This document shows positions 1 through 64,000 of a stretch of DNA of 64,000 bases, in pieces. The stretch comes from Humidesulfovibrio sp. (GTDB lineage Bacteria; Desulfobacterota; Desulfovibrionia; Desulfovibrionales; Desulfovibrionaceae). Within the stretch, counting starts at the first letter, position 1. Every line of letters starts with the position of its first letter. The position numbers and the translations under genes were made by a program. Below the pieces are notes generated by a model. It was given only the letters and a program-made list of their open reading frames with translations. It was not told the origin of the DNA and did not search any database. Location of the stretch: assembly GCF_031082295.1 (NCBI RefSeq), contig NZ_JAVHLD010000003.1, positions 1-64,000 of the forward strand, written 5' to 3'.

Positions 1-180
1 GCTTTGCGGGCGGGCTGTTCGACGCCGACACCGGCCTGACGCGGTTTGTCTGGCGGGATTACGACGCCGACACCGGGAGATTCACGGCCCTGGATCCGTT
101 GAGGGAGAAGGGCGGGGACAGCGACTGGTACGGGTACTGCGTGGATGACCCGGTGAACCGGGTTGATGTGTGGGGGTTGG
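1..180 (+). repeat. Direct repeat of Rhs core end, copy 1
   Basis: This stretch matches 800-979 at a constant offset of 799 bases without gaps. The first 55 bases are identical, and the remainder diverges mainly at third codon positions. It may extend left of the window. It encodes the last conserved part of the Rhs shell. Confidence 0.9.
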
Positions 181-500
181 CGGACTCGTTTTGGGACGGT
201 CAGGGAGGGCGCATCGCCAAATCCGGGAAGACCGGTGCAAGCATTGGTGGCACAATTGGAGCAGCGATCGGCGCGCCATATGGCGTGCCGATCCCAGGTC
301 GTATCGCCGGAAGCCTTATCGGAAGCGGAATCGGAATGGGCACTCAGGCAGTCATGGAGTATCCACCTGTACGAGAGCGAGTTGATGAGCTTGAGACAAA
401 ATTGGATGAATGGAGGCAGAGTGCCTGGGATTCAATTCCGCCTGAGACACAAGAACGCTTGGAACGTGTCCGATCCTTGGAAGACTATAGCACGGATTAA
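1..500 (+). CDS. Rhs-family protein, C-terminal part (5' end outside window)
   Basis: The reading frame is open from the first base of the window and ends at TAA 498-500, so only the last 166 or so residues are visible. The first 60 residues are the conserved end of an Rhs/YD-repeat shell: an FAGGLFDADTGL block, a DYDADTGRF block, LDPL, then YGYCVDDPVNRVDVWGL. In Rhs proteins this conserved end is followed by a variable toxin tip. Here the tip is about 105 residues with many glycines spaced as in glycine zippers (IGGTIGAAIGAP, GSLIGSGIGMG), then a charged helical end. That composition suggests a membrane-inserting tip, but no catalytic motif is visible and toxicity is inferred. A small membrane protein follows at 558 and may be its immunity partner. 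Confidence 0.85.
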   Translation, partial: FAGGLFDADTGLTRFVWRDYDADTGRFTALDPLREKGGDSDWYGYCVDDPVNRVDVWGLADSFWDGQGGRIAKSGKTGASIGGTIGAAIGAPYGVPIPGRIAGSLIGSGIGMGTQAVMEYPPVRERVDELETKLDEWRQSAWDSIPPETQERLERVRSLEDYSTD

Positions 501-506
501 ATGACC

Positions 507-542
507 GAGCCCCTCCCACTCCCGCATGGTTGGGAGGGGCTC
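507..542 (+). terminator. 12-bp perfect hairpin between Rhs gene and small membrane gene
   Basis: Bases 507-518 pair perfectly with 531-542 around a 12-base loop, and the stem is GC-rich. It begins six bases after the Rhs stop and ends six bases before the ribosome-binding site AAAGGAG at 548-554. No T tract follows, so a classical rho-independent terminator is doubtful. An mRNA-stability or attenuation role between toxin and immunity-like genes is equally possible. Confidence 0.5.
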
Positions 543-557
543 TCCCGAAAGGAGCAC

Positions 558-773
558 ATGATGCCCGGCACAGTTCAATCCCAACAAAACACAAAGATTT
601 TCACAATACAAAACACCGTCATCTTCATGGTTGATGCCTTGCTGCTGCTGATCACCATTTCCTCAGGTGACTGGGTGTGGGGAATGATCTTTGTCGGCGC
701 GGCCTTCTGGAGCTACCGCATTTGCTTCAAAGAAACTCCCCCGAAAACAACCGGCGGGGGCCAACAAAGCTAA
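558..773 (+). CDS. Small membrane protein, candidate Rhs immunity protein
   Basis: A 71-residue protein starting at the first of two adjacent ATG codons, six bases after a good ribosome-binding site (AAAGGAG, 548-554). It carries a hydrophobic stretch of about 40 residues in the middle (roughly 20-58), enough for one or two membrane helices, and a polar proline/glycine-rich tail. No family is recognised. Its place right after a toxin tip rich in glycine zippers fits the usual toxin-then-immunity order of polymorphic toxin loci; immunity function is inferred from position only. The frame is also open upstream to 501, but the hairpin at 507-542 and the ribosome-binding site favour 558. Confidence 0.55.
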   Translation: MMPGTVQSQQNTKIFTIQNTVIFMVDALLLLITISSGDWVWGMIFVGAAFWSYRICFKETPPKTTGGGQQS

Positions 774-786
774 GGGCGTCAACGCT

Positions 787-1233
787 CGCCTGCCCATCGG
801 CTTTGCGGGCGGGCTGTTCGACGCCGACACCGGCCTGACGCGGTTTGTCTGGCGAGACTACGACGCCGACACCGGGCGCTTCACGGCACTCGACCCGCTG
901 GGGAAGAAAGGCGGCGACAACGACTGGTACGGGTATTGCGTCGATGACCCGGTGAATCGGGTGGACGTGTGGGGGCTGGATGATGCCGGCAACAAGCCGT
1001 ACTTCTGCAATTGGGCCAAGTGTGACGAGAATGGAACGCTACAGGGCGACTACATACCAATAGGAGTTCATCCTGGTGCGGAGCCAATTGTGACAGACTT
1101 CTCCGTTCCACTTCCTAAGGCTATCACAGTGCCGCTCGGGGACAATCCAAACTCGGAAGAAGTTCGTATCCCTCTTGGTTTTGACATCACCACACCATTT
1201 CGCATCTATGACAACTGGCGAAAAGGAAAATAG
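787..1233 (+). pseudogene. Displaced (orphan) Rhs C-terminal cassette with alternative tip
   Basis: From about 787 the sequence again encodes the end of the Rhs shell (LPIGFAGGLFDADTGL through VDVWGL). It then continues into a different tip of about 85 residues beginning DDAGNKPYF, with two cysteines, a proline-rich middle and a basic end (NWRKGK). There is no ribosome-binding site or start codon at the homology boundary. The only in-frame upstream start (TTG 691) lies inside the previous gene, so the cassette is probably silent. This arrangement is known for Rhs/CDI loci, where orphan tips can be swapped onto the full-length gene by recombination through the shared core. The tip shows no recognised toxin motif. 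Confidence 0.75.
800..979 (+). repeat. Direct repeat of Rhs core end, copy 2
   Basis: Second copy of the 180-base unit at 1-180, with the first 55 bases (800-854) identical. It supplies the homology through which the downstream tip could replace the upstream one, deleting 799 bases. Confidence 0.9.
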
Positions 1234-1268
1234 CATCATAACGCATAAGCGCTGAAGGAGAATGAGGC

Positions 1269-1646
1269 GTGAAAGATGCATGGTACGTTGTTGATATCTA
1301 CTGCGCTTTGGCATTGTGGGGTGTTATCCGCGCAGCTATTAAAAGCGGCTGGCACTCCGGACTATTTGCCATCACTGCGGCTGTAACTGTTGCCGTGCTC
1401 CTGCTCACGTGGCGCACGTACAGAGGGAGCCGTCTTGCCAGCAGAGTTCTTGCCACATACATAGCTATTAACGTCGGCCTCAACAGCTACTCCATTGTCA
1501 TCGATCCGCACCCTTTCGAAGTGTTTGACGTGTACATGCTCGGAGTGAACGTCTTCCTCTTCGTCGGCGCCATAAAGCTCTGGCGCATCAAGGAACTGCC
1601 GACGCGCTTCACCGATCCGCCGACGGAAGAGCAGGCGCACCACTAA
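1269..1646 (+). CDS. Small polytopic membrane protein, candidate immunity to orphan Rhs tip
   Basis: A 125-residue protein with a GTG start at 1269, eight bases after GGAG at 1257-1260. About four hydrophobic segments are visible (near residues 6-22, 30-48, 58-78 and 84-105), with a polar histidine-ended tail. No family is recognised. It directly follows the displaced Rhs tip and is closed off by a strong terminator, the position expected of an immunity gene that travels with an orphan toxin module. Membrane location would suit a tip acting at or entering through the membrane, but this is inference. Confidence 0.6.
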   Translation: MKDAWYVVDIYCALALWGVIRAAIKSGWHSGLFAITAAVTVAVLLLTWRTYRGSRLASRVLATYIAINVGLNSYSIVIDPHPFEVFDVYMLGVNVFLFVGAIKLWRIKELPTRFTDPPTEEQAHH

Positions 1647-1670
1647 GGTCTTAGGCGACCGCCAAATGAC

Positions 1671-1713
1671 AATGGGCGAGGAGTGTGCAACTCCTCGCCC
1701 ATTCGGCGTTTTT
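1671..1713 (+). terminator. Rho-independent terminator
   Basis: Bases 1671-1683 pair perfectly with 1691-1703 (13 bp, seven-base loop), followed within a few bases by five T residues at 1709-1713. It closes the Rhs/immunity region on the plus strand, 25 bases after the last stop. Confidence 0.85.
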
Positions 1714-1755
1714 GAGACGCGCAACTGGGTGATGCAATTCACCTCTTGACCGGGT

Positions 1756-1774
1756 CCAGGGGTGGCACCCCTGG
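1756..1774 (-). other. GC hairpin just downstream of the C69 peptidase stop
   Basis: An eight-base perfect stem (1756-1763 with 1767-1774) with a three-base loop sits nine bases past the stop codon of the minus-strand peptidase. There is no T tract on the minus strand. It may act as a 3' end or stability element. Confidence 0.4.
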
Positions 1775-1782
1775 CGGCCGCG

Positions 1783-3516
1783 CTACTTGGACGCGGGCTT
1801 CTGGTAGCTGGTGGGGCCTTGCTCGTAGCCCACGAGCTTGAGCCACCACGCGGGGTAGAACACGGGCTGGGCGATGCCGTCCAGATCGTTGCGGTAGCCG
1901 TCGTTGTAGCGCACGTAGAGCTGTTCGGACAGGGTCCACCAGCTCTTGAGCACGTCGTTGGCCTGCTTGTCGGAGTGCCTGGTCAGCAGGGTCTTGGCGC
2001 CCTTCTTGTCGCCCTTGGTCCACAGGGCCAGGGCCTTGGCCTCCAGGTCCTTCTGCAGGCCGAAGAAGCGGCTCTCGAACCCGTCACGCACGGCGCGCAA
2101 GTCCTTGATCATGAAGGAGTACTTGAGCTCCACCTGGTTGGCCACGTAGTTGAAGGCCGTCCACATGCTGCCACGGTCGTACTTCAGGATGTTGCTGGTC
2201 TGGATGGGCTTGGGCAGGTCTGTGGCACCGGCGTAGAAGGGCATGAGCGTGGAGGTGGCCGGGCGGTCCGGGCCGAACCAGGTGAGCCCGCCGATGGCCG
2301 GGGGCAGCCAGGAGCGCGACTGGTTCACGTAGGCGTACACGCAGCGGTAGATGTTGAGCGGGCGCTCGAAGTTGCCCTTGACGCTGGAGAGGTCGCCCTC
2401 GGCCACGGATTCGGCGCCGCCCTCGTAGCGGTTGGGGTCGCCGAAGGGTCCGGCGGCCAGTCCCTTGGTCAGGTCGAACTCCGTGCCCTCGTAGTTGTCG
2501 CGGTGGATGGCGAAGATGTCGGCCACGGCGAGCTTCTGGTCGGGCTTGATGGCGAAGGGGTAGACGCGGGTGAACGCGTTCTCGACCCAGGCCGGGAGGT
2601 TCAGCGACGGCGCGGCCAGGGACTGCGCGCGCCACACGCGCCGCAGCGAGTAGTACGGGTGGTGGAACTCGCCGTCGCCGTAGACCTTGGCCCAGTCCAG
2701 CGGACCATCGGAAGGCTTCCACCAGCCCATCTTCTTGGCGGCGTCGAAAATGTTGGCGGAATACATCATGTCCGGGTCGCCGGGCTTGATGTCGCGGATG
2801 CGGAACTGGTTGGAGGCCACGAAGAAGGCATCATCGGGCACGCGCTGGGCCACCCAGACGCCGTCGGTGCCGTCCTTGTCGTAGCCGGCCATCTCAAAGA
2901 CCCAGCCTTCGTTGGCGTCGGCCACGGTGAGGGTCTCGCCCGTGCCGTAGTAGCCGTACTTCTCGATGAGCGCGCCCATGAGCTTGATGGCCTCGCGGGC
3001 GGTCTTGCAGCGTTCCAGAGCCACGCGGGAGAGCTCCGCGGAGTAGAAGATGCGCTTGCCCGGCGCGGGCTCGGGGTCGACCTTGGCCTTGTCCGTGCAC
3101 TCGCCGATGGACAGCTGGTGCTCGTTCATGATGCCGTAGTTGGCGTCGAAATAGGCGTAGGTGTGCGCCACCTGCGGGATGTAGCCCAGGGGCACGCTCT
3201 TGGGGTCGCCCTTGGTGGCGTACATGGGGGCGCGCTTGCCGTCCACGATGCGGTGGCTGACCGTGCCGCCCCACTGCGGCTTGAAGTCCAGCGCGCAGTG
3301 GGAATAGTAGACCGGGCGCATGCTTCCGGGCTTGTGGTCCTTGGCCGGCACGTAGACCAGCCGGGCGTCGCCCAAGCCGTCGTCGGAATGCGAGACCATG
3401 ACCGAGCCGTCGGCCGAGGCCTTCTTGCCGACGATGGTGGTGGTGCAGGCCAGGGCCGCGGATGCGGCCAGGACAAGACAGAGCAATAGGGCGAGGAGCC
3501 CGGTTGCGCGTTTCAT
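1783..3516 (-). CDS. Secreted C69-family dipeptidase
   Basis: A 577-residue protein of the C69 (PepD-like, formerly U34) dipeptidase family, whose members are N-terminal nucleophile hydrolases that cleave dipeptides. Residues 1-23 form a signal peptide (basic MKR, long leucine/alanine core, ending AALA). Cleavage would expose Cys24 in a CTT motif, the expected N-terminal nucleophile; the following GKKASADGS segment also fits the family. The start at 3516 is backed by an AAGGAGGT-type site about six bases upstream. It is predicted to act in the periplasm or outside the cell on peptides. It stands alone between the Rhs region and the lut operon, in its own transcription unit. Confidence 0.9.
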   Translation of the reverse strand: MKRATGLLALLLCLVLAASAALACTTTIVGKKASADGSVMVSHSDDGLGDARLVYVPAKDHKPGSMRPVYYSHCALDFKPQWGGTVSHRIVDGKRAPMYATKGDPKSVPLGYIPQVAHTYAYFDANYGIMNEHQLSIGECTDKAKVDPEPAPGKRIFYSAELSRVALERCKTAREAIKLMGALIEKYGYYGTGETLTVADANEGWVFEMAGYDKDGTDGVWVAQRVPDDAFFVASNQFRIRDIKPGDPDMMYSANIFDAAKKMGWWKPSDGPLDWAKVYGDGEFHHPYYSLRRVWRAQSLAAPSLNLPAWVENAFTRVYPFAIKPDQKLAVADIFAIHRDNYEGTEFDLTKGLAAGPFGDPNRYEGGAESVAEGDLSSVKGNFERPLNIYRCVYAYVNQSRSWLPPAIGGLTWFGPDRPATSTLMPFYAGATDLPKPIQTSNILKYDRGSMWTAFNYVANQVELKYSFMIKDLRAVRDGFESRFFGLQKDLEAKALALWTKGDKKGAKTLLTRHSDKQANDVLKSWWTLSEQLYVRYNDGYRNDLDGIAQPVFYPAWWLKLVGYEQGPTSYQKPASK

Positions 3517-3646
3517 GCGAACCTCCTTGGATGCACTGCTGGGGGTGATTATTCCCAGGGCATAGCATCAGGCGCGGGCCGCGTTCAAGGAGAATCGTCG
3601 ACAATTCGATATTTGCGGAACAGGCGCGGCGGCGGAACGGCTGGGG

Positions 3647-4303
3647 CTAGATGTCCCAGTCCAGCCCGACCACGTCCAGCGCGCCCGGGCCGTGCACCCC
3701 GCGCACCAGCACCAGCTCGATGTCCGCCGTGCTCGACGGGCCGGTGACCAGGTTCAGGCAGGAGGGCGGCAGGCCGGCGGTATCGGCGTGGCCGCGCAGG
3801 AGGCCCGGCAGGGCCGAGACATCCGGCGCCAGCGCCGAGCGCGGCACCAGGCAGACATGGGTGGGCGGCAACAGCGACGCCGCGCGGGGGCGCCCTCGCC
3901 CGGCCACCAGCACCAGGCTGCCGGAATCGATGAGCGCGGCGTGGGCGAAGGTCAGCCCAAGGTCCACGTGGGCCAGGGCATGGCAACAGCCGCCCCCCAG
4001 GTCCGACACGCGGGAGAGCCCAGCCAGGGCGTCGTCCATGTCCAGGCCAGGGGGCATGTCGTCCCAGCGGGTGTAGCTCGTCGCGGCGCGCTCGCGGGCG
4101 ATGTCCGCCACGTGTTGCGCGGCCTCGGCCGGGGTGGCGGCCAGGCGCAGGCGCACATCGAGCGGCGCGAGCACCTCGGCCAGGCGTGCCCAGGCGTCGG
4201 CCCCCATGGGAAGGGACGCCGGACGGGCGGGCGGCGCGGGCACCACGAGCGGCGCGGCGGCAAGACCGGCGCGGAGGGTGTCCAATATTTGCTGGCGGCT
4301 CAT
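3647..4303 (-). CDS. lutC: LutC-like LUD-domain lactate utilization protein
   Basis: A 218-residue protein of the LUD (YkgG/LutC) family. LutC is the third component of the LutABC complex that oxidises L-lactate to pyruvate in the cytoplasm. The LUD core is visible in the second half, with an LTFAHAALIDSGSLVL segment and the GPSSTADIELVLVRGVHGP block typical of the family's C terminus. Its ATG overlaps the lutB stop by four bases (ATGA on the minus strand), so it is translationally coupled. Length fits the family. Confidence 0.9.
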   Translation of the reverse strand: MSRQQILDTLRAGLAAAPLVVPAPPARPASLPMGADAWARLAEVLAPLDVRLRLAATPAEAAQHVADIARERAATSYTRWDDMPPGLDMDDALAGLSRVSDLGGGCCHALAHVDLGLTFAHAALIDSGSLVLVAGRGRPRAASLLPPTHVCLVPRSALAPDVSALPGLLRGHADTAGLPPSCLNLVTGPSSTADIELVLVRGVHGPGALDVVGLDWDI

Positions 4304-5733
4304 GCGCCCCCCTTTTTCCGGCTGCGCCGCAGTTGCGCTGAGAAGGGCGTCTTGAGCCGCGGCGGCTGGCGCGAGTCCACGAAGCTGGCCAGGCCCACGG
4401 GCAGGCCCGGCAGGCGCGGCAGCAGGTTCAGGCCCGGGTCCACCGCCCGTGCCGCGCCCACCGCCAGCCGGTAGGCCAGCGGATGCAGCGCCAGGAAGGC
4501 GTGGGCCACACCGGCCAGGCCCGGACTTCCCGCGCAGACGCGCTCGCGCAGGCGCAGCATGAGCTTCGGGTGGTCGATGCCCAACGGGCAGGTCTTCTTA
4601 CAGGCCCCGCAGAGCGTGCAGCCGAAAGGCAGGTCGCGGGTGTCTTCCGTGGGCAGCAGCAGGCTCGACAAGAGCGTGCCGATGGGGCCGGAGTATACGG
4701 AGCCGTAAGCGTGGCCGCCGACGGTCTGGTACACCGGGCAGGAGTTGAGGCAGGCTCCGCAGCGGAAGCACAGCAGCGCCTCGCGCAGCACGGGGTCGGC
4801 CAGCACCTCGGCGCGGCCGTTGTCCAGGATGACGAGGTGCGTCTCGCGCGGGCCGTCGAGTTCAACGTTTGGCTCCTCCGTCCGGCGCGGCCCGGTGAGC
4901 ACGGACACGTAGGAGCTCATGCGCTGGCCCGTGGCGCTGCGCGGCAGCACGCGCAGGAGGTCGGCGGCGTCCTCGAGGGTTGCCGCCACCTTCTCCAGGC
5001 TCATGATCGCCACGTGCACCGGCGGGCAGGTGGTGGACATGCGGATGTTGCCCTCGTTCTCCACGAGGACCACGCTGCCGGTCTCGGCCACGGCCATGTT
5101 GACGCCGGTGACGCCCAGGTCCGCGGCCAGGAACTTCTCGCGCAGGGCGCGGCGGGCCAGGAGCGTCAGCTCGGGGATGCTCGCGGCGTCGGCAAGGTCG
5201 GCCAGGCCCAGCTTCTCGCGGAACAGCGCGGCCACGTCGGCGCGGGACATGTGGATGCAGGGCGCGATGATGTGCGAGGGCGGCTCCTGGGCCAGCTGCA
5301 CGATGAACTCGCCCAGGTCCGTCTCCCAGACCTCGGCTCCCGTGGCCTCAAGCGCCGGGTTCAGGGCGATCTCCTCGGAGACCATGCTCTTGCCCTTGAC
5401 CACCACCTTGGCCCCGCAGTCCCGGGCGATGCCCGCGACGATCTCCCGCGCCTGGGCCGCGTCCCGCGCCCAGTGGACCCGTGTCCCGGCGGCGGTGGCG
5501 TTCCGCTCCAACCGCTCCAGCAGCTCCGGCAGGCGCGAGAGGGCGGCCAGCCTTGCGACACGGGCGCGGCCGAAATGGTCCTCGCGGTCGGCGAAGGCCT
5601 CCAGCGCCACCCCGCGCTTGGTCATGAAGTAGCGGGTGGCGTGGTCGAGGATGGCGCGCAGGCGGGCGTCGCGGGCGGCGAGGTGACTCTGCCCGCGGAA
5701 ATTGCGCGGGGTGAAGGTGTCGGTCAGGACCAC
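4300..5733 (-). CDS. lutB: LutB-like iron-sulfur lactate utilization protein
   Basis: A 477-residue protein matching LutB: an N-terminal LUD domain (visible MVSEEIALN, NMAVAETGSVVLVENEGN and PPVHVAIM blocks), then a two-cluster ferredoxin region. The first cysteine motif is CFRCGACLNSCPVYQ and the second CTLCGACKKTCPLG, consistent with two 4Fe-4S clusters passing electrons from lactate oxidation. The C terminus is basic and proline-rich. The start is GTG at 5733, preceded by GGAGG inside the end of lutA; the two genes overlap by ten bases. It is the middle gene of the lutABC-type operon. Confidence 0.93.
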   Translation of the reverse strand: MVLTDTFTPRNFRGQSHLAARDARLRAILDHATRYFMTKRGVALEAFADREDHFGRARVARLAALSRLPELLERLERNATAAGTRVHWARDAAQAREIVAGIARDCGAKVVVKGKSMVSEEIALNPALEATGAEVWETDLGEFIVQLAQEPPSHIIAPCIHMSRADVAALFREKLGLADLADAASIPELTLLARRALREKFLAADLGVTGVNMAVAETGSVVLVENEGNIRMSTTCPPVHVAIMSLEKVAATLEDAADLLRVLPRSATGQRMSSYVSVLTGPRRTEEPNVELDGPRETHLVILDNGRAEVLADPVLREALLCFRCGACLNSCPVYQTVGGHAYGSVYSGPIGTLLSSLLLPTEDTRDLPFGCTLCGACKKTCPLGIDHPKLMLRLRERVCAGSPGLAGVAHAFLALHPLAYRLAVGAARAVDPGLNLLPRLPGLPVGLASFVDSRQPPRLKTPFSAQLRRSRKKGGA

Positions 5734-6452
5734 GTCGCGCCTCCAGTCAGTGCCAGGTCAAGCAGCTGGGCCGCGTGCAGGGCGCGCACAGGCCTGCCCT
5801 GGCGCGTCAGGTAGCCGCCGATGTTCATGAGGCAGCTGGGCTCTGCGCTCACCAGGAGCTCCGGCTTTAACGCCAGCAGCTCGCGGGCCTTGTCCTCCAC
5901 GAGCGACTCGGACACGGCGGGAAATTGCAGGCTGAACAGCCCGCCGAAGCCGCAGCAGCGCTCCGGGCGCTCGGGTTCCAGCAGGGTCAGGCCGTCGATG
6001 GCGGACAGCAGCCGGGCCGGGGCCTCGGAGCCGTCGAGCTGGCAGGAGCGGTGCAGGGCGGCGCGGGCCTGCAGCCTGGCCCCGAAGTCCGGCGCGCCGG
6101 GCAGCGCGAGGGTGAACTCGCAGAACTCGCGCACGCGTCCGGCGAGATCAAGGGCGCGAGCGTGGTCCGGGGTTCCGGGCTCGAAAAGTTGCGGGTAGGC
6201 GCGCAGCATCTTGGCGCAGGAGCCGGAGGGGCACACCACGGCGTCCGGTCCGGCGAACAGGTCGAGGGAGCGCAGGGCCAGGGCGCGGGCGCGGGCAGCG
6301 TCGCCGGTCTTGAAGGCCATCTGACCGCAGCAGGTCTGGCCCTTGGGGTGCTTCACGCCGACGCCCAGGCGCTCCAGCACCGAGACCACGGCCAGGCCGA
6401 TCTCAGGCAGGCAATCCTCCACAAGACAAGGAATCATCAGCATTATCCGCAT
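5724..6452 (-). CDS. lutA: LutA-like CCG-domain lactate utilization protein
   Basis: A 242-residue protein with the two cysteine-rich CCG domains of LutA/GlcF/HdrB-type subunits: CCGQMAFKTGD early and CCGFGGLFSLQFP late, plus PSGSC and HRSC. In LutABC it is the (Fe-S)-binding subunit of the lactate dehydrogenase complex. The frame is open back to 6665, but homology begins at the MRIMLMIPC segment. ATG 6452 gives the normal family length, although no clear ribosome-binding site precedes it. It is first gene of the operon, divergent from the regulator at 6628. Confidence 0.9.
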   Translation of the reverse strand: MRIMLMIPCLVEDCLPEIGLAVVSVLERLGVGVKHPKGQTCCGQMAFKTGDAARARALALRSLDLFAGPDAVVCPSGSCAKMLRAYPQLFEPGTPDHARALDLAGRVREFCEFTLALPGAPDFGARLQARAALHRSCQLDGSEAPARLLSAIDGLTLLEPERPERCCGFGGLFSLQFPAVSESLVEDKARELLALKPELLVSAEPSCLMNIGGYLTRQGRPVRALHAAQLLDLALTGGATWS

Positions 6453-6592
6453 GGGATGGGGAGATACGCTGGTGCCGGGCAAGAGGCAAGGGGAGAGGGG
6501 GGCAGGCAAGACGGCGGAAGGGAATTCGTGCCGGGCGTTGTCCGTCCGCGATGGAAGGCTATGTGCAAGACGCTGTTTCGCCCGGAACATGG

Positions 6593-6621
6593 TTGACTCT
6601 TGTCCTCTTTTTCTGTACAAG
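6593..6621 (+). promoter_or_regulatory. Sigma-70-like promoter driving the regulator at 6628, possibly leaderless
   Basis: TTGACT at 6593-6598 is separated by 17 bases from TACAAG at 6616-6621, with a TG immediately upstream of the -10 element. A start of transcription about seven bases past the -10 falls on the ATG at 6628. No Shine-Dalgarno sequence lies between promoter and ATG. Confidence 0.55.
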
Positions 6622-6627
6622 ATACAT

Positions 6628-7152
6628 ATGCTGACGCAGTTGTTCACATCCAAGACGCGCATCAAGCTTCTCCTGAAGCTCTTCCTGAACCCAGGAGTCT
6701 CCTGCTATTTGAGGGAATTGGCCAAGGAGTTCGCCCTCTCGCCCAATGCCCTCAAGGAGGAACTCGACAGCCTGAGCCATGCCGGGTACCTGGAGCGCGA
6801 GCAGAACGGGCGCAGCGCGTACTTCCGCGCCAACACCAAGCACCCCTTCTTCCCTGAGATCAGCTCCATCGTGCGCAAGACCATCGGCATCGACCAACTG
6901 CTTGACGAGGTCATTGCAAGCCTCGGCAAACTAGATGCTGTTTACATCTTGGATGACTACGCCTTGGGTAAAGACACTGGGTTGATTGACCTTTTGGTCG
7001 TTGGCGAGGTGGACAGGCTCAGGCTGGATGAGTTGGCGCGCATCACCGAGAGCAAAATCAGCCGCAAGGTGCGCCCCTTCGCTTTGACGAAGAAGGAATT
7101 CATGACGACCAAGGCAGTGTTCTTGCGGCGCCCGCACTGGAGAGTCATTTGA
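6628..7152 (+). CDS. Winged-helix regulator with degenerate nucleotidyltransferase-like tail
   Basis: A 174-residue protein. Residues 1-75 form an ArsR-like winged helix: SKTRIKLLLKLFLNPG, a helix-turn-helix around LRELAKEFALSPNALKEELDSL, and a wing LEREQNGRSAYFRANTKHP. Residues 95-165 resemble the MNT-type nucleotidyltransferase fold, but the catalytic Gly-Ser position is Asp109-Asp110 and only part of the DxD pattern is left (GLIDLLVV). It is therefore probably a non-catalytic sensor or dimerisation module. Proteins of this layout often head surface-polysaccharide loci, and it is the first gene of this one. The ATG has no Shine-Dalgarno; an in-frame ATG at 6589 is an alternative start but would sit upstream of the predicted promoter. 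Confidence 0.75.
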   Translation: MLTQLFTSKTRIKLLLKLFLNPGVSCYLRELAKEFALSPNALKEELDSLSHAGYLEREQNGRSAYFRANTKHPFFPEISSIVRKTIGIDQLLDEVIASLGKLDAVYILDDYALGKDTGLIDLLVVGEVDRLRLDELARITESKISRKVRPFALTKKEFMTTKAVFLRRPHWRVI

Positions 7153-7233
7153 GCACAGGTGCGCACCAAGCTATGACACTGGCCTCGCAACTCGGCGAAT
7201 TCGGCTCATGCCGAGGTTCCCAAGGAGTTATCC

Positions 7234-9144
7234 TTGGCTGACACCAATATGTTCTCCCGCTTGCTGCAAAGCAGTCCCGCCTTAAGAGACAAAGATAGGC
7301 CTACTTCAGATATTCGAGTCGGAGCAGTCGAAGCTATCCTCAGGCTACTTGAGTTGCTCCCTCACGGAAACACGAAACGCTTTGCAGTCCAACTTTTCAG
7401 CATTACAGCTGTAGCCTGTGGAGAAACATTGCTTCTTTGGGCAGTGGCAATCTTCACGACTGCCATCATAACCCCTGCGCAGGTCCTACAGTCACATGCC
7501 TTCCAATACGCGCAAAAGTACATCCCCTTTATCCAGTCGCTCGGACCGGAGTCAGTCCTCCTGCTCTTGGGGATGCTCATGGTCGCGCTGGTATTCCTTA
7601 AGAATGCTCTTCGAGCGGTTACGCAGTACGCATACCTTCGTTTCCTTGCCGACGTCACAGGAAACCTAAGCAAGATGATGCTTGATGGTATCATGCGAAT
7701 GCCTTACGAGTGGCTACTCCGAGAAAATAGCGCCAACCTGTTAACAAAAATTCAGTTCGCCGCAAACTCAGGCACTTTCTTAAGCAACATCTTTCTTGCC
7801 GTCAGCGAAGCCGCCCTGCTATTGATTATGTTTCTATACCTCATCACGTTCCATCCACTTCTGACGATCATTTGCGTTGCCATACTCGGAATCCCAGCCT
7901 ATTTGACCGTCCGGTGGATGCGCAGAAGGCTGGACCACATCTCCATAATGGCCAGGGAACACAGACGTTCTTCCCTCAAGCACGCGATGGTTGCCATTCA
8001 GGGCATCAAGGACGTTAAGCTTTATGGCAAGGAGGCCGCATTTGGCAGACTTTTCGAAGTTGATGCCTTTGCCTTTCCGATGCTGCAAGCAAAACAGGAA
8101 ATGCTGGCCAATTTCCCGGGCTGGCTGCTGGAGACGTTTGGCTTTGTCATGCTCTTTTGCACCATGTTTTTCATGTATTTTATTCTTCACAGCCCAGCCG
8201 CAAGCGTCACCTCCACGCTCGCCATGCTCGCAGTGTTCACTTGGCGAGGCTTGCCAGCAACCATTCGCGTGGTCACCAGCGTGACAAAATTTCGCACAAC
8301 TCTGCCATACGTGCAGGAATCCCTTGAGCAGATGGAGCTAATTCACAAGTGGGCGCAGCAGGATACGGACTGGGCAGGCAATAATATCCCTCTCGTGATG
8401 AACGAAGGCCTGGCTCTGGATGCAATCTCGTTCCAGTACAAGGACAGTGTGTCCAAGGTGGTCGACAAAGTGAGCTTCTCCATCGCCAAGGGACAAACTA
8501 TTGGCATCGTAGGAGAATCTGGAGCAGGCAAGAGCACCCTCATGAACATCCTCATCGGACTGCTGAGGCCAACTGAAGGCATAATCCGCCTGGATGGAAC
8601 GCCACTTGGTGATGACGATTTGCGCTGCTTGAGAATGCAGTTCGGCTATGTTCCCCAATCACCATACATCCTCGACGCCAGCCTTGCAGAGAATGTCGCC
8701 TTCGGCGTTGAACTGACTAGTATAGACATGGAGCGCCTAAAACATGTCTGTTCACAGGCGGGCGTGGAGGCGTTCCTGAACGATCTTCCCGAAGGCTACC
8801 TGACCGTTATTGGGGAGCGCGGCGTCCGACTTTCCGGCGGCCAACAGCAGCGCATATGCATTGCGAGAGCGCTCTACAACCGCCCAAGCATTCTTCTCTT
8901 TGACGAGGCAACAAGTTCACTGGACTCGAAAAGCGAGCGCTTGATACAAGATACCATCGCAAGCTTAAAGGGTAGCGTGACAATGATCATTGTTGCCCAC
9001 AGACTCAGCACTGTCGAGAGCTGTGACAGGATTGTCTGGATACAGGACGGTCGGGTGAAGAGCTTTGGGACTGCGGAAAGCATATTGCATGAGTATAGAC
9101 GGGCTCTTCAAAGCGAGCCGGACTTGGTTCCCGGTGACATCTAG
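7234..9144 (+). CDS. ABC transporter (MsbA/PglK-like glycolipid flippase)
   Basis: A 636-residue half transporter. Several hydrophobic segments between about residues 50 and 320 form the membrane domain. The nucleotide-binding domain has Walker A GESGAGKST (427-435), signature LSGGQQQR (from 533), Walker B ILLFDE (Asp557-Glu558) and the H-loop in VAHRLS. Homodimers of this type flip lipid-linked oligosaccharides or lipid A across the inner membrane. As the only flippase-like gene seen in the locus, it is the natural candidate for exporting the glycan made here. The start is TTG at 7234, six bases after AAGGAG (7222-7227); ATG 7249 is a weaker alternative. Confidence 0.9.
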   Translation: MADTNMFSRLLQSSPALRDKDRPTSDIRVGAVEAILRLLELLPHGNTKRFAVQLFSITAVACGETLLLWAVAIFTTAIITPAQVLQSHAFQYAQKYIPFIQSLGPESVLLLLGMLMVALVFLKNALRAVTQYAYLRFLADVTGNLSKMMLDGIMRMPYEWLLRENSANLLTKIQFAANSGTFLSNIFLAVSEAALLLIMFLYLITFHPLLTIICVAILGIPAYLTVRWMRRRLDHISIMAREHRRSSLKHAMVAIQGIKDVKLYGKEAAFGRLFEVDAFAFPMLQAKQEMLANFPGWLLETFGFVMLFCTMFFMYFILHSPAASVTSTLAMLAVFTWRGLPATIRVVTSVTKFRTTLPYVQESLEQMELIHKWAQQDTDWAGNNIPLVMNEGLALDAISFQYKDSVSKVVDKVSFSIAKGQTIGIVGESGAGKSTLMNILIGLLRPTEGIIRLDGTPLGDDDLRCLRMQFGYVPQSPYILDASLAENVAFGVELTSIDMERLKHVCSQAGVEAFLNDLPEGYLTVIGERGVRLSGGQQQRICIARALYNRPSILLFDEATSSLDSKSERLIQDTIASLKGSVTMIIVAHRLSTVESCDRIVWIQDGRVKSFGTAESILHEYRRALQSEPDLVPGDI

Positions 9145-9157
9145 AAGAGTAAAGAAT

Positions 9158-10927
9158 ATGCGCAGACTTGTACTAACTCCCCTTCCGGAACTATCACCCG
9201 GACACTATGAGCCTGATGACGTTCTGCTCGGACCGTGGTGCTTGCATCGAGAGGGCTATGCTGTCGGCAAAGCCGAGGGGCTTACCCTTTTGCCAGAACC
9301 GCTGCGCGGTCTCAGCGAGCTGACGCAGGCGAACGACTATATCAATAGCTTACGCGACCGCCTATTGCTCGGCATTGCATCCTTTGCGAACCAGTTGCAC
9401 GGGGTGGATCACTCAGTGCGGTTTTGGAAAATCATCTGCAACTCTTGGCTTAGGGAGTGGGTTTCCCTGTCCTACGACCTCTACAAGAGGCTACTTTCGT
9501 CCCAAGCTTTCGGCCCAATGAAGACTTATATTTTTGAACGCCACGCTTTCCGTTTTGGGACCTACCTGGATTTTATGCTTTCACTTCGAAATCACGGCCC
9601 CTGGAGCTTGCTCGTCTCCGACATAATAAGATGCTCCGACGCCTTCGGCTGGCTACACTATACCGAGGTGCCGATCAATGACATCCGAAAAGCCGAGCTC
9701 CCCGAGCCAGGTGCTTCTCGCAAATTGATTGATACTCGTGCCCCAGATGGGATCGTCGCGAAAGTCTCTCGATACGGGAAAGATAGAGCTCGCTGCCGCA
9801 TCGACCATGTTCATGGCATTTCCTCAAAGCATGAGTTGTTCTTTCTCTTGACGACTGACCCTTGCTGTTTTCTCCGGACAAGGACAGTCATGCACAAGGT
9901 CTTCGACTCAAAAGAAAAGGATATTGACGCAATTCCGTTGAGGTTTGATCCAGAAAATGATTTTGAACATACCATCTTTGCGCTATTGAAGCAGTATCTG
10001 CCCTGCAAATTGTTGCGCTACGAGATTTTTTCATTTTCACGGCGCTGTACCACGATAAGTGCACTAGATTATACGCAACAAGAGAAAGAGTATTACTATG
10101 CTCACCTTCTTGATCAAGGTGGGGAATGGATTGGCGCACAGCATGGGTGCGGCTACGGCATGGAGAGGCTCCCCGACCCACTTGGCGAGACAGAATTCGT
10201 GGACAACCTCATTACCTGGGGGTGGAATCACGATCGCCCAGGCAAGGCATATTTCCCCTTGCCAGCTCCTAGCCTCGCTTGGCTGCCCAAAAGCAATCCA
10301 TCTAACCGTGACAAATTGCTGCTGATATCCTCACATCTATCGTCTCTGTACACTCCCAGGATGGACCTTCGGGAAAACATGGTGCACTACATAAACAGTA
10401 GCGTGGCGAAGCGGAAGGCTTTTCTTCGTGCCCTCAGTAAGGACATCCTCAATGCATGCGTTTACCGCCCTTTCTTCACCCAAAAAACGCCTGAGGACAT
10501 CGTCACGCCCCTCCGCAACGCCTTCCCGGAACTCACAGTTCGCTCGAATAACGACATCTCTTTCCACGGTGCCTTGGAAAGCACAAAGCTCATGGTCGGT
10601 GACCAATTCGGGACGACTTTCCTGCAGGCGATGGCCATGGATGTGCCCTGCATTGTCGTTTATAACCCGGCTCACAATGCGTATACTGATGAATTCAACA
10701 AGGCTTTGGAGGAACTCGCCCGCGTAGGGCTGGTCTTTACCTGTCCCGAACGTGCCGCAGAATACGTCAATGCGGTTTGGCCAGAGCTGTACGCTTGGTG
10801 GCAAGAGCCTACGAGGCGCCTAGCGGTGAAGGATTTCTGCCGGACCTGGGCCTGGAGAAAAAACGATTGGTATGTGGACTGGCAGCGTTTTATTAGGAGC
10901 CGCATTGTAGGGGAGGGCGCCCAATGA
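9158..10927 (+). CDS. Putative O-antigen-locus transferase (LIC12162-type)
   Basis: A 589-residue soluble protein resembling the LIC12162-type putative transferases of O-antigen loci. The opening, LVLTPLPELS followed by a GPWCL motif, is characteristic of that family. The C-terminal region has a GT-B-like feel: LMVGDQFGTTFLQAMAMDVP and a CIVVYNP segment, which would bind a nucleotide donor. Substrate is unknown. The ATG at 9158 lies 13 bases after the flippase stop with only a weak purine-rich site; the frame is open further upstream inside the flippase gene. It overlaps the next gene by four bases (ATGA). Confidence 0.7.
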   Translation: MRRLVLTPLPELSPGHYEPDDVLLGPWCLHREGYAVGKAEGLTLLPEPLRGLSELTQANDYINSLRDRLLLGIASFANQLHGVDHSVRFWKIICNSWLREWVSLSYDLYKRLLSSQAFGPMKTYIFERHAFRFGTYLDFMLSLRNHGPWSLLVSDIIRCSDAFGWLHYTEVPINDIRKAELPEPGASRKLIDTRAPDGIVAKVSRYGKDRARCRIDHVHGISSKHELFFLLTTDPCCFLRTRTVMHKVFDSKEKDIDAIPLRFDPENDFEHTIFALLKQYLPCKLLRYEIFSFSRRCTTISALDYTQQEKEYYYAHLLDQGGEWIGAQHGCGYGMERLPDPLGETEFVDNLITWGWNHDRPGKAYFPLPAPSLAWLPKSNPSNRDKLLLISSHLSSLYTPRMDLRENMVHYINSSVAKRKAFLRALSKDILNACVYRPFFTQKTPEDIVTPLRNAFPELTVRSNNDISFHGALESTKLMVGDQFGTTFLQAMAMDVPCIVVYNPAHNAYTDEFNKALEELARVGLVFTCPERAAEYVNAVWPELYAWWQEPTRRLAVKDFCRTWAWRKNDWYVDWQRFIRSRIVGEGAQ

Positions 10928-11616
10928 GTGCTTCTGGCCCTATCATCGCCATTGTCCAGGCGCGCATGAGTTCCAGCCGCCTGCCTGGCAAGTCCCTTGC
11001 GCTTATCCAGGGCAATCCGCTTCTGGCATATCTCTTCGAGAATCTTAAGCTTAGCGCCAGCCTGGACGCAGTTGTCCTGGCCACATCATCAGCCCCCTCG
11101 GATGATCCACTCGCCGCGCTGGCATCAAGGCATGGCGTTCAGGCCGTGCGCGGTGATCTGATGGATGTTTCGGCGCGCTTCCTGCGAGCCATCATCGCCC
11201 ATCCATGCCAAGCCTTTGTGCGCATCTGTGGTGACAGCCCCTTGCTGGACCCCCGGCTGGTAGACGAGGCAATAACCCTGTATCGTCAGGGTGGTGCGGA
11301 CTTGGTGACCAATGTGCTCCGACGCACCTACCCCAAGGGCCAGTCCGTGGAAGTTATAAATACCCAAGCGTTCCGCCGCGCCGAGGCTGCTATGACCGAT
11401 CCCATGGATCGTGAACATGTGACCCGGTACTTTTACACCCGAGCGGACGAGTATCGCATCCGCTCCTTCGAATCAGGTGGCAAGTTTGGCGCGGTAAATT
11501 TCTGCGTGGACACCGCCGAGGACCTGGAGCGCATCTCTGCACTGATTGCGCGCTTTGTGCCGGGTGCTCGTCGGCCTAGCTGGCGCGAGCTGGTGGCGAT
11601 GGAAGGCTACGAATGA
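10924..11616 (+). CDS. SpsF-like cytidylyltransferase
   Basis: A 230-residue nucleotidyltransferase of the SpsF/acylneuraminate cytidylyltransferase type. The N terminus carries IVQARMSSSRLPGKSL (CTP-binding loop), then LATSSAPSDDPLAALA, and RICGDSPLLDP (metal/nucleotide site). Such enzymes are expected to activate a sugar acid or related sugar with CTP. The start ATG overlaps the preceding stop and its own stop overlaps the next start, so it is coupled in a six-gene set ending with a NeuB-type synthase. It probably provides the activation step of that pathway, though the substrate cannot be read from sequence. Confidence 0.8.
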   Translation: MSASGPIIAIVQARMSSSRLPGKSLALIQGNPLLAYLFENLKLSASLDAVVLATSSAPSDDPLAALASRHGVQAVRGDLMDVSARFLRAIIAHPCQAFVRICGDSPLLDPRLVDEAITLYRQGGADLVTNVLRRTYPKGQSVEVINTQAFRRAEAAMTDPMDREHVTRYFYTRADEYRIRSFESGGKFGAVNFCVDTAEDLERISALIARFVPGARRPSWRELVAMEGYE

Positions 11617-12632
11617 ATAAGAGACTCCAGGTTGGCGTCATCGGGCTGGGCATCGGCATGCAACACGCCCGCGCAGTGGCCGCGCACCCCGGTGCGGAGC
11701 TGGCCATGCTCTGCGACCTTGCGCCAGAAAAACGCGCCCAGGCTGCCGCGGAATTTCCCGACACGCCTTTCGTGCCAAATGCAGAGGAACTGCTGGCCGC
11801 CGATTTGGATGTGGTGAGCATCGCCTCCTTCGATGACGCTCACTATCTCCAGGCCCGCAAGACCATTGAAATGGGTCGCCATGTGTATTTGGAAAAGCCC
11901 CTGTGCCTGCGCGAATCCGAAACGAGGGAACTGGCCGCGCTGTTGCGCGCCCACCCTGACGTGCGGCTCTCCTCCAACCTTGTGCTGCGTACCTGCCCGC
12001 GCTTCGTGCGGTTGAAGCAGGAGATGGACGCGGGCGCCTTGGGTTTCGTGTACCACCTTGAGGCCGACTACCTCTGGGGGCGCTTGGCGAAGCTCACCGA
12101 AGGCTGGCGTGCGGAGATGGAGCATTATTCCATTATTCTAGGCGCGGCCGTGCACATGGTCGACTTGGCGCTCTGGCTCACCGGCCAGCGGCCCGTGTCC
12201 GTGGCGGCCTTGGGTTCGAACTTCGCCACGGGTGGCACAAGGCAGCGGCACAATGACTTTGCGGTGCTGCTCATGCGCTTTCCAGGCGGTCTTTCGGCCA
12301 AGATTGCGGCCCACGGCGGCTGCACTCATCCGCATTTCCACCGCCTGGCCGTGTACGGCACCCAAAAAACCTTTGCGGGCGAACTGCCGGGAGCGTATTG
12401 GCTGGACTCCAGCGACGCGACAATGCCGCCGAGAGTGGAAAACGCGGCCTATCCTGGCCGCGAGGAGCGCGGGCAGGCCCTGGCGAGTTTTATCGACACG
12501 TTGAACGGCGTTGTCTCCAGGCCACTGGTGGACGAGGCCGCCGCCTTCGCCGCCATGAGCGTGTGCCACGCTGCGGAGAGGGCTATTGAAACCGGGCGCG
12601 AATGCGCCGTGGACTACTTTTGGGATGCATGA
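11613..12632 (+). CDS. Gfo/Idh/MocA-family oxidoreductase
   Basis: A 339-residue NAD(P)-dependent dehydrogenase. The Rossmann start VGVIGLGIGMQHARA is followed by the family's EKPL motif (in GRHVYLEKPLCL) and a substrate-domain histidine region (GAAVHMVDLALWL). Family members oxidise or reduce sugar hydroxyls, often C3 of a nucleotide sugar before transamination. It lies directly before a DegT aminotransferase, which supports making a keto sugar for amination. Four-base ATGA overlap with the gene before; its stop overlaps the low-probability ATG of the next. Confidence 0.88.
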   Translation: MNKRLQVGVIGLGIGMQHARAVAAHPGAELAMLCDLAPEKRAQAAAEFPDTPFVPNAEELLAADLDVVSIASFDDAHYLQARKTIEMGRHVYLEKPLCLRESETRELAALLRAHPDVRLSSNLVLRTCPRFVRLKQEMDAGALGFVYHLEADYLWGRLAKLTEGWRAEMEHYSIILGAAVHMVDLALWLTGQRPVSVAALGSNFATGGTRQRHNDFAVLLMRFPGGLSAKIAAHGGCTHPHFHRLAVYGTQKTFAGELPGAYWLDSSDATMPPRVENAAYPGREERGQALASFIDTLNGVVSRPLVDEAAAFAAMSVCHAAERAIETGRECAVDYFWDA

Positions 12633-12637
12633 GGTGA
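12631..12637 (+). promoter_or_regulatory. Ribosome-binding site that sets the aminotransferase start
   Basis: GAGGTGA sits five bases before GTG 12643. It favours that codon over the earlier in-frame ATG at 12625, which has no such site. Confidence 0.6.
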
Positions 12638-12642
12638 CCTTC

Positions 12643-13794
12643 GTGAAACGAGTCGTTCCTTTTGGCAAGCCCATCCTGGGCGAGGCGGAACAGCAGGCCG
12701 TGCTTGAGGTTCTTGGCGGTCCCGTGCTGGTTCACGGCCCCCGCGTGAAGCAGTTCGAGGCTGATTTTGCGGCCTGGACCCAATCTCCGCACGCCCTTGC
12801 CGTGGGTTCCTGTACAGCCGGGCTGCACCTGTTCTGGTTCGACCTGGAAATTGGCCCCGGCGACGAAGTCATCGTGCCGGCCCAGACGCATTCGGCCACG
12901 GCCCACGCCGTGGAGTACACCGGTGCGTCCTGCGTGTTCGTGGACTGCGAGCAAAGCACCGGCAACATCGACGTCGACGCCCTTGCCGCCGCGGTGACCC
13001 CGCGCACCCGGGGCATCAGCCTCGTGCACTTCCTGGGCCTGCCCGCGGACATGGACGGCATCAACGCCGTGGCGAAAAAGCACTGCCTGCCAGTGCTGGA
13101 GGACTGTGCCCTATCCATCGGCGCCACCTACAAGGGCGTGCACACCGGCCTTCTAGGCGATGCCGGGGCCTTCTCCTTCTACCCCGTGAAGCACATGACC
13201 ACGGCCGAGGGCGGCATGTTCATCACCCAATATGAGGATCTGGCGGCGCGCATCACCAAGAAGCGGGCCTTCGGCGTCGACCGGGTGGTGGGCGAACGCA
13301 GCGTGCCCGGCGTGTACGACGTGACCATGCTTGGCTACAACTACCGCATGAACGAGATCGAGGCCGCCATCGGCATCGAGCAGTTGAAGCGCATGGACGG
13401 CTTCCTGGCTAGGCGCCGGGAGAACTTCGCCGCGCTTTCGGCCGGGCTAGCGGAACTACCGGAACTCACGGTGCTGGCCTCCGGTGGCGATGACGAGATC
13501 AAGGGCAGCCACTACTGCCTGTCCGTGGTGCTGCGCGAGTCCCTACGACCGCTGCGCTTCGAGTTGGTCAAGGCCTTGAACGCCTTGGGCGTGGGCACCA
13601 GCGTGTATTATCCCCGCCCTGTGCCGCACATGAGCTACTACCGGAACAAGTACGGCCACGAAGAGGGGAGCTTCCCCAACGCGGCGGCCATCAGCTACGG
13701 GTCCATCGCGCTGCCTGTGGGGCCGCACCTGGACCTGGATGACATGGCCTACATGGTTGACGCAATGAAACAGGCTCTCAGCGAGGTGCAATAA
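12643..13794 (+). CDS. DegT/DnrJ/EryC1/StrS-family sugar aminotransferase
   Basis: A 383-residue PLP-dependent aminotransferase. The opening VPFGKPILGEAEQQAVLEVL, VGSCTAGLHL, the DEVIVPAQTHSATAHAV block, LEDCALSIGATYKG and Lys183 in FSFYPVKHMTTAEGGM (the PLP-linked lysine) are all typical. NYRMNEIEAAIGIEQL closes the core. It would transaminate a keto sugar, probably the product of the neighbouring Gfo/Idh/MocA dehydrogenase or of the epimerase/dehydratase. The chosen start is GTG 12643 for its ribosome-binding site; ATG 12625 would add six residues. Confidence 0.9.
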   Translation: MKRVVPFGKPILGEAEQQAVLEVLGGPVLVHGPRVKQFEADFAAWTQSPHALAVGSCTAGLHLFWFDLEIGPGDEVIVPAQTHSATAHAVEYTGASCVFVDCEQSTGNIDVDALAAAVTPRTRGISLVHFLGLPADMDGINAVAKKHCLPVLEDCALSIGATYKGVHTGLLGDAGAFSFYPVKHMTTAEGGMFITQYEDLAARITKKRAFGVDRVVGERSVPGVYDVTMLGYNYRMNEIEAAIGIEQLKRMDGFLARRRENFAALSAGLAELPELTVLASGGDDEIKGSHYCLSVVLRESLRPLRFELVKALNALGVGTSVYYPRPVPHMSYYRNKYGHEEGSFPNAAAISYGSIALPVGPHLDLDDMAYMVDAMKQALSEVQ

Positions 13795-14843
13795 TGATCC
13801 CCATCAAAGGCAGACGCATTGTCCTGGTCGGCGGGGCCGGATTCATCGGCCACAACCTAGCGCTCAAGCTCAAGGAACTCGGAGCCGAGGTGTCCATCAT
13901 CGATGGCCTGCAGGTGAACAACATTCTGGCATTCTCCTCCACGGAGACGAACATCCCCAACCGCGACTTCTACCTGGCGATTCTGAACCAGCGCCAGGAC
14001 CTGTTGCGCAAGGCCGGTGTGCCGGTGTTCATTCAAGACGCCCGAGACTATCACACCCTCGGACATCTTTTTGATAAGGTAAAGCCTCAAGTGGTAGTCC
14101 AACTGGCAGCGGTTTCACATGCCAACAAGTCCAACAAGGACCCCTTCTCCACCTTTGACCACAGCTTCCGCACCCTGGAGAACGCCCTGGACTGCGCGCG
14201 CGGCTACAGCGTCGAGCAGTTCATCTACTTCTCCTCCAGCATGATCTACGGCAACTTCCTGTCCGGTTCGGTCACTGAGGAGACGCACTGCGAGCCCATC
14301 GGCATCTACGGCGCGCTCAAGTTCGGCGGGGAGAAGCTTGTCATCGCCTACAACCAGGCCTTCGACATGCCCTACACCATCATCCGTCCCTCGGCCCTTT
14401 ACGGCGCCCGCTGCGTCAGCCGCCGGGTGGGCCAGATCTTCATCGAAAACGCCCTGCGCGGCACCCAGATCACTATCCAGGGCGACGGCTCGGACAGCCT
14501 GGACTTCACCTGCATCGATGACATGGTGGACGGCATGGTGGCGGTGATGACCAACAAGCAGGCCCTGAACCAGATCTTCAACATGACCTATGGCGAGGCC
14601 CGCACGCTCAAGCAGATGGCCGAGATCGTGCTGGAGCACTTCCCGGATGTCTCCATCAACTACGTACCCAAGGACAAGCTCATGCCCGACCGCGGCACCC
14701 TGTGCATGGACAAGGCCGAGCGACTGCTTGGCTTCAAGCCCTCCTGGCCGCTGGAGCGCGGTTTCCCCGAGTACATCCGCTGGTACAAGGAGATGATCAA
14801 GACGACTGGCATGGACGGCGAATTGCCGGTGACCTACGGCTAG
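13794..14843 (+). CDS. NAD-dependent sugar epimerase/dehydratase (extended SDR)
   Basis: A 349-residue extended short-chain dehydrogenase. The dinucleotide site VLVGGAGFIGHNLA, QLAAVSHANKSNKDP, the SSSMIYG serine region and the catalytic Tyr172-x3-Lys176 pair (YGALK) are visible, with IRPSALYGAR and DFTCIDDMVDGM later. The long insertion after the first strand (NNILAFSSTETN) is unlike ordinary GalE or PseB, so the exact reaction is uncertain. TAATG overlap with the aminotransferase places it in the same translationally coupled pathway. Confidence 0.88.
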   Translation: MIPIKGRRIVLVGGAGFIGHNLALKLKELGAEVSIIDGLQVNNILAFSSTETNIPNRDFYLAILNQRQDLLRKAGVPVFIQDARDYHTLGHLFDKVKPQVVVQLAAVSHANKSNKDPFSTFDHSFRTLENALDCARGYSVEQFIYFSSSMIYGNFLSGSVTEETHCEPIGIYGALKFGGEKLVIAYNQAFDMPYTIIRPSALYGARCVSRRVGQIFIENALRGTQITIQGDGSDSLDFTCIDDMVDGMVAVMTNKQALNQIFNMTYGEARTLKQMAEIVLEHFPDVSINYVPKDKLMPDRGTLCMDKAERLLGFKPSWPLERGFPEYIRWYKEMIKTTGMDGELPVTYG

Positions 14844-14852
14844 GAGCCTCGC

Positions 14853-15578
14853 TTGGACTTCTTTGCGCCAGACAACTTCCTCTCCGCGGTGATGGACCGC
14901 GCTGCCTTCTGGCTGGCAACGACGCCGTCCGAGGATCAGCGGCCCGCCTTTCTGGCGGCGTGCGCCGCGCGTCTGCGCGATCCACGCTTTTTCGGCACGG
15001 CCAAGGCTCCGGCCCAGGACCAGGCACGCCTTTCGCTGTTGCTGGATGCGGGATTTCGGCCTGTGGACGTCAGTTTGTCCCTGGCACGGGTGGTGCGGAC
15101 AGCCGGGGAGATTCCGCCGCAAGCTTGGCCCGGGCTTGTGCGCCTTGCACGGCCAGAAGATGAAGCCGACGTGCGGCGTATCTCAGCCACAAGCCTGACG
15201 ACCAGCCGTTTTCACCAAGATCCGGCCATCGGCCTGGATGTGGCGGCCCGGATCAAGGCCGAGTGGGCAGGCAACTACTTTTGCGGAAAGCGCGGCCAGA
15301 CCATGGCGGTGGCCGAGAAGGACGGCCGCGTGGCAGGTTTTCTGCTCTTTCTTTACTCCGGCCAGTCGCTGATCATCGACCTTTTGGCCGTGGACGCGCC
15401 CTTCCGTCGCCAGGGAGCTGCGGCGGCCATCATCGCCTTTGCCGAGGCCAATCTGCCCGGGTTCACCACCCTGGCCGTGGGCACCCAGGCGGCCAACACG
15501 GGCAGCGTGCGCTTCTACGAGTCCCTGGGCCTGCGTTACACGGGGTCCAGCTACGTGCTGCACGCCCACGGGGGGTAG
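14853..15578 (+). CDS. GNAT-family N-acyltransferase
   Basis: A 241-residue protein. The first 90 residues are variable, and the GNAT fold fills residues 100-240: VRLARPEDEADVRRI, then the acyl-CoA loop region (LAVDAPFRRQGAAAAII) and VGTQAANTGSVRFYESLGL. It would acetylate or otherwise acylate an amino sugar, as PseH and SpsD do in nonulosonic acid pathways. The start is TTG 14853, seven bases after AGGAG (14842-14846). Between epimerase and NeuB-type synthase, this is the position expected for the acylation step. Confidence 0.85.
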   Translation: MDFFAPDNFLSAVMDRAAFWLATTPSEDQRPAFLAACAARLRDPRFFGTAKAPAQDQARLSLLLDAGFRPVDVSLSLARVVRTAGEIPPQAWPGLVRLARPEDEADVRRISATSLTTSRFHQDPAIGLDVAARIKAEWAGNYFCGKRGQTMAVAEKDGRVAGFLLFLYSGQSLIIDLLAVDAPFRRQGAAAAIIAFAEANLPGFTTLAVGTQAANTGSVRFYESLGLRYTGSSYVLHAHGG

Positions 15579-15580
15579 CT

Positions 15581-16597
15581 ATGCGAATCGGTAAGCACGA
15601 CACCGCCAAGCGGGTCTTCATCATCGCCGAGGTGGGCAACAACCACGAGGGCGACTTCGGCCGCGCTCGGGAGATGATCGCGGCGGCGGCGCAGGCCGGG
15701 GCCGATGCTGTGAAGTTCCAGACCATCACTCCGGAGCGGCTGGTGTCCGCCCTGCAGACCGAGCGCATTGCCCAGCTGTCGCGCTTCAAGTTCAGCCAGG
15801 AGCAGTTCGCCGAACTGGCCGGGCTTGCCCAGGACAACGGCCTGCTGTTCATGTCCACGCCTTTTGACCTCGAAGCGGTGCGCTTATTGGCTCCGCTGGT
15901 ACCGGCCTTCAAAATCGCCTCGCCGGACAACACGTTCTTCCCGCTCATCGAGGCGGTGGCCTCCACGGGCAAACCCGTGCTGTTCTCCGCCGGGCTGTGC
16001 GACAGAACCGAGCTGGCCGCCAGCGTGGCCTTCCTTAAGTCCGCCTGGGGCGCGGGAGAGGCCTCCGACGTCTCGGACCGTCTAGCCCTGCTACATTGCG
16101 TCTCGGCCTATCCCACGCCGGACGACCAGGCCGGGCTTGCGGCCATTCCCAGGCTCTCCGGGTACGGCGCCACGCCGGGCTATTCCGACCACACCCTGGG
16201 CGTGGACGCGGCCGTGCTCTCCGTGGCCCTGGGCGCGCGCATTGTGGAAAAGCACTTCACCCTGGACAAGACCCGCGAGGGCTTCCGCGACCACCAACTC
16301 TCTGCAGACCCTGCGGACATGGCCGCCATGGTCCGGCGCATCCGCCAGGCCGAGGCCATGTTGGGCACGCCCCAGGTGTGCTGCGCCCCCTGCGAGGAAG
16401 CCGGACGAGTGGCCTACCGCCGGTCCATCGTGGCCGCTGTGGACCTGCCCCCTGGCACCGTGCTCGGGCCGGAGCACCTGGACTGGGTTCGCCCCGGCGG
16501 TGGCCTGCCTCCCGGACACGAGCGCGCGCTGATTGGACAGACCTTGCGCGCGGCCAAAAAGCGCGGCGAGCAAATCTTGGTGGAGGATGTAACCTGA
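15581..16597 (+). CDS. NeuB-type nonulosonic acid synthase
   Basis: A 338-residue member of the NeuB/SpsE/PseI/LegI family, enzymes that condense phosphoenolpyruvate with an amino sugar to give a nine-carbon 2-keto-3-deoxy acid. Signature segments: FIIAEVGNNHEGDF, GADAVKFQT, FMSTPFD, KIASPDN, HCVSAYPTP, GYSDHTLG, and EKHFTLDKTREGFRDHQLSADP. A C-terminal antifreeze-type (SAF) domain follows (RRSIVAAVDLPPGTVL to the end). It starts two bases after the GNAT stop. Which sugar it makes cannot be told from sequence, because no PseG or NeuC partner is in the window. Confidence 0.92.
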   Translation: MRIGKHDTAKRVFIIAEVGNNHEGDFGRAREMIAAAAQAGADAVKFQTITPERLVSALQTERIAQLSRFKFSQEQFAELAGLAQDNGLLFMSTPFDLEAVRLLAPLVPAFKIASPDNTFFPLIEAVASTGKPVLFSAGLCDRTELAASVAFLKSAWGAGEASDVSDRLALLHCVSAYPTPDDQAGLAAIPRLSGYGATPGYSDHTLGVDAAVLSVALGARIVEKHFTLDKTREGFRDHQLSADPADMAAMVRRIRQAEAMLGTPQVCCAPCEEAGRVAYRRSIVAAVDLPPGTVLGPEHLDWVRPGGGLPPGHERALIGQTLRAAKKRGEQILVEDVT

Positions 16598-18417
16598 TGT
16601 GTGGCATAGCAGGATATTTCGGCTCAAACCCGCCGGATGAGAACCGCATCCGGACCACGCTTGAACGCATGAGGAGGCGCGGGCCGGACAGTTGCGGGCA
16701 CACTCTCATCGGGGCTGGAGACCAGCAGGCCCTACTCCTGCACTCACGCCTATCAATCATCGACCTGAGCGACCGCGCCAACCAGCCCCTCACCTTGAAC
16801 GGCTGCACTCTCGTCTTCAACGGCGAAATATACAACTACGTCGAACTAAGGCAAGAGTTGGAGCGAGATGGCGTCTGCTTCACAACCTCCTCCGACACCG
16901 AGGTTCTGCTGCAGGCGTACCTGCGCTGGGGCATTGACTGCCTGGATCGTTTTGAAGGCATGTGGAGCTTCGCCATCTTCGACGGACGCACAAGAACCCT
17001 GATATTGAGCCGCGACCGCTTCGCGGAAAAGCCCATGTACGTCCTCAGCGCTCCCGGCGAAATCTACTTCGGATCTGAGGTGAAATTCCTGCAGAGCCTT
17101 TCGGCAAAGCGCCTGACGCCAAACATCTCGAAACTAATTCGCTTCATGGTCAGCGGGTACAAGACCATCTACAAGTGTGACGCCTCCTTTTTTGCGGAAG
17201 TACACGAACTTCCCTACGCCTCGACGATGACCGTCCAGGCCGACCGTGAGCCTGTTCTGCGCCGCTACTGGCGCCCCACATACCACCCGCGGGCCATGAC
17301 CCTGCAAGAAGCCATTGAGGGAACACGCGAGCGGCTCATCGAAAGTGTCCGACTGCGCCTGCGCGCCGATGTGCCGCTGGCCTGTTGCCTGAGCGGCGGG
17401 GTGGATTCCAGCGCCATCGCTTCAATTGCGGCCAAGATTTTTCAGTATGATGTTGAGACGTTCTCCATCATTGACACCGACGAACGCTACGACGAGTCAG
17501 ACAACATTCGGGCCACCGTCGAGGATTTGGGGCTACGAAACACCTCCCTGGTGCTGACCCCGGAGCGAGGAATCGAACCGCTCCGGCAAATCGTTTCATA
17601 CCACGACGCACCGCTCTACACCATAAGCTACTATGTCCACTCAATACTGATGCGCGAGGTGGCCAATCGCGGGTATCGCGTCGTGTTCTCCGGCACCGGT
17701 GCTGATGAATTGTTTGCAGGATATTACGACCACTTCCTGCTGCACTTGAACGAAATGCGCGGAATGGAAGGCCACCAACGTGCCGTGGCGGACTGGGTGA
17801 CACACATCCAGCCCCTCATACGTAATCCGTTTCTTAGAGATCCCGATTACTATGCGAACAACCCTTTGCGCCGCGAACACATGCTGCTCAATAGCGACAC
17901 GTTCGAGTCTTGCTTTCGAACAGACGTGCGCGCTGAGTTCTCGGAGGAAAACTACTGCGCATCAAATATGCGCAACAGGATGCTCAACGAACTGTTTCAC
18001 GAAGGCTCCCGCCCCACCCTGCATGAGGACGACCTGAACGCCATGTACTATTCAATTGAGAACAGGAGCCCCTACCTCGACTCCAACCTTTTTGACTTCG
18101 CCTACTCCTTGCCAAGCGAACTGCTGATCCAGAAGGGCTACGGCAAATACATACTCCGAGAGGCCGTCTCAGGCATTTTGAACGACAAGGTGCGCCTGGA
18201 CCGGCAAAAGAAGGGCTTTAACGCATCCGTCGAGTCCATCTTCAATTTCACATCAGGCGATGATCGTGAGTATATTTTGAGCGATGGGCCGATCTATGAT
18301 TTCATGCATAGAGATAAGATAAAAGGCCTGATAGACAGTGAAACATTCCCAAACAGTCTAAGTAAATTTCTGTTCTCATTCATCAACTGCAAACTGTTTA
18401 TGGATGAACACTCATAA
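16597..18417 (+). CDS. Asparagine-synthetase-like glutamine amidotransferase
   Basis: A 606-residue AsnB-type enzyme. Cys2 (MCGIAGYF) is the glutaminase nucleophile. HSRLSIIDLS, FNGEIYNY and SSDTEVLLQAY complete the Ntn domain, and the synthetase domain has the PP-loop SGGVDSS (266-272) and SGTGADELFAGYYDH. In surface-glycan loci such enzymes often amidate a uronic acid or another sugar carboxylate rather than aspartate. A conserved glycine in the DRFGEK-type motif is Ala here (DRFAEKPMY). The start overlaps the NeuB stop (TGATG), tying it to that pathway. True asparagine synthesis cannot be excluded. Confidence 0.88.
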   Translation: MCGIAGYFGSNPPDENRIRTTLERMRRRGPDSCGHTLIGAGDQQALLLHSRLSIIDLSDRANQPLTLNGCTLVFNGEIYNYVELRQELERDGVCFTTSSDTEVLLQAYLRWGIDCLDRFEGMWSFAIFDGRTRTLILSRDRFAEKPMYVLSAPGEIYFGSEVKFLQSLSAKRLTPNISKLIRFMVSGYKTIYKCDASFFAEVHELPYASTMTVQADREPVLRRYWRPTYHPRAMTLQEAIEGTRERLIESVRLRLRADVPLACCLSGGVDSSAIASIAAKIFQYDVETFSIIDTDERYDESDNIRATVEDLGLRNTSLVLTPERGIEPLRQIVSYHDAPLYTISYYVHSILMREVANRGYRVVFSGTGADELFAGYYDHFLLHLNEMRGMEGHQRAVADWVTHIQPLIRNPFLRDPDYYANNPLRREHMLLNSDTFESCFRTDVRAEFSEENYCASNMRNRMLNELFHEGSRPTLHEDDLNAMYYSIENRSPYLDSNLFDFAYSLPSELLIQKGYGKYILREAVSGILNDKVRLDRQKKGFNASVESIFNFTSGDDREYILSDGPIYDFMHRDKIKGLIDSETFPNSLSKFLFSFINCKLFMDEHS

Positions 18418-18456
18418 GCCACCGCAATATCCGAGTTACGGTGGCCTGCCGGATAT
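18418..18456 (+). other. Two interleaved 7-bp stems downstream of asnB-like gene
   Basis: Bases 18418-18424 pair with 18439-18445, and bases 18427-18433, inside that loop, pair with 18450-18456. The geometry is that of an H-type pseudoknot or two exclusive hairpins. It lies directly after the stop codon; no T tract follows. Confidence 0.35.
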
Positions 18457-18573
18457 CTTGGAGAGTTTCCCGGACAAAACGAAACTGCAGCACGCAGAAC
18501 GCGCATACAGCACAACCAGAACAAACAACATACGACTGAACATTTGATTGCAAGCAAAAAGAGGAGCGCATCA

Positions 18574-19632
18574 ATGCATAAATCAATATACCTTAATGAC
18601 CTCAGTGAGTTATCCGTGACTATGAACGCCGTCCCGAACACGCCGTTCACCGCTTTTGCGAAAATGCTGTGCCTTACCACCATGAATATGCGCTACGAGC
18701 GCATCGCTTTCGACAGGGGCCTCTCGACCCACCCCTACGTCCTCACGGGCGAGGTCGTGCGCGATACGTTGCGGCAGTTCAGGATGCTCATGGAAATCGC
18801 CTTCATAGAGGGTCCGAACAAAACGCTCGAGTCTTTCAAGGACTCGACCTTGGCGAATTTGCACAAGGAACTCTGGCAACAGATCTGGCCACGCCATGAC
18901 AGCGCGGAATATGACGAGTTCGTGCAACTCAAGGCCCACCGCCTGAAGGTCAACGCCTTGACCGACCTCATTCAAGGTAAACGCTGTGTGGAGTTCGGGT
19001 GCGGCAATGGAGCCTTCACCCTCTCTATGCTCCAATGCGGGGCGGCCCATGCCACGGGCATGGATTTTGGCGCCAACTCCGTGGAATTCGCCCGCAGCCA
19101 GGCAGAACGGCTCGGCTTAGCTGGCCAGACAAACTTCTTCGTCAGTTCCGTCCTTGATACAGGTCTTGACACCGCGAGTTTTGACTTCGCCGTTTCCAAC
19201 GGAGTTTTCCACCACCTACAGGCAGCGGACATGCCTCGTGCCCTGGCCGAGGCCGCACGGGTGCTGAAGCCCGGCGGCTGGTTCTGGTATTACATCGATG
19301 GCAAGGGCGCAATTAGCATGGACCTGTGGGACACGACTGTAGATATCATGAAAGAAGTAGATCTGAGTTTCATGGAAGGTGTCCTCAAAATGATGAACGT
19401 GAGCCGGAACAAGGCCGTGCACATCATGGACGGCTCAAACGCCATCTACATCCACTCCACCCTGGAGGAGACGATTGCGCAGTTGGACGCCTGCGGGTTT
19501 GAAAACTTCCGCAGGCTTACTGGAGGCACGGGGACGGACCTTGACGCCGACGTCGTGGAGGCAGATCCCTTTGGAGAGGCGAAATTCGGATGCGGAGATC
19601 TGCGCATTCTGTGCCAGCGCAAGGGAGGCTAA
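18574..19632 (+). CDS. Class I SAM-dependent methyltransferase
   Basis: A 352-residue protein. The first 120 residues are helical with no recognised domain. The methyltransferase fold begins at CVEFGCGNGAFTLSML (motif I) and continues with GMDFGANSVEFAR, FDFAVSNGVFHHL and ARVLKPGGWFWYYI. It probably methylates a sugar or a glycan-bound group. The ATG at 18574 follows GAGGAG (18561-18566) by seven bases; an upstream TTG at 18544 is less likely. It is followed closely by a WbpG-type amidotransferase. Confidence 0.85.
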   Translation: MHKSIYLNDLSELSVTMNAVPNTPFTAFAKMLCLTTMNMRYERIAFDRGLSTHPYVLTGEVVRDTLRQFRMLMEIAFIEGPNKTLESFKDSTLANLHKELWQQIWPRHDSAEYDEFVQLKAHRLKVNALTDLIQGKRCVEFGCGNGAFTLSMLQCGAAHATGMDFGANSVEFARSQAERLGLAGQTNFFVSSVLDTGLDTASFDFAVSNGVFHHLQAADMPRALAEAARVLKPGGWFWYYIDGKGAISMDLWDTTVDIMKEVDLSFMEGVLKMMNVSRNKAVHIMDGSNAIYIHSTLEETIAQLDACGFENFRRLTGGTGTDLDADVVEADPFGEAKFGCGDLRILCQRKGG

Positions 19633-19638
19633 GCCAGC

Positions 19639-20838
19639 ATGCTACAATATTGCGTCAAGTGCGTTGCCCCGACGAGTCGGCCAAACCTTACCCTGGATGC
19701 GGCAGGAGTCTGTACCGCATGCCGAAACGCCGAGGCCAAGGTTGTAATCGACTGGGTCGCCCGCAGGGCGAGACTCGAGGAGATATTCGACAGGCATCGC
19801 CGCTCGTCCGATCACGAGTACGACTGTATTGTCCCCGTCAGCGGCGGCAAGGACAGCATCTATCAGACTCATATCGCAAAGAACGTCTTCAACATGAACC
19901 CTCTCTGCGTCTCGTTCCGCCCGCTTTCTCGCACGCTGCGTGGAGAACAAAACCTGCAGGCGCTGCGCGACATGGGCGTGGATCACATCGATTTTGCCCC
20001 GAATCCTTTGGGAGTCAACAAAATTACCCGCCGCAGCTTTGAACGCTTTGGCGACTGCTCGCTCGTGGACCACTTGGCGATCTACAACATCCCCCCAAAC
20101 GTTGCGCTCAAATTCCATATTCCTTTGGTCCTCTGGGGCGAAAACCCCTACATGGAGTACGGTGGCGATGCCGCAAGCTCCGAAATGACGCAGTTGGGCC
20201 GGAAATATTCAAGAGACCACCACATCATCAAGGGCATGGATACTCAGAAGTGGGTGGACGAGACTCTCCCCCTGCGCGAAATCAACTCCATGATCTACCC
20301 GGACGATGCCGCGATGCAGGCCCTGGGGTATGAACCGATCTTCCTGGGTTACTACCTCCCCTGGGATGCCCGGGAGAACCTCAAAGTCGCGCAGAGCCAT
20401 GGCTTCCTGCCCAGAGAGGAAGGCCCTTTGATGGGGCTCTACAACTACGCCGACCTTGATTGCATGAACATCATCATCCATCACTACTTCAAGTGGCTTA
20501 AATTCGGTTTCAACCGCGTGACCGACCACGCCAGCAACGAAATCCGAAAGGGGCGCATGACTCGTGAGCACGCGATTGAGCTCATCCGCACCTTCGAAGG
20601 CGTGAAGCCGCCCCGGGAGTATATACTGGCGTTCTGCGACCAGATCGGAATCTCGGAAGCCCGCTTCTGGGATATTGCGGAGCAGTTCCGCAATCACGAC
20701 ATCTGGAAGATTAACGACCAGGGTGAGTGGTACATTGAAGGTTGGATCGCCGGGGACAAGCTTCCTGACCGCTTCGAGCACTGCCCGATCAGTGACGAAG
20801 AACACAACTACCTCTCCTTCAGGCGAGGCCGCAAATGA
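19639..20838 (+). CDS. N-acetyl sugar amidotransferase (WbpG/PseA/LegA type)
   Basis: A 399-residue PP-loop ATPase of the WbpG/PseA family, which converts an acetamido group of a sugar to an acetamidino group. Two CxxC pairs (Cys5/Cys8 and Cys25/Cys28) look like a zinc ribbon. SGGKDS (68-73) is the ATP-pyrophosphatase loop, and LWGENPYMEYGGD and NYADLDCMNIIIHHYFKW are family blocks. Relatives take ammonia from a HisH/HisF-like pair, and none is visible here. It overlaps the following methyltransferase by four bases. Confidence 0.9.
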   Translation: MLQYCVKCVAPTSRPNLTLDAAGVCTACRNAEAKVVIDWVARRARLEEIFDRHRRSSDHEYDCIVPVSGGKDSIYQTHIAKNVFNMNPLCVSFRPLSRTLRGEQNLQALRDMGVDHIDFAPNPLGVNKITRRSFERFGDCSLVDHLAIYNIPPNVALKFHIPLVLWGENPYMEYGGDAASSEMTQLGRKYSRDHHIIKGMDTQKWVDETLPLREINSMIYPDDAAMQALGYEPIFLGYYLPWDARENLKVAQSHGFLPREEGPLMGLYNYADLDCMNIIIHHYFKWLKFGFNRVTDHASNEIRKGRMTREHAIELIRTFEGVKPPREYILAFCDQIGISEARFWDIAEQFRNHDIWKINDQGEWYIEGWIAGDKLPDRFEHCPISDEEHNYLSFRRGRK

Positions 20839-21692
20839 TCTGCCCGGTGTGCAGCTGTGGCGAAACGCTCCGGCGGTTCGCCGTGACCCGAGAGGCACCG
20901 GACAAGTATGCCTCTTTTGGGCCCGCCTCAACCGCAAGCAATTACAAACCTGCGGAATATGCTGAGTGCGCTGGCTGTGGCTCCATGTATTGGCTGGAGC
21001 AAGGCGATTATGAACGTATCTACGATGGACTGGCATACAAGGCCGAGACGGGCGACGCAGACTCGTTCATCCGCCAGCGTTTCCAGACCATCATCTCACT
21101 ACCCCCTGCCAAATCCGACAACGCCCAGAGAGTGGCGAGGGTCCGGGAGTATGCCTCCACACGGTTGGATTTTTCGCATCCGCGCCAAGTGTTGGACATC
21201 GGCGCAGGAATGGGCGTTTTCCTTCACCAATTTTTGGACAGCCGATGGCAAGGCACAGCCATTGAACCCGATCCCAGCGCTTGCGAGCACATGCGCTCCG
21301 TATTGCCCACGGCTCGGATCATACAGCGCTACATTGACCAAGTGGATCTGCCAGAGCATTTCGACCTGATTACAATGAACCGCACGTTGGAACATGTGCC
21401 CAACCCCATCGCCTTTCTGCGACATGCCGCCAAGCTGCTTAAACCAACGGGCATTGCCTACGTGGAGTTGCCGGATGTGCGGGCCTTCTATTTGAACGGC
21501 CCCCACGACCAGGACTTCGCCTACGGGCATTATGTGGTGTACACGCCCTCTGCCCTGGTGCACATTGGTCGCGAAGCGGATCTCGACCTGCACCGACTCC
21601 AAAGGGTCATCGAGCCCAGCGGAAAGCACACCATCTACGGATTCTTCTTGAAATCCCCACCCAGACCAGAGCAAGGCGGCGTCAAAGCATGA
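20835..21692 (+). CDS. Methyltransferase with N-terminal zinc ribbon
   Basis: A 285-residue protein of the common zinc-ribbon-plus-methyltransferase type in glycan loci. Cysteines in ICPVCSCGE and ECAGCGSMYW would bind zinc. The SAM domain has VLDIGAGMGVFLHQF (motif I), IEPDPSACEHM, FDLITMNRTLEHVPNP and LLKPTGIAYVELPD. It starts on ATG overlapping the amidotransferase stop and ends overlapping the next gene, so it belongs to the same coupled unit. Substrate unknown. Confidence 0.88.
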   Translation: MICPVCSCGETLRRFAVTREAPDKYASFGPASTASNYKPAEYAECAGCGSMYWLEQGDYERIYDGLAYKAETGDADSFIRQRFQTIISLPPAKSDNAQRVARVREYASTRLDFSHPRQVLDIGAGMGVFLHQFLDSRWQGTAIEPDPSACEHMRSVLPTARIIQRYIDQVDLPEHFDLITMNRTLEHVPNPIAFLRHAAKLLKPTGIAYVELPDVRAFYLNGPHDQDFAYGHYVVYTPSALVHIGREADLDLHRLQRVIEPSGKHTIYGFFLKSPPRPEQGGVKA

Positions 21693-22075
21693 ACGTAATG
21701 CACATCGAACCAGCACGCACTGTTGAGCTGACCACCACGAGTGGTGATGCCCTCACGCTGCGGCACTGTGCAAACATCCATCTCAACGCCGATGAATTCA
21801 TCACCTTTACCACGCCCTCTGGAACCGAGTACGATGTCACGCGTAAGGCCTGGGGTTATTACGCCACACCGTCACTCAACGGGCGTCTGCCGCGCCATGG
21901 CCTGCGCGGTGCGCTGGTAGAAAACAGCAGGCAGCAGCATTTCATACATTTAGTCGAGATCGGCAACGAGGAGGAACACCGGCGCTATCTCGAATCCGAC
22001 GGGCAAAGGATCGTCGTTTGGCTCGATGAGACCGAGAAGCTGACCGCATTGCTGCCAGACCGAACGGAAAGTTAG
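21689..22075 (+). CDS. Conserved-looking hypothetical protein, 128 residues
   Basis: A soluble, mostly beta-predicted 128-residue protein with no family recognised. It has a run of short strands (ARTVELTTTSGDALTL, EFITFTTPSGTEYDV, QRIVVWLDE) and no signal or membrane segment. It starts on an ATG that overlaps the methyltransferase stop by four bases, so it is a real, translationally coupled gene. Possibly it is a small accessory or binding protein of the sugar-modifying enzymes around it. Confidence 0.7.
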   Translation: MNVMHIEPARTVELTTTSGDALTLRHCANIHLNADEFITFTTPSGTEYDVTRKAWGYYATPSLNGRLPRHGLRGALVENSRQQHFIHLVEIGNEEEHRRYLESDGQRIVVWLDETEKLTALLPDRTES

Positions 22076-22150
22076 ACAGTGGTTCATCCCCCCGCCCTGG
22101 GGCAGGGGCTTGCACACGATAATATCAATAACAACCAGTTGGAGAATAGA

Positions 22151-23125
22151 ATGCACCGCCTTGTAGTCAACGACCCTCATGACCTCGGACTGGCTTTGCA
22201 CGGGGAGCCCTACAGGAAGTACCGTGAGCTTCTAAACAACGCTTTTCAGAAGAAATGTCATGGGGAATTCCCCATACACATTGACTTCGACACTGTGGAC
22301 GCGTGCAACCTCGACTGCCCTGTATGCGCAGACCGAGGTCGCAAGAGGAATGGACGCAAGCTAAACGTGGCCGGTGCTTGCGCCATTATCGACGAAGGCG
22401 CAGGAAAGGGCCTTTACGCGATGAACATCGGCGCCATCGGCGAACCGTTCATGCACAAGGAAGCATTGTTTGCCATGTGCGAGCACGCCAAGAGCCGCGG
22501 CGTCCTTGACATCTTCGTGCACACGAACTTCCTGTTGCCGAACCACGAGGATATCAAACGTCTCGTTGAATCCGGCTGCACGGTCTTGTGCCTTTCAGTG
22601 GACGCCGCAAGCCCTGAGGTCTATAAAAAGACACGTGGCGGGGACTTCAACAAGCTCATGGACAATGTGAAGTTCCTGCAGGCTTACAAGCGGGAGCACG
22701 GGCTGATCGCACCGGTCATCAGAGTCGCAGCTGTGCCCTGCAGCCTCAACCACGATGAGCTGAGCACCAGCTTCTTCTCGTTCTGGGAAGGCTACGCCGA
22801 TGTCATCGAGATTCAGAACTACTACGAAACGCTGTATCAACCTCCGGGACTCAACGTATCGACCAAGCGCATCGTTGCAGATTGCAACACGGCATTCTGG
22901 AGACTGCTTTTCTGGCCGAACTCCGCAGCCGCATGCTGCTGCCCTCTGGGCACTGAGCCGGATCTCGTGCTCACGCGGGAGGAACTTGGAAGCTTCAGTG
23001 TCGCCGAACTGTGGCAGGGTGAAAAGATTCAGAACATCCGCCAGCATGTGCGAAACTGCAACTGGAGCGCCCTGCCAAGCTGTAATGCATGCCTCTCTAC
23101 GATTTACGAATGGGAAAGCAAGTAA
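22151..23125 (+). CDS. Radical SAM protein with SPASM-like C terminus
   Basis: A 324-residue radical SAM enzyme. The cluster motif is Cys52-x3-Cys56-x2-Cys59 (ACNLDCPVC), followed by IGAIGEPFMHKEA (GGE-like strand) and VHTNFLLPN. The C-terminal part holds further cysteines (AACCCPLGTEP, CNWSALPSCNACL), as in SPASM/Twitch proteins that bind an auxiliary Fe-S cluster. The reaction is unknown; in glycan loci such enzymes may oxidise or epimerise sugars. ATG 22151 follows GGAG (22141-22144) by six bases; the frame is open earlier to 22079. Confidence 0.85.
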   Translation: MHRLVVNDPHDLGLALHGEPYRKYRELLNNAFQKKCHGEFPIHIDFDTVDACNLDCPVCADRGRKRNGRKLNVAGACAIIDEGAGKGLYAMNIGAIGEPFMHKEALFAMCEHAKSRGVLDIFVHTNFLLPNHEDIKRLVESGCTVLCLSVDAASPEVYKKTRGGDFNKLMDNVKFLQAYKREHGLIAPVIRVAAVPCSLNHDELSTSFFSFWEGYADVIEIQNYYETLYQPPGLNVSTKRIVADCNTAFWRLLFWPNSAAACCCPLGTEPDLVLTREELGSFSVAELWQGEKIQNIRQHVRNCNWSALPSCNACLSTIYEWESK

Positions 23126-23235
23126 GCTGCAGCAACTGCGCGGCACCCCTAGAAGTGTCCGACAACACGGGGCGATGGCCTCACAACGGCATAAATATGA
23201 CCCAGGAACTCCACTAGGACGATAGGGAGGAGATC

Positions 23236-24117
23236 ATGGCCGACGATAGTAAGGTAAAATCGTTTTATGATTCCGTGGCAGAAGATTACCATCTCCAGTA
23301 CCAGCGCGAGAGAATGCACGACATCACAGCAAAGTACCCGAACAATTACATTCGGCTACAGATACTGATCAACGCATTCCTAGCCAAGGGGACCCGCAGA
23401 ATCATAGATGTTGGCGTTGGAGAGGGGACTCCTCTCTCGCTGCTTTCGCGCATGGGCATCGAGGCTTGGGGCTTCGACATTTCACCGAACATGGTCACTA
23501 AGGCCCGCGCAAATATGAAACAACATGGGCTCGACCCGGAGCGGGTGTTCGTAGGCGACATCGAAGACCCCTGCACCTATGCTCACGCCTGCAAAGGGCA
23601 GAGCTTCGACGGACTCACGGCCATGGGTGTCATGCCTCACGTCCAAAATGAGGAGCGGGTCATCGCCAACATGCGCAACATGCTCACACCGGGCGGAAGT
23701 GTCTTCATCGAGTTCCGCAACGAGTTGTTCTCTCTCTTCACGTTCAATCGGCACACGAAAGACTTCCTCATGAACAAGCTGCTGCGCGGCGTGAGTGACG
23801 ACCTCAAAGCTTCTCTGGAACAAGAACTTGACGCCAGGCTGCGGCTGGACATGCCCCCACAGCCCGAAACCCCGGACAGTTACGCCGCCATCCCCGCCCG
23901 TTTTCACAACCCATTTGAGGTGCAGGAGATGTTCCACCGCCAGGGCTTCAAGGACATCCGGCTGCTTTGGTACCACTACCATCCAACGCTGCCATGGCTT
24001 GAAGCAGGGGACAAGGCGGCCTTCAGACGCGAGGCCTTGCGCCTGGAGCACGACGCACTGAACTGGAGAGGCATGTTCCTCTGTTCCGCCTTTTTGGTGG
24101 AGGCGGTTAAAGCCTAA
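23236..24117 (+). CDS. Class I SAM-dependent methyltransferase
   Basis: A 293-residue methyltransferase. It opens with the typical VKSFYDSVAEDYHLQY helix, then motif I IIDVGVGEGTPLSLL, GFDISPNMVTKAR, VFVGDIED, FDGLTAMGVMPHV and MLTPGGSVFIEFRNELFSL. It resembles small-molecule or sugar methyltransferases. The start is supported by GGAGGAG four bases before the ATG. It lies between a radical SAM gene and a DUF4910-type gene, with a 110-base spacer upstream in which nothing was recognised. Confidence 0.88.
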   Translation: MADDSKVKSFYDSVAEDYHLQYQRERMHDITAKYPNNYIRLQILINAFLAKGTRRIIDVGVGEGTPLSLLSRMGIEAWGFDISPNMVTKARANMKQHGLDPERVFVGDIEDPCTYAHACKGQSFDGLTAMGVMPHVQNEERVIANMRNMLTPGGSVFIEFRNELFSLFTFNRHTKDFLMNKLLRGVSDDLKASLEQELDARLRLDMPPQPETPDSYAAIPARFHNPFEVQEMFHRQGFKDIRLLWYHYHPTLPWLEAGDKAAFRREALRLEHDALNWRGMFLCSAFLVEAVKA

Positions 24118-24149
24118 CATGCGGCCAGTACGGTTGTTGCGGGGATAAC

Positions 24150-25511
24150 ATGCGTAGCGATGCATTAAAGCAACTGCTTTTGGCGACTCCAGGACCTACC
24201 CCGGAGAGGCTCGCTGCAGACTTTGACCGGTTGTGGCCCATCATGCGCAGCATCACTGGGGAAGGGGTCCGGCGCACCCACGCCATTCTCAATGACATCG
24301 CGCCTCTCACCAGCCTAGAAGTGCCCACGGGCACGCAATGCTACGATTGGGCAGTGCCTGAGGAATGGGTGTTCCGCAGCGCCCGGCTGTATGCCCCGGA
24401 TGGAAGGCTAATTCTGGATGCGGTGCAGAACAACCTCCATGTCCTGAACTATTCCGCCGGATTCAGCGGATCGGTTTCGCTGGAGGAACTTCAGGAGCAC
24501 CTGCACAGCCTCCCCGACATACCCGACGCAATTCCGTATCTGACCACCTACTACACTCGCCAGTGGGGCCTATGCATGAGCCACCGGCAACGGGAGCAGC
24601 TAACGCAGGGCCGCTACCGCGTAGAGATAGACGCCGAACACGTAGCGGGGTCCATGACACTGTCTCACTGCGTCCTGCCGGGAGACAGCCCGGAAGAAAT
24701 TCTCTTCTCGACTTACACATGCCACCCGTCCATGGCGAACAATGAACTCTCCGGGCCGCTGGTGGCGGCCCATTTGCTCAGGCGGCTGGCGAGCCTGCCC
24801 AGCAGGCGCTATACTTATCGATTCCTGTTCCTGCCCGAAACCATCGGCAGCATTGCATACCTGGCCGCGCACGGAGAATACCTGAAAACGGCGGTGAAGG
24901 CTGGCTACGTACTTACCTGCATCGGCGACGCAGGACCTGCCACTTACAAGCGCAGCCGTCAGGCGGACACCTTGGCGGATCGCGCTGCGGAGTATGTGCT
25001 CCAATGGTTTTCGCCCGGTGGCCTTGTTCTGGATTACTGGCCCGGAGGAAGCGACGAGCGGCAATATTGCTCGCCTGGCTTCAACCTGCCAGTGGGTGTG
25101 CTGGCCCGCACCATCTACGCCGCCTATCCGCAGTACCACACATCGCAGGACAATAGGGACTTCGTCTCCTTCCCCGCCATGTGCGACTCTATTGACCTGT
25201 GCTTCGCCGTCGCGCTGCTCCTGGAGCGCAACCACGTGTTCAGACGGACAAACCCGTACTGCGAGCCATTTCTCGCAAAACATAATCTCCATGCCCCCCT
25301 CGGCGGCCAGCGTCTGCCGGGAGCCTGGAAAAAGGCCCGGCAATGGATTTTGAACCTGAGTGACGGAACCTGTGACCTGCTGCACATGGCCCAGCGCTCG
25401 GGCCTGGACTATTGGCTCTTGACAGAGGTCGCTTCTGAACTCGAAAAAGCCGGTCTGATTATACGCAGCGCCAGCCCCAAAGGACTGCGCCCTGCTGAGG
25501 GAGCGATCTAG
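24150..25511 (+). CDS. DUF4910-type aminopeptidase-fold protein
   Basis: A 453-residue protein of the DUF4910/DUF2172 group, an M28-like zinc aminopeptidase fold that recurs in flagellar and surface-glycan loci. Likely metal or active-site segments are YTCHPSMANNELSG, FLPETIGSIAYL and YPQYHTSQDNRDF. Residues 380-450 look like a winged helix (LLHMAQRSGLDYWLLTEVASELEKAGLI). Family members near polysaccharide genes have no proven substrate; hydrolysis of an amide such as an N-acyl or amino-acyl sugar is plausible. Its start is 32 bases after the preceding methyltransferase. Confidence 0.8.
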   Translation: MRSDALKQLLLATPGPTPERLAADFDRLWPIMRSITGEGVRRTHAILNDIAPLTSLEVPTGTQCYDWAVPEEWVFRSARLYAPDGRLILDAVQNNLHVLNYSAGFSGSVSLEELQEHLHSLPDIPDAIPYLTTYYTRQWGLCMSHRQREQLTQGRYRVEIDAEHVAGSMTLSHCVLPGDSPEEILFSTYTCHPSMANNELSGPLVAAHLLRRLASLPSRRYTYRFLFLPETIGSIAYLAAHGEYLKTAVKAGYVLTCIGDAGPATYKRSRQADTLADRAAEYVLQWFSPGGLVLDYWPGGSDERQYCSPGFNLPVGVLARTIYAAYPQYHTSQDNRDFVSFPAMCDSIDLCFAVALLLERNHVFRRTNPYCEPFLAKHNLHAPLGGQRLPGAWKKARQWILNLSDGTCDLLHMAQRSGLDYWLLTEVASELEKAGLIIRSASPKGLRPAEGAI

Positions 25512-25630
25512 CTCCTTGTTCTGGCGCTCAGGCAGTGCATGGAGCCTGAAGATAGCGTTAAATGTGTTGTCCGGAAATCCGTCCCTCCTCGCGAATGATG
25601 GTTCCGCGATAGTTTTATGGGAGGCAATCA

Positions 25631-27655
25631 GTGCGAATTTATTTTGCAGACCTGACATACGATACAGTGAAGGCTAACTTCACCGTGCCCCTGAACGTGG
25701 GCTACCTGGCGGCGAAGCTGGACCAGGAACTCGGCGATGCCGTCGACATTCGTCTCTTCAAGTACCCTACGGAGTTGGAGGCCGCACTTAAGCAAAGCCC
25801 CCCAGACCTCCTCGGCCTGTCCAATTACTCCTGGAACCACCGTTTGAACTTCGTGTTTCTGGAGCTGTTCAAGCGGCTTAACCCTGCTGGCGTCAGCATC
25901 ATGGGCGGGCCGCATATCCGCCGCGACCCAGCCGGAATGGAAGCGTTTTTGCGCGCACACCGGCAGCTTGACTACTATATCCCTGGAGAGGGCGAGTTGC
26001 CCACTCTCCGACTGGTTCAGGCGTTGCTGCGCGGCGAACCGTCTCCGGCCCCCCTCGGTTGCGCGACAATCTGTGGCGGGGCCTACCGCCACGACCCTGA
26101 GTCCTTCTCCGCTGGGCCGAGAAGTCTCGATCTCCCCAGCCCCTACCTGACCGGCTGGTTGGACGACTTCCTGAAAGATCCGAACATGATTCCGCTGTTC
26201 GAGAGTAACCGAGGATGCCCGTTCCGCTGCTCCTTCTGCACCTGGGGAAACAGGGCAAATGCCCGGGTCAAGGTGCGCGACATGGACACGGTATGCGCAG
26301 AGATCGAGTACATCGCAAGCCACTCCGTGGGCCAAGTGAGCTGGAGCGTTTGCGATGCAAACTTCGGGATACTGCCGCGAGACATTGAGATCGCCAAGGT
26401 ACTGCGCAAGACGATCAACAAGTTCGGCTATCCCTGCTACTTGGACCTCTGCCACTCCAAGAACACGACAAAACGGAACATCGAAATTGCCGAGATCCTT
26501 GGCCCGGCCAACACCCCAATGATCGGCATCCAGTCAGCAGATTCCGACGTGCTGGGCAAAATGGGACGCAAGAATATACAGTTCGGAGGAATCCGGGAAC
26601 AAATCCAGCATTACCACCAATGCGGCCTCAAGGTATCAACCGATCTGCTCATCGGAATGCCGGCAGAAACCAAAGCAAGCCATTTCTCCACCCTGGAGAC
26701 CAGCTTTGACATGGGCTTCGACTATATCTGCGCCATCAACATCCGCCTCTTGCCAGGATCACGGCTGGAGACTGAGGAATCACGCATAGAAAACCGCATC
26801 CAGACAAAATACCGTCCCATCTTCGGCGCATACGGCGTTTATGATGGCCGTCTCTGCCTTGAATACGAGGAGGGGGTCCGGGCCACCTACGCCATGACTG
26901 AGGCGGAACTCAATTCCTTCAAGGTGCACCACCTGCTCATCTACTTGGTGTGGAGTTCTGGAATGTTCCGCGCCCAGCTGCGGCTTGGCATCAAGTATGG
27001 GATCAACCCCATGACGATCATCGGGCTACTCGCCCAGACCGACCATCCGGAACTGCGCCAGATCTTCGACCAGTTGCTGCGGGAGTCCATGGAAGAATGG
27101 TTCCCCGACGAGAAATCATTCCTTGACCACTACAGTGTGAAAGATAACTTCGACACGCTCAAGAGATTCATGCGGTTAAATTCAAAGTACATCGCCTGCT
27201 TGATTAGCAGTTCCTCTGCACTTGCGGCGCTACGCACGGAGTTCCTCGGCATACTCGTTAGGGAGTTGCAGGCCGTGGGCTACGGCGCTGACCAATGCGC
27301 TTCGGAATTTGTGTCCGAGGTCTTTAAGTTTACAGAAGCCCTCTGGTGTAACGATCTGCTTTCACCAACACATGAGGAGCAACGGACCGTTTCAGGCACC
27401 GCCGCTGCGTTGGTCCTTGACAAATCGGATCTGGCGGATCAGCATCGCGTAACCGTCCGCATCTTCCGATCGGAAGAGACCGTGCAGTTCTGCCACTTCC
27501 ACCTTGCCCCGCAGGGCGTGCCCGACCTTAGCATTTACAACCTTGCCCGCTTTCAGGAGATGGGAGGAATCGGCCGGATGCTATACGACACAGAGATTCT
27601 GCCGCCGACGCCGCTGGTGGTCGAGTCAAACAACGGGACACAAACGGAGCGATAA
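25631..27655 (+). CDS. B12-binding-domain radical SAM protein
   Basis: A 674-residue protein. Residues 1-140 resemble a cobalamin-binding domain (PLNVGYLAAKL, PDLLGLSNYSWN, IMGGPHIRRDP). The radical SAM core has Cys196-x3-Cys200-x2-Cys203 (GCPFRCSFCTWG) and DLLIGMPAET. The C-terminal 250 residues are long and unrecognised, with helical DUF-like character. Class B enzymes of this layout methylate unreactive carbon or phosphorus, or rearrange carbon skeletons. The start is GTG 25631 after GGGAGG; the 119-base spacer upstream shows no recognised signal. Its stop overlaps the next start (TAATG). Confidence 0.85.
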   Translation: MRIYFADLTYDTVKANFTVPLNVGYLAAKLDQELGDAVDIRLFKYPTELEAALKQSPPDLLGLSNYSWNHRLNFVFLELFKRLNPAGVSIMGGPHIRRDPAGMEAFLRAHRQLDYYIPGEGELPTLRLVQALLRGEPSPAPLGCATICGGAYRHDPESFSAGPRSLDLPSPYLTGWLDDFLKDPNMIPLFESNRGCPFRCSFCTWGNRANARVKVRDMDTVCAEIEYIASHSVGQVSWSVCDANFGILPRDIEIAKVLRKTINKFGYPCYLDLCHSKNTTKRNIEIAEILGPANTPMIGIQSADSDVLGKMGRKNIQFGGIREQIQHYHQCGLKVSTDLLIGMPAETKASHFSTLETSFDMGFDYICAINIRLLPGSRLETEESRIENRIQTKYRPIFGAYGVYDGRLCLEYEEGVRATYAMTEAELNSFKVHHLLIYLVWSSGMFRAQLRLGIKYGINPMTIIGLLAQTDHPELRQIFDQLLRESMEEWFPDEKSFLDHYSVKDNFDTLKRFMRLNSKYIACLISSSSALAALRTEFLGILVRELQAVGYGADQCASEFVSEVFKFTEALWCNDLLSPTHEEQRTVSGTAAALVLDKSDLADQHRVTVRIFRSEETVQFCHFHLAPQGVPDLSIYNLARFQEMGGIGRMLYDTEILPPTPLVVESNNGTQTER

Positions 27656-28776
27656 TGGAATTCACCAACAGGAAGTGGCAGAACCACCTCAAGGCGAAGG
27701 GCCTCGTAGCTTTTCTGCTTGACCGAGTCAGCGCCCACGCGAGGTCGTCCCAGTGGCAGCACAAAAACGGAAGCTTCCACTTCCCGATAGCTGATCGGGA
27801 AGTGGACGACGCCCTGAGTCGGGCATACTTTGAACTTAACGAAAATTTCCCCACGGAAGTGTATGTCGAGGTCACCAGCCGGTGCAACCTTGACTGCCTG
27901 ATGTGTGCCCGTTCGCGGCTCTCCCGGGCAACAGGCGATATGGATATGGCCCTGTTCAAGAAAATCATGGATGAAATCGCACTTGAATACAGAGAGGCTT
28001 ACGTACACTTCTACGGGATCGGCGATCCCCTTATGGACGAGACCATCTTTGAGAAGCTTGCTTACGCAAAGCAAGTTGGTCTCAACAACACAATCATCTT
28101 CACCAATGGCCAGAATCTGTTAAAAAACGACAACTACAAAAAGCTAGTCCTATCAAACGTGCCGATCCTCGGTGTGGACGTGGACGGATTCACGCGCGAG
28201 TCGTATGAGAAAATCCGCAGAGGCGGTAGCTTTGAGCTTTTGCTCAAAAGCATACTCACTTTGAAGCAACATCTTGACGAGAGCCCTACCTATAAGCGGC
28301 TTGAGCTTGCCTACCAAGTCTATCCCGGCATTAACGACGCAGCAGGAGAAATGCAGGACTTTGCCTCGTGGTGCGAGAAATATACTTTGGAGTACAAGTT
28401 TGTTACGCTGCACACCTGGGGAGACCTGCGAGCCGATGTGCCGATGTCTTCCGTTGCGGGGATGGCCGAGCCAAACGACCGGAGTGTGCAAAGAACTGGC
28501 CCGTGCTGCTCCCTTTGGAGCCCGATGATACTGAACGACGGACGTGTATCGCCCTGCTTTCTGGACGCCAACGGTAACGGCGCGCTGGGGGATATGAACA
28601 AATCAAGTCTGAAGAGCATCTGGCAGGGGGCGCATAGGGCGCTGCGCGCCAAACAGGTTCAAGGAGTATTCAGTGGAACGTGCCAGGACTGCGCCTCAGG
28701 ATCCTGCGTGGATTTGCCGCCGTTTCGCTCAAGCAACTATCCGCCTGTGCTGCGCGACAACCCCGAACAACCTTAA
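27655..28776 (+). CDS. Radical SAM/SPASM protein
   Basis: A 373-residue radical SAM enzyme. The cluster motif Cys77-x3-Cys81-x2-Cys84 (RCNLDCLMC) follows an EVYVEVTS strand, and HFYGIGDPLMDE is the GGE-like segment. A SPASM end is visible: CCSLWSPMILNDGRVSPCFLD and CQDCASGSC would bind auxiliary clusters. The first 65 residues are an extra helical N terminus. SPASM enzymes act on peptides, aminoglycosides and sugars; the glycan context favours a carbohydrate. One-base overlap with the upstream B12-type gene suggests the two work together. Confidence 0.87.
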   Translation: MEFTNRKWQNHLKAKGLVAFLLDRVSAHARSSQWQHKNGSFHFPIADREVDDALSRAYFELNENFPTEVYVEVTSRCNLDCLMCARSRLSRATGDMDMALFKKIMDEIALEYREAYVHFYGIGDPLMDETIFEKLAYAKQVGLNNTIIFTNGQNLLKNDNYKKLVLSNVPILGVDVDGFTRESYEKIRRGGSFELLLKSILTLKQHLDESPTYKRLELAYQVYPGINDAAGEMQDFASWCEKYTLEYKFVTLHTWGDLRADVPMSSVAGMAEPNDRSVQRTGPCCSLWSPMILNDGRVSPCFLDANGNGALGDMNKSSLKSIWQGAHRALRAKQVQGVFSGTCQDCASGSCVDLPPFRSSNYPPVLRDNPEQP

Positions 28777-28793
28777 GCCTCATTGGTGCTAAT

Positions 28794-29498
28794 ATGATAC
28801 ATGAGCAAGTACACAAGCTAGAGCAGTGGAGCGGCAACAACCTTGGCTTTGACCCCGTCCGACACCTGAATGAATCGACGCGATTGCTGCAAGACATTGG
28901 GACCGCAGTTGCAGATGTTCCGTTTTTCATCAAAAAGAAGTTCGCGTCCGTAGAAGAACTCGGGACATACAGGCTTGTGCTCTATTGCATGGTTCGCCTC
29001 TTCAAGCCAGCAGTCTTTATCGAAACCGGCGTTCTTCACGGACTGACGTCCATGTTCATTCTTCAGGCCTTGTCCGAAAACCAACACGGGAAGCTCATCT
29101 CGATCGACCTTCCATCCTACTTTGAAACTGGCCCGTCGAACCAGGACGGATTCACGGATACACTCCCGCCAGGTCTGGAACCCGGTTGGATAATACCCGA
29201 AAGAATGCGTACCATCTGGGACCTACGCCTTGGGTCCTCCCGAGAGCAACTGCCCGGTGTTGTACAAGAATGTGCTGGGAAATCAACAATATTCCTTCAC
29301 GACAGCGATCACACTTCAGAGAACATGCTCTGGGAGTTCGAGTGCACCTGGACTGGCTTGGATGCCCTCCAAATGATCGTGTCGGACAACGTCAACGTCA
29401 ACACCGCGTTTTTTGATTTTGCATACAAAGTAGACCGTATTGCACTGGCGTTTCCGGACACTGATGGAACATTGCGCTTTGGAATCATTCCAAGATAA
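28794..29498 (+). CDS. Class I SAM methyltransferase, Methyltransf_24-like
   Basis: A 234-residue protein resembling the Methyltransf_24/cephalosporin-hydroxylase-like group. Motif I is in FIETGVLHGLTSMFIL, with LISIDLPSYFE (acidic end of the second strand) and IFLHDSDHTSENMLWEFE (the HDSDH metal-like motif common in this group). It likely methylates a hydroxyl of a sugar. The ATG at 28794 lies 17 bases after the radical SAM stop, with no strong ribosome-binding site. Codon use begins to turn more A+T-rich after this gene. Confidence 0.8.
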   Translation: MIHEQVHKLEQWSGNNLGFDPVRHLNESTRLLQDIGTAVADVPFFIKKKFASVEELGTYRLVLYCMVRLFKPAVFIETGVLHGLTSMFILQALSENQHGKLISIDLPSYFETGPSNQDGFTDTLPPGLEPGWIIPERMRTIWDLRLGSSREQLPGVVQECAGKSTIFLHDSDHTSENMLWEFECTWTGLDALQMIVSDNVNVNTAFFDFAYKVDRIALAFPDTDGTLRFGIIPR

Positions 29499-29641
29499 CA
29501 ATAAAAAGAGACGACAATGTATTCTGGAATCATCTTGAACACAAGACTGGAATAGCTGATTCTCTCTCACAACACTGTTGAGACAGCCATATCATCATCG
29601 GAAAGCTCACTTTGTGTTGACGCAAACACTGGAGAACAGTT

Positions 29642-30658
29642 TTGCAAGAGCAAAACCATCACAATATAAGCGACCATGATACGGCTGTTGCTTTTTATCA
29701 AGATCGGTACGCTCAGGGCTATATGGATGCCTGGCCTACCGAGAAGAAGGACAGAGTATTTGAAATTGTACGAGAGCTTGATCTGCCAGCGACAGGCGAG
29801 GCTCTGGACTTCGGGTGTGGCAATGGGATATTTACTGACATTATTCGTCAGGCATTGCCCACTGGATGGAAAGTATACGGCACAGACATAAGTAATGTCG
29901 CAATCAGCAACGCAAAGCTTCGCTACCCAGAATGCACATTTTTCGCGTCAGACGACATAAAGTCAACGAACAAGAAATTCGACTACCTCTTCACGCACCA
30001 CACACTGGAACATGTATACAACATTGACGCAGCCATAAATGATATCTGCAATTTGATGAACGTGTCGTCTTCCATGTTGCACATTCTTCCATGTGGCAAC
30101 AAAGGAAGTCTTGAGCATGCTATTTGTTCCCTTCGAGTCTTAGGCATCGACAATGGTTCTGGTGGTCGTTTCTTTTTTGAAGACAAGGGCCACTTACGCA
30201 GGCTGACAACAGATGCTCTTCGCAACAAACTCTCAATTCATGGGTTTCATTTAAGCAAACAATACTACAGCAACCAACATTACGGCTCAATCAGTTGGAT
30301 TGTCCATAGCTTAAAGACAATCCTAGACATTACAGACTACCACATGGCGGTCAGCAAGCTTGCGCTTCTCAAACTTATATTCTTGCGCGTTAGGCTTATA
30401 TCATACTGGTTCTCAAACACCGTTGTTGCTTCAGTTGAATCCACAACATACAATCGATGTATCAATCTAAGATGTTCAGCTTCATTCCTTGTCAAATCAT
30501 TGCTCTATGTTTTCGCAAAACCGATTTCAAAATACCTGCTAAATCGAATTCAAAAAGAATGGAATACAAGGAAAACAGACAATCGCGGCAGCGAAATGTA
30601 CCTTTATTTCAAAAGACCGAACAGCTATTCTTCGAACAATGAACATCGCAACGATTGA
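29642..30658 (+). CDS. Class I SAM methyltransferase in A+T-rich insert
   Basis: A 338-residue protein. The methyltransferase part covers residues 15-210: ALDFGCGNGIFTDII (motif I), YGTDISNVAISNAK and FDYLFTHHTLEHVYN. The remaining 120 residues hold hydrophobic and basic stretches (LLKLIFLRVRLISYWFS, SFLVKSLLYVFAK) that may attach it to the membrane. The start is TTG 29642, seven bases after GGAG. Base composition is visibly more A+T-rich than the neighbours, suggesting recent acquisition. The spacers on both sides (29499-29641 and 30659-30783) show no recognised gene. Confidence 0.82.
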   Translation: MQEQNHHNISDHDTAVAFYQDRYAQGYMDAWPTEKKDRVFEIVRELDLPATGEALDFGCGNGIFTDIIRQALPTGWKVYGTDISNVAISNAKLRYPECTFFASDDIKSTNKKFDYLFTHHTLEHVYNIDAAINDICNLMNVSSSMLHILPCGNKGSLEHAICSLRVLGIDNGSGGRFFFEDKGHLRRLTTDALRNKLSIHGFHLSKQYYSNQHYGSISWIVHSLKTILDITDYHMAVSKLALLKLIFLRVRLISYWFSNTVVASVESTTYNRCINLRCSASFLVKSLLYVFAKPISKYLLNRIQKEWNTRKTDNRGSEMYLYFKRPNSYSSNNEHRND

Positions 30659-30783
30659 TTTGGACTCATGTGATTCTTAACGTTTTCCTGTCCCATTCTG
30701 TGTGAGGTCGAAGGGAGTTGAGCTTGTTCTCTTAGCACTTTCGTGCTCTCCCTCAAACTAAATATGTCAAGCTGGACAAGTTC

Positions 30784-31728
30784 ATGACCGACACCGTATC
30801 CATCATTATCGCCACCCATAATCGAGCGGACTTACTTCCTCATACGCTTGAGACCGTGCTTGGGCAGACTTACACGGACATCGAAGTAATCGTTTCCGAT
30901 GATGGATCGACAGACAACACACGTGAGATCGTCGCGGCCCTCACAGACCCTCGCCTGCGCTATATCCGCAACGACTGGAGCGGGCTGCCTGCGATCACCC
31001 GTAACAGGGGCATACGCCACGCCACAGGCAGTCACCTCGCCTTCGTGGACTCCGACGACCTTTGGCTTCCGGATAAGCTCGAGCGCCAAATCGCCTTCAT
31101 GCGTTCCCAACAACGACCATGGTGCTTCACTCACTGCGACTATTTCTACACTGCAGGGGAGGTCGTTGTACGCCCGATACCAGAGGCTCTTGCCACTGGC
31201 GGCTACAGTCCAGATACTCTTCTGTGCGGCAACTTCATCTCATCACCCACAGTGCTTATGAGACGAGAACTGGTGGAGCAGGCTGGGCTTTTCAATGAAA
31301 GCCCAAAAGTGCGCTTTGCCGAGGACTGGGAATACTGGCTTCGCCTATCGGCAATCATGCCCGGTGGCTTTATTCCAGAACCACTGGCACGTTACCGTTT
31401 GCACCAAGACGCAGCCACCCACGAACCGGACCCTTATGCCAGCGCCCTGCGCTGTCTAGCGACCATCCAGATGGCTGTGCAGGCCAACCCGGCAGTCTAC
31501 GCGCAGAACTACCAGCGAGCGGTGAACACAGTGCTGCCGTGCATGGTCAAGCGCCTGCTCGTACTTAACCGTCTAAGCCAAGCCCGCGACATCTGCCGCC
31601 TAGCAGCAATCAACCCGCTGGAAGCGCCGATGCTTTTCACCCTGGGCGTCATGTCCGGCCTGCCGAGTACGGCTGTTCGCACTGTACTAAGTCTGAACCG
31701 CAAGGCCAAAGCCCTCTTGGGCTGCTAA
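30784..31728 (+). CDS. Family 2 glycosyltransferase
   Basis: A 314-residue GT-A glycosyltransferase. SIIIATHNRADLLPHTLETVLGQTYTDIEVIVSDDGSTDNT is the classic nucleotide-binding start (quoted here as separate blocks: SIIIATHNR, VLGQTY, VSDDGSTDN). AFVDSDDLW holds the metal-binding DxD-like acidic pair. The C-terminal 100 residues are helical and carry RYRLHQDAATHEPDP. It would add one sugar of the repeat unit in the cytoplasm. High-GC codon use resumes here. The start ATG follows a weak purine stretch. Confidence 0.88.
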   Translation: MTDTVSIIIATHNRADLLPHTLETVLGQTYTDIEVIVSDDGSTDNTREIVAALTDPRLRYIRNDWSGLPAITRNRGIRHATGSHLAFVDSDDLWLPDKLERQIAFMRSQQRPWCFTHCDYFYTAGEVVVRPIPEALATGGYSPDTLLCGNFISSPTVLMRRELVEQAGLFNESPKVRFAEDWEYWLRLSAIMPGGFIPEPLARYRLHQDAATHEPDPYASALRCLATIQMAVQANPAVYAQNYQRAVNTVLPCMVKRLLVLNRLSQARDICRLAAINPLEAPMLFTLGVMSGLPSTAVRTVLSLNRKAKALLGC

Positions 31729-31736
31729 ATCGAGTC

Positions 31737-32420
31737 ATGATTGTCCCCACCACTGTAGCCGACCACGCAGGTCATCAGGCGCTCGTCTTCGACTTTGATG
31801 GTGTGTTGGTGGATTCCACCCACATCAAGGCCGAGGCCTTTGCTGAGGTGTACCGGCCCCTGGGGCTCGACACTGCCAGCCTGGCTCAGCAGCACTTTCT
31901 GGCCCACCTCGGGGTATCGCGCCGCAACAAGTTCAAGTACTGCCAGACTTCGCTCACGGGGGGCCCCAGCGATCCGACCGAGATAGATCGACTCTGTCTC
32001 CAATTTTCCAAGCTGGTTGTGGCTCGGGTCCTGGCCGCACGAGAGATCCCTGGAGCCACCGACCTTCTTCTTCGTTGGCATAAGCGTTTGCCGCTCTACG
32101 TAAACTCGGCCACACCGGACGAAGAGCTGGCCGAGATCCTCCACGGGCGGAATCTGTCGCAATATTTCCATGCCGCTTATGGATCAAGCCGTAGCAAGAC
32201 GGAAAACCTAGCCCATATTCTGTCCGAAAAGATGTATGATCCCGAGCGGGTGATCTTCTTCGGCGACGCCATCTCCGATTGGATAGCGGCCAAGTGCTGC
32301 GGGGTAAGCTTTGTTGGCATCACGGCCGCCCCGTCCTCTCCCTTACTTGAGGCCGGTGGACAATTCCCCGTTTGCCGCGACCTGCGCGAAGCTGCCGCCC
32401 TGCTAGAGGAACGAGCATGA
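31737..32420 (+). CDS. HAD-superfamily phosphatase
   Basis: A 227-residue HAD hydrolase of the beta-phosphoglucomutase/phosphatase group. Motif I is Asp19-Phe-Asp21 (FDFDGVLVDSTH), motif II is in YVNSATPDEE, and motifs III/IV are KTENLAHIL and FFGDAISDW. The usual role is removal of phosphate from a sugar phosphate. It is followed by genes for two aldolases and a CMP-sugar synthetase, so it may dephosphorylate an acid-sugar intermediate, as KDO8P or KDN9P phosphatases do. It overlaps the next gene by four bases. Confidence 0.85.
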   Translation: MIVPTTVADHAGHQALVFDFDGVLVDSTHIKAEAFAEVYRPLGLDTASLAQQHFLAHLGVSRRNKFKYCQTSLTGGPSDPTEIDRLCLQFSKLVVARVLAAREIPGATDLLLRWHKRLPLYVNSATPDEELAEILHGRNLSQYFHAAYGSSRSKTENLAHILSEKMYDPERVIFFGDAISDWIAAKCCGVSFVGITAAPSSPLLEAGGQFPVCRDLREAAALLEERA

Positions 32421-34288
32421 TCATCCTAACAACCGATACTGCCCCGCAGATCATCCGGCAGAAAATGCGCGAGCACAAGTTCACGGCCTGGGCATATATT
32501 GGCTCCAACCACGCAACCCTGCTTGGACTTGAAAATATTTTGTCAGACCTAGCCGAAGGCTTGCCGGTCCACGAGCGGGCACAGACGTATGAATGGCTCC
32601 TCAGATCGGAGTATGTACAATGGCTGGACGCACTCTACGAACCAGGGCTGGACAGTCTCCCCACGCGCATCTCTATGGTGGCGGACAAAAACACCTCCAA
32701 CTCCAACCTGTTCCACTCGCTTCTGCTCATGTATACGTTCATCCAAATGATGAAGGAGAGCAGCCATTCCGTCCTGGTCTGTTGCGATGACGTGTTTCAG
32801 GGCCGCTCCTTGGCAAAGACGTTGCGAGGCCTAGGCTATAGGGACGTGCGTTGCGAGCAGGCCCTGCGCCGTACGATGTTGTCCTGGTGCCGCTCCGCAG
32901 CCATTGCCTTGCGAGATATCTGCACTGAATTCATTCGGCTTCTACGCCTATGCAGGGAATGCCGTAGTCTACCCACTCCGCAGCGCCCAGGCCCTTGCCT
33001 GCTAGTGCTGACAGCCCTGGACAGGGACAGCTTCGGAACCGATGGCGTCTTAAGCGACCGCACCTTCCCTGGCCTTTTCGACTGGGCACGAAACAATGGC
33101 CATCAGCCCTTACTGTTCCCACAAATTCTGGCCAACAGGAAAGATTATTCCGCCTCTCTGGCCTGGCTGATCCGACACATACCCGACACCTTTATCCCCT
33201 GGCGGCATTTGAGAATCCCGGACCTGTGCAAGGCCCTGGCAGTGTTCCTGGCCCAGGGGGTCATGCCGTTGCCGCCCCGAACCTTCCAGGGCATAGAGAC
33301 TCGCCCCATGACACGCTTCCTTCGCCTGAACCAACTGCGCCATGTGTACAAACTCATGATCGCAGCCTACCCGGCAGCCCTCCGTAACCTTGCCCGGACC
33401 ACCAAACTGAAGCGCGCAATCATCCGATACGAGAATTCGCCCCTCTGCAAGGCTGTGACCTTCGGGATTCGCAAGGCTTGGCCTCAAGCTGTGGTGCTCG
33501 GTTATCAGCACTCCGCCATCGCCCCGTTCATGCTGAAGTACACATGCTCCAGGCAGGAGTACTCTCCTCTGTTCCAGCCCGACATAATCCTGTCTAACGG
33601 CCCTTGGTTCACAGAACGACTGCGCTCCGATGGATTCCCCCGGGATCGAATCCAGACCGGCCCAACGCTGCGCTCCCCATTTCTCTTTTCGAACTTCCAG
33701 TATGTCGGAAGCGGCCAACCCATCCCTCGAATTCTGGTGCCGATGCCTCTGGACCTGAACGCGGCCCGGGAACTTGCCGAAGTGTTGCGCAACACTTTTG
33801 CGCATCCAGGCTATGAGGTGCTTGTCAAGCTTCATCCATTCGCTGATCGGAACGAAGCTTCCCAGTGCATCGCCATTTGCGAAATGGGCTCGGGAATGCG
33901 TTTCGTGGAAGGAGAAATCTTTGACCAACTGCGCCTATGCGACGCTGTGACCGGGCTCGCCAGTGCCGTACTCATGGAGGCGGCCGCATTAGGCATTCCC
34001 ACCTTCCCCATCCGACGGCGGGTGGGGGTGGATCTAAACACCCTGGCATGGTTCGCAGACGCCGCCCACTATTCCCTGCCATCTGGGAACGACCGAGAAC
34101 TCCGGGAGCGTCTAGACCACTTCTTCACCCTGCCAGTTTCAGGAAGGATTTCCCAGGCCGCAAGACTGGCGGGTTTGGTGCGAAACTGCTACTCTCAGTC
34201 CGCCACCGGGTATGAAATGTTTCTAGAAATCCCGCCAGGACTCCCACGGGCAGGCAATGTTACAGCAACTTCCGAGGGGCAACGATGA
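32417..34288 (+). CDS. Large putative surface-carbohydrate GT-B-like protein
   Basis: A 623-residue soluble protein with no firm family. The C-terminal half looks GT-B-like: VVLGYQHSAIAPFM, PDIILSNGPWFTERL, ILVPMPLDLNAA, VLVKLHPFADRNE and VTGLASAVLMEAAALGIPTF. This resembles CDP-glycerol transferases and the LIC13510-type surface carbohydrate proteins. The N-terminal 280 residues are unrecognised. It starts on an ATG overlapping the phosphatase stop and ends overlapping the next small gene, so it is in the same coupled unit. Likely a transferase acting late in glycan assembly. Confidence 0.65.
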   Translation: MIILTTDTAPQIIRQKMREHKFTAWAYIGSNHATLLGLENILSDLAEGLPVHERAQTYEWLLRSEYVQWLDALYEPGLDSLPTRISMVADKNTSNSNLFHSLLLMYTFIQMMKESSHSVLVCCDDVFQGRSLAKTLRGLGYRDVRCEQALRRTMLSWCRSAAIALRDICTEFIRLLRLCRECRSLPTPQRPGPCLLVLTALDRDSFGTDGVLSDRTFPGLFDWARNNGHQPLLFPQILANRKDYSASLAWLIRHIPDTFIPWRHLRIPDLCKALAVFLAQGVMPLPPRTFQGIETRPMTRFLRLNQLRHVYKLMIAAYPAALRNLARTTKLKRAIIRYENSPLCKAVTFGIRKAWPQAVVLGYQHSAIAPFMLKYTCSRQEYSPLFQPDIILSNGPWFTERLRSDGFPRDRIQTGPTLRSPFLFSNFQYVGSGQPIPRILVPMPLDLNAARELAEVLRNTFAHPGYEVLVKLHPFADRNEASQCIAICEMGSGMRFVEGEIFDQLRLCDAVTGLASAVLMEAAALGIPTFPIRRRVGVDLNTLAWFADAAHYSLPSGNDRELRERLDHFFTLPVSGRISQAARLAGLVRNCYSQSATGYEMFLEIPPGLPRAGNVTATSEGQR

Positions 34289-34665
34289 GCATCTTTTATC
34301 CTCCACAAGCCATGGCGGCCCGCTTCTCTTCAGTCATTAACTCGCAGGAAGTTCTCAAAGTCACCGAGCATGCACCCAGCCAATCCCGGAAAGATGCATC
34401 CAAGAAGGTCATAGTGTCCCTGTCTGAGCTAAGCCTACGCCTTGGCGGAGAATCCTGTTATTACTTTCAGCCTCAAAGGGCCGTGCGCCAGTCCTCGCGC
34501 CCCAACCAATTTCGCAACTACCCATGGCTCACGGGATTCGCCCCGGTGGGCTACAATCCCTGCCTCCTCCGTCGCCTGTTCAGCCAGCATTTCTTCCATA
34601 TGCGCCCGGGCCTCGTGGCCAAGATAGTGACGGGCACCGCCGACAGCAGCAAGGGCGCCGCATGA
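34285..34665 (+). CDS. Hypothetical protein, 126 residues, coupled on both sides
   Basis: No family recognised. The gene overlaps the preceding stop and the following start by four bases each (ATGA twice), which is strong evidence that it is translated. The protein is basic, with a central RLGGESCYYFQPQRA segment and a tail of FFHMRPGLVAKIVTG. It has no signal peptide or membrane helix. Its place between a GT-B-like protein and the aldolase fusion suggests a small accessory role. Confidence 0.6.
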   Translation: MSIFYPPQAMAARFSSVINSQEVLKVTEHAPSQSRKDASKKVIVSLSELSLRLGGESCYYFQPQRAVRQSSRPNQFRNYPWLTGFAPVGYNPCLLRRLFSQHFFHMRPGLVAKIVTGTADSSKGAA

Positions 34666-36365
34666 ATCACAAACCGCTAGAAGTTCTGGACTGCACCCTC
34701 AGGGACGGGGGTTACATCAACAACTGGGACTTCCCTCCGTCCATGGCCAAAAACGTCTTCCGTCACCTGTCACGGGCTGGGGTCGACGTGGTCGAGGTGG
34801 GGCTACGCGACGCGAATCCGACCTCTCCCCTTTTGCGCCGATGCCCGGACGACCTGCTTGCCGAAATCAAGGGCCCCAGCAAAGGCGCCCGTCTGGCGGT
34901 TATGGTAGACTACGGAAAAGCAGACGAACAGGCCTTCGCCCCCTCCTCGGAGTCGCCGGTGGAGATGGTCCGGGTGGCCGTGCATAGGGACAAAATCAAA
35001 AGCTGCCTTAGCTTACTGCAAAAGATCAAGAACAAGGGATACCAGACCTCGATCCAGCTCATGGGATACCCCCAGTATTCCAAGAGTGAACGGCGCGACA
35101 CACTGAACATCATCAAGGACTCCCCCCCGGACTATGTTTACATCGCAGACAGCAACGGCTCGCTGTTTCCAGATAACGTCCAAGAGCTTCTCTCTCCCTT
35201 AGTGGAGGTGGCACAATTTAAGGTCGGCTTCCATCCGCACAACAACCTCCAATTGGCCTTTGCCAACGCTCTGGAAGCCATCCGTTGCGGGGTACACATT
35301 TTAGACAGCACTCTCTACGGCATGGGGCGGGGAGCCGGCAATCTGCCCACGGAAACGCTGTTGGCCTATCTCCAGCATCTGATACCGCACCAATACAACG
35401 TCGTCCAAGCCCTGCTCTGCGTGGACTTGTACCTACTTCCCCTAAGCCGTGAATACATCTGGGGCTATCAGCTCCCCTACGTCATCTCCGGCTTCTGCCA
35501 ATGTCACCCCAGTTATGCCAAGGCCATGGTGGAAACGCGTCGCTATACCATCGACGATGTCTGGAAGATTCTCAACCTGATCCACAAGCACAATCCCGTC
35601 GGCTTTGATCCTGAACTGCTGCGTTCGACGCTTGAAGCCGGTGTGCTTGGCCATGACGCGGTGAACCTGTCGTCCGGGTTTGACTTTGAGGAAGAAAGCG
35701 TGGCCGAGATCCCCAGCCCGCCGGAATACGCAGGGCGACATAGCGGTCGTCCCTTCCTGATCTTGGCCAACGGGCCAAGCCTGCGAAGCAGTCACAACCA
35801 GATCAAGGCCTTCATAAAGAAGTATAACCCCATTGTCATGGGCGCCAATTTCCTCGGCGGCATGTTCACGCCGCATTACCATGCGTTCACAAGCAAGAAG
35901 CGCTTCATTACATATGTGGACAGCGTGGCCCCGGAGTCCAGGCTGCTGCTTAGCCCCTACTTCGGCGAAGAGTTCATCCGCCAACACACAGAACGCGAGT
36001 GGGAGCCGATCTCCTACCTGACGGCTCCCCGAGAGACCCTCACCATCGAAGACGGGGTGATCTCTAACGACTGCTACTCCGTTTCCATGCTGCTCATCGC
36101 TGTAGCCGCTGTCATGGGCGCAGGCGAGGTATTCGTAGCCGGAATGGACGGCTATCTGCACAGCGATGCGGACGGGAGCTTCTATTTTTATGAGGAAAAG
36201 GACGACACCGCCTCCCCGGAATTCAACCTGACACGCCAGCGGTGGGGCACTCACACCCTGGCACTGTTGGACGCTCTCTTGGTGGGTATGGGGCTAAGCG
36301 GTGTGAACATCATAACCCCAACCGACTATGAGCGCTATTATCGGGGTATCAAAAGCCTCACATGA
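34662..36365 (+). CDS. Fusion: HMGL/DmpG-like aldolase plus MptE-like domain
   Basis: A 567-residue two-domain protein. Residues 5-290 are a DRE-TIM metallo-aldolase of the 4-hydroxy-2-oxovalerate aldolase type: DCTLRDGG (10-17, with the Arg-Asp pair), VEVGLRD, YIADSNGSLFP and metal-binding His191/His193 in FHPHNN. Residues 362-567 resemble the DUF115/MptE-like domain (FLILANGPSLRSS, VMGANFLGG, VFVAGMDGY), related to motility-accessory-factor glycan transferases. The pair could make an acid sugar from pyruvate and transfer it. The start is ATG 34662 overlapping the upstream stop. Confidence 0.82.
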   Translation: MNHKPLEVLDCTLRDGGYINNWDFPPSMAKNVFRHLSRAGVDVVEVGLRDANPTSPLLRRCPDDLLAEIKGPSKGARLAVMVDYGKADEQAFAPSSESPVEMVRVAVHRDKIKSCLSLLQKIKNKGYQTSIQLMGYPQYSKSERRDTLNIIKDSPPDYVYIADSNGSLFPDNVQELLSPLVEVAQFKVGFHPHNNLQLAFANALEAIRCGVHILDSTLYGMGRGAGNLPTETLLAYLQHLIPHQYNVVQALLCVDLYLLPLSREYIWGYQLPYVISGFCQCHPSYAKAMVETRRYTIDDVWKILNLIHKHNPVGFDPELLRSTLEAGVLGHDAVNLSSGFDFEEESVAEIPSPPEYAGRHSGRPFLILANGPSLRSSHNQIKAFIKKYNPIVMGANFLGGMFTPHYHAFTSKKRFITYVDSVAPESRLLLSPYFGEEFIRQHTEREWEPISYLTAPRETLTIEDGVISNDCYSVSMLLIAVAAVMGAGEVFVAGMDGYLHSDADGSFYFYEEKDDTASPEFNLTRQRWGTHTLALLDALLVGMGLSGVNIITPTDYERYYRGIKSLT

Positions 36366-36390
36366 TGTGGGCAAGCAACGAATCACACAC

Positions 36391-36395
36391 AGGAG
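36391..36395 (+). promoter_or_regulatory. Ribosome-binding site that sets the DapA/NanA-like start
   Basis: AGGAG lies five bases before ATG 36401. It supports that start over the ATG at 36362, which overlaps the previous stop but has no site of its own. Confidence 0.6.
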
Positions 36396-36400
36396 CCATC

Positions 36401-37321
36401 ATGATTTTTCCAAGAATAGTTGTTCCCGTCATCACCCCGTTCGCCCCCGATGGCCGAGTCTACGAGACGGGTGTAGAAAATCTACTCCAGTTCCTGCGCC
36501 GACATGGCATCACGGGCCTTTGGGTGCTGGGCTCCTATGGCGCTTTCCCGTTGCTGGACCAGGACCAGCGTAAGCATGCGGCCACGGTTTTCCTGAGCAC
36601 AGCCAAAAAACTTGGCATGACAACAGTTATCCAGGTGGGCGCGCCCTCTGTGGAGCACGCCACCGACCTTGCGCGTCACGCCGAAAATTCTGGAGCTGAT
36701 GCCGTAGCCTCTGTGGTCCCCTTCTACTACTCTTCTTCCCACTACAACGAGGAAAATTTCCTCGACTATTTCGGCCAGCTATCTAAAGCGACAAAGTTGC
36801 CGCTTTTCTACTACAACAACCCCAAAACAACGGGCTACACACCCTCCATCGCCTTTCTGCAAAAGCTAGTCGACGTGGGTGTGCGCGGCATCAAGGACAC
36901 CACCAGCGATTTTATCAGCATCACCGACAAACTGCGCGTGTTCGATGAATCGACGGCTCCAGGAACCTACCTAGGAGGCTCCTCCAGTGTGTACCTCCCC
37001 TGTCGACTCATGGGTGCGCCAGGCGTTGTCTGCGGCACCGCCGTGGCCCTGCCCGAATTCATCCTTGCCATGGACCAAGCCATTCAGGATGGCGACATGG
37101 TCCAGGCTCAAAAACTCCAACGGACGGTCCACCGGGTGAGGGAGATCCAGGGCCGCTACGTGGGTCGTTCCGCAGCGTGCTACGACATTCTGCACGCTAG
37201 AGGAGTTGATGTGGGGACGGTCAAGCCGCCTTGGCGACGCATGACTCGCGAGCAGGCCCGCGAAATAATGGCCGACCTTGCAGCCCTGCCTGGCGTTTTG
37301 CCTTTAGGACCCGAAGCGTAG
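36401..37321 (+). CDS. DapA/NanA-family class I aldolase
   Basis: A 306-residue member of the dihydrodipicolinate synthase/N-acetylneuraminate lyase family. IVVPVITPFAPDG opens the barrel. LPLFYYNNP carries the family tyrosine, and IKDTTSDF carries the Schiff-base lysine. The normally conserved GSTGE loop reads GSYGAF, losing both Thr and Glu, so the carboxylate-binding pocket is altered and true DapA function is unlikely. It probably cleaves or forms a 2-keto acid sugar using pyruvate. It sits between the aldolase fusion and a CMP-sugar synthetase. Confidence 0.85.
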   Translation: MIFPRIVVPVITPFAPDGRVYETGVENLLQFLRRHGITGLWVLGSYGAFPLLDQDQRKHAATVFLSTAKKLGMTTVIQVGAPSVEHATDLARHAENSGADAVASVVPFYYSSSHYNEENFLDYFGQLSKATKLPLFYYNNPKTTGYTPSIAFLQKLVDVGVRGIKDTTSDFISITDKLRVFDESTAPGTYLGGSSSVYLPCRLMGAPGVVCGTAVALPEFILAMDQAIQDGDMVQAQKLQRTVHRVREIQGRYVGRSAACYDILHARGVDVGTVKPPWRRMTREQAREIMADLAALPGVLPLGPEA

Positions 37322-37394
37322 CCAAGTATATGCCGCAACGCGCATCACGAGCTTCGCCCCGTGAAATGGCACCACAACAACGGCTGGAGAGCAG

Positions 37395-38093
37395 ATGTAC
37401 AAACGGTTCGCATGCATACCCGCGCGAGGCGGCTCTGTCAGGGTTCCCAGAAAAAATTTACTGGAGATCAACGGCAAGCCCCTGCTCGCCTACGCTGTCG
37501 ATTCCGCCTTGGCCACCGGTTTGTTCGATGAAGTCTTCGTCAACTCCGACAGCGACGAGATTCTGCAGGTGGCAGAACGTTGCGGCGCCCAGGCCTACCG
37601 ACGGCCTCTGCAACTGGGCAGGGGTGACGTATTTCTAGTCCACCTGCTCCATGAAATGATCAAAAATATGGAGTGGGGTGAGTCGGAGATGCTGGCTGTG
37701 CTACTCCCCACCTGTCCGCTGCGGCGTCCTCACCACATACGCGAGGCCGTGGAGCTCTTTGAGAAGCACGGCGGCTCGCACAGCGTTGCCTCTGTTTGCG
37801 AATATGAAACGCCCATTCACCTTGCCCAATTTGTGGACCACGAAGGACGCCTGAGCCCATATTTCCCTGACGACTACCTTCGCTCGACACGAAGCACCGA
37901 CCACCCAGCGGCTTTCCGTTTCAACGAGGCGGTGGTGATCAACAGCGCCCAAGGCTTTCTCGGTCAAAACACCCTCATTGGGAGCCGGCCTCTGCCCTAC
38001 ATTATGGATCCGGCCCACTCCATCGCCATCGACTACGACTATCAGGTCAACATGGTGAGCAGCATGCTGCAGTTCGAAGATACCGACAGGTGA
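37395..38093 (+). CDS. NeuA-type CMP-acid-sugar synthetase
   Basis: A 232-residue acylneuraminate cytidylyltransferase. CIPARGGSVRVPRKNLLEINGKP is the CTP-binding start (seen as CIPARGGS, VPRKN and INGKPLLAYA), with VNSDSDEIL, VLLPTCPLRRPHHI and a late AIDYDYQ acidic motif. It would make the CMP-activated form of a 2-keto-3-deoxy acid. The preceding phosphatase and two pyruvate-type aldolases supply a plausible substrate route. It is distinct from the SpsF-like enzyme at 10924, so the locus has two cytidylyltransferases. Confidence 0.9.
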   Translation: MYKRFACIPARGGSVRVPRKNLLEINGKPLLAYAVDSALATGLFDEVFVNSDSDEILQVAERCGAQAYRRPLQLGRGDVFLVHLLHEMIKNMEWGESEMLAVLLPTCPLRRPHHIREAVELFEKHGGSHSVASVCEYETPIHLAQFVDHEGRLSPYFPDDYLRSTRSTDHPAAFRFNEAVVINSAQGFLGQNTLIGSRPLPYIMDPAHSIAIDYDYQVNMVSSMLQFEDTDR

Positions 38094-41000
38094 CACAGCA
38101 CAGGCTACCCACCGACAACCGCGGCGACACGACCGCGCATGTGAATCAGGGCGGAGACACCACCACCTTGACGAATAAGGCGCCATTGTGGCACCCATTG
38201 CAAGCCATGACCCTCACCAACAGGACCAACCACCGCATGATTCTGCGCCATCATGCGCGCATCGGGCATATTTTCATTCCAAATCTGAAAGCCCGCGTCC
38301 CTCACGAGGCAGGCGGCTATTTTGTTCAAACGAACAGTGAGGGGTTCCGCTCCGATATTGAATTTGTCGGTCCCAAAGGGTCGCAGTCGCGCATTCTTTT
38401 CTTCGGCGACTCCATGACTGCCGGAGACGGTTGCGACAACGCCGAGCGCTTCTCCGACCTCGTCGGCCAGAGCCTAGGTTGCGAGGTGTACAACTACGGG
38501 TTGTCGGGCTCGGGAACGGACCAGCAGGTGCTGGTTATGGAAGAAGCGGCAGCAAAAGTTGACGCTGATGCCATCATTCTCTGTGTCTATGTGGAGAACA
38601 TCCAGCGCAACCTTTTGTCCTCACGCCCCACACTAGACAGAAGCTCGCAGCAAATAGTTCGGGTACCCAAGCCTTTCTTTCGCCTGGAGGGTGGGAACTT
38701 GGTCCTGCACAACACCCCCGTTCCACTGGCACGAGAGCTGGCCCAACCTGGTGATGTCCACCATGAAGGCATGCCCGGCCTGCTCCATCTGGCGCGCGGC
38801 CTTGCCGCCAGGATGCGTAAGAATCCACGCCTGACAAGGGCCCTGAGACCATTGCTTTCTCCAAAGACCTCCGACTACTGCCTGCTGCGCTCGCTGTTCC
38901 CCCGGCTGGCAGGGTACCAGCCCGTCCCCGAGTACGACGACATAAATGGTGAAGCCTGTCAGCTCATGTCTGCGCTGCTTCGACGAGCCCGGGCCTTGAG
39001 CAAAGGCAAGCCGCTGATCATCATGCCCATTCCCACCTTGGACCATGTGCTTGGCAAGGCAAAAGCAAATTTCCAACGTTTTTTTAACCAGTTTGAAGAC
39101 CCGTCTTCGGGCGTCTTTGTGGCAAATCTCCATTCCTATCTCGCCCGCCTCCCTTTTGCCTCCCGCAAGCGTCTGACGTTCGATTATGATGCTCATTTTT
39201 CCTGCTTCGGCCATCAGACCATCGCGAAGTTCCTGGTTAAAACCCTCAAGAGCCTGGGCATCCCGTCGGCACATCCAGCTCCCCTTCCCCCAGATGCCGA
39301 ACCAACCATGCCCTATTATATTCTGGGGCTGTCATGCTACTATCACAACTCTGCGGCCTGCTTACTCAGAGATGGTGAAATCCTGGCGGCAGCCGAAGAG
39401 GAACGTTTTACCCGCATAAAGCACGACAGACGTTTTCCTCATGCGGCCATCAACTACTGCCTGGAGGAGGCTGGCATACATGCGCGCCACCTCTCTGCCG
39501 TTGTCTTCTATGACGATCCGGAACTAACTTTTGAGCGCATGATGGCGACGGTAGCCAGCGCTGGCCCCGAGGGCCGCGACCAGTGGATGCGCATGATGCC
39601 CTCATGGGTATGCTACAAGCTTCGTATTCCACATGTCATCCGTCGTTCGCTTCACGGCTATAGGGGCCCAATTCTCAAAAACATGCATCACCGATCACAT
39701 GCCGCCAGCGCATTTTTTCCTTCACCTTTTGAACAGGCCGCCATCCTCACGATAGACGGCGTAGGAGAGTGGGCGACGGCCACAATCGCCAGGGGTACTG
39801 GCAATAAAGTAGAAATGCTGCGAGAAATGCGCTTTCCACACTCCCTAGGCCTACTCTATTCCGCCTTCACCCAATTCCTGGGATTCAAAGTCAACTCTGG
39901 AGAGTATAAGGTTATGGGTTTGGCTCCTTACGGGGAGCCGAGGTTCTTGGAACAGATACTGAGCGAAGTGATCAACCTTGCCGAAGACGGATCATTGCGC
40001 CTAAATCTTGAACACTTTACCTTTCTCTCTCAACCCGCAATGGTCGGAAGCTCTTTTGAGAGGCTGTTCGGACCCGCACGGCAACCGGAAACCCCACTCA
40101 CCCAGCGCGATCTGGATTTAGCCAGATCTGTGCAGGCCGTGACAGAGGAGGCCGTTTTACGCATGGCAAGAACGGCTCACGCGCTTACGGGTGAACAATA
40201 TTTATGCCTTGCTGGGGGCGTTGCGCTTAATTGCGTGGCCAACGGACGCCTGCTTCGAGAAGGTCCCTTTGCAGACATCTGGATTCAGCCTGCGGCGGGG
40301 GATGCGGGTGGTGCCCTTGGCGCCGCATTGGATGTTTGGCATTCGACGCTGGGGCACCCGCGTAGGGTCAGCCCGAAAATAAACGGGGCACAGAAGTCCT
40401 CATTGCTCGGCCCCTCGTATTCCGGTGCCGAAATTCGCGCTTTTTTGGAGAGCCACGGCCTGCCCTACCAGTCTTTGCACCAAGAAGAACGGCCCGCCAT
40501 CCTCGCGGAATTGGCCGCCAAGGGCAAAGTCATCGGACATTTCTCCGGGCGCATGGAATATGGTCCCAGGGCGCTCGGAGCGCGGTCCATCATTGCGGAT
40601 GCCCGCAACCGTGAAATGCAGTCTGTATTAAACCTGAAGATCAAGTACAGGGAATCGTTTCGGCCCTTCGCGCCCATAGTGCTGGAAGAGAAGGCCAAAG
40701 ATTATTTCGAGTTAGACCGCCCCAGCCCGTACATGCTTATTGTGGCACCTGTAGTTGAATCCCGGCGCATTCCATTTGCGCTACGCGCCGGTCAGAGCGT
40801 GCACGACGCCGTGCGTGAGCCTCGCAGCGAAATTCCGGCTGTCACCCATGTCGACTACTCCGCCCGCATCCAAACTGTGGGCGGGAATGCCAATCCGCCC
40901 CTGCGAAACTTGCTGAAGGCCTTTGAGACCCTCACTGGCTGTGCTGTCATGGTCAACACTTCATTCAACGTGCGTGGCGAACCCATTGTCAACACACCGC

Positions 41001-41449
41001 GGGATGCGTACCACTGTTTCATGAACACTGAAATGGACGTGCTCGCCCTAGGCGATTTCCTCCTCCTGAAGGAGGAGCAGCCAGCGTGGCAGGGCTCGCA
41101 GCCTCACAAGCCGCCCCCATCCACGGACTTTAACCCGAACCTGTTGGCGACATTGGACGACATTTTTTTACACGACTTCCAGCCTGCCGCCGATGCTCTC
41201 AGTGACCCCTTGCACTTGCAGGGCAAGGGAACCTCAAACTGGGAATGCTGGCTGGCGCGGCAGGCGCCACAGGAGTTCGGGCATGCCTCCGAGAGGGCTC
41301 CTGAAGGCGTCACAACTTCGTGGACCAATAGGCCGATGGCCCGCGCACTTGGCCTCTGCCTTGCGAAGATTTTGGCTCTTGGGACCACTTATGCCTCTGA
41401 GGAGGAACTTCGAGAGGAGATTGCGGACAATTTGTACATCATGTTCTAG
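38090..41449 (+). CDS. Fusion: SGNH hydrolase-like domain plus NodU/CmcH-type carbamoyltransferase
   Basis: An 1119-residue protein. Residues 95-395 are SGNH/GDSL-like: FFGDSMTAG (Gly106-Asp107-Ser108), LSGSGTDQQ, and Asp367-x-His369 near the domain end. From Met407 the carbamoyltransferase begins (YYILGLSCYYHNSAACLL) with AAEEERFTRIKHD, MHHRSHAASAFFPSPF, LTIDGVGEW, MGLAPYG, LAGGVALNC, FSGRMEYGPRALGARSII and NTSFNVRGEPIV. Such enzymes carbamoylate sugar hydroxyls using carbamoyl phosphate and ATP. A tail of about 110 residues is unrecognised. GTG 38090 overlaps the upstream TGA. An internal ATG at 39308 could start the carbamoyltransferase alone. Confidence 0.88.
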   Translation: MTQHRLPTDNRGDTTAHVNQGGDTTTLTNKAPLWHPLQAMTLTNRTNHRMILRHHARIGHIFIPNLKARVPHEAGGYFVQTNSEGFRSDIEFVGPKGSQSRILFFGDSMTAGDGCDNAERFSDLVGQSLGCEVYNYGLSGSGTDQQVLVMEEAAAKVDADAIILCVYVENIQRNLLSSRPTLDRSSQQIVRVPKPFFRLEGGNLVLHNTPVPLARELAQPGDVHHEGMPGLLHLARGLAARMRKNPRLTRALRPLLSPKTSDYCLLRSLFPRLAGYQPVPEYDDINGEACQLMSALLRRARALSKGKPLIIMPIPTLDHVLGKAKANFQRFFNQFEDPSSGVFVANLHSYLARLPFASRKRLTFDYDAHFSCFGHQTIAKFLVKTLKSLGIPSAHPAPLPPDAEPTMPYYILGLSCYYHNSAACLLRDGEILAAAEEERFTRIKHDRRFPHAAINYCLEEAGIHARHLSAVVFYDDPELTFERMMATVASAGPEGRDQWMRMMPSWVCYKLRIPHVIRRSLHGYRGPILKNMHHRSHAASAFFPSPFEQAAILTIDGVGEWATATIARGTGNKVEMLREMRFPHSLGLLYSAFTQFLGFKVNSGEYKVMGLAPYGEPRFLEQILSEVINLAEDGSLRLNLEHFTFLSQPAMVGSSFERLFGPARQPETPLTQRDLDLARSVQAVTEEAVLRMARTAHALTGEQYLCLAGGVALNCVANGRLLREGPFADIWIQPAAGDAGGALGAALDVWHSTLGHPRRVSPKINGAQKSSLLGPSYSGAEIRAFLESHGLPYQSLHQEERPAILAELAAKGKVIGHFSGRMEYGPRALGARSIIADARNREMQSVLNLKIKYRESFRPFAPIVLEEKAKDYFELDRPSPYMLIVAPVVESRRIPFALRAGQSVHDAVREPRSEIPAVTHVDYSARIQTVGGNANPPLRNLLKAFETLTGCAVMVNTSFNVRGEPIVNTPRDAYHCFMNTEMDVLALGDFLLLKEEQPAWQGSQPHKPPPSTDFNPNLLATLDDIFLHDFQPAADALSDPLHLQGKGTSNWECWLARQAPQEFGHASERAPEGVTTSWTNRPMARALGLCLAKILALGTTYASEEELREEIADNLYIMF

Positions 41450-41558
41450 GCGTGCGTCTGGCTTGAGGGCAGCCATGTTGCCCAGTCAACAGCCAAACGC
41501 TTCGGAGAAGCTGTAACAATCTGTGTACGCCGGAACAACAGAAGCCGCACACCACTTT

Positions 41559-42797
41559 ATGAATACAGCAAGCAAGCTTCTTTGCGCGATCATTCTCGGT
41601 GCGTTCATGGCATGGACGATTCCACTGCTTGTCGTTGATGGCGTCCCCAAAGCACTACTTACCAGCCTGGTGAGCCTCGTCGCCTTCCTGCTTATTGCCG
41701 AACTGGCGTTCCGCCAAGTGTACAAATGGCGCACGGGCAGGCTGCCAGAGCGCTTTGAACGCATTCCCATGGACGAACTTCACGTCGAACCTCACCCGTA
41801 CCTGCCTTACGTGTACCGGCGCGATTTTGCGCCAGCCCAGGACCTCCGGCGCGATACCTTTATCCAATCGCCGATCCATGGCGACAGGTTTCGTTTTCCC
41901 AGGCCCAGCTTCAACAATTTTCGCCTGAAACGTGAACCCGTTACCGCCCCCAACATTACCGTCCCCAAGCCTGCGGGGAGGCTTCGGGTACTGTGCCTCG
42001 GGGCATCCACAACTGCGAACTCCGTTGAGGATCTTGGTCAAACCTACAGCTACCCGATGGAGCTTGAGAAGGCTCTGCGCCTCCGACACGGGACAGAGGA
42101 CATTGAGGTGGTGAATGGCGGAATGGGAGGAAGGACCACTGCCGAAATACTGATCCACTTCTTGCTCGAACTGGTCGACATGCAGCCAGACATCGTCGTC
42201 ATATATCATGCGTATAACGATCTTGGGCCGAGCCTGACGCCAAATTTTCATAATGACTATTCGCACGCGCGCAAGAATATCGGAGAAGTCTACCATCTCT
42301 ACAAACTTCGGGCGCTATTTCCAGATCTGCCTTCTGCTTTGTACACATACTTGCTTAACACATTCTTTCCGGGAGAACTCAGCACCTCGTTGCTTGAAGC
42401 CATCTCCGTGGGCAAACCAAACATCGAAGGACAATTCCAGGGGCTACCAATATACAGACGCAATCTTGGGCACCTTATCGACTTGTGCCGGGCAAACAAT
42501 ATTGACGTCCTCTGCTCAAGCTACTGCCAGTATCTCTACCCGGAAGTAGCCAACTCTCCCGTGCATCTCAAATATCGCGAAGGGTTGTTGCAAGAAAACG
42601 CGGCCATGCAAGAGCTCGCTGCTGGCCGCAATGCCGCATTTGTTGATACCGCATTCCTGATGCCCACTGACCCCGAACTTTTCATTGACAGTGTCCATTT
42701 CTCTCCTCTCGGTATGGCCCGACTGGCGGCAATTCTCACGGATGCTCTGACCCCCTTGGTCGAGAAAAGACTTCGTGAAAACAACATCTCTGCTTAG
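41559..42797 (+). CDS. Membrane-anchored SGNH/GDSL hydrolase
   Basis: A 412-residue protein with two hydrophobic segments in the first 55 residues, then a periplasmic-type SGNH domain. LCLGASTTA contains the nucleophile Ser150, VNGGMGGRTTAE is block II, Asn220 lies in YHAYND, and Asp377-x2-His380 (DSVHF) completes the catalytic set. All four SGNH blocks are intact, so it should be an active esterase or acyltransferase acting on the glycan. A GTG at 41523 would add 12 residues; neither start has a good ribosome-binding site. The spacer 41450-41558 shows no other feature. Confidence 0.82.
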   Translation: MNTASKLLCAIILGAFMAWTIPLLVVDGVPKALLTSLVSLVAFLLIAELAFRQVYKWRTGRLPERFERIPMDELHVEPHPYLPYVYRRDFAPAQDLRRDTFIQSPIHGDRFRFPRPSFNNFRLKREPVTAPNITVPKPAGRLRVLCLGASTTANSVEDLGQTYSYPMELEKALRLRHGTEDIEVVNGGMGGRTTAEILIHFLLELVDMQPDIVVIYHAYNDLGPSLTPNFHNDYSHARKNIGEVYHLYKLRALFPDLPSALYTYLLNTFFPGELSTSLLEAISVGKPNIEGQFQGLPIYRRNLGHLIDLCRANNIDVLCSSYCQYLYPEVANSPVHLKYREGLLQENAAMQELAAGRNAAFVDTAFLMPTDPELFIDSVHFSPLGMARLAAILTDALTPLVEKRLRENNISA

Positions 42798-42873
42798 GCT
42801 CTGGATACTGCGGGCCCATGCATCTCGCCATAGGTCAGATGATAGGCATCCGCCACGCCTACGGAGGAATTAG

Positions 42874-44670
42874 ATGAAGATAGTGATCATGACCATCCCA
42901 CTCAGAAACGCCACCGGGGGAACCCCCTTTGGCTCACTTGCGATCATCCAATCCCTGCGCGAGGCCGGATATGATCCCTACTTTCTCGACGTAGACACCT
43001 TACGCCACACATTCCCCGAGGTCGTCGGCTTTTTTGAGCAATACAAGCCGGATGTCATAGGTATCAGCGCGGTTGTCTCGACTTCATATGCTTACACCCG
43101 CGACATCAGCCACGCCTTGCGTAAAATACTCCCGAACGTGCGCATCGTAATTGGGGGCAACCTTTGCGCCAGCGCGGAAGTTCTCCTGCGCTCCTGCCAA
43201 GTGGATGCATGTGTCCTTGCTGAGGGCGAATACATCATTCGCGATCTGCTTGCTTATTACGCGCTGCATTCCAGAATATTGGAAAACTACACGGCACTTA
43301 AGGGGATAAAGGGGCTCGTCTTTCTCGACGAAGATGGAGAGGTTTTCAACACCGGATACGCGCGGCAACTCTCCCCGGAAGAGATCCGCACTCCAGACAT
43401 GTCCATCATTGAAGAGTTTTCAAATATCGAGAAGATCATTTCCCCGAAACCCTGTGGCTTCATAACAAGTGACCCTAGAAGCCTTGAGCCCCATAGGGCC
43501 GGAAAACGAGAGGGCATCGTCTTCGCGTCGAAAGGATGCATCAACCGCTGCACCTTCTGCCACAGATGGGACAAAGGGATGCGGACACTGTCGCCCGAGA
43601 AGGTGCTTGAGCAGATTTCGTACCTGCAACAGCACCACAATGTAGGATTCTTCAGATTCGCGGACGAATGCTTTGGCGCGCACAAGAAAAAAACCGCCGA
43701 ACTCGTAGCGGAACTCAAGAAACTTGACATCCTCTGGACTGTGGGTGGCGTACGTGTTGATACGGTTGACACCGAAACGCTGCAGACGTGGAAGGATGCC
43801 GGGTGCACCGCGGTCAACTATGGCATTGAGTCTGGCAGCCCGACCATCTTAGTGCAAATGGAGAAAAATATCTCTTTGGAGCAGAATTTCCGAGGCATCG
43901 ACGACTTGGCCAACACCGGGCTTGATTCCGTCCTCCAACTCGTCATCGGCATGCCTGCGGAATCCCCTGACACAATCAAGGAAACCGGGAGGCTAATCCA
44001 CTACTTCATCAACAAAACACGTAGGGCTGTCGTCAGCATCAACTTTGCGCAGGCCCTGCCCGGCACGCCGCTGTACGAATATGACCGCGCCATAGGGCTC
44101 ATAGGGCATGGGTGGCGCGAAGAAGAAGCCTACCTAATCCGCGTGTTCAACAAAAACGCGGCCGACCACAGCGCCCTGACGAACCACACGCAGTACTCCC
44201 TGATCTCCCTACGGTGCTGGATGTACCTACTGTACCAGGAAGTCGAGCGGGCCAAGAAGCTGTACCTTGGGGCGCCTCAAGTACCCACAGGCTGTGCCCT
44301 GTTTTACGCCATTTGGCTGCACTCCTCAGGCGCTGTCGTTCGCCTTGTTAAGCGTGCACTGAAACCGGTCGCGCCCGAGTTTATCGCCGCAGCGGAAATA
44401 CCATTCAACGAGGCCGACATCGGAAGAAGCCCGCTGCTCTACCCATTCCGTGCCTATCTCAACTTCCTTATAGTTTTGCGTGATTTGTACCGGTTGGAGG
44501 GGGCGGCGAAAACCCTTGGGCATCTGTGGGAGCACATAGGGAAGAGCTTTCACGGACTGCTCCGCGAACAACAGCCCGCCATTGACCTGCGCAAAACGGT
44601 GGGGGGCATTTCTCAATTGCCTTCAAGCCGTTCAGAGGCTAGCATGGAACCATTGAGGCGAGGCCGTTGA
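42874..44670 (+). CDS. B12-binding-domain radical SAM protein
   Basis: A 598-residue enzyme. Residues 1-120 form a cobalamin-binding-like domain (GGTPFGSLAIIQSL, PDVIGISAVVSTS, IVIGGNLCASAEVLL). The radical SAM core has Cys222-x3-Cys226-x2-Cys229 (GCINRCTFC), then FRFADECFGAH, GIESGSPTIL and VIGMPAESPDTI. The C-terminal 150 residues are helical. Likely a cobalamin-dependent methylase or similar. ATG 42874 follows GGAGGA by six to seven bases. A tiny possible gene follows at 44763. Confidence 0.87.
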   Translation: MKIVIMTIPLRNATGGTPFGSLAIIQSLREAGYDPYFLDVDTLRHTFPEVVGFFEQYKPDVIGISAVVSTSYAYTRDISHALRKILPNVRIVIGGNLCASAEVLLRSCQVDACVLAEGEYIIRDLLAYYALHSRILENYTALKGIKGLVFLDEDGEVFNTGYARQLSPEEIRTPDMSIIEEFSNIEKIISPKPCGFITSDPRSLEPHRAGKREGIVFASKGCINRCTFCHRWDKGMRTLSPEKVLEQISYLQQHHNVGFFRFADECFGAHKKKTAELVAELKKLDILWTVGGVRVDTVDTETLQTWKDAGCTAVNYGIESGSPTILVQMEKNISLEQNFRGIDDLANTGLDSVLQLVIGMPAESPDTIKETGRLIHYFINKTRRAVVSINFAQALPGTPLYEYDRAIGLIGHGWREEEAYLIRVFNKNAADHSALTNHTQYSLISLRCWMYLLYQEVERAKKLYLGAPQVPTGCALFYAIWLHSSGAVVRLVKRALKPVAPEFIAAAEIPFNEADIGRSPLLYPFRAYLNFLIVLRDLYRLEGAAKTLGHLWEHIGKSFHGLLREQQPAIDLRKTVGGISQLPSSRSEASMEPLRRGR

Positions 44671-44762
44671 GGTCTGCCCAGCCCTCACAAGTTCCCTTGC
44701 CCGGTCCCGAATGCTCGCCGCGGGCTGCGATCCTATCACAAATTATGTGCATGGAGACAATC

Positions 44763-44885
44763 ATGAAATGGCTTTTTTACACCGTTCTTGAATTCATCGG
44801 CCGCTTGTTCAGTTTTACGGGGCGCAAGAGAAATGCCACTGCCAAGGACACGCAGCCTCCTGACACAAACTACCCACTATGGTAG
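44763..44885 (+). CDS. Possible 40-residue protein after radical SAM gene
   Basis: A short frame with ATG 44763 six bases after GGAG (44753-44756). The product has a hydrophobic N-terminal half (WLFYTVLEFIGRLFSF), a basic turn GRKRN and a polar tail ending in NYPLW. No family is recognised. The good ribosome-binding site is the main support. It could be a small membrane peptide or, more speculatively, a substrate peptide for the radical SAM enzyme before it. Confidence 0.35.
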   Translation: MKWLFYTVLEFIGRLFSFTGRKRNATAKDTQPPDTNYPLW

Positions 44886-44984
44886 GAACCACCGCGCTCT
44901 TCGCCCTAGAACCGACCAAGTTCGACAAGAGAGGGCGGGAACAGGTTTTTCTCAAAGACCCGCCAGCCAATTGAGCACCACTCC

Positions 44985-45821
44985 ATGAGCACACTATCCT
45001 ACGCTGTTGAATCTGTTCTGGACTTTTACAAGAGCCTGCCGTTCAACTACCGTTGCGACATCTCGACCCAAGCCCGAAACGATGTACGCTCAAACCCGGT
45101 GGAATTCCATTCCGCACTTGCCCCTTTGGTGCGTCCCAGGTTGCGCGTCCTCGACCTCGGCTGCGGCGCGGGTTGGTTTTCCAACGCTTTGGCAGCCCAC
45201 AACGACATCCTAGTCACCGGCGTGGACTTTAACCCAGTGGCTGTGGAACGCGCTCGACAAGTCGCAGCCTGTTTGGGGCTTTCGTCTCAATTCCATTGCC
45301 AGGACATGTTCACCTACAAGCCAGAAGAACCGTTTGATCTTGTGGTTTCTTTGGGGGCGCTTCACCACACCGGCAACTGCGGTGCGGCTTTACGCAATAT
45401 CTGCCGTAACCTTGTCATTCAAGGCGGACACATCTATATCGGCCTCTACCATGCTTACGGGCGCAAACCTTTCCTCGAACACTTCGCCAACCTCAAGAGA
45501 CAGGGTGCCGATGAGGAAAAGCTGTTCAGAGAGTATGTCCGGTTACACAAACAGCTAGACGGCGACGAAACCATGCAGCGCTCGTGGTTCCGCGATCAGG
45601 TTCAACATCCGCATGAGACACAGCACACGCAAAAAGAGATGAATTCCCTGCTTAAGGAGGAGGGAATGAGGCTTGTTTCTTCATCAATCAACAGGTTCCA
45701 AGCATTCGCCACCCTCCAGGAACTGGAGGCTGCAGAGCCTGAATTTGAGACAAGGGGCTATCAAGCCCTGCGCCATGGGGCTTACTTCCCTGGATTTTTC
45801 ATATTCCTTGCGCAGAAATGA
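44985..45821 (+). CDS. Class I SAM-dependent methyltransferase
   Basis: A 278-residue methyltransferase with VLDLGCGAGWFSNAL (motif I), GVDFNPVAVERARQVA, FDLVVSLGALHHTGN and LVIQGGHIYIGLYHAYG. The last segment, GLYHAYGRKP, recurs in glycan-locus methyltransferases. The first 40 residues are an N-terminal helical cap. Substrate unknown. It stands between the possible small gene at 44763 and the acyltransferase, with spacers of about 90-100 bases in which nothing was recognised. Confidence 0.87.
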   Translation: MSTLSYAVESVLDFYKSLPFNYRCDISTQARNDVRSNPVEFHSALAPLVRPRLRVLDLGCGAGWFSNALAAHNDILVTGVDFNPVAVERARQVAACLGLSSQFHCQDMFTYKPEEPFDLVVSLGALHHTGNCGAALRNICRNLVIQGGHIYIGLYHAYGRKPFLEHFANLKRQGADEEKLFREYVRLHKQLDGDETMQRSWFRDQVQHPHETQHTQKEMNSLLKEEGMRLVSSSINRFQAFATLQELEAAEPEFETRGYQALRHGAYFPGFFIFLAQK

Positions 45822-45910
45822 TCGGCTGGCACGGGCCAAAAGCCCTTGTCAATCTGCGTTTGAACTGCAGTGTTTCCTCCATGCTGACTGAAGAACATTA
45901 AGGTATATAC

Positions 45911-47104
45911 ATGGCATATAACGACCAGAGCCCTGGAGAGATCGATCCTCTACTGATCCTGCGCGGGTTAGCCTCATTAGGTGTGCTCTTTGTACACTCG
46001 TTGAATTTTGGCAGCGATAAGATTCTCAAATTGCCACAGATATTAAATACTGACTACGACCTGCCGACGTTTGTAAAGCAACTAATTCTCTCCACCTACC
46101 CGACGACCGGTGGAAACTTCGTCATGTGCTTCTTTGTCTTATCCGGATATTTGATGGGAAAAGTATTCCTATCTTCAAGTACACCCGTGAGCATTGCCAC
46201 CACGATGAAATTCTACAAAAGGCGATTCTTACGCATTGCCCCTCTTTATTATTTCAATATTTTTCTGTGTCTAGCTCTTACATCTTCGTCATCTCCATTC
46301 AGCTTAGCAACAATTGGAGAGGTTCTGTTTATTAACAATATTACTGGAGCAGCTATTAACCCAGTTACTTGGTCACTTTCATATGAAATGCAATATTACA
46401 TTATCGCGCCTCTCGTGTACATTATGTTCCGGAAGAGATCATTATTTACTGTGCTCTGCATTATTGCTACGTCAGCAGCGTTTTCGACTCTCTTGTTTGT
46501 TGACAAGAATAACTTTCTTTGGATAGCACGGTTCATCTTTGTTTTTCTCACCGGGTACTCCGTCAACATTCTACTTAGGCTTTATCATCCGCACAAAAAT
46601 CGAGTGGCGAATGTAATTGGCTTTTCATTATTTTTTTTAGGAAACGCATTCTATTACCACTTGCGAAACAGCGGACAAGAGTTCCAAGCTCAGATATCCC
46701 TGACCCTCATCATGGCCGTATGCCTATGGATTCTTGAACTGCCATCTCACACTTCTTCATATACGAATAAAGGCACTCAGCACGTCTTTCTTCGCTTCTG
46801 GAACTGGATGGGTGTCCTCTCTTACGGCGTCTATCTCTGGCATCTCCCCATCTTGAACGCCCAACACCCCAAACTGCTAAGTCTTTGTCTACACCTGAGA
46901 GACCAAGGATGGGCAACCTCGGATTGGCAATTCTTCTTCTTATACCAGTCCGTACAACTTTTCATAATCCTTTCGTTCACCGTCACCCTCTCCCTATTCA
47001 CCTTCCTATTCGTGGAACTTAAGTATCGGCCCAACCTCTATAGTGCTCAATCTGGGAGTGTTAGTTCCAGAATTATAAATGCCTTGACGCTTAGCAAAAG
47101 CTAA
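45911..47104 (+). CDS. OafA/YrhL-type membrane acyltransferase (A+T-rich)
   Basis: A 397-residue integral membrane protein of the acyltransferase 3 family. The start ILRGLASLGVLFVHSLNFG carries the catalytic-type histidine, RRFLRIAPLYYF is the conserved RxxR-like motif, and about ten hydrophobic segments span the protein. VLSYGVYLWHLPI is the family's late block. It would O-acetylate a glycan sugar at the inner membrane. The gene is clearly A+T-rich against a GC-rich background, pointing to recent transfer. A coding-like remnant on the opposite strand begins at its stop codon. Confidence 0.88.
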   Translation: MAYNDQSPGEIDPLLILRGLASLGVLFVHSLNFGSDKILKLPQILNTDYDLPTFVKQLILSTYPTTGGNFVMCFFVLSGYLMGKVFLSSSTPVSIATTMKFYKRRFLRIAPLYYFNIFLCLALTSSSSPFSLATIGEVLFINNITGAAINPVTWSLSYEMQYYIIAPLVYIMFRKRSLFTVLCIIATSAAFSTLLFVDKNNFLWIARFIFVFLTGYSVNILLRLYHPHKNRVANVIGFSLFFLGNAFYYHLRNSGQEFQAQISLTLIMAVCLWILELPSHTSSYTNKGTQHVFLRFWNWMGVLSYGVYLWHLPILNAQHPKLLSLCLHLRDQGWATSDWQFFFLYQSVQLFIILSFTVTLSLFTFLFVELKYRPNLYSAQSGSVSSRIINALTLSKS

Positions 47105-47250
47105 CTCAGCGATCCTAAACCCTGGATAATATCGGTGACGAAGGCGTTGACGTACTCGTCAGAGTTCGCCACACTGTATGGGTGGTAGGGCCTGGCCCAA
47201 GAATGGGCAAAGCCCCCAGAACACTTTCCCTTTTGGGGCGCACATGAATC
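47101..47250 (-). pseudogene. Coding-like remnant of an unidentified gene (C-terminal end)
   Basis: On the minus strand an open stretch reads into a stop at 47101-47103. It encodes CAPQKGKCSGGFAHSW, then RPYHPYSVANSDEYVNAFV and TDIIQGLGSLS. Third positions are mostly C or G, as in real genes of this genome and unlike the adjacent acyltransferase. No start codon or fuller gene is present. It looks like the tail of a gene cut off when the region was rearranged; the family is not recognised. Confidence 0.35.
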
Positions 47251-47999
47251 TTCGCAACACACTGAATAGTCTCACAAACACATGGAGATCGCTTGGAGCG
47301 ACGCCGCTCTTTCAAACGTTGGAGCTTGAAACTTTTTCACCGTGCAACCTCAAATGTAAAACCTGCCCTAACCAGATACATCGAAGGTCTCGTCAGGAAC
47401 TGCCATTAGACGTCATAGAGCCCATGATACAAGAACTTATGGCCCTCGGGTATTCTGGGTGTTTTTCTCCGCATTTCTATAACGAGCCGCTCCTTGATCC
47501 TCGCTTGCCGGTTATTCTGCGGCTCGTCCATCAAAGCCTGCCAAAAACGAAAATAAAGCTATTCACAAATTTTACGCTCATGACCCTCGAACTTTACCGC
47601 ACCCTGCTTCCCCTTGTGGACTCCTTCATTGTCACCGTGGATCAACCCGAGGTTCAGGCCGCTGTGGATAAACTCACCCCCAAGCTATCACCCAAAGAGC
47701 TGACCAAGCTGCATTTACGCAGCATAGTCGCCTCGGGCTTGAGCAACCGCGCGGGTGCCCTGCCTCTTGATGGCCCGGTACGAGCCATGCGCCAGTGCAG
47801 CTTTGTGAACAACATGACCGTGGATGCCTGGGGCGAAGTCCATTTGTGCTGCAACGACTATTTCGGAAAAGCCACCTTCGGCAATGTTAAGGCCCGAGCC
47901 CTCGCGAGCATATGGCACGACCCGGACTATGTTCAGGCCCGCAGACTTGGCTCGCGCGCCGCACATGCCCTGTGTCGCGACTGCTGCTGGCTGGATTGA
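47244..47999 (+). CDS. Radical SAM protein with SPASM/Twitch-like end
   Basis: A 251-residue short radical SAM enzyme. Cys34-x3-Cys38-x2-Cys41 (PCNLKCKTCPN) binds the catalytic cluster, CFSPHFYNEPLLD is the GGE-like segment, and FTNFTLMT follows. The C-terminal part has MRQCSFVNNMTVDAWGEVHLCCNDY and CRDCCWLD, a set of cysteines as in Twitch/SPASM domains. The start chosen is ATG 47244, with a weak ribosome-binding site; the frame is open to 47178. Five bases separate it from the GT4 that follows. Confidence 0.83.
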   Translation: MNLRNTLNSLTNTWRSLGATPLFQTLELETFSPCNLKCKTCPNQIHRRSRQELPLDVIEPMIQELMALGYSGCFSPHFYNEPLLDPRLPVILRLVHQSLPKTKIKLFTNFTLMTLELYRTLLPLVDSFIVTVDQPEVQAAVDKLTPKLSPKELTKLHLRSIVASGLSNRAGALPLDGPVRAMRQCSFVNNMTVDAWGEVHLCCNDYFGKATFGNVKARALASIWHDPDYVQARRLGSRAAHALCRDCCWLD

Positions 48000-48004
48000 A
48001 CCGC

Positions 48005-49096
48005 ATGAAAGTTTTGCTCATCTATCACTCCCTCGGCATGGGCGGCGTTGGATCTGTGGTTGCGAACATGGTAAATCATTGGGGTGCCAATGGAGCGGAC
48101 ATAACCCTGGCCTTGTTCGCAGAGAAGAACGCGCCTCGCCATCAGGTGATACACCCCAACGTGCGAATCATCTTTATGGATCTCTTCGCCGAACCTGCTT
48201 CGTCCCTTGACCGTATTATGAAAGCCTGCCAGCGACACCTGAAACTGCGCCAAACCATCAAACGCCTAGCGCCGGATGTCATTGTCAGCCACGTCGACAC
48301 GGTCAATATCCGCGTCCTACTCGCCAGCGTCGGGCTGGGCATACCCGTTGTCGCATTTGAGCACACGGACCCGAGCCATTATGCTCTTGCGCCACTATGG
48401 GAATGGCTGCGCCGCCAGATCTACCGCTTCGCAGCGCGAGTGGTTGTGCTGAACCAATCCGTCCGCGACTACTTCCTGCGCTATCCAGGGCCGCCCACGG
48501 TTGAGGTTTTCCCAAATCCGATACCATTGCCCGAATTCCCTTTAACCATCGAGCGGCAGACATCAGTCCTCTACCTGGGGCGACTTTCAGAGGAGAAAGG
48601 TGTCGCCCTCCTTCTGCACGCCTTTGCACTCGCAGCGACTGGAGACTGGAAGCTCGTCCTGGCGGGCGACGGTCCAGAGAGGGCGAACCTTGAAGCCTTG
48701 GCCGACGACTTGAGCATCACTAACCGCACGATCTTTCTTGGCATGGTTAAGGAGGTGCCTGCGCTGCTATTCTCCGCGTCGATCTTCGCCCTTCCCTCCA
48801 AGCTTGAGGGGTTCCCCATGGCCCTTGGCGAGGCTATGTCCTGCGGGCTGCCTCCCGTTGTAACAGCCACAAGCGGGGCGCTCGGCCTTGTCCAAGATGG
48901 CCGCAATGGTCTGATTTCTCCTGTGGGCGATGCCCCCGCCCTAGGCCGGAATCTCGCAAGGCTTATGGCTGATGCCCAACTACGATGCGAAATGGGAAAG
49001 GCCGCCCAGGACATACGCAAAGTCGTCGGCGTGGAAGCGGTCATGGCGCGATGGGATACGCTGCTCACTCAATTGTCCTCACGGCATGGCTCATAA
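48005..49096 (+). CDS. Family 4 glycosyltransferase
   Basis: A 363-residue GT-B glycosyltransferase. LLIYHSLGMGGVGSVVANM is the acceptor-domain glycine loop. VLYLGRLSEEKGVALLLHAF, LVLAGDGPERANLEALA and LPSKLEGFPMALGEAMSCGLPPV (the E-x7-E donor-binding motif) define family 4. It adds a sugar from a nucleotide donor in the cytoplasm or at the membrane face. It resembles the GT4 at 49744 and may be a paralogue acting on a neighbouring linkage. Confidence 0.9.
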   Translation: MKVLLIYHSLGMGGVGSVVANMVNHWGANGADITLALFAEKNAPRHQVIHPNVRIIFMDLFAEPASSLDRIMKACQRHLKLRQTIKRLAPDVIVSHVDTVNIRVLLASVGLGIPVVAFEHTDPSHYALAPLWEWLRRQIYRFAARVVVLNQSVRDYFLRYPGPPTVEVFPNPIPLPEFPLTIERQTSVLYLGRLSEEKGVALLLHAFALAATGDWKLVLAGDGPERANLEALADDLSITNRTIFLGMVKEVPALLFSASIFALPSKLEGFPMALGEAMSCGLPPVVTATSGALGLVQDGRNGLISPVGDAPALGRNLARLMADAQLRCEMGKAAQDIRKVVGVEAVMARWDTLLTQLSSRHGS

Positions 49097-49743
49097 GCAT
49101 AGAAACAGCGGTCAAGAGCATCAACTCCGGTACGCTTAGCTGTCCCATTCTGCATTGAACCGGCCAACCAGCCGATTTTGCAGGGTCCCGCGAGAGCATT
49201 TCTTACGCTGGTTTCGTTCACCCGCCACGAACATCGACGTCCAAGCATGCGGCACATTGCAGCAGGCTTCTCTCGCCCCATTGGTATACCATGCTTACCA
49301 AATGCCGGGCCGCGTTGACATGAGGATACCGGGTCGCTATCATCAGAAAAGACTGAGCGTCCGGTAGAACTTCTTACGCGCCGCCTTGGCAGGGCACATG
49401 CAGCAATCCGTCACTCACCCTTCATTCCTCCACGCAGCCAAGCCAGCGACATGACCTCCACGGGCTTGCTCGTCGTCGTCGGCCATACGAACTCACCCGA
49501 GGGTACGGCACCATTGTCAGACCAAGCAACTCGTGTCGCCCCGTACGGATGCCCCCCCCGGAGGCTTAGAACGCGAGCCCAATCGGCCGTGGGACCGGGG
49601 GGCAACAATCCCTGCTCCATGTATTCGGGAAGATTGGCCATATCCATCTGCACGGAGTGTCATGTGTCCTGGGCCAGAACGTTTAGGCGGACAAAGGAAC
49701 TGATAGTGCGCAACTTAAGGCTCGGTGCGGCCGACCAAGCAAC
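49097..49743 (+). other. 647-base stretch without a confident gene
   Basis: No plus-strand gene is convincing here; the open frames at 49155 and 49451 have arginine/serine-rich compositions typical of chance reading. A minus-strand frame at 49411-49653 looks somewhat more coding-like and is listed separately. No hairpin with T tract, tRNA or insertion sequence was seen. The stretch may be the scar of lost genes. Confidence 0.5.
49411..49653 (-). CDS. Doubtful small protein or gene remnant
   Basis: A minus-strand frame of up to 80 residues (GTG start at 49653, ATG two codons later) encoding MDMANLPEYMEQGLLPPG, then WARVLSLRGGHPYGATRVAW and SGEFVWPTTTSKPVEVMSLAWL. Residue composition looks protein-like, with many aromatic and aliphatic residues. 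There is no ribosome-binding site and no recognised family. It may be the remains of a larger gene. Confidence 0.25.
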   Translation of the reverse strand: MQMDMANLPEYMEQGLLPPGPTADWARVLSLRGGHPYGATRVAWSDNGAVPSGEFVWPTTTSKPVEVMSLAWLRGGMKGE

Positions 49744-50850
49744 ATGAACCTTTGCTTTGTCATCTCTTCCCTGGTCATGGGCGGGGCAGAAAGAGTTCTA
49801 GCACTGGTGGCCAACGGGCTGGCAGAACATGGTTACAACGTAACTGTCCTCACCTTCTGCGGTCCGGACTGCGCACCTCATTATCAACTCCACCCAACCA
49901 TAAGCCTAATCCCCCTTGGGATAGAAGAAAAATCCGGCTCGCTTCCCGCCAGCCTTTGGAACAACGGCAGACGAATTGGCACATTGCGCAAGGTGTTCGA
50001 TGTAATGAGGCCGGATGCCGTCATCTCTTTCATGGACTCCACCAATGTCCTGAGCATTCTTGCTTCTAGAGGGCTTGGCATTCCCGTGCTTGTTTCCGAG
50101 CATATCGACCCCGCTCAACACGACATCGGGCGCATCTGGAACCTTCTGCGTCATTACACCTACCCGCATGCCTCACGTGTTCTCCTTCTCACCTCAGGCA
50201 TCGACCAATATTTCCCGGCCCCCATCCGCAAGCGCTGTACGGTCATGCCCAATCCCGTGGTGGTTGACTGTTCTGGAGAATGCCCCTTGCCGCTTGAGGG
50301 GCGCTGCATTGTGGGTTTAGGCCGACTAAGCCCTCAAAAAGGGTTCGATATTCTGTTGCAGGCATTTGCCCAGGTCGCGCCCAAGCACCCTGACAGCCAC
50401 TTGTGGATTCTCGGCGAAGGCCCTGAACGCGCCGCACTTGAAGCACTGCGCGACACGTTGGGACTGCGGGACCGCGCACACCTGCCGGGCTCCGTCCCAG
50501 ATCCCGGCCCTGTGCTTAAGCGAGCCCATGCGTTCGCCCTGTCCTCGCGCTACGAGGGGTTCCCCCTGGCCCTCTGCGAGGCTCTGGCCTGCGGAGTGGC
50601 GACTGTATCAACTGTCTTCTCGCCAGGAGCCATGGACATCCTGCAGGACGGAGAAAACGCCCTGGTTATCCCCGTGGAGGACACCTCTGCCCTAGCCGAA
50701 GCGCTTGACCGGCTTCTCGCGGACGAAAAGCTGCGCGACGGACTCTCGGTTCATGCGCCCAAAATCCTGGAGAGATTCGGCCTGGATAAGGTCATCGACC
50801 TGTGGGAGGCGCTGCTCGCCCAGACTGTCGAAGAGCGAGGCAGACCATGA
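49744..50850 (+). CDS. Family 4 glycosyltransferase
   Basis: A 368-residue GT-B enzyme. CFVISSLVMGGAERVLALV is the typical glycine-rich N-terminal loop. CIVGLGRLSPQKGFDILLQAF, LWILGEGPERAALEAL and LSSRYEGFPLALCEALACGVATV (E-x7-E) identify family 4. The sequence is closest in this window to the GT4 at 48005. It overlaps the following methyltransferase by four bases (ATGA). The 647-base gap upstream means it probably starts a transcription unit, but no promoter could be singled out. Confidence 0.9.
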   Translation: MNLCFVISSLVMGGAERVLALVANGLAEHGYNVTVLTFCGPDCAPHYQLHPTISLIPLGIEEKSGSLPASLWNNGRRIGTLRKVFDVMRPDAVISFMDSTNVLSILASRGLGIPVLVSEHIDPAQHDIGRIWNLLRHYTYPHASRVLLLTSGIDQYFPAPIRKRCTVMPNPVVVDCSGECPLPLEGRCIVGLGRLSPQKGFDILLQAFAQVAPKHPDSHLWILGEGPERAALEALRDTLGLRDRAHLPGSVPDPGPVLKRAHAFALSSRYEGFPLALCEALACGVATVSTVFSPGAMDILQDGENALVIPVEDTSALAEALDRLLADEKLRDGLSVHAPKILERFGLDKVIDLWEALLAQTVEERGRP

Positions 50851-51686
50851 GCGGCCACTGGCAGGCCGAAGTGGCCCAAGGCCAGCGCTTTGAATTCGGC
50901 AGCAACTGGGCTCTGTTCCTGCGCCGCCTCGACGAGAAGCGCATCCGAGCGGCAGAGGACTCGCTTAAGGAGCTGCTGGACCTGTCCTCGCTCGCCGGGC
51001 GCACCTTCCTCGATGCCGGGTCGGGCTCAGGACTGTTCTCCCTGGCCGCCAGCCGCCTGGGAGCCGCTGTCATCAGCTTCGATTACGACCCGGCTTCCGT
51101 GGCCTGCACCAGCCATCTTCGCAATAGCATCGCAGCAGACGACGCTTCCTGGACCGTGCTGGAAGGCTCGGTGCTGGACCAAAGCTTTCTGGAAAGCCTG
51201 GGCCGGTTTGACGTGGTCTACTCCTGGGGCGTGCTGCACCATACCGGACGCATGTGGGACGCCGTCGCGGCCGTGTCCGGACGCGTGGCGCCCGGCGGGC
51301 TGTTCGCGCTGGCCCTCTACAACACCCAGCCGCTGTTCACCCCTGTCTGGAAGCACATCAAGCGGCTCTACTGCGCCGCGCCAAAGCCTGGCAGACTGGC
51401 CATCGCCGGGTCGTGGGCGGGCATCTGCGCCGTCCGCTCCCTGGCTGCGGACCTGCTGCGGCTGCGCAACCCCCTTGCCCGCTACACGGCCAACGCCTCC
51501 CTGCGGGGCATGAGCTTCTGGCGCGATGTGGTGGATTGGGTGGGCGGCTACCCGTTTGAGACAGCCACCCCGGACGAGGTTGCCCGCTTTCTGGGCGAAC
51601 GCGGCTTTGATCCCGTCAATGTGCGCTCAGTGGGCGGCAGGCTCGGCTGCAACGAATTCCTCTTCCGGCGCCGGGAACAGGCATAA
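50847..51686 (+). CDS. Class I SAM-dependent methyltransferase
   Basis: A 279-residue methyltransferase: FEFGSNWALFLRRLDEKRI near the start, motif I FLDAGSGSGLFSLAA, FDYDPASVACT, FDVVYSWGVLHHTGRMW and GRVAPGGLFALALYNTQ. The ending GGRLGCNEFLFRRR is typical of glycan-locus methyltransferases paired with AsnB-type genes. ATG overlaps the GT4 stop; two bases separate it from the asnB-like gene. Confidence 0.88.
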   Translation: MSGHWQAEVAQGQRFEFGSNWALFLRRLDEKRIRAAEDSLKELLDLSSLAGRTFLDAGSGSGLFSLAASRLGAAVISFDYDPASVACTSHLRNSIAADDASWTVLEGSVLDQSFLESLGRFDVVYSWGVLHHTGRMWDAVAAVSGRVAPGGLFALALYNTQPLFTPVWKHIKRLYCAAPKPGRLAIAGSWAGICAVRSLAADLLRLRNPLARYTANASLRGMSFWRDVVDWVGGYPFETATPDEVARFLGERGFDPVNVRSVGGRLGCNEFLFRRREQA

Positions 51687-51688
51687 CC

Positions 51689-53596
51689 ATGTGCGGCATC
51701 TGCGGCATTCTCTCCCCTGCCGGGAGCGACCAGGGCACGGCCCTGCGCGCCATGACCGCGACCTTGGCGCACCGCGGCCCGGACGACGCCGGGCTCCTCG
51801 TCGAGGCGGCCTCCGGCGTCGCGCTGGGGCACCGCCGCCTGTCCATCCTCGACCTCTCGCCCCTGGGGCACCAGCCCATGGCTTCGGCCTCGGAGCGCTT
51901 TGTCACCGTCTTCAACGGCGAGATCTACAATTTCCGGGCGCTGCGCTCGGAGCTCGAACCCCTGGGGCACGTCTTCCGGGGCGGCTCGGACACCGAGGTG
52001 CTGCTGGCGGCCTTCGAACAATGGGGCGAGTCCGCGCTGCCCAGGCTGAACGGCATGTTCGCACTGGCCCTGTGGGACCGCCGCGAGCGCACCCTGCTCC
52101 TGGCCCGCGACCGCCTGGGCAAGAAGCCCCTGTACTGGGGCCAGGCCGGGAGCAGCTTCGTCTTCGGCTCGGAGCTGAAGGCCCTCTGCGCACACCCGGA
52201 CCTTGCCCCGGCCCTGGACCGTGACGCCCTGGCCCTCTTCTTCCGCTTCGGCTACATCCCGGCCCCATACAGCGTGTACCAGCGCGTGAGGAAGCTGCAG
52301 CCCGGCACCCTCTTGCTTCTGCGCTCCGGACACGAGCCCGAAGAGCGCGCCTACTGGTCCGCCACGGAGGTCTTTGCCCAGGGCCTTGCCAGCCCGTTCG
52401 CCGGCACCGAGGCCGACGCCACCCGCCAGCTCGATATCCTGCTGCGTGACGCCACCAGCCTGCGCATGGTGGCCGATGTGCCCCTGGGAGCGTTCCTGTC
52501 CGGCGGCATCGACTCCTCCCTCGTGACCGCGCTCATGCAGGCCCAGAGTTCCCGCCCGGTGCGCACCTTCTCCATCGGCTTCGCTGAGGCCGCCTACGAC
52601 GAGGGCCCCCACGCCCGCGCCGTGGCAGCGCACCTGGGCACGGACCACACAGAGCTCGTTCTGAGCCAGCGGGACCTGCTGGACATCGTGCCACTGGCGC
52701 CCCGCTTCTGGGACGAGCCCTTTGCCGACTCCTCGCAGATTCCCACCTACGCCGTGTGCCGCATGGCGCGCCAACATGTCACCGTCGCCCTGTCTGGCGA
52801 TGGCGGCGACGAGCTCTTCAACGGCTACGAGCGCCACCTCTTTCTGGACGCCCTCTGGCGCAAGCTTTCTCTCGCGCCCCGCCCCTTGCGCGCCGCAACC
52901 GGGGTCCTGGCCGGATTCCTGCCGGAGGCCGCCTTCCGCCTGCTGGGCGGCCTCGGGCCGAAGATCCGTTGGCGGCTGGAGGCCATGGGAGCCAAGGATT
53001 TCGAGGACTTTTACCGCTTCCTGTTCTCGCACTTCCGCCGACCGGAAGAGCTTGTTCTGGGCAGCCGGGAACCCGGCACAGCCTTTGATATGCCGCAAGC
53101 CCTTCTGAACAGGGCAGCTGGACCAAGCCCCCTACGCCGCATGGGGCTGCTCGACCATCTCCAGTACCTGCCGGACGACATCCTGACCAAGGTGGACCGC
53201 GCCAGCATGGCCGTGTCTCTGGAGGCCCGCAGCCCGTTGTTGGACCACCGGGTGGTGGAGTTCGCGGCCTCCCTGCCCACGGCATGGAAGGTCAAAGGCG
53301 GCATGGGCAAGCTGCCGTTGCGGAGCGTGCTGAACAGCTACGTGCCGCGCGAGCTGGTGGACCGCCCCAAGATGGGCTTTGGCGTACCCATCGACCTGTG
53401 GCTCAAGAAGGAGCTGCGGGACTGGGCCGAAACGCTGCTGAACGAAACGGCGCTGCGCCAGGAGGGCGTTCTCGACGCAACCCTTGTGCGGCGCATCTGG
53501 GCCGAGTACCTTGCGGGTCAGCGCAACTGGTTCCCGCACCTGTGGGATGTGCTCATGTACCGGGCTTGGCGCCTGGAGTGGCCGGGGAGAGGCTGA
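51689..53596 (+). CDS. asnB: Asparagine synthetase (glutamine-hydrolysing)-like
   Basis: A 635-residue AsnB-type enzyme. Cys2 (MCGICGIL) is the glutaminase nucleophile, with HRRLSILDLS, FNGEIYNF, GGSDTEVLLAAFEQWG and the intact DRLGKKPLYW motif. The synthetase domain has SGGIDSS (271-277), SGDGGDELFNGYERH and KVDRASMAVSLEARSPLLDHRVVEF. The motifs are closer to standard asparagine synthetases than those of the paralogue at 16597, yet it sits among glycan genes. An amidating role on a sugar acid is equally possible. TGATG overlap with the next gene. Confidence 0.88.
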   Translation: MCGICGILSPAGSDQGTALRAMTATLAHRGPDDAGLLVEAASGVALGHRRLSILDLSPLGHQPMASASERFVTVFNGEIYNFRALRSELEPLGHVFRGGSDTEVLLAAFEQWGESALPRLNGMFALALWDRRERTLLLARDRLGKKPLYWGQAGSSFVFGSELKALCAHPDLAPALDRDALALFFRFGYIPAPYSVYQRVRKLQPGTLLLLRSGHEPEERAYWSATEVFAQGLASPFAGTEADATRQLDILLRDATSLRMVADVPLGAFLSGGIDSSLVTALMQAQSSRPVRTFSIGFAEAAYDEGPHARAVAAHLGTDHTELVLSQRDLLDIVPLAPRFWDEPFADSSQIPTYAVCRMARQHVTVALSGDGGDELFNGYERHLFLDALWRKLSLAPRPLRAATGVLAGFLPEAAFRLLGGLGPKIRWRLEAMGAKDFEDFYRFLFSHFRRPEELVLGSREPGTAFDMPQALLNRAAGPSPLRRMGLLDHLQYLPDDILTKVDRASMAVSLEARSPLLDHRVVEFAASLPTAWKVKGGMGKLPLRSVLNSYVPRELVDRPKMGFGVPIDLWLKKELRDWAETLLNETALRQEGVLDATLVRRIWAEYLAGQRNWFPHLWDVLMYRAWRLEWPGRG

Positions 53597-54537
53597 TGAC
53601 TACGCCAGAGATCTGCACGGTCGACACCACTTGCCCAAGCGCACCGGCGCTGCCGCTGGCACTGCGGCTGCAGCACGCGGCCAAGGAGAGCGGGCTCTGC
53701 CTGGACCAGCCATGGCTGCTGCGCCGGGTTCTCGCTGGCGGGCTGTTCCGGACCCTGGCCATGCGCTTTCTGCGGCTCAAATTCTCACCGCTCATCCTGG
53801 ACCGCGTGCGCGCCCTGCCCCTGCCTCTGGCGGAACGCTCGTCGCTCTTCACCCAGGCCATTTCACTCATCAACGCGAGGGAGACTTACAAAACCACGGG
53901 ACTAGGCCGCACCCGCCTGGTGGACGCCGCCGTGCTGCGCCGGGCCGGGGAGTTTCAGAAGCCGCGCCTGCTCGAGGTCGGCGTTTCTGACGGCGTTTCC
54001 AGCCTGGACCTCTTGGCCGCCCTGCCAGCGCAGACAGAGGCCACCCTCACCGACCGACACCCGGAGTTTACCCGACGCGGCTTCGGTCCGGCGGTCCTCA
54101 TCCTCGACGGCTGCGGGCGCGTGCTTGGGCTCAAGCTTTTCTGCCTGTACCTAAACCTTCCGCTTGAGGTGCGACTCGCCCCCTTCAAGGGGCGCAGCAT
54201 CCAGACCGCCAACCCCAGACTTGCCGAGGCCAGCCCTCCGCTCTCCATAATCCGCTTCGATGTCTGCCGCGACGCGGCCGCCCAGCCCTACCCCCTCATC
54301 AAATGCGCCAATGTGTTTAACCGCAAGTATTTCCCTGACGCGACCATCCGGGGAGCCGTGGCGAACCTGGGCCGCAGCCTGACCGACGGGGGCTATCTCT
54401 TCATCTCCCAGAACAATGACCGCTACGCCGAGGGCGAAGCCTACTTCGTGCTGCAAAAACAGGGGGCTAAACTTGTGCTGGTGGAGGAGAGAAACCGGCA
54501 CGAGGCTTTGGAGCTGTTCCAGGGGGCCACAACGTGA
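53596..54537 (+). CDS. Putative class I SAM methyltransferase, divergent
   Basis: A 313-residue protein with a SAM-binding-like loop in the middle (LLEVGVSDGVSSLDLL) and ATLTDRHPEF at the acidic second-strand position. GYLFISQNNDRY lies where the methyltransferase closing strands fall. The first 110 residues are helical and unrecognised. The motifs are weak, so the activity is tentative. It is coupled to the asnB-like gene (overlapping start) and to the following GT4 (GTGA overlap). Confidence 0.6.
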   Translation: MTTPEICTVDTTCPSAPALPLALRLQHAAKESGLCLDQPWLLRRVLAGGLFRTLAMRFLRLKFSPLILDRVRALPLPLAERSSLFTQAISLINARETYKTTGLGRTRLVDAAVLRRAGEFQKPRLLEVGVSDGVSSLDLLAALPAQTEATLTDRHPEFTRRGFGPAVLILDGCGRVLGLKLFCLYLNLPLEVRLAPFKGRSIQTANPRLAEASPPLSIIRFDVCRDAAAQPYPLIKCANVFNRKYFPDATIRGAVANLGRSLTDGGYLFISQNNDRYAEGEAYFVLQKQGAKLVLVEERNRHEALELFQGATT

Positions 54538-55673
54538 GGGTGCTTCTATCCATCCCCTCCCTCCTGCCCGGCGGAGCCGAGCGCCAGTTCGCGGAGTTGG
54601 CGGCCGGGCTTGCCGCGCGTGGGCATGCGGTGCTGGCCGTGGCCCTGGAGCGCGGCGGGCCGCTGGAATCCGCCCTGGGCGGGGCGCAACTGGCGGTGCT
54701 GGGCAAGACCTGCCGCCTGGACAACGTGCGGGTGGCGTGGAAACTTGCCGGGCTGCTGCGCTCCTTCCGGCCCCAGGCGCATTACACTTTCCTGACAGCC
54801 GCCTGCGTGCTGGGCGGCCTGCTCAAGCCGTTCTTCCCGGCGGTGAAGCTGGTCATGGGCCTGCGCGCAACGGACGTGGAGCACGCGGCGTATTCGTATG
54901 GCCGCGCGGGGCGCCTGATGCACGGCCTGGAGGCGCGGCTCTCCAGCATGGCCGAGCTGGTCGTCGCCAACTCCCACGCCGGGCGGCAAGATGCGTTGCG
55001 GCGCGGCTTCAGTGCCGATCGGACCGTGGTGGTGCCAAACGGCATCGACACCGCCCGCTGCCGACCGGACAGGGTGCTGGGCCTGCCCCTGCGCGAAGCC
55101 TGGGGCATCCAGCCGGGAGAGCTGCTTGTGGGCCACGTGGCGCGGCTTGACCCCATGAAGGACCACCCGAATTTCCTGCGCGCGGCGGCGCTGCTTGCGA
55201 CCCAGCGCCCCGGCCTGCACTTCGTGTGCGTGGGCGCCGGGCCGGAAGGCTACGCCGCCGAGCTGCGGTCCCTGGCCGACGGGCTTGGGCTGGCCGATCG
55301 TCTCGTCTGGACCGGTGGCCGCACGGACATGCCCGCCGTGTACAACGCGCTCGACGCGCTGTGCCTGTCCTCGGCCTATGGCGAGGGCTTCCCCAACGTG
55401 CTGGGCGAAGCCATGGCCTGCGGCGTGCCCTGCTGCGCCACGGACGTGGGCGACGCGGCCCAGGTCATCGGCGACATGGGGGGGGTGGAGCCGAAGAGCA
55501 ATCCCGAGGCGCTTGCCGCCGGGCTGGAGGGCCTGCTCGACCGCCTGGGGCGCGAGGGCGGCGGGCTGCGTTCGGCCTGCCGGGAGCGCATCGTGGCGAA
55601 TTTCGGGGTGGAGCGCATGGTGGAGGATACCGAGGCACGGCTGGAAAAGCTCTGCGCGGAGCCCTGGCCATGA
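54534..55673 (+). CDS. Family 4 glycosyltransferase
   Basis: A 379-residue GT-B enzyme. LLSIPSLLPGGAERQFAEL is the N-terminal glycine loop, VVPNGIDTARC marks the domain linker, and VGHVARLDPMKDHPNFLRA, HFVCVGAGPEG and LSSAYGEGFPNVLGEAMACGVP (E-x7-E) define family 4. It starts with GTG overlapping the previous stop and overlaps the next gene by four bases. It opens the acetylation module of an MBOAT and two SGNH proteins. Strongly GC-rich throughout. Confidence 0.9.
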   Translation: MRVLLSIPSLLPGGAERQFAELAAGLAARGHAVLAVALERGGPLESALGGAQLAVLGKTCRLDNVRVAWKLAGLLRSFRPQAHYTFLTAACVLGGLLKPFFPAVKLVMGLRATDVEHAAYSYGRAGRLMHGLEARLSSMAELVVANSHAGRQDALRRGFSADRTVVVPNGIDTARCRPDRVLGLPLREAWGIQPGELLVGHVARLDPMKDHPNFLRAAALLATQRPGLHFVCVGAGPEGYAAELRSLADGLGLADRLVWTGGRTDMPAVYNALDALCLSSAYGEGFPNVLGEAMACGVPCCATDVGDAAQVIGDMGGVEPKSNPEALAAGLEGLLDRLGREGGGLRSACRERIVANFGVERMVEDTEARLEKLCAEPWP

Positions 55674-56746
55674 GCCAACCCCACGGCGCGCAGTCGCTGC
55701 GGCACTGGCTCATCGGGCTGGCGCTGTCCCTGGCCTTGGCCTGGGCCGCCGGAGCGGTGTTTCTGGACACGGTGCAACCCGTGGCTTTCGATCCGCAGAT
55801 CGGGCGCTACGTTGCCATGCCCGGCACGACCTCGCGCACGCGCGGCGAGGGCTGGGCCAGCTCGAACGTGGGCGAGCACGGCATCCGCGGCCTGCCCGGT
55901 GGCAAATTGCCCGCCGGGCCGAAGGTCGTTTTCTGGGGCGATTCCTTTGTGGAGGGCGTGCAGGTGGACGACGCCGACCGCATGGCCCAGGTCTTCACCT
56001 CTCTTTCGCACACTGCCGGGCTGAATCTCACGGGCGTCGGCATCGGGCATGGGGGCGACACCCTCATCGACAACATCTTCAAGGCTTCCGACTATGCTTC
56101 CGCGCTTGGCTCCGTGGCGCTGAACGTCTACTTCCTGGGGCGCATCTCCGATGTTCTGCCGGACTCACCCCGTCCCTGCCGCGCGGCCTTCTATTCCACG
56201 CCAGAGCCTCATCTGCGGCGCAACGACTGCCCGCCGTCGGACCTCGCCTTGCGTTTCGCTCCGGCCCTTAGGAGCCTCGAGGGCGCAAGCGCCTTTGCCG
56301 CGTACCTGAAGCTGCAGGCGCTTCGGCTCCGGCTGGCTTCTGGGCCCGGCGGGACGAAGCAGGCGCCAGATGCCAAGGCCGAAGCCCAAGACTTGGCCCC
56401 CTTGTGGGACTTCCTCATCGCGGAAGTCCGCCGCGCCAGCCCCGGCCCTGTCCTCTTCCTGTATGCCCCCAACGTTCCAGCGCTGACCACCGGGTGTGTG
56501 CGTACGGTAGACCCGGATGCCGCGACGGCCGAGGCCTTTGCCGCCGCCTGCCAGCGCAACGGCGTGGTCTTCCTCAATCTCGGCACTATCTTTATGACCA
56601 CCTTCGAGTCCACAGGCCGCTTCCAAAGTGGTTTTTTCAATTCACCGCCCGGCACCGGGCATCTCAACGAGGACGGGCATCGTCTCGTGGCCCAAGCCGT
56701 CCTGCAATACATCAAGGAGAACCGCGATGCCCTTTTGGCGCCCTGA
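55670..56746 (+). CDS. AlgJ-like SGNH protein, membrane-anchored
   Basis: A 358-residue protein with an N-terminal signal anchor (residues 12-32, LIGLALSLALAWAAG), then an SGNH-like domain: VVFWGDSFVEGVQVDD with Ser92, VLFLYAPN, and GTGHLNEDGHRLVAQAV carrying the late histidine. Proteins of this kind work beside MBOAT enzymes as periplasmic acetyl-transfer partners, as AlgJ/AlgX do in alginate O-acetylation. The gene overlaps the MBOAT by 20 bases. It is a paralogue of the protein at 58116. Confidence 0.82.
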   Translation: MSQPHGAQSLRHWLIGLALSLALAWAAGAVFLDTVQPVAFDPQIGRYVAMPGTTSRTRGEGWASSNVGEHGIRGLPGGKLPAGPKVVFWGDSFVEGVQVDDADRMAQVFTSLSHTAGLNLTGVGIGHGGDTLIDNIFKASDYASALGSVALNVYFLGRISDVLPDSPRPCRAAFYSTPEPHLRRNDCPPSDLALRFAPALRSLEGASAFAAYLKLQALRLRLASGPGGTKQAPDAKAEAQDLAPLWDFLIAEVRRASPGPVLFLYAPNVPALTTGCVRTVDPDAATAEAFAAACQRNGVVFLNLGTIFMTTFESTGRFQSGFFNSPPGTGHLNEDGHRLVAQAVLQYIKENRDALLAP

Positions 56747-58085
56747 GTTCCTGCTACTGCTCGGCCTGACACTGGCTTTTCTGCAGTTCTCGCCCACGGC
56801 CTGGCGCAAACCCTTGCTGACCCTGGCCGGGCTGTACTTCTACGCCTGGTGGGATTTGCGCTTCGTGCCTCTGCTTGCGGGCGCGGCCCTGGCGGACTGG
56901 GCACTTGCTCTTTGGATGGAGCGTACGCCGACTGGAAAGAGGGCGCCGCTCTTTGTCGCGGGGTTGGCCCTGCACCTGGGTCTGCTGGCCTTCTTCAAGT
57001 ACGCCGACTTTTTCCTCAACGCCCCGGCCGGGTCCACGCTCTGGCTCATCATGCCGCTGGGTCTGTCCTTTCAGACCTTCTCCGCCATCACCTACCTGGC
57101 GGCGGTGCAGGCCGGACGCCTGGCGGCCCGCAGGAACCCCGTGGACGTGCTCTGTTTCGCCACCTTCTTCCCGGTGCTCACCGCAGGCCCCATCGTGCGC
57201 GCCGAGGAACTATTGCCGCAACTCGACGCCCTTCCGCGCCCCGGCGCCGACGACCTGTACGAAGGCTTCCGGCGCTTCAGCATGGGCCTGTTCAAGAAAC
57301 TGGTGCTGGCCGACCGCCTGGGGCTCTACGTGGCCGAGGTATACGGCAACGCGGGCGCGTACGACGCAGCCTCCACCTGGGCGGCGGTGCTGGCCTACGC
57401 CCTGCAAATCTATCTGGACTTTTCCGGCTACTCGGACATGGCCATCGGCGCGGCCCGGGCCTTGGGCGTACGGCTGCCGGAGAACTTCAGCTTCCCCTAC
57501 GCGGCCAAGAACCCGTCCGAGTTCTGGCGGCGCTGGCACATGAGCCTGTCGTTCTGGTTCCGCGACTACCTGTACATCCCCCTCGGGGGCAGCAGACAGG
57601 GCGAGGCGCGCACGCTGGGCAACCTCATGGTGGTCATGGTGCTCTGCGGCATGTGGCACGGCTCGGGCTGGACTTTCGTGCTCTGGGGCGCTCTGCACGG
57701 CCTGGGGCTCTGCGCGCACCGCCTGTGGCGGGAATGGCGCGGGCGGCGTGGCCATTCCGGCTTCAGCGCGGCGCTGGCGTGGGCCGGGGCGACACTGTTC
57801 GCGGGCCTGTGCTGGATTCCCTTCCGCGCCGACGACCTGGGCCACGCCCGGCGCATCGTGGCCGCGCTTTTTGCTGGCGGGCCGGTGCACTGGATACACC
57901 CGTTCGTCTGGGTTGCGCTGGCGCTGACGGTGCTGGCGCACGGCCTGCGCGGGCTGGGGCAGGAGGATCTGCTGATGCTCAGGGGCGGGCGCTGGTACGC
58001 CCCGGCGGTGCTCTTTAGCCTGGCATGGCTAGCCATCCTCTTCGCGTCAGAAGGCTTCACCCCGTTTCTGTACGCGCGGTTCTAA
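56727..58085 (+). CDS. MBOAT-family O-acyltransferase
   Basis: A 452-residue membrane-bound O-acyltransferase of the AlgI/DltB type with about ten hydrophobic segments. PLGLSFQTFSAITYL, FFPVLTAGPIVRAEELLPQ, QIYLDFSGYSDMAIGAA, NPSEFWRRWHMSLS and the catalytic His311 in GMWHGSGW are all family marks. It passes acetyl groups across the inner membrane to partner SGNH proteins, one on each side here. ATG 56727 follows AAGGAG (56714-56719). It overlaps the preceding gene. Confidence 0.93.
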   Translation: MPFWRPEFLLLLGLTLAFLQFSPTAWRKPLLTLAGLYFYAWWDLRFVPLLAGAALADWALALWMERTPTGKRAPLFVAGLALHLGLLAFFKYADFFLNAPAGSTLWLIMPLGLSFQTFSAITYLAAVQAGRLAARRNPVDVLCFATFFPVLTAGPIVRAEELLPQLDALPRPGADDLYEGFRRFSMGLFKKLVLADRLGLYVAEVYGNAGAYDAASTWAAVLAYALQIYLDFSGYSDMAIGAARALGVRLPENFSFPYAAKNPSEFWRRWHMSLSFWFRDYLYIPLGGSRQGEARTLGNLMVVMVLCGMWHGSGWTFVLWGALHGLGLCAHRLWREWRGRRGHSGFSAALAWAGATLFAGLCWIPFRADDLGHARRIVAALFAGGPVHWIHPFVWVALALTVLAHGLRGLGQEDLLMLRGGRWYAPAVLFSLAWLAILFASEGFTPFLYARF

Positions 58086-58115
58086 CATCTGGCGCCTTCG
58101 CGAGGTCTCCTGTCC

Positions 58116-59201
58116 ATGCCATCAAAGCAACACTTCCTGCTCGGCTTCCTGCTCTCCTGCGTACTGGCGCAGTTCATGGGGCTGACGTTTGGCAACACCA
58201 TCCCCCCTCTGGTCTTTGATGCGGACTTATCCGAGTACGTCTACAAACCCGGCACAACCCTCCGTTACCATTCAGAGGGATGGGGAACGACGCAAGTCGG
58301 CCCTCATGGGCTCAAGGGGCAGGGAGCATTTTCCGCTAAACGGGACCTTTCCGTCGTGTTCTGGGGAGATTCCTTCGTGGAGGCCCTGCAAGTCGACGAC
58401 GAGGAGAAGCTAGACGCGTCCTTCAACAGACATGCGCATAAAGCGGGACTGCCTTATAAAAGTCTGTGCGTTGGCCGCTTCGCAGACTCAATTGCGGACT
58501 ACTACTTCAAGATTCCAGTCTATTCCAAGGCACTCTGGGACAAGCCACTTCACGTCATAGTGCTTGGAACAATAGGAGACACCATCCCTGGAGAGCAGGT
58601 GGCGTGCAGAAGCATCTTCCAGAGGGACGGAAACAACTTTGCATTCCAGCAGCGCGAATGCCCTCCAAGAGAATCCTCACTCAGGTTGAGGAACTTTCTT
58701 TACGAGTATAGACTCAACTTCCTCCAGACCCTCTACTCTCGAACGGCCGACAACAGCTTAAGGCTTCTGCCTTCCAATGGGACACGCGCGGCGGCGGATC
58801 AACAAAGCACACTGCTTTCGACTCCGCCCGGAGACTATGACCGCGCCTGGGACTACCTGTTGGAGCGCATGGCGGCAGTCACATCCGGACGCGTCCTCTT
58901 CATCTATTCCCCCGGAGTGCCTAGCGTTGCCAACGTCAATGGGTCGGGCATAATTTCCTTCAATAATCCAGAAACTGCTCACGTCACACGTTTCGCACAA
59001 CGCTGCCAACTAAACGGCATCAAGCTTATTGACATGACCAAGCCCTTTGCCGAACATTTCCGCGAGCACAAAAAGTTCCCGTGCGGATTTAATAATACAT
59101 TACCAGGACGAGGCCATTTGAACCCCGTCGGCATATCACTCATCGCGAAAGAATTAGTACGACATCTAAGCGCAGACGAAAGCCAAGCTAAACGTCCCTA
59201 G
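58116..59201 (+). CDS. Second AlgJ-like SGNH protein
   Basis: A 361-residue paralogue of the protein at 55670. The N-terminal 25 residues are a signal anchor (FLLGFLLSCVLAQFMGLTF), then shared blocks: PLVFDADLSEYVYKPGTT, HSEGWGTTQVGPHGLKG, VVFWGDSFVEALQVDD (Ser86), VLFIYSPG and GRGHLNPVGISLIAKEL. Base composition is less GC-rich than the first copy, so it may have been acquired separately rather than duplicated in place. It ends in a CTAG shared with the stop of the convergent gene on the minus strand. Confidence 0.8.
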   Translation: MPSKQHFLLGFLLSCVLAQFMGLTFGNTIPPLVFDADLSEYVYKPGTTLRYHSEGWGTTQVGPHGLKGQGAFSAKRDLSVVFWGDSFVEALQVDDEEKLDASFNRHAHKAGLPYKSLCVGRFADSIADYYFKIPVYSKALWDKPLHVIVLGTIGDTIPGEQVACRSIFQRDGNNFAFQQRECPPRESSLRLRNFLYEYRLNFLQTLYSRTADNSLRLLPSNGTRAAADQQSTLLSTPPGDYDRAWDYLLERMAAVTSGRVLFIYSPGVPSVANVNGSGIISFNNPETAHVTRFAQRCQLNGIKLIDMTKPFAEHFREHKKFPCGFNNTLPGRGHLNPVGISLIAKELVRHLSADESQAKRP

Positions 59202-60730
59202 CCCACCAGCCCGGCCTTACTCTTCGGCAGATACACCGCAGAGACATACTTTCCGAACATCCACGCAGCCAGACGCACGTCCCAGAGGCCTGCATAGAAC
59301 CCCAGGCGCAGGCGCAGGCGCGCCAGCAGGGCGAAGGGCAACGCGGCGACCTTGAGCGGATGCAAAAGCTGCCGCAAAGGCTTGCGGGCCAGAAGAACCA
59401 GAAAGTCGGCCCGTCGTGGCAGGTCCGGGCTGCCGTCGATCCAGCGGTAATCCTGAGCCTTGTTCAGGCCGAAAAAATCTCCACGCACGCACTCGGCCCA
59501 CTGCTCGAAACTCTCCGGTTGGCGAAAGCCCCAATGCCCCACAACCTCGTCGTAGAGCTCGCCGCCGGGATACACGCGGTAGTACTGCGGCCCGATGATC
59601 TCGGCCACCGGGTCATGGTCGAGGATGGTGCGGATGAGCCCGAGGGTGGCCTCGTATTCGCTCCTGGTTTCACCGGGCACGCCCATCAAAAACGAATAGT
59701 TGCCGATGATGCTCGACCCGGCCAAGGTTTTGGCCACGTGCAGTATCTGCTCCACGCGGATGCCCTTGTGCAGCAGCTTGAGCACCCTGGGCGAGCCGGA
59801 CTCCATGCCGAACTTCATCCTGCGGCAGTTGATGGATTCCAGTTCCCGCAACAGCTCCGGGTTGATATAGCCCTTGGTGAAGTAGTTGGCGCGACAGGTG
59901 GCGTCCCACTGGAAACGGAAGCCGCGCCGGCGGTACTCGCTGATGAACGCCAGCACCCGCTCCCTGGAGTGGAAGAAGTTCTCGTCGCGGAAGTAGATGA
60001 CCTGCGGGTCGAAGCGGAGCACGATGCCCTCCACCTCATCCGCCAGGGCCTGGGCCGACTTGCCCGCCCACTTGTGCCCGCAGACGGCGTTGTAGCAGAA
60101 GGCGCAGGCAAATGAGCAGCCGCGCCCGGCGAGGATTTCCATATACTTCGGAAGATGCCGCTGCTTGGCGTCGGGCAAAAGGGTATAGTCGGTGGGGACC
60201 TCCGGGGGCGCGCCGGCCGGGGGGTTGCTCTGCACCGCGCCAGCCGAATCGCGCCAAAGCAGGCCAGGAATGGCCGCCAGGCGCTCCGGGGCGTCCGCGC
60301 TCGGGCTTGAGCACTCGTCAAGGAGACGGGCCAAGTCCGCGCAGGCCACCTCGCCCGGGCCGCGAACCACATAGTCCACCATCGGGTGACGAGCGGTCTG
60401 CTCCGGCAGAAGCGTCGGGTGGGGGCCGCCCAGAAGAACCGGCAATTCGGGCCGAAGCTTTTTGACCCGGGCCAGCAGCCCAAGCACCCAGTCCGCATCA
60501 GTGGAGAAGCAGGACACTCCGAGCAGCGTGGCCTGGGGGAGCAGTCGGGACAGCTCGGCCTCGAAGGCGGCCTCGTCCAGATAGCTGGCGTTGACCAGGG
60601 CCACGGAGATGGCTTGCCCCTTGAGGTAGCTGCCAACGGCCAGGATGCCCCAGGGGAAAGGCGACAGGCCGCAGTGGTGGTCGGGCTCGATGAGCAGGAC
60701 GAAGGGTGAAGGCGAGGTCGGCGAAGGCAT
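59198..60730 (-). CDS. B12-binding-domain radical SAM protein
   Basis: A 510-residue enzyme. The first 140 residues are cobalamin-binding-like (PWGILAVGSYLK, LGVSCFSTDADWVLGLL, VLLGGPHPTLLP, YVVRGPGE). The radical SAM core has Cys205-x3-Cys209-x2-Cys212 (GCSFACAFCYN), then YFRDENFFHS, KFGMESGSPRVL and FLMGVPGETRSEY. The C-terminal 100 residues are basic and hydrophobic. Relatives include methylases and hopanoid-type enzymes; the substrate is unknown. The start ATG follows GGAG on the minus strand. It converges on the plus-strand glycan genes with a four-base stop overlap. Confidence 0.87.
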   Translation of the reverse strand: MPSPTSPSPFVLLIEPDHHCGLSPFPWGILAVGSYLKGQAISVALVNASYLDEAAFEAELSRLLPQATLLGVSCFSTDADWVLGLLARVKKLRPELPVLLGGPHPTLLPEQTARHPMVDYVVRGPGEVACADLARLLDECSSPSADAPERLAAIPGLLWRDSAGAVQSNPPAGAPPEVPTDYTLLPDAKQRHLPKYMEILAGRGCSFACAFCYNAVCGHKWAGKSAQALADEVEGIVLRFDPQVIYFRDENFFHSRERVLAFISEYRRRGFRFQWDATCRANYFTKGYINPELLRELESINCRRMKFGMESGSPRVLKLLHKGIRVEQILHVAKTLAGSSIIGNYSFLMGVPGETRSEYEATLGLIRTILDHDPVAEIIGPQYYRVYPGGELYDEVVGHWGFRQPESFEQWAECVRGDFFGLNKAQDYRWIDGSPDLPRRADFLVLLARKPLRQLLHPLKVAALPFALLARLRLRLGFYAGLWDVRLAAWMFGKYVSAVYLPKSKAGLVG

Positions 60731-60816
60731 GGTCTATCTCCGTAGACAGGACAGGGTGGCCAAGAACACCTCACCATCGTTGTTCATCGCTCACACAGGC
60801 GACACAGGCTTGATGC

Positions 60817-61914
60817 TTACCGGATCGTATCGGCGACTCTCGCGGATCCGCCGGGGTCATTCACAGCCCTCGATCTGCGAAACCAATCGATGGTGCGCCC
60901 CAACCCGGTGCGCAGGTCGGTCTCAACTTGCCAGCAACCATGGTCAATTATCTTACGGATGTCCGCGACAGAATGTTCAATGTCCCCCGGGCGAGATGGG
61001 CAATGCTGTACATATGGGGAAGCGCCGCTGTCTGCGTTGATGCAAACGGCGCTCTTCAGAGCATCGTGCCCATTGTCGACCATATTCAACACCTGTCTTG
61101 CCAAGTCCAGAATGCTCACGCTCTGACCAGAGCCGAGGTTGTAGATGCCCGCAGGCAAAGCGGGCATCTCCATCAGGCCAGCGGCAGAAAAATACGCCTT
61201 CACAACGTCCTGAATGAAAATGAAGTCCCTCGACTGAGAGCCGTCACCAAAGATAGTAAGCGGTTCTCCATCGAGAGCCTGCGAAATAAACCGCGAAATG
61301 ACCCCACTGTAGGGGCTCGACGGATCCTGTCTTGGTCCGTAAATGTTAAAAATGCGAAGGGCTACTCCGATGGGGTCCTCGGACACAAGGCGAGAAGCGC
61401 GAAATTTTGACTGCCCGTAAGGGCTCAACTGCCTAGTAACTTCACTCGCGTACTGCTCTTGGATCGGCAAGCGCAACTCCGCACCATATTCGGCGGCGGA
61501 ACCGGCGAATACAAACCGGGCGGCCCCAGACCGCCGTGCCAAATCAAGCAGGAGACACGTAGATTCGAAGTTGACGAGGTTGGTTTCCACCGCATGGCTG
61601 ACAGAATAGGGAACACTCACAATGGCGGCCAAGTGAAATACCGCTTGCAGCGGGCTTACCCGCTTGAAGACTCTACGCATGAGATCTTCGTCCAAGACAG
61701 ATCCATGCACGAAGCGAAATTGCGGGTTCCCTTGGAACCGATGGACGTTCTTCACGTTTCCTGACGAAAGATCATCAATGCCTACAACGCCGTACCCGCT
61801 TTCCAGCAACGCATGCGTTAGGTGACCGCCAACAAAACCCGCGTTACCCGTGACAACACATATTCCACCTTGCTTCGAGTCCCGAGCGATCTCTGCCAAT
61901 GTAACCATATCCAT
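60817..61914 (-). CDS. NAD-dependent epimerase/dehydratase (GalE/WbpP-like)
   Basis: A 365-residue extended SDR. CVVTGNAGFVGGHLTHAL is the dinucleotide loop, GIDDLSSGNVKNV and FHLAAIVSVPYSV follow, and the catalytic Tyr-x3-Lys is in SPYGQSKFRASRL after FAGSAAEYG. RIFNIYGPRQDPSSPYSGVI and DFIFIQDVV are typical of UDP-hexose 4-epimerases. It likely interconverts a UDP-sugar feeding the glycan. The ATG at 61914 has no clear ribosome-binding site; a second ATG lies two codons on. It is somewhat less GC-rich than its neighbours. Confidence 0.88.
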   Translation of the reverse strand: MDMVTLAEIARDSKQGGICVVTGNAGFVGGHLTHALLESGYGVVGIDDLSSGNVKNVHRFQGNPQFRFVHGSVLDEDLMRRVFKRVSPLQAVFHLAAIVSVPYSVSHAVETNLVNFESTCLLLDLARRSGAARFVFAGSAAEYGAELRLPIQEQYASEVTRQLSPYGQSKFRASRLVSEDPIGVALRIFNIYGPRQDPSSPYSGVISRFISQALDGEPLTIFGDGSQSRDFIFIQDVVKAYFSAAGLMEMPALPAGIYNLGSGQSVSILDLARQVLNMVDNGHDALKSAVCINADSGASPYVQHCPSRPGDIEHSVADIRKIIDHGCWQVETDLRTGLGRTIDWFRRSRAVNDPGGSARVADTIR

Positions 61915-62183
61915 CTTATATATCCATTGAGTCCATTTGCAGATATCAAGCCATCATTACAAGAGGGCCGTGTATGCGTTCCACGCCTTCTCCACCAGTC
62001 ACCCGCGGCAACAGAAAAAAAACCTTGTCTCAGACAATCCGGGGCATGCCAATAACACACCGACAGGACAGGTGTAATGCTTTGCCGACCACTACCTTCC
62101 ACTCCCATGATGGACGTGGCCGAACCCTAGCCCACGTCTCTAAACTCGTCAAAGAAGATATACCTAATGACTCTAGACGATGC

Positions 62184-63077
62184 CTAAGTCGCTGACTTTC
62201 CGGCTCCACCCCTTTCCGCCACAACGAACATGCCTCCGGCCGGGACAACGAACCGGCGACGCAGCAAGGCCTCGGGCAGCAGGCCCAGGGCCGCGCGCGC
62301 AGCCCAGCCCAGGCCCGGCAGCGGAAAGCGCACGAAATGAAGCAGCACATACTCCGGTGAAAGCGCCTTCTTCGCCCCGCCAAGCTCGCGAACACTGAAC
62401 CCGGTGCGGGAGAGCGCGGTCCGCATGGCGCGCGCGGTGAAGCAGAACAGGTGCTCGCCCTTGAACTCCACCCAGCGCGAGCCCAGCAGCCGGGCCGAGA
62501 GACTGTCCAGGCTGGGCGTGACCATGAGCAGCTTGCCGCCGGGGCGCAGGCTGCGCCGCAAGCGCGAGAGCGTGTCCAGCGGGTCGCGCATGTGCTCGAT
62601 GACATCCAGCAGCACGCAGGCGTCAAAGCCCGCCTCGGCCAGCTCCAGTTCCTCGGGCACGCCGCAGCGCACCCGGCCCGGCCCCACCAGGGCAGCGGCA
62701 GCGGCCACGGAGTCCGGGGCGATGTCCGCGCCAAACACGTCGAAGCCCGCGGCCTGGGCCTCGGCAAGGAAATGCCCGCGCCCGCAGCCGAGCTCGAACA
62801 GCCTGGCTCCCGGCGCGACGTGGCGCTTCAGGATCTCAAGCGTGAGCCGGGCGCCGTGGCGCTTCATCTCCACTATGGCCGCATCCTGCCGGGGATCGCC
62901 GGTGCCGATGTGGTAGTCCTCGCCGTAGATGGCGCGCAGGGCCTCGTCATCGGGCTGCGGGTCGATGAACACCGCGCCGCAAGCGCCACAGCGTGCGCGC
63001 AGCAGGCCCTCGCGCTCGAACCAGGGCTCGGCGGCCCGTTCGCACAAGGGGCAGTTCCGGCTCGCCATCCGCGTCAC
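62184..63077 (-). CDS. Methyltransferase with N-terminal zinc ribbon
   Basis: A 297-residue protein. NCPLCERAAE and RCGACGAVF supply four cysteines for a zinc ribbon, followed by FIDPQPDDEALRAIYGEDYH. The SAM domain has LFELGCGRGHFLAEA (motif I), GADIAPDSVAAA, ACVLLDVIEHMRDP and LRPGGKLLMVTPS. GTG 63077 is preferred because GAGG lies about five bases upstream; ATG 63068 is an alternative. It lies eight bases after the stop of the radical SAM gene at the window edge, so the two are co-transcribed. The 269-base gap to the epimerase shows no recognised feature. Confidence 0.88.
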   Translation of the reverse strand: MTRMASRNCPLCERAAEPWFEREGLLRARCGACGAVFIDPQPDDEALRAIYGEDYHIGTGDPRQDAAIVEMKRHGARLTLEILKRHVAPGARLFELGCGRGHFLAEAQAAGFDVFGADIAPDSVAAAAALVGPGRVRCGVPEELELAEAGFDACVLLDVIEHMRDPLDTLSRLRRSLRPGGKLLMVTPSLDSLSARLLGSRWVEFKGEHLFCFTARAMRTALSRTGFSVRELGGAKKALSPEYVLLHFVRFPLPGLGWAARAALGLLPEALLRRRFVVPAGGMFVVAERGGAGKSAT

Positions 63078-63084
63078 GGCCGCC

Positions 63085-64000
63085 TCACTTAAGCACATGC
63101 CGGGCGTTGGCCAGGGCGAAGCGCAGGGTTTTCCAGAAGCTGCGCCGCTCGCTCTTCAGGTACAAGAGGAAGTAGACGAAGCCGAACCAGAGCTGAAAGA
63201 GCACGTTGGGCCGCAGGCGGATAAGCCGTCTGATGAGCGGCAGGGTCCAGGGCCAGAGCACCGCCGTCTGGAAAAACTTCTGCAGGTTCTGCATCTCGCG
63301 CACATGGGGCATGTTCAGGGTGGACTCGACAAAAAAGCTCTCGCTCATGTCGTCCACCGAGAAGGTCCCCGGCAGCATGCCCTGTCGGATGGCCAGGGCG
63401 GCCAGCGGCGTGCCGGGATACGGCGCGAAGATGGAGCACCAGGGGTAGTCCGCCTTTATGCGGATGTTCATCTCCACGGTGCTGAGCGCATCGTCCAGGG
63501 TCTCCCCCGGCAGGCCAAGGATGTTGTAGGTGCGGAAGCGTATCCCCGCCTCGTGCAGGCGGCGCGCCGTCACCAATATGTCCGCGTCGGACAGGCGCTT
63601 GTTCAGGACCTCGTTGCGCAGGCGCTCGCTGCCCGTCTCGATGCCGAAGAACACCGACTCGCACCCGGCCTCGGCCAGGCGGCGGGCGTAGTCCTCGTCC
63701 CGGGCGACAACGTCGGCCCGCGCCAGGCAGACGAAGGGCAGGCTGACCTGGGCCTTGTACGCCTCCAGGAACGGGTACAGCCACTTGCGGTCCACTCCGA
63801 AGCAGTCGTCTGCGAAGTAGATGACCTGCGCCCCGCGCTCGCGCTTGAGCATGAGGCACTCCTCGATGACCTTCTCGGCGCTGCGCACGCGCAGCATGCG
63901 GCCCTTGCCAGCGTAGAGCTTGCGCATGGAGCCCTGGAAGCAGAAGGCGCAGTCGAAGGGGCAGCCGCGCGCGGTGAGCACGCGCTGCACGCGGGTGTCG
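63085..64000 (-). CDS. Radical SAM protein, C-terminal part (5' end outside window)
   Basis: The frame is open to the window's right edge, so the N-terminal domain, probably cobalamin-binding, is missing. About 305 residues are visible. The core shows RGCPFDCAFCFQGS (Cys-x3-Cys-x2-Cys), VIYFADDCFGVDR, FFGIETGSERLRNEVL and NILGLPGETLDDAL, close to B12-type radical SAM enzymes. The end is hydrophobic and basic (VLFQLWFGFVYFLLYL), as in membrane-associated members. It is co-transcribed with the methyltransferase that follows it on the minus strand. Confidence 0.88.
   Translation of the reverse strand, partial: DTRVQRVLTARGCPFDCAFCFQGSMRKLYAGKGRMLRVRSAEKVIEECLMLKRERGAQVIYFADDCFGVDRKWLYPFLEAYKAQVSLPFVCLARADVVARDEDYARRLAEAGCESVFFGIETGSERLRNEVLNKRLSDADILVTARRLHEAGIRFRTYNILGLPGETLDDALSTVEMNIRIKADYPWCSIFAPYPGTPLAALAIRQGMLPGTFSVDDMSESFFVESTLNMPHVREMQNLQKFFQTAVLWPWTLPLIRRLIRLRPNVLFQLWFGFVYFLLYLKSERRSFWKTLRFALANARHVLK

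Follow-up and report, generated by a model that had tools for sequence, protein, structure and literature searches.

A gene block at positions 31737-38093 of the analyzed window, a 64,000-nucleotide stretch of Humidesulfovibrio sp. DNA, on balance probably directs the synthesis of a CMP-activated 3-deoxy-2-ulosonic acid, destined for a surface polysaccharide, by a route independent of PEP, as judged from sequence comparison. The conserved core is likely a DmpG-like fusion protein together with a cytidylyltransferase, and not the DapA/NanA-type enzyme encoded between them. Gene content, recurrence, catalytic residues, one direct gene fusion and the genomes carrying the pair without a clear PEP synthase were computed, and from these we infer the reactions, the donor and the sugar. 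To our knowledge, all CMP-ulosonic acid pathways use PEP-dependent synthases; a pyruvate-aldolase route, if true, would be a different way of making acidic surface sugars. No description of this gene set, of the family of the structure 3dxi, of TIGR04326, of aldolase-sialyltransferase fusions or of KdsB in Gram-positive bacteria was found in the open-access literature at abstract level, which is not proof of absence. The block contains the following features.

31737..32420, + strand: HAD-family phosphatase P0001 (227 aa; PF13419, 1.4e-14; FDFDG and GDAISD motifs in the translation)
32417..34288, + strand: TIGR04326-like GT-B glycosyltransferase P0002 (623 aa; TIGR04326, 2.4e-9)
34285..34665, + strand: 126-aa ORF of doubtful reality (low coding score of 5.0; 4-base overlap with each neighbour)
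34662-36365, + strand: DmpG-like fusion protein P0003, whole gene (two domains)
34662..35651, + strand: DmpG-like (DRE-TIM) aldolase domain of P0003, about residues 1-330 (PF00682, 3.5e-25)
35733..36362, + strand: sialyltransferase-like (GT42-like; also MptE-like) C-terminal domain of P0003, about residues 358-567 (sequence profile)
36362..37321, + strand: DapA/NanA-family aldolase P0004 (319 aa; PF00701, 1.5e-37)
37395..38093, + strand: NeuA/PseF-type cytidylyltransferase P0005 (232 aa; PF02348, 5.7e-18)

The ORFs of this high-GC window were called with an amino-acid-scored caller. The HAD, DmpG-like, DapA/NanA-type and NeuA-type genes named by the first-pass annotation lie where it had placed them, each with a Pfam match. 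The nearly continuous coupled unit it described is borne out by three 4-base overlaps (HAD/glycosyltransferase, DmpG-like aldolase/DapA-type DHDPS, and NeuA/next gene), a 73-base spacing between DHDPS and NeuA, and an interval of about 370 bases from the glycosyltransferase stop to the DmpG-like aldolase start, which the doubtful ORF fills. The unit is also separate from the NeuB module, as claimed: NeuB sits at 15.7-16.4 kb of the window, and a search for NeuB and KdsA from 31.7 to 38.1 kb gave no match inside the block. Two items were absent from that annotation, the glycosyltransferase inside the block and the second domain of P0003. P0001 is a candidate ulosonate-phosphate phosphatase, with no KdsC model match in Pfam/NCBIfam-type profile searches.

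The block appears to be more than a chance assembly because of its recurrence in relatives. A cytidylyltransferase gene is adjacent (within one gene) to the fused DmpG-like gene in 46 of 86 loci and at most five genes away in 63 of 86, and it is found near none of the 23 unfused relatives. The sample takes in 80 scan loci, the top-ranking ones among 523 confirmed relatives. These neighbourhood counts omit L056, L057 and L103, from which a complete fusion gene is absent, place the unfused L076, L089 and L094 among the controls, and treat L073 as fused even though a cytidylyltransferase forms its second domain. After removal of redundancy (L036, L040, L144, L023, L148 and L149, each more than 90% identical to another row, together with L112), the association was retained in 57 of 79 loci. 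On a tree of the aldolase built from the first 340 residues of 78 rows, L101 being dropped as well, the cytidylyltransferase label needs 7 changes against a mean of 33.3 for shuffled labels, with none of 500 shuffles as low. Most rows with the label fall on two deep branches, where 32 of 37 rows and 23 of 27 rows, respectively, carry it. Outside both branches stands L073, an archaeon-labelled MAG, where an HMGL domain (9-239) and a CTP_transf_3 domain (348-562) form one gene with a HAD gene directly ahead. Records with the module, for the most part MAGs, bear at least ten different phylum labels. Near-identical fusion genes titled Brocadia (L038) and Flavobacteria (L040) suggest that some of these labels are wrong. 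Plasmid relatives are partial: none of the 10 records covers 80% of the query.

The first-pass annotation had asked whether the genes recur as a block, and had taken a block broken up in relatives as evidence against its proposal. The same five families recur in a Planctomycetes MAG (L043) and four of the five in a Pseudomonadota MAG (L039), but with gene order shuffled, so that half of the adverse outcome has come about: order and parts vary, while the functions stay grouped. A cytidylyltransferase is the direct neighbour of glycosyltransferase genes in 14 of 27 cases, of HpaI in 10 of 20 and of KdgK in 8 of 12. These module partners adjoin it about as often as the fused aldolase does, a point against the pathway proposed here. 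For genes outside the module in the same loci, the corresponding counts are lower, at 0/21 (RfbF), 1/26 (RfbH), 1/14 (TPP enzyme) and 7/20 (NeuB).

The aldolase domain of P0003 matches the NCBIfam 4-hydroxy-2-oxovalerate aldolase subfamily at 1.6e-35 (122.7 bits, cut-off 229 not reached). Its predicted model, compared over residues 1-333 with the C-terminal domain judged from the sequence profile only, superimposes on 3dxi with Z 35.4 and rmsd 2.0 over 291 aligned residues, and on DmpG (1nvm) with Z 33.1 and rmsd 3.9 over 325. The metal ligands (Asp, His-x-His) and the Arg/Glu residues of the HMGL fold are present, with R14, D15 and E45 kept in 46 of 46 ungapped rows of the fused-aldolase alignment and H191 and H193 in 47 of 47 rows. 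At the position after R-D-G, which we take to be that of the catalytic His of DmpG, the 46 ungapped rows have Tyr (38), His (7) or Leu (1); in the window it is Tyr18.

It is improbable that the ulosonate is synthesized by the DapA/NanA-type enzyme from pyruvate and an aldehyde, with the DmpG-like protein only supplying or trimming a precursor. P0004 and both of its relatives keep the positions of the Schiff-base Lys178 and of Tyr151 (3/3), and the nearest NCBIfam model is the archaeal KDG aldolase (Arch_KDGaldase, 1.6e-42, below cut-off). HpaI, another pyruvate aldolase family, substitutes for it in related loci. The altered pocket reported by the first-pass annotation is real: G-S-Y-G-A/S-F replaces the G-T-T-G of the aligned KDG aldolase, and G-S-Y-G stands in the window protein and both relatives (3/3) in place of the two Ser/Thr typical of DapA/NanA enzymes. 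However, of the 86 fused loci just 3 have DHDPS at a distance of up to five genes and 19 others have HpaI, together 22 of 86, and small loci composed of cytidylyltransferase, DmpG-like and HAD genes (e.g. L095, L104, L110 and L113) have neither nearby. This rarity makes the DmpG-like protein the likely core. The original proposal, in which an acid sugar is made by an aldolase and activated with CMP separately from NeuB, is thus supported in part, given the recurrence and the genomes described next, with the DmpG-like fusion protein and not the DapA/NanA-type enzyme as the conserved core.

A total of 29 genomes, mostly MAGs by title, were chosen for a search for PEP synthases (G000, L039, L043 and 26 loci between L077 and L114). 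Seventeen possess neither NeuB above 100 bits nor KdsA above its cut-off, and 16 of these carry the aldolase-cytidylyltransferase pair, including the named strains Paenibacillus polysaccharolyticus BL9, Flavonifractor sp. An82, Lachnoclostridium sp. An76 and Paenibacillus sp. HB172176. The neighbouring cytidylyltransferase is the sole CTP_transf_3 match of the genome in L110 (Lachnoclostridium An76) and L114, and the L095 enzyme (Flavonifractor An82) scores above two NCBIfam cut-offs for CMP-Kdo synthetase in a genome with no clear KdsA. Some Gram-positive genomes have more than one DAHP-synthase-family gene, so a PEP synthase could be hidden there. The genome of the window itself has KdsA and four NeuB genes, and the orphan-enzyme argument is thus not applicable in this organism. 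Those genes, together with a NeuB gene no more than five genes away in 9 of the 86 fused loci, agree with the reading that the NeuA-type enzyme activates an ordinary NeuB/KdsA product while the aldolases contribute to a different, unrelated modification of that polysaccharide. We consider this unlikely, about as much so as synthesis by the DapA/NanA-type enzyme, in view of the 16 genomes above, the direct HMGL-cytidylyltransferase fusion in L073, and another CTP_transf_3 gene at 10.9 kb that lies near the NeuB of the window.

The partner cytidylyltransferases were collected with a search model derived from neighbouring genes that had been assigned by similarity beforehand, and PF02348 afterwards confirmed 57 of 57. 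KdsB models match 34 of the 57 at 1e-30 or better, and PseF matches 5. KdsB-type enzymes are specific for 3-deoxy-ulosonic acids. P0005 passes PF02348 (65.9 bits, cut-off 22.6), reaches 1.5e-35 and 122.9 bits against the PseF equivalog (cut-off 205.7 not met), and has CMP-N-acetylneuraminate synthetase as best solved relative (1.1e-25). The two metal-binding Asp residues of Neisseria meningitidis NeuA (Asp209 and Asp211) are not both present: Ala211 aligns with Asp209 and Asp213 is kept at Asp211, and Leu104 aligns with Gln104. Among the 57 partners, position 213 is Asp in 50 and position 211 in 20. The D209A variant of the N. meningitidis enzyme had activity too low to measure, according to PMC2901514.

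A clade of 13 loci (L060-L070, L072 and L074) encodes the same fusion protein with no cytidylyltransferase nearby. CMP activation is therefore not a constant feature, nor is the second domain restricted to loci that have it; nine of the 78 non-redundant rows, L073 included, have neither a TPP enzyme nor a cytidylyltransferase within five genes. The neighbours in this clade (a TPP enzyme in 11 loci, RfbF and/or RfbH in 8, HpaI in 6) are what would be expected if the DmpG-like module made a 2-keto acid, used in one clade by the TPP enzyme as acyl donor on a CDP-sugar and in the others as a CMP-activated residue; the shared product could then be something other than a sugar. The 34 KdsB-type partners argue against this, and we regard it as more doubtful than either alternative above. 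A CMP-activated phosphonate as product is ranked low because the partners are KdsB-type.

The block has two candidates for the transfer step. A profile of 74 sequences of the C-terminal domain of P0003 finds sialyltransferase chains as its top nine hits in the PDB (7.5e-6 to 0.0096), of which seven are nearly identical to one another and of CstII type; this profile contains L073, whose second domain is a cytidylyltransferase, and in a 22-sequence profile without L073 the sialyltransferase family again ranks first (best 0.0018). On this profile evidence the domain resembles CMP-sialyltransferases. Its curated Pfam label is MptE-like: 42 of the 74 members match PF01973 and 6 match PF06002 (CST-I), the latter with E values as high as 0.5. 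The domain of the window itself has no PF06002 match, MptE-like alone being listed (24.3 bits, below 34.6), and a PF06002 search of 297 genomes of the phylum gave one match, below cut-off. A full-length P0003 profile finds the MptE-type pyrophosphokinase 8sd5 (0.0047), with no sialyltransferase among its matches. P0002 matches TIGR04326 far under the cut-off (36.1 bits, cut-off 250), and a profile of 16 sequences, with relatives 15-20% identical, matches KpsC at 1.4e-5. K-x-H-P (K471, H473, P474) is kept in all 16; an HP motif of KpsC-type beta-Kdo transferases is described in PMC10148158 and PMC2169525. The predicted model (pLDDT 85.7) has GT-B structure matches, with other GT-B entries and not KpsC among those listed. 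In this motif and profile P0002 resembles KpsC, a CMP-Kdo-dependent enzyme.

In the pathway we propose, the metal-dependent DmpG-like domain of P0003 would condense a sugar aldehyde, which is probably phosphorylated, with pyruvate or a similar 2-keto acid, and the HAD enzyme would remove the phosphate. The NeuA/KdsB-type enzyme would then form the CMP-sugar, for transfer by the sialyltransferase-like domain of the same polypeptide as the aldolase and/or the HP-motif glycosyltransferase. The DapA-type enzyme, elsewhere HpaI or a KdgK-like kinase, may be a variant-specific addition, e.g. for aldehyde supply or a second three-carbon unit. Ala211 and Leu104 of P0005, the NeuB and KdsA of the window's genome, the Tyr at the DmpG His position and the clade with TPP enzymes are counted against this pathway. 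The chances are about even that these genes define a third class of ulosonic-acid synthase, in which a DRE-TIM metallolyase condenses pyruvate with a sugar (phosphate), followed by a HAD phosphatase, a KdsB/NeuA-type synthetase and a CMP-sugar transferase domain on the synthase. Such a class would account for KdsB-like enzymes without KdsA. The pyruvate-aldolase route, if true, would explain activating enzymes such as the L095 CMP-Kdo synthetase in bacteria without PEP synthases, and would assign a role to the 3dxi-type family, labelled in the PDB merely as putative aldolase.

The Kdo pathway proceeds in the order synthase, HAD phosphatase and CMP synthetase. The proposed pathway shares with it (KdsA, KdsC and KdsB) these three functions, the synthetase being KdsB-type, and a CMP-dependent transfer, whereas the PEP-using KdsA would be exchanged for a DRE-TIM metallolyase, a transferase-like domain is fused to the synthase, and the HAD protein of the window lacks a KdsC model match. 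The NeuB/NeuA nonulosonic acid pathways are similar in the NeuA/PseF-type synthetase of the window and the sialyltransferase-like domain, but differ in that the block has aldolases in place of NeuB. Compared with DmpG/BphI and 3dxi, the P0003 family shares the fold and the Arg, Asp, Glu and His-x-His residues, and differs by its extra domain, its surface-sugar setting and the catalytic His that is mostly Tyr. The extra domain shows weak but recurrent profile similarity to the GT42 enzymes CstI/CstII along a stretch of about 115 residues; unlike these it is joined to an aldolase, its alignment stops short of the catalytic His region, and for individual members MptE-like is a commoner Pfam match than CST-I. 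P0002 shares with the KpsC beta-Kdo transferase the K-x-H-P motif and the lobe after it, although this similarity is confined to about 80 residues.

The four genes named by the first-pass annotation, encoding a HAD protein, a DmpG-like aldolase, a DapA/NanA-type (DHDPS) aldolase and a NeuA-type cytidylyltransferase, are present in the window at 31737-38093, with a TIGR04326-like glycosyltransferase gene between the HAD and aldolase genes. Their tight coupling was borne out: three of the junctions are 4-base overlaps, one is a 73-base gap, and one spans about 370 bases with a doubtful ORF. This 126-aa ORF (34285-34665) overlaps each neighbour by 4 bases and has a low coding score. A carbamoyltransferase gene (38090-41449) overlaps the NeuA-type gene by 4 bases, and its product has an N-terminal GDSL/SGNH-like region below the Pfam cut-off. 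A NeuB gene and, close to it, a further CTP_transf_3 gene lie in the region 10924-16597; genome-wide there are four matches to NeuB and six to CTP_transf_3.

The DmpG-like protein (P0003, 34662-36365) is 567 aa long and carries a second domain. Its structure model (mean pLDDT 88.9) places the aldolase half close to 3dxi (Z 35.4, rmsd 2.0, 291 aligned) and to DmpG (Z 33.1, rmsd 3.9, 325 aligned), and Arg14, Asp15, Glu45 and His191-x-His193 are invariant at every aligned residue of the family alignment. With a 74-sequence profile of the second domain, the first nine PDB matches are all sialyltransferases (7.5e-6 to 0.0096), and seven of them are near-identical CstII-type entries; a SteA-like protein (0.021) and an MptE-type pyrophosphokinase (0.049) come next. 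Sialyltransferases were again on top with a 22-sequence profile (0.0018). However, the whole-protein profile finds MptE-type 8sd5 at 0.0047, with no sialyltransferase among the matches listed, and single members match PF01973 in 42 of 74 cases versus PF06002 in six. The glycosyltransferase profile matches KpsC over about 80 residues (1.4e-5), and all 16 sequences keep the HP motif. This motif, which has a part in CMP-Neu5Ac binding (PMC2169525), occurs both in beta-Kdo transferases and in some enzymes that depend on CMP-sialic acid (PMC10148158).

Among 149 genomes of the window's taxonomic family, its own included, full-length relatives of the DmpG-like protein with 43% identity were found in two others (G096 and G132), and a more distant one, with 26% identity in the alignment, in G026. 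Genome contigs were also scanned, which gave 523 relatives; the flanking genes were read for the best 80 of them. A planctomycete locus (L043) possesses all five families of the window in the order fusion protein, NeuA, DHDPS, HAD, glycosyltransferase, and a pseudomonadotal one (L039) has DHDPS, HAD, fusion protein, NeuA; their DHDPS enzymes are 40% and 48% identical to that of the window, respectively. Elsewhere DHDPS is replaced by HpaI or missing, a KdsB-type enzyme takes the place of NeuA, and several Clostridia loci (e.g. L095, L104, L110) have only cytidylyltransferase, fusion protein and HAD. Thus the expected recurrence as a block holds for the functions, which remain together, but not for gene order, and parts are exchanged. 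A short way upstream of the cytidylyltransferase-aldolase-HAD set, two loci have a gene of the amino-acid-racemase family (L095:7941-8693 and L110:6881-7627). At L085:8456-9235 and L103:8546-9307, the gene directly before the cytidylyltransferase encodes a separate MptE-like protein about 255 aa long. Of 86 loci, 25 encode a relative of LdpA, a cyanobacterial clock protein with 4Fe-4S, no more than two genes from the aldolase (e.g. L022:7914-8924).

Of 86 fused loci, 46 have a cytidylyltransferase gene directly beside that of the fusion protein and 63 have one within five genes, versus none of 23 unfused relatives. Few of the labelled sugar families occur near these controls, which may sit outside sugar loci altogether, and a comparison within the same loci is therefore fairer. 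There, genes outside the module are flanked by a cytidylyltransferase less often than the fusion protein (RfbF 0/21, RfbH 1/26, TPP enzyme 1/14, LdpA 0/25, NeuB 7/20), and the counted partners about as often or more (glycosyltransferase 14/27, HpaI 10/20, KdgK-like kinase 8/12). On the aldolase tree the cytidylyltransferase label needs seven changes, whereas shuffled labels need 33.3 on average, and two deep branches account for most of it. L073, whose record title says archaeon, combines the aldolase domain and a cytidylyltransferase in one gene, preceded by a HAD gene; it falls among unfused relatives outside both branches, which indicates that this link arose apart.

In a self-chosen set of 29 genomes with the fusion protein, most of them MAGs, NeuB exceeded 100 bits in eleven and KdsA its cut-off in seven, and 17 had neither. 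Weak NeuB matches (30-39 bits) in four of the 17, Paenibacillus polysaccharolyticus BL9, Flavonifractor sp. An82, Lachnoclostridium sp. An76 and Paenibacillus sp. HB172176, coincide with DAHP-synthase-family genes. The cytidylyltransferase adjoins the fusion protein in 15 of the 17 and is two genes away in L090; only L097 has none nearby. In L110 and L114 it is the sole CTP_transf_3 match of the genome.

Other observations weaken the case for the proposed aldolase route. Aligned with the Neisseria enzyme (reference residues from PMC2901514), the window's cytidylyltransferase (P0005, 37395-38093) carries Ala in place of Asp209 and Leu in place of Gln104, and its L045 relative likewise lacks the Asp; P0005 has either a metal site of different build or lowered activity. 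In a clade of 13 loci (L060-L070, L072, L074) with the same fusion protein, the association is with a TPP enzyme (11/13), often also with RfbF and/or RfbH (8/13), and not with CMP activation; the product may therefore be a 2-keto acid that is used in more than one way. LdpA-like Fe-S proteins (10/13) and HpaI (6/13) also occur in this clade, whose gene sets are candidates for the synthesis of a branched CDP-sugar. No enzyme assay for any member of the family was found in the literature searched.

The aldolase route to a CMP-activated acid sugar proposed in the first-pass annotation is correct in its main lines, with stronger support than was stated there, but the DmpG-like fusion protein and its cytidylyltransferase form its centre. 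We class this system as a previously undescribed variant among the known pathways to CMP-ulosonic acids.
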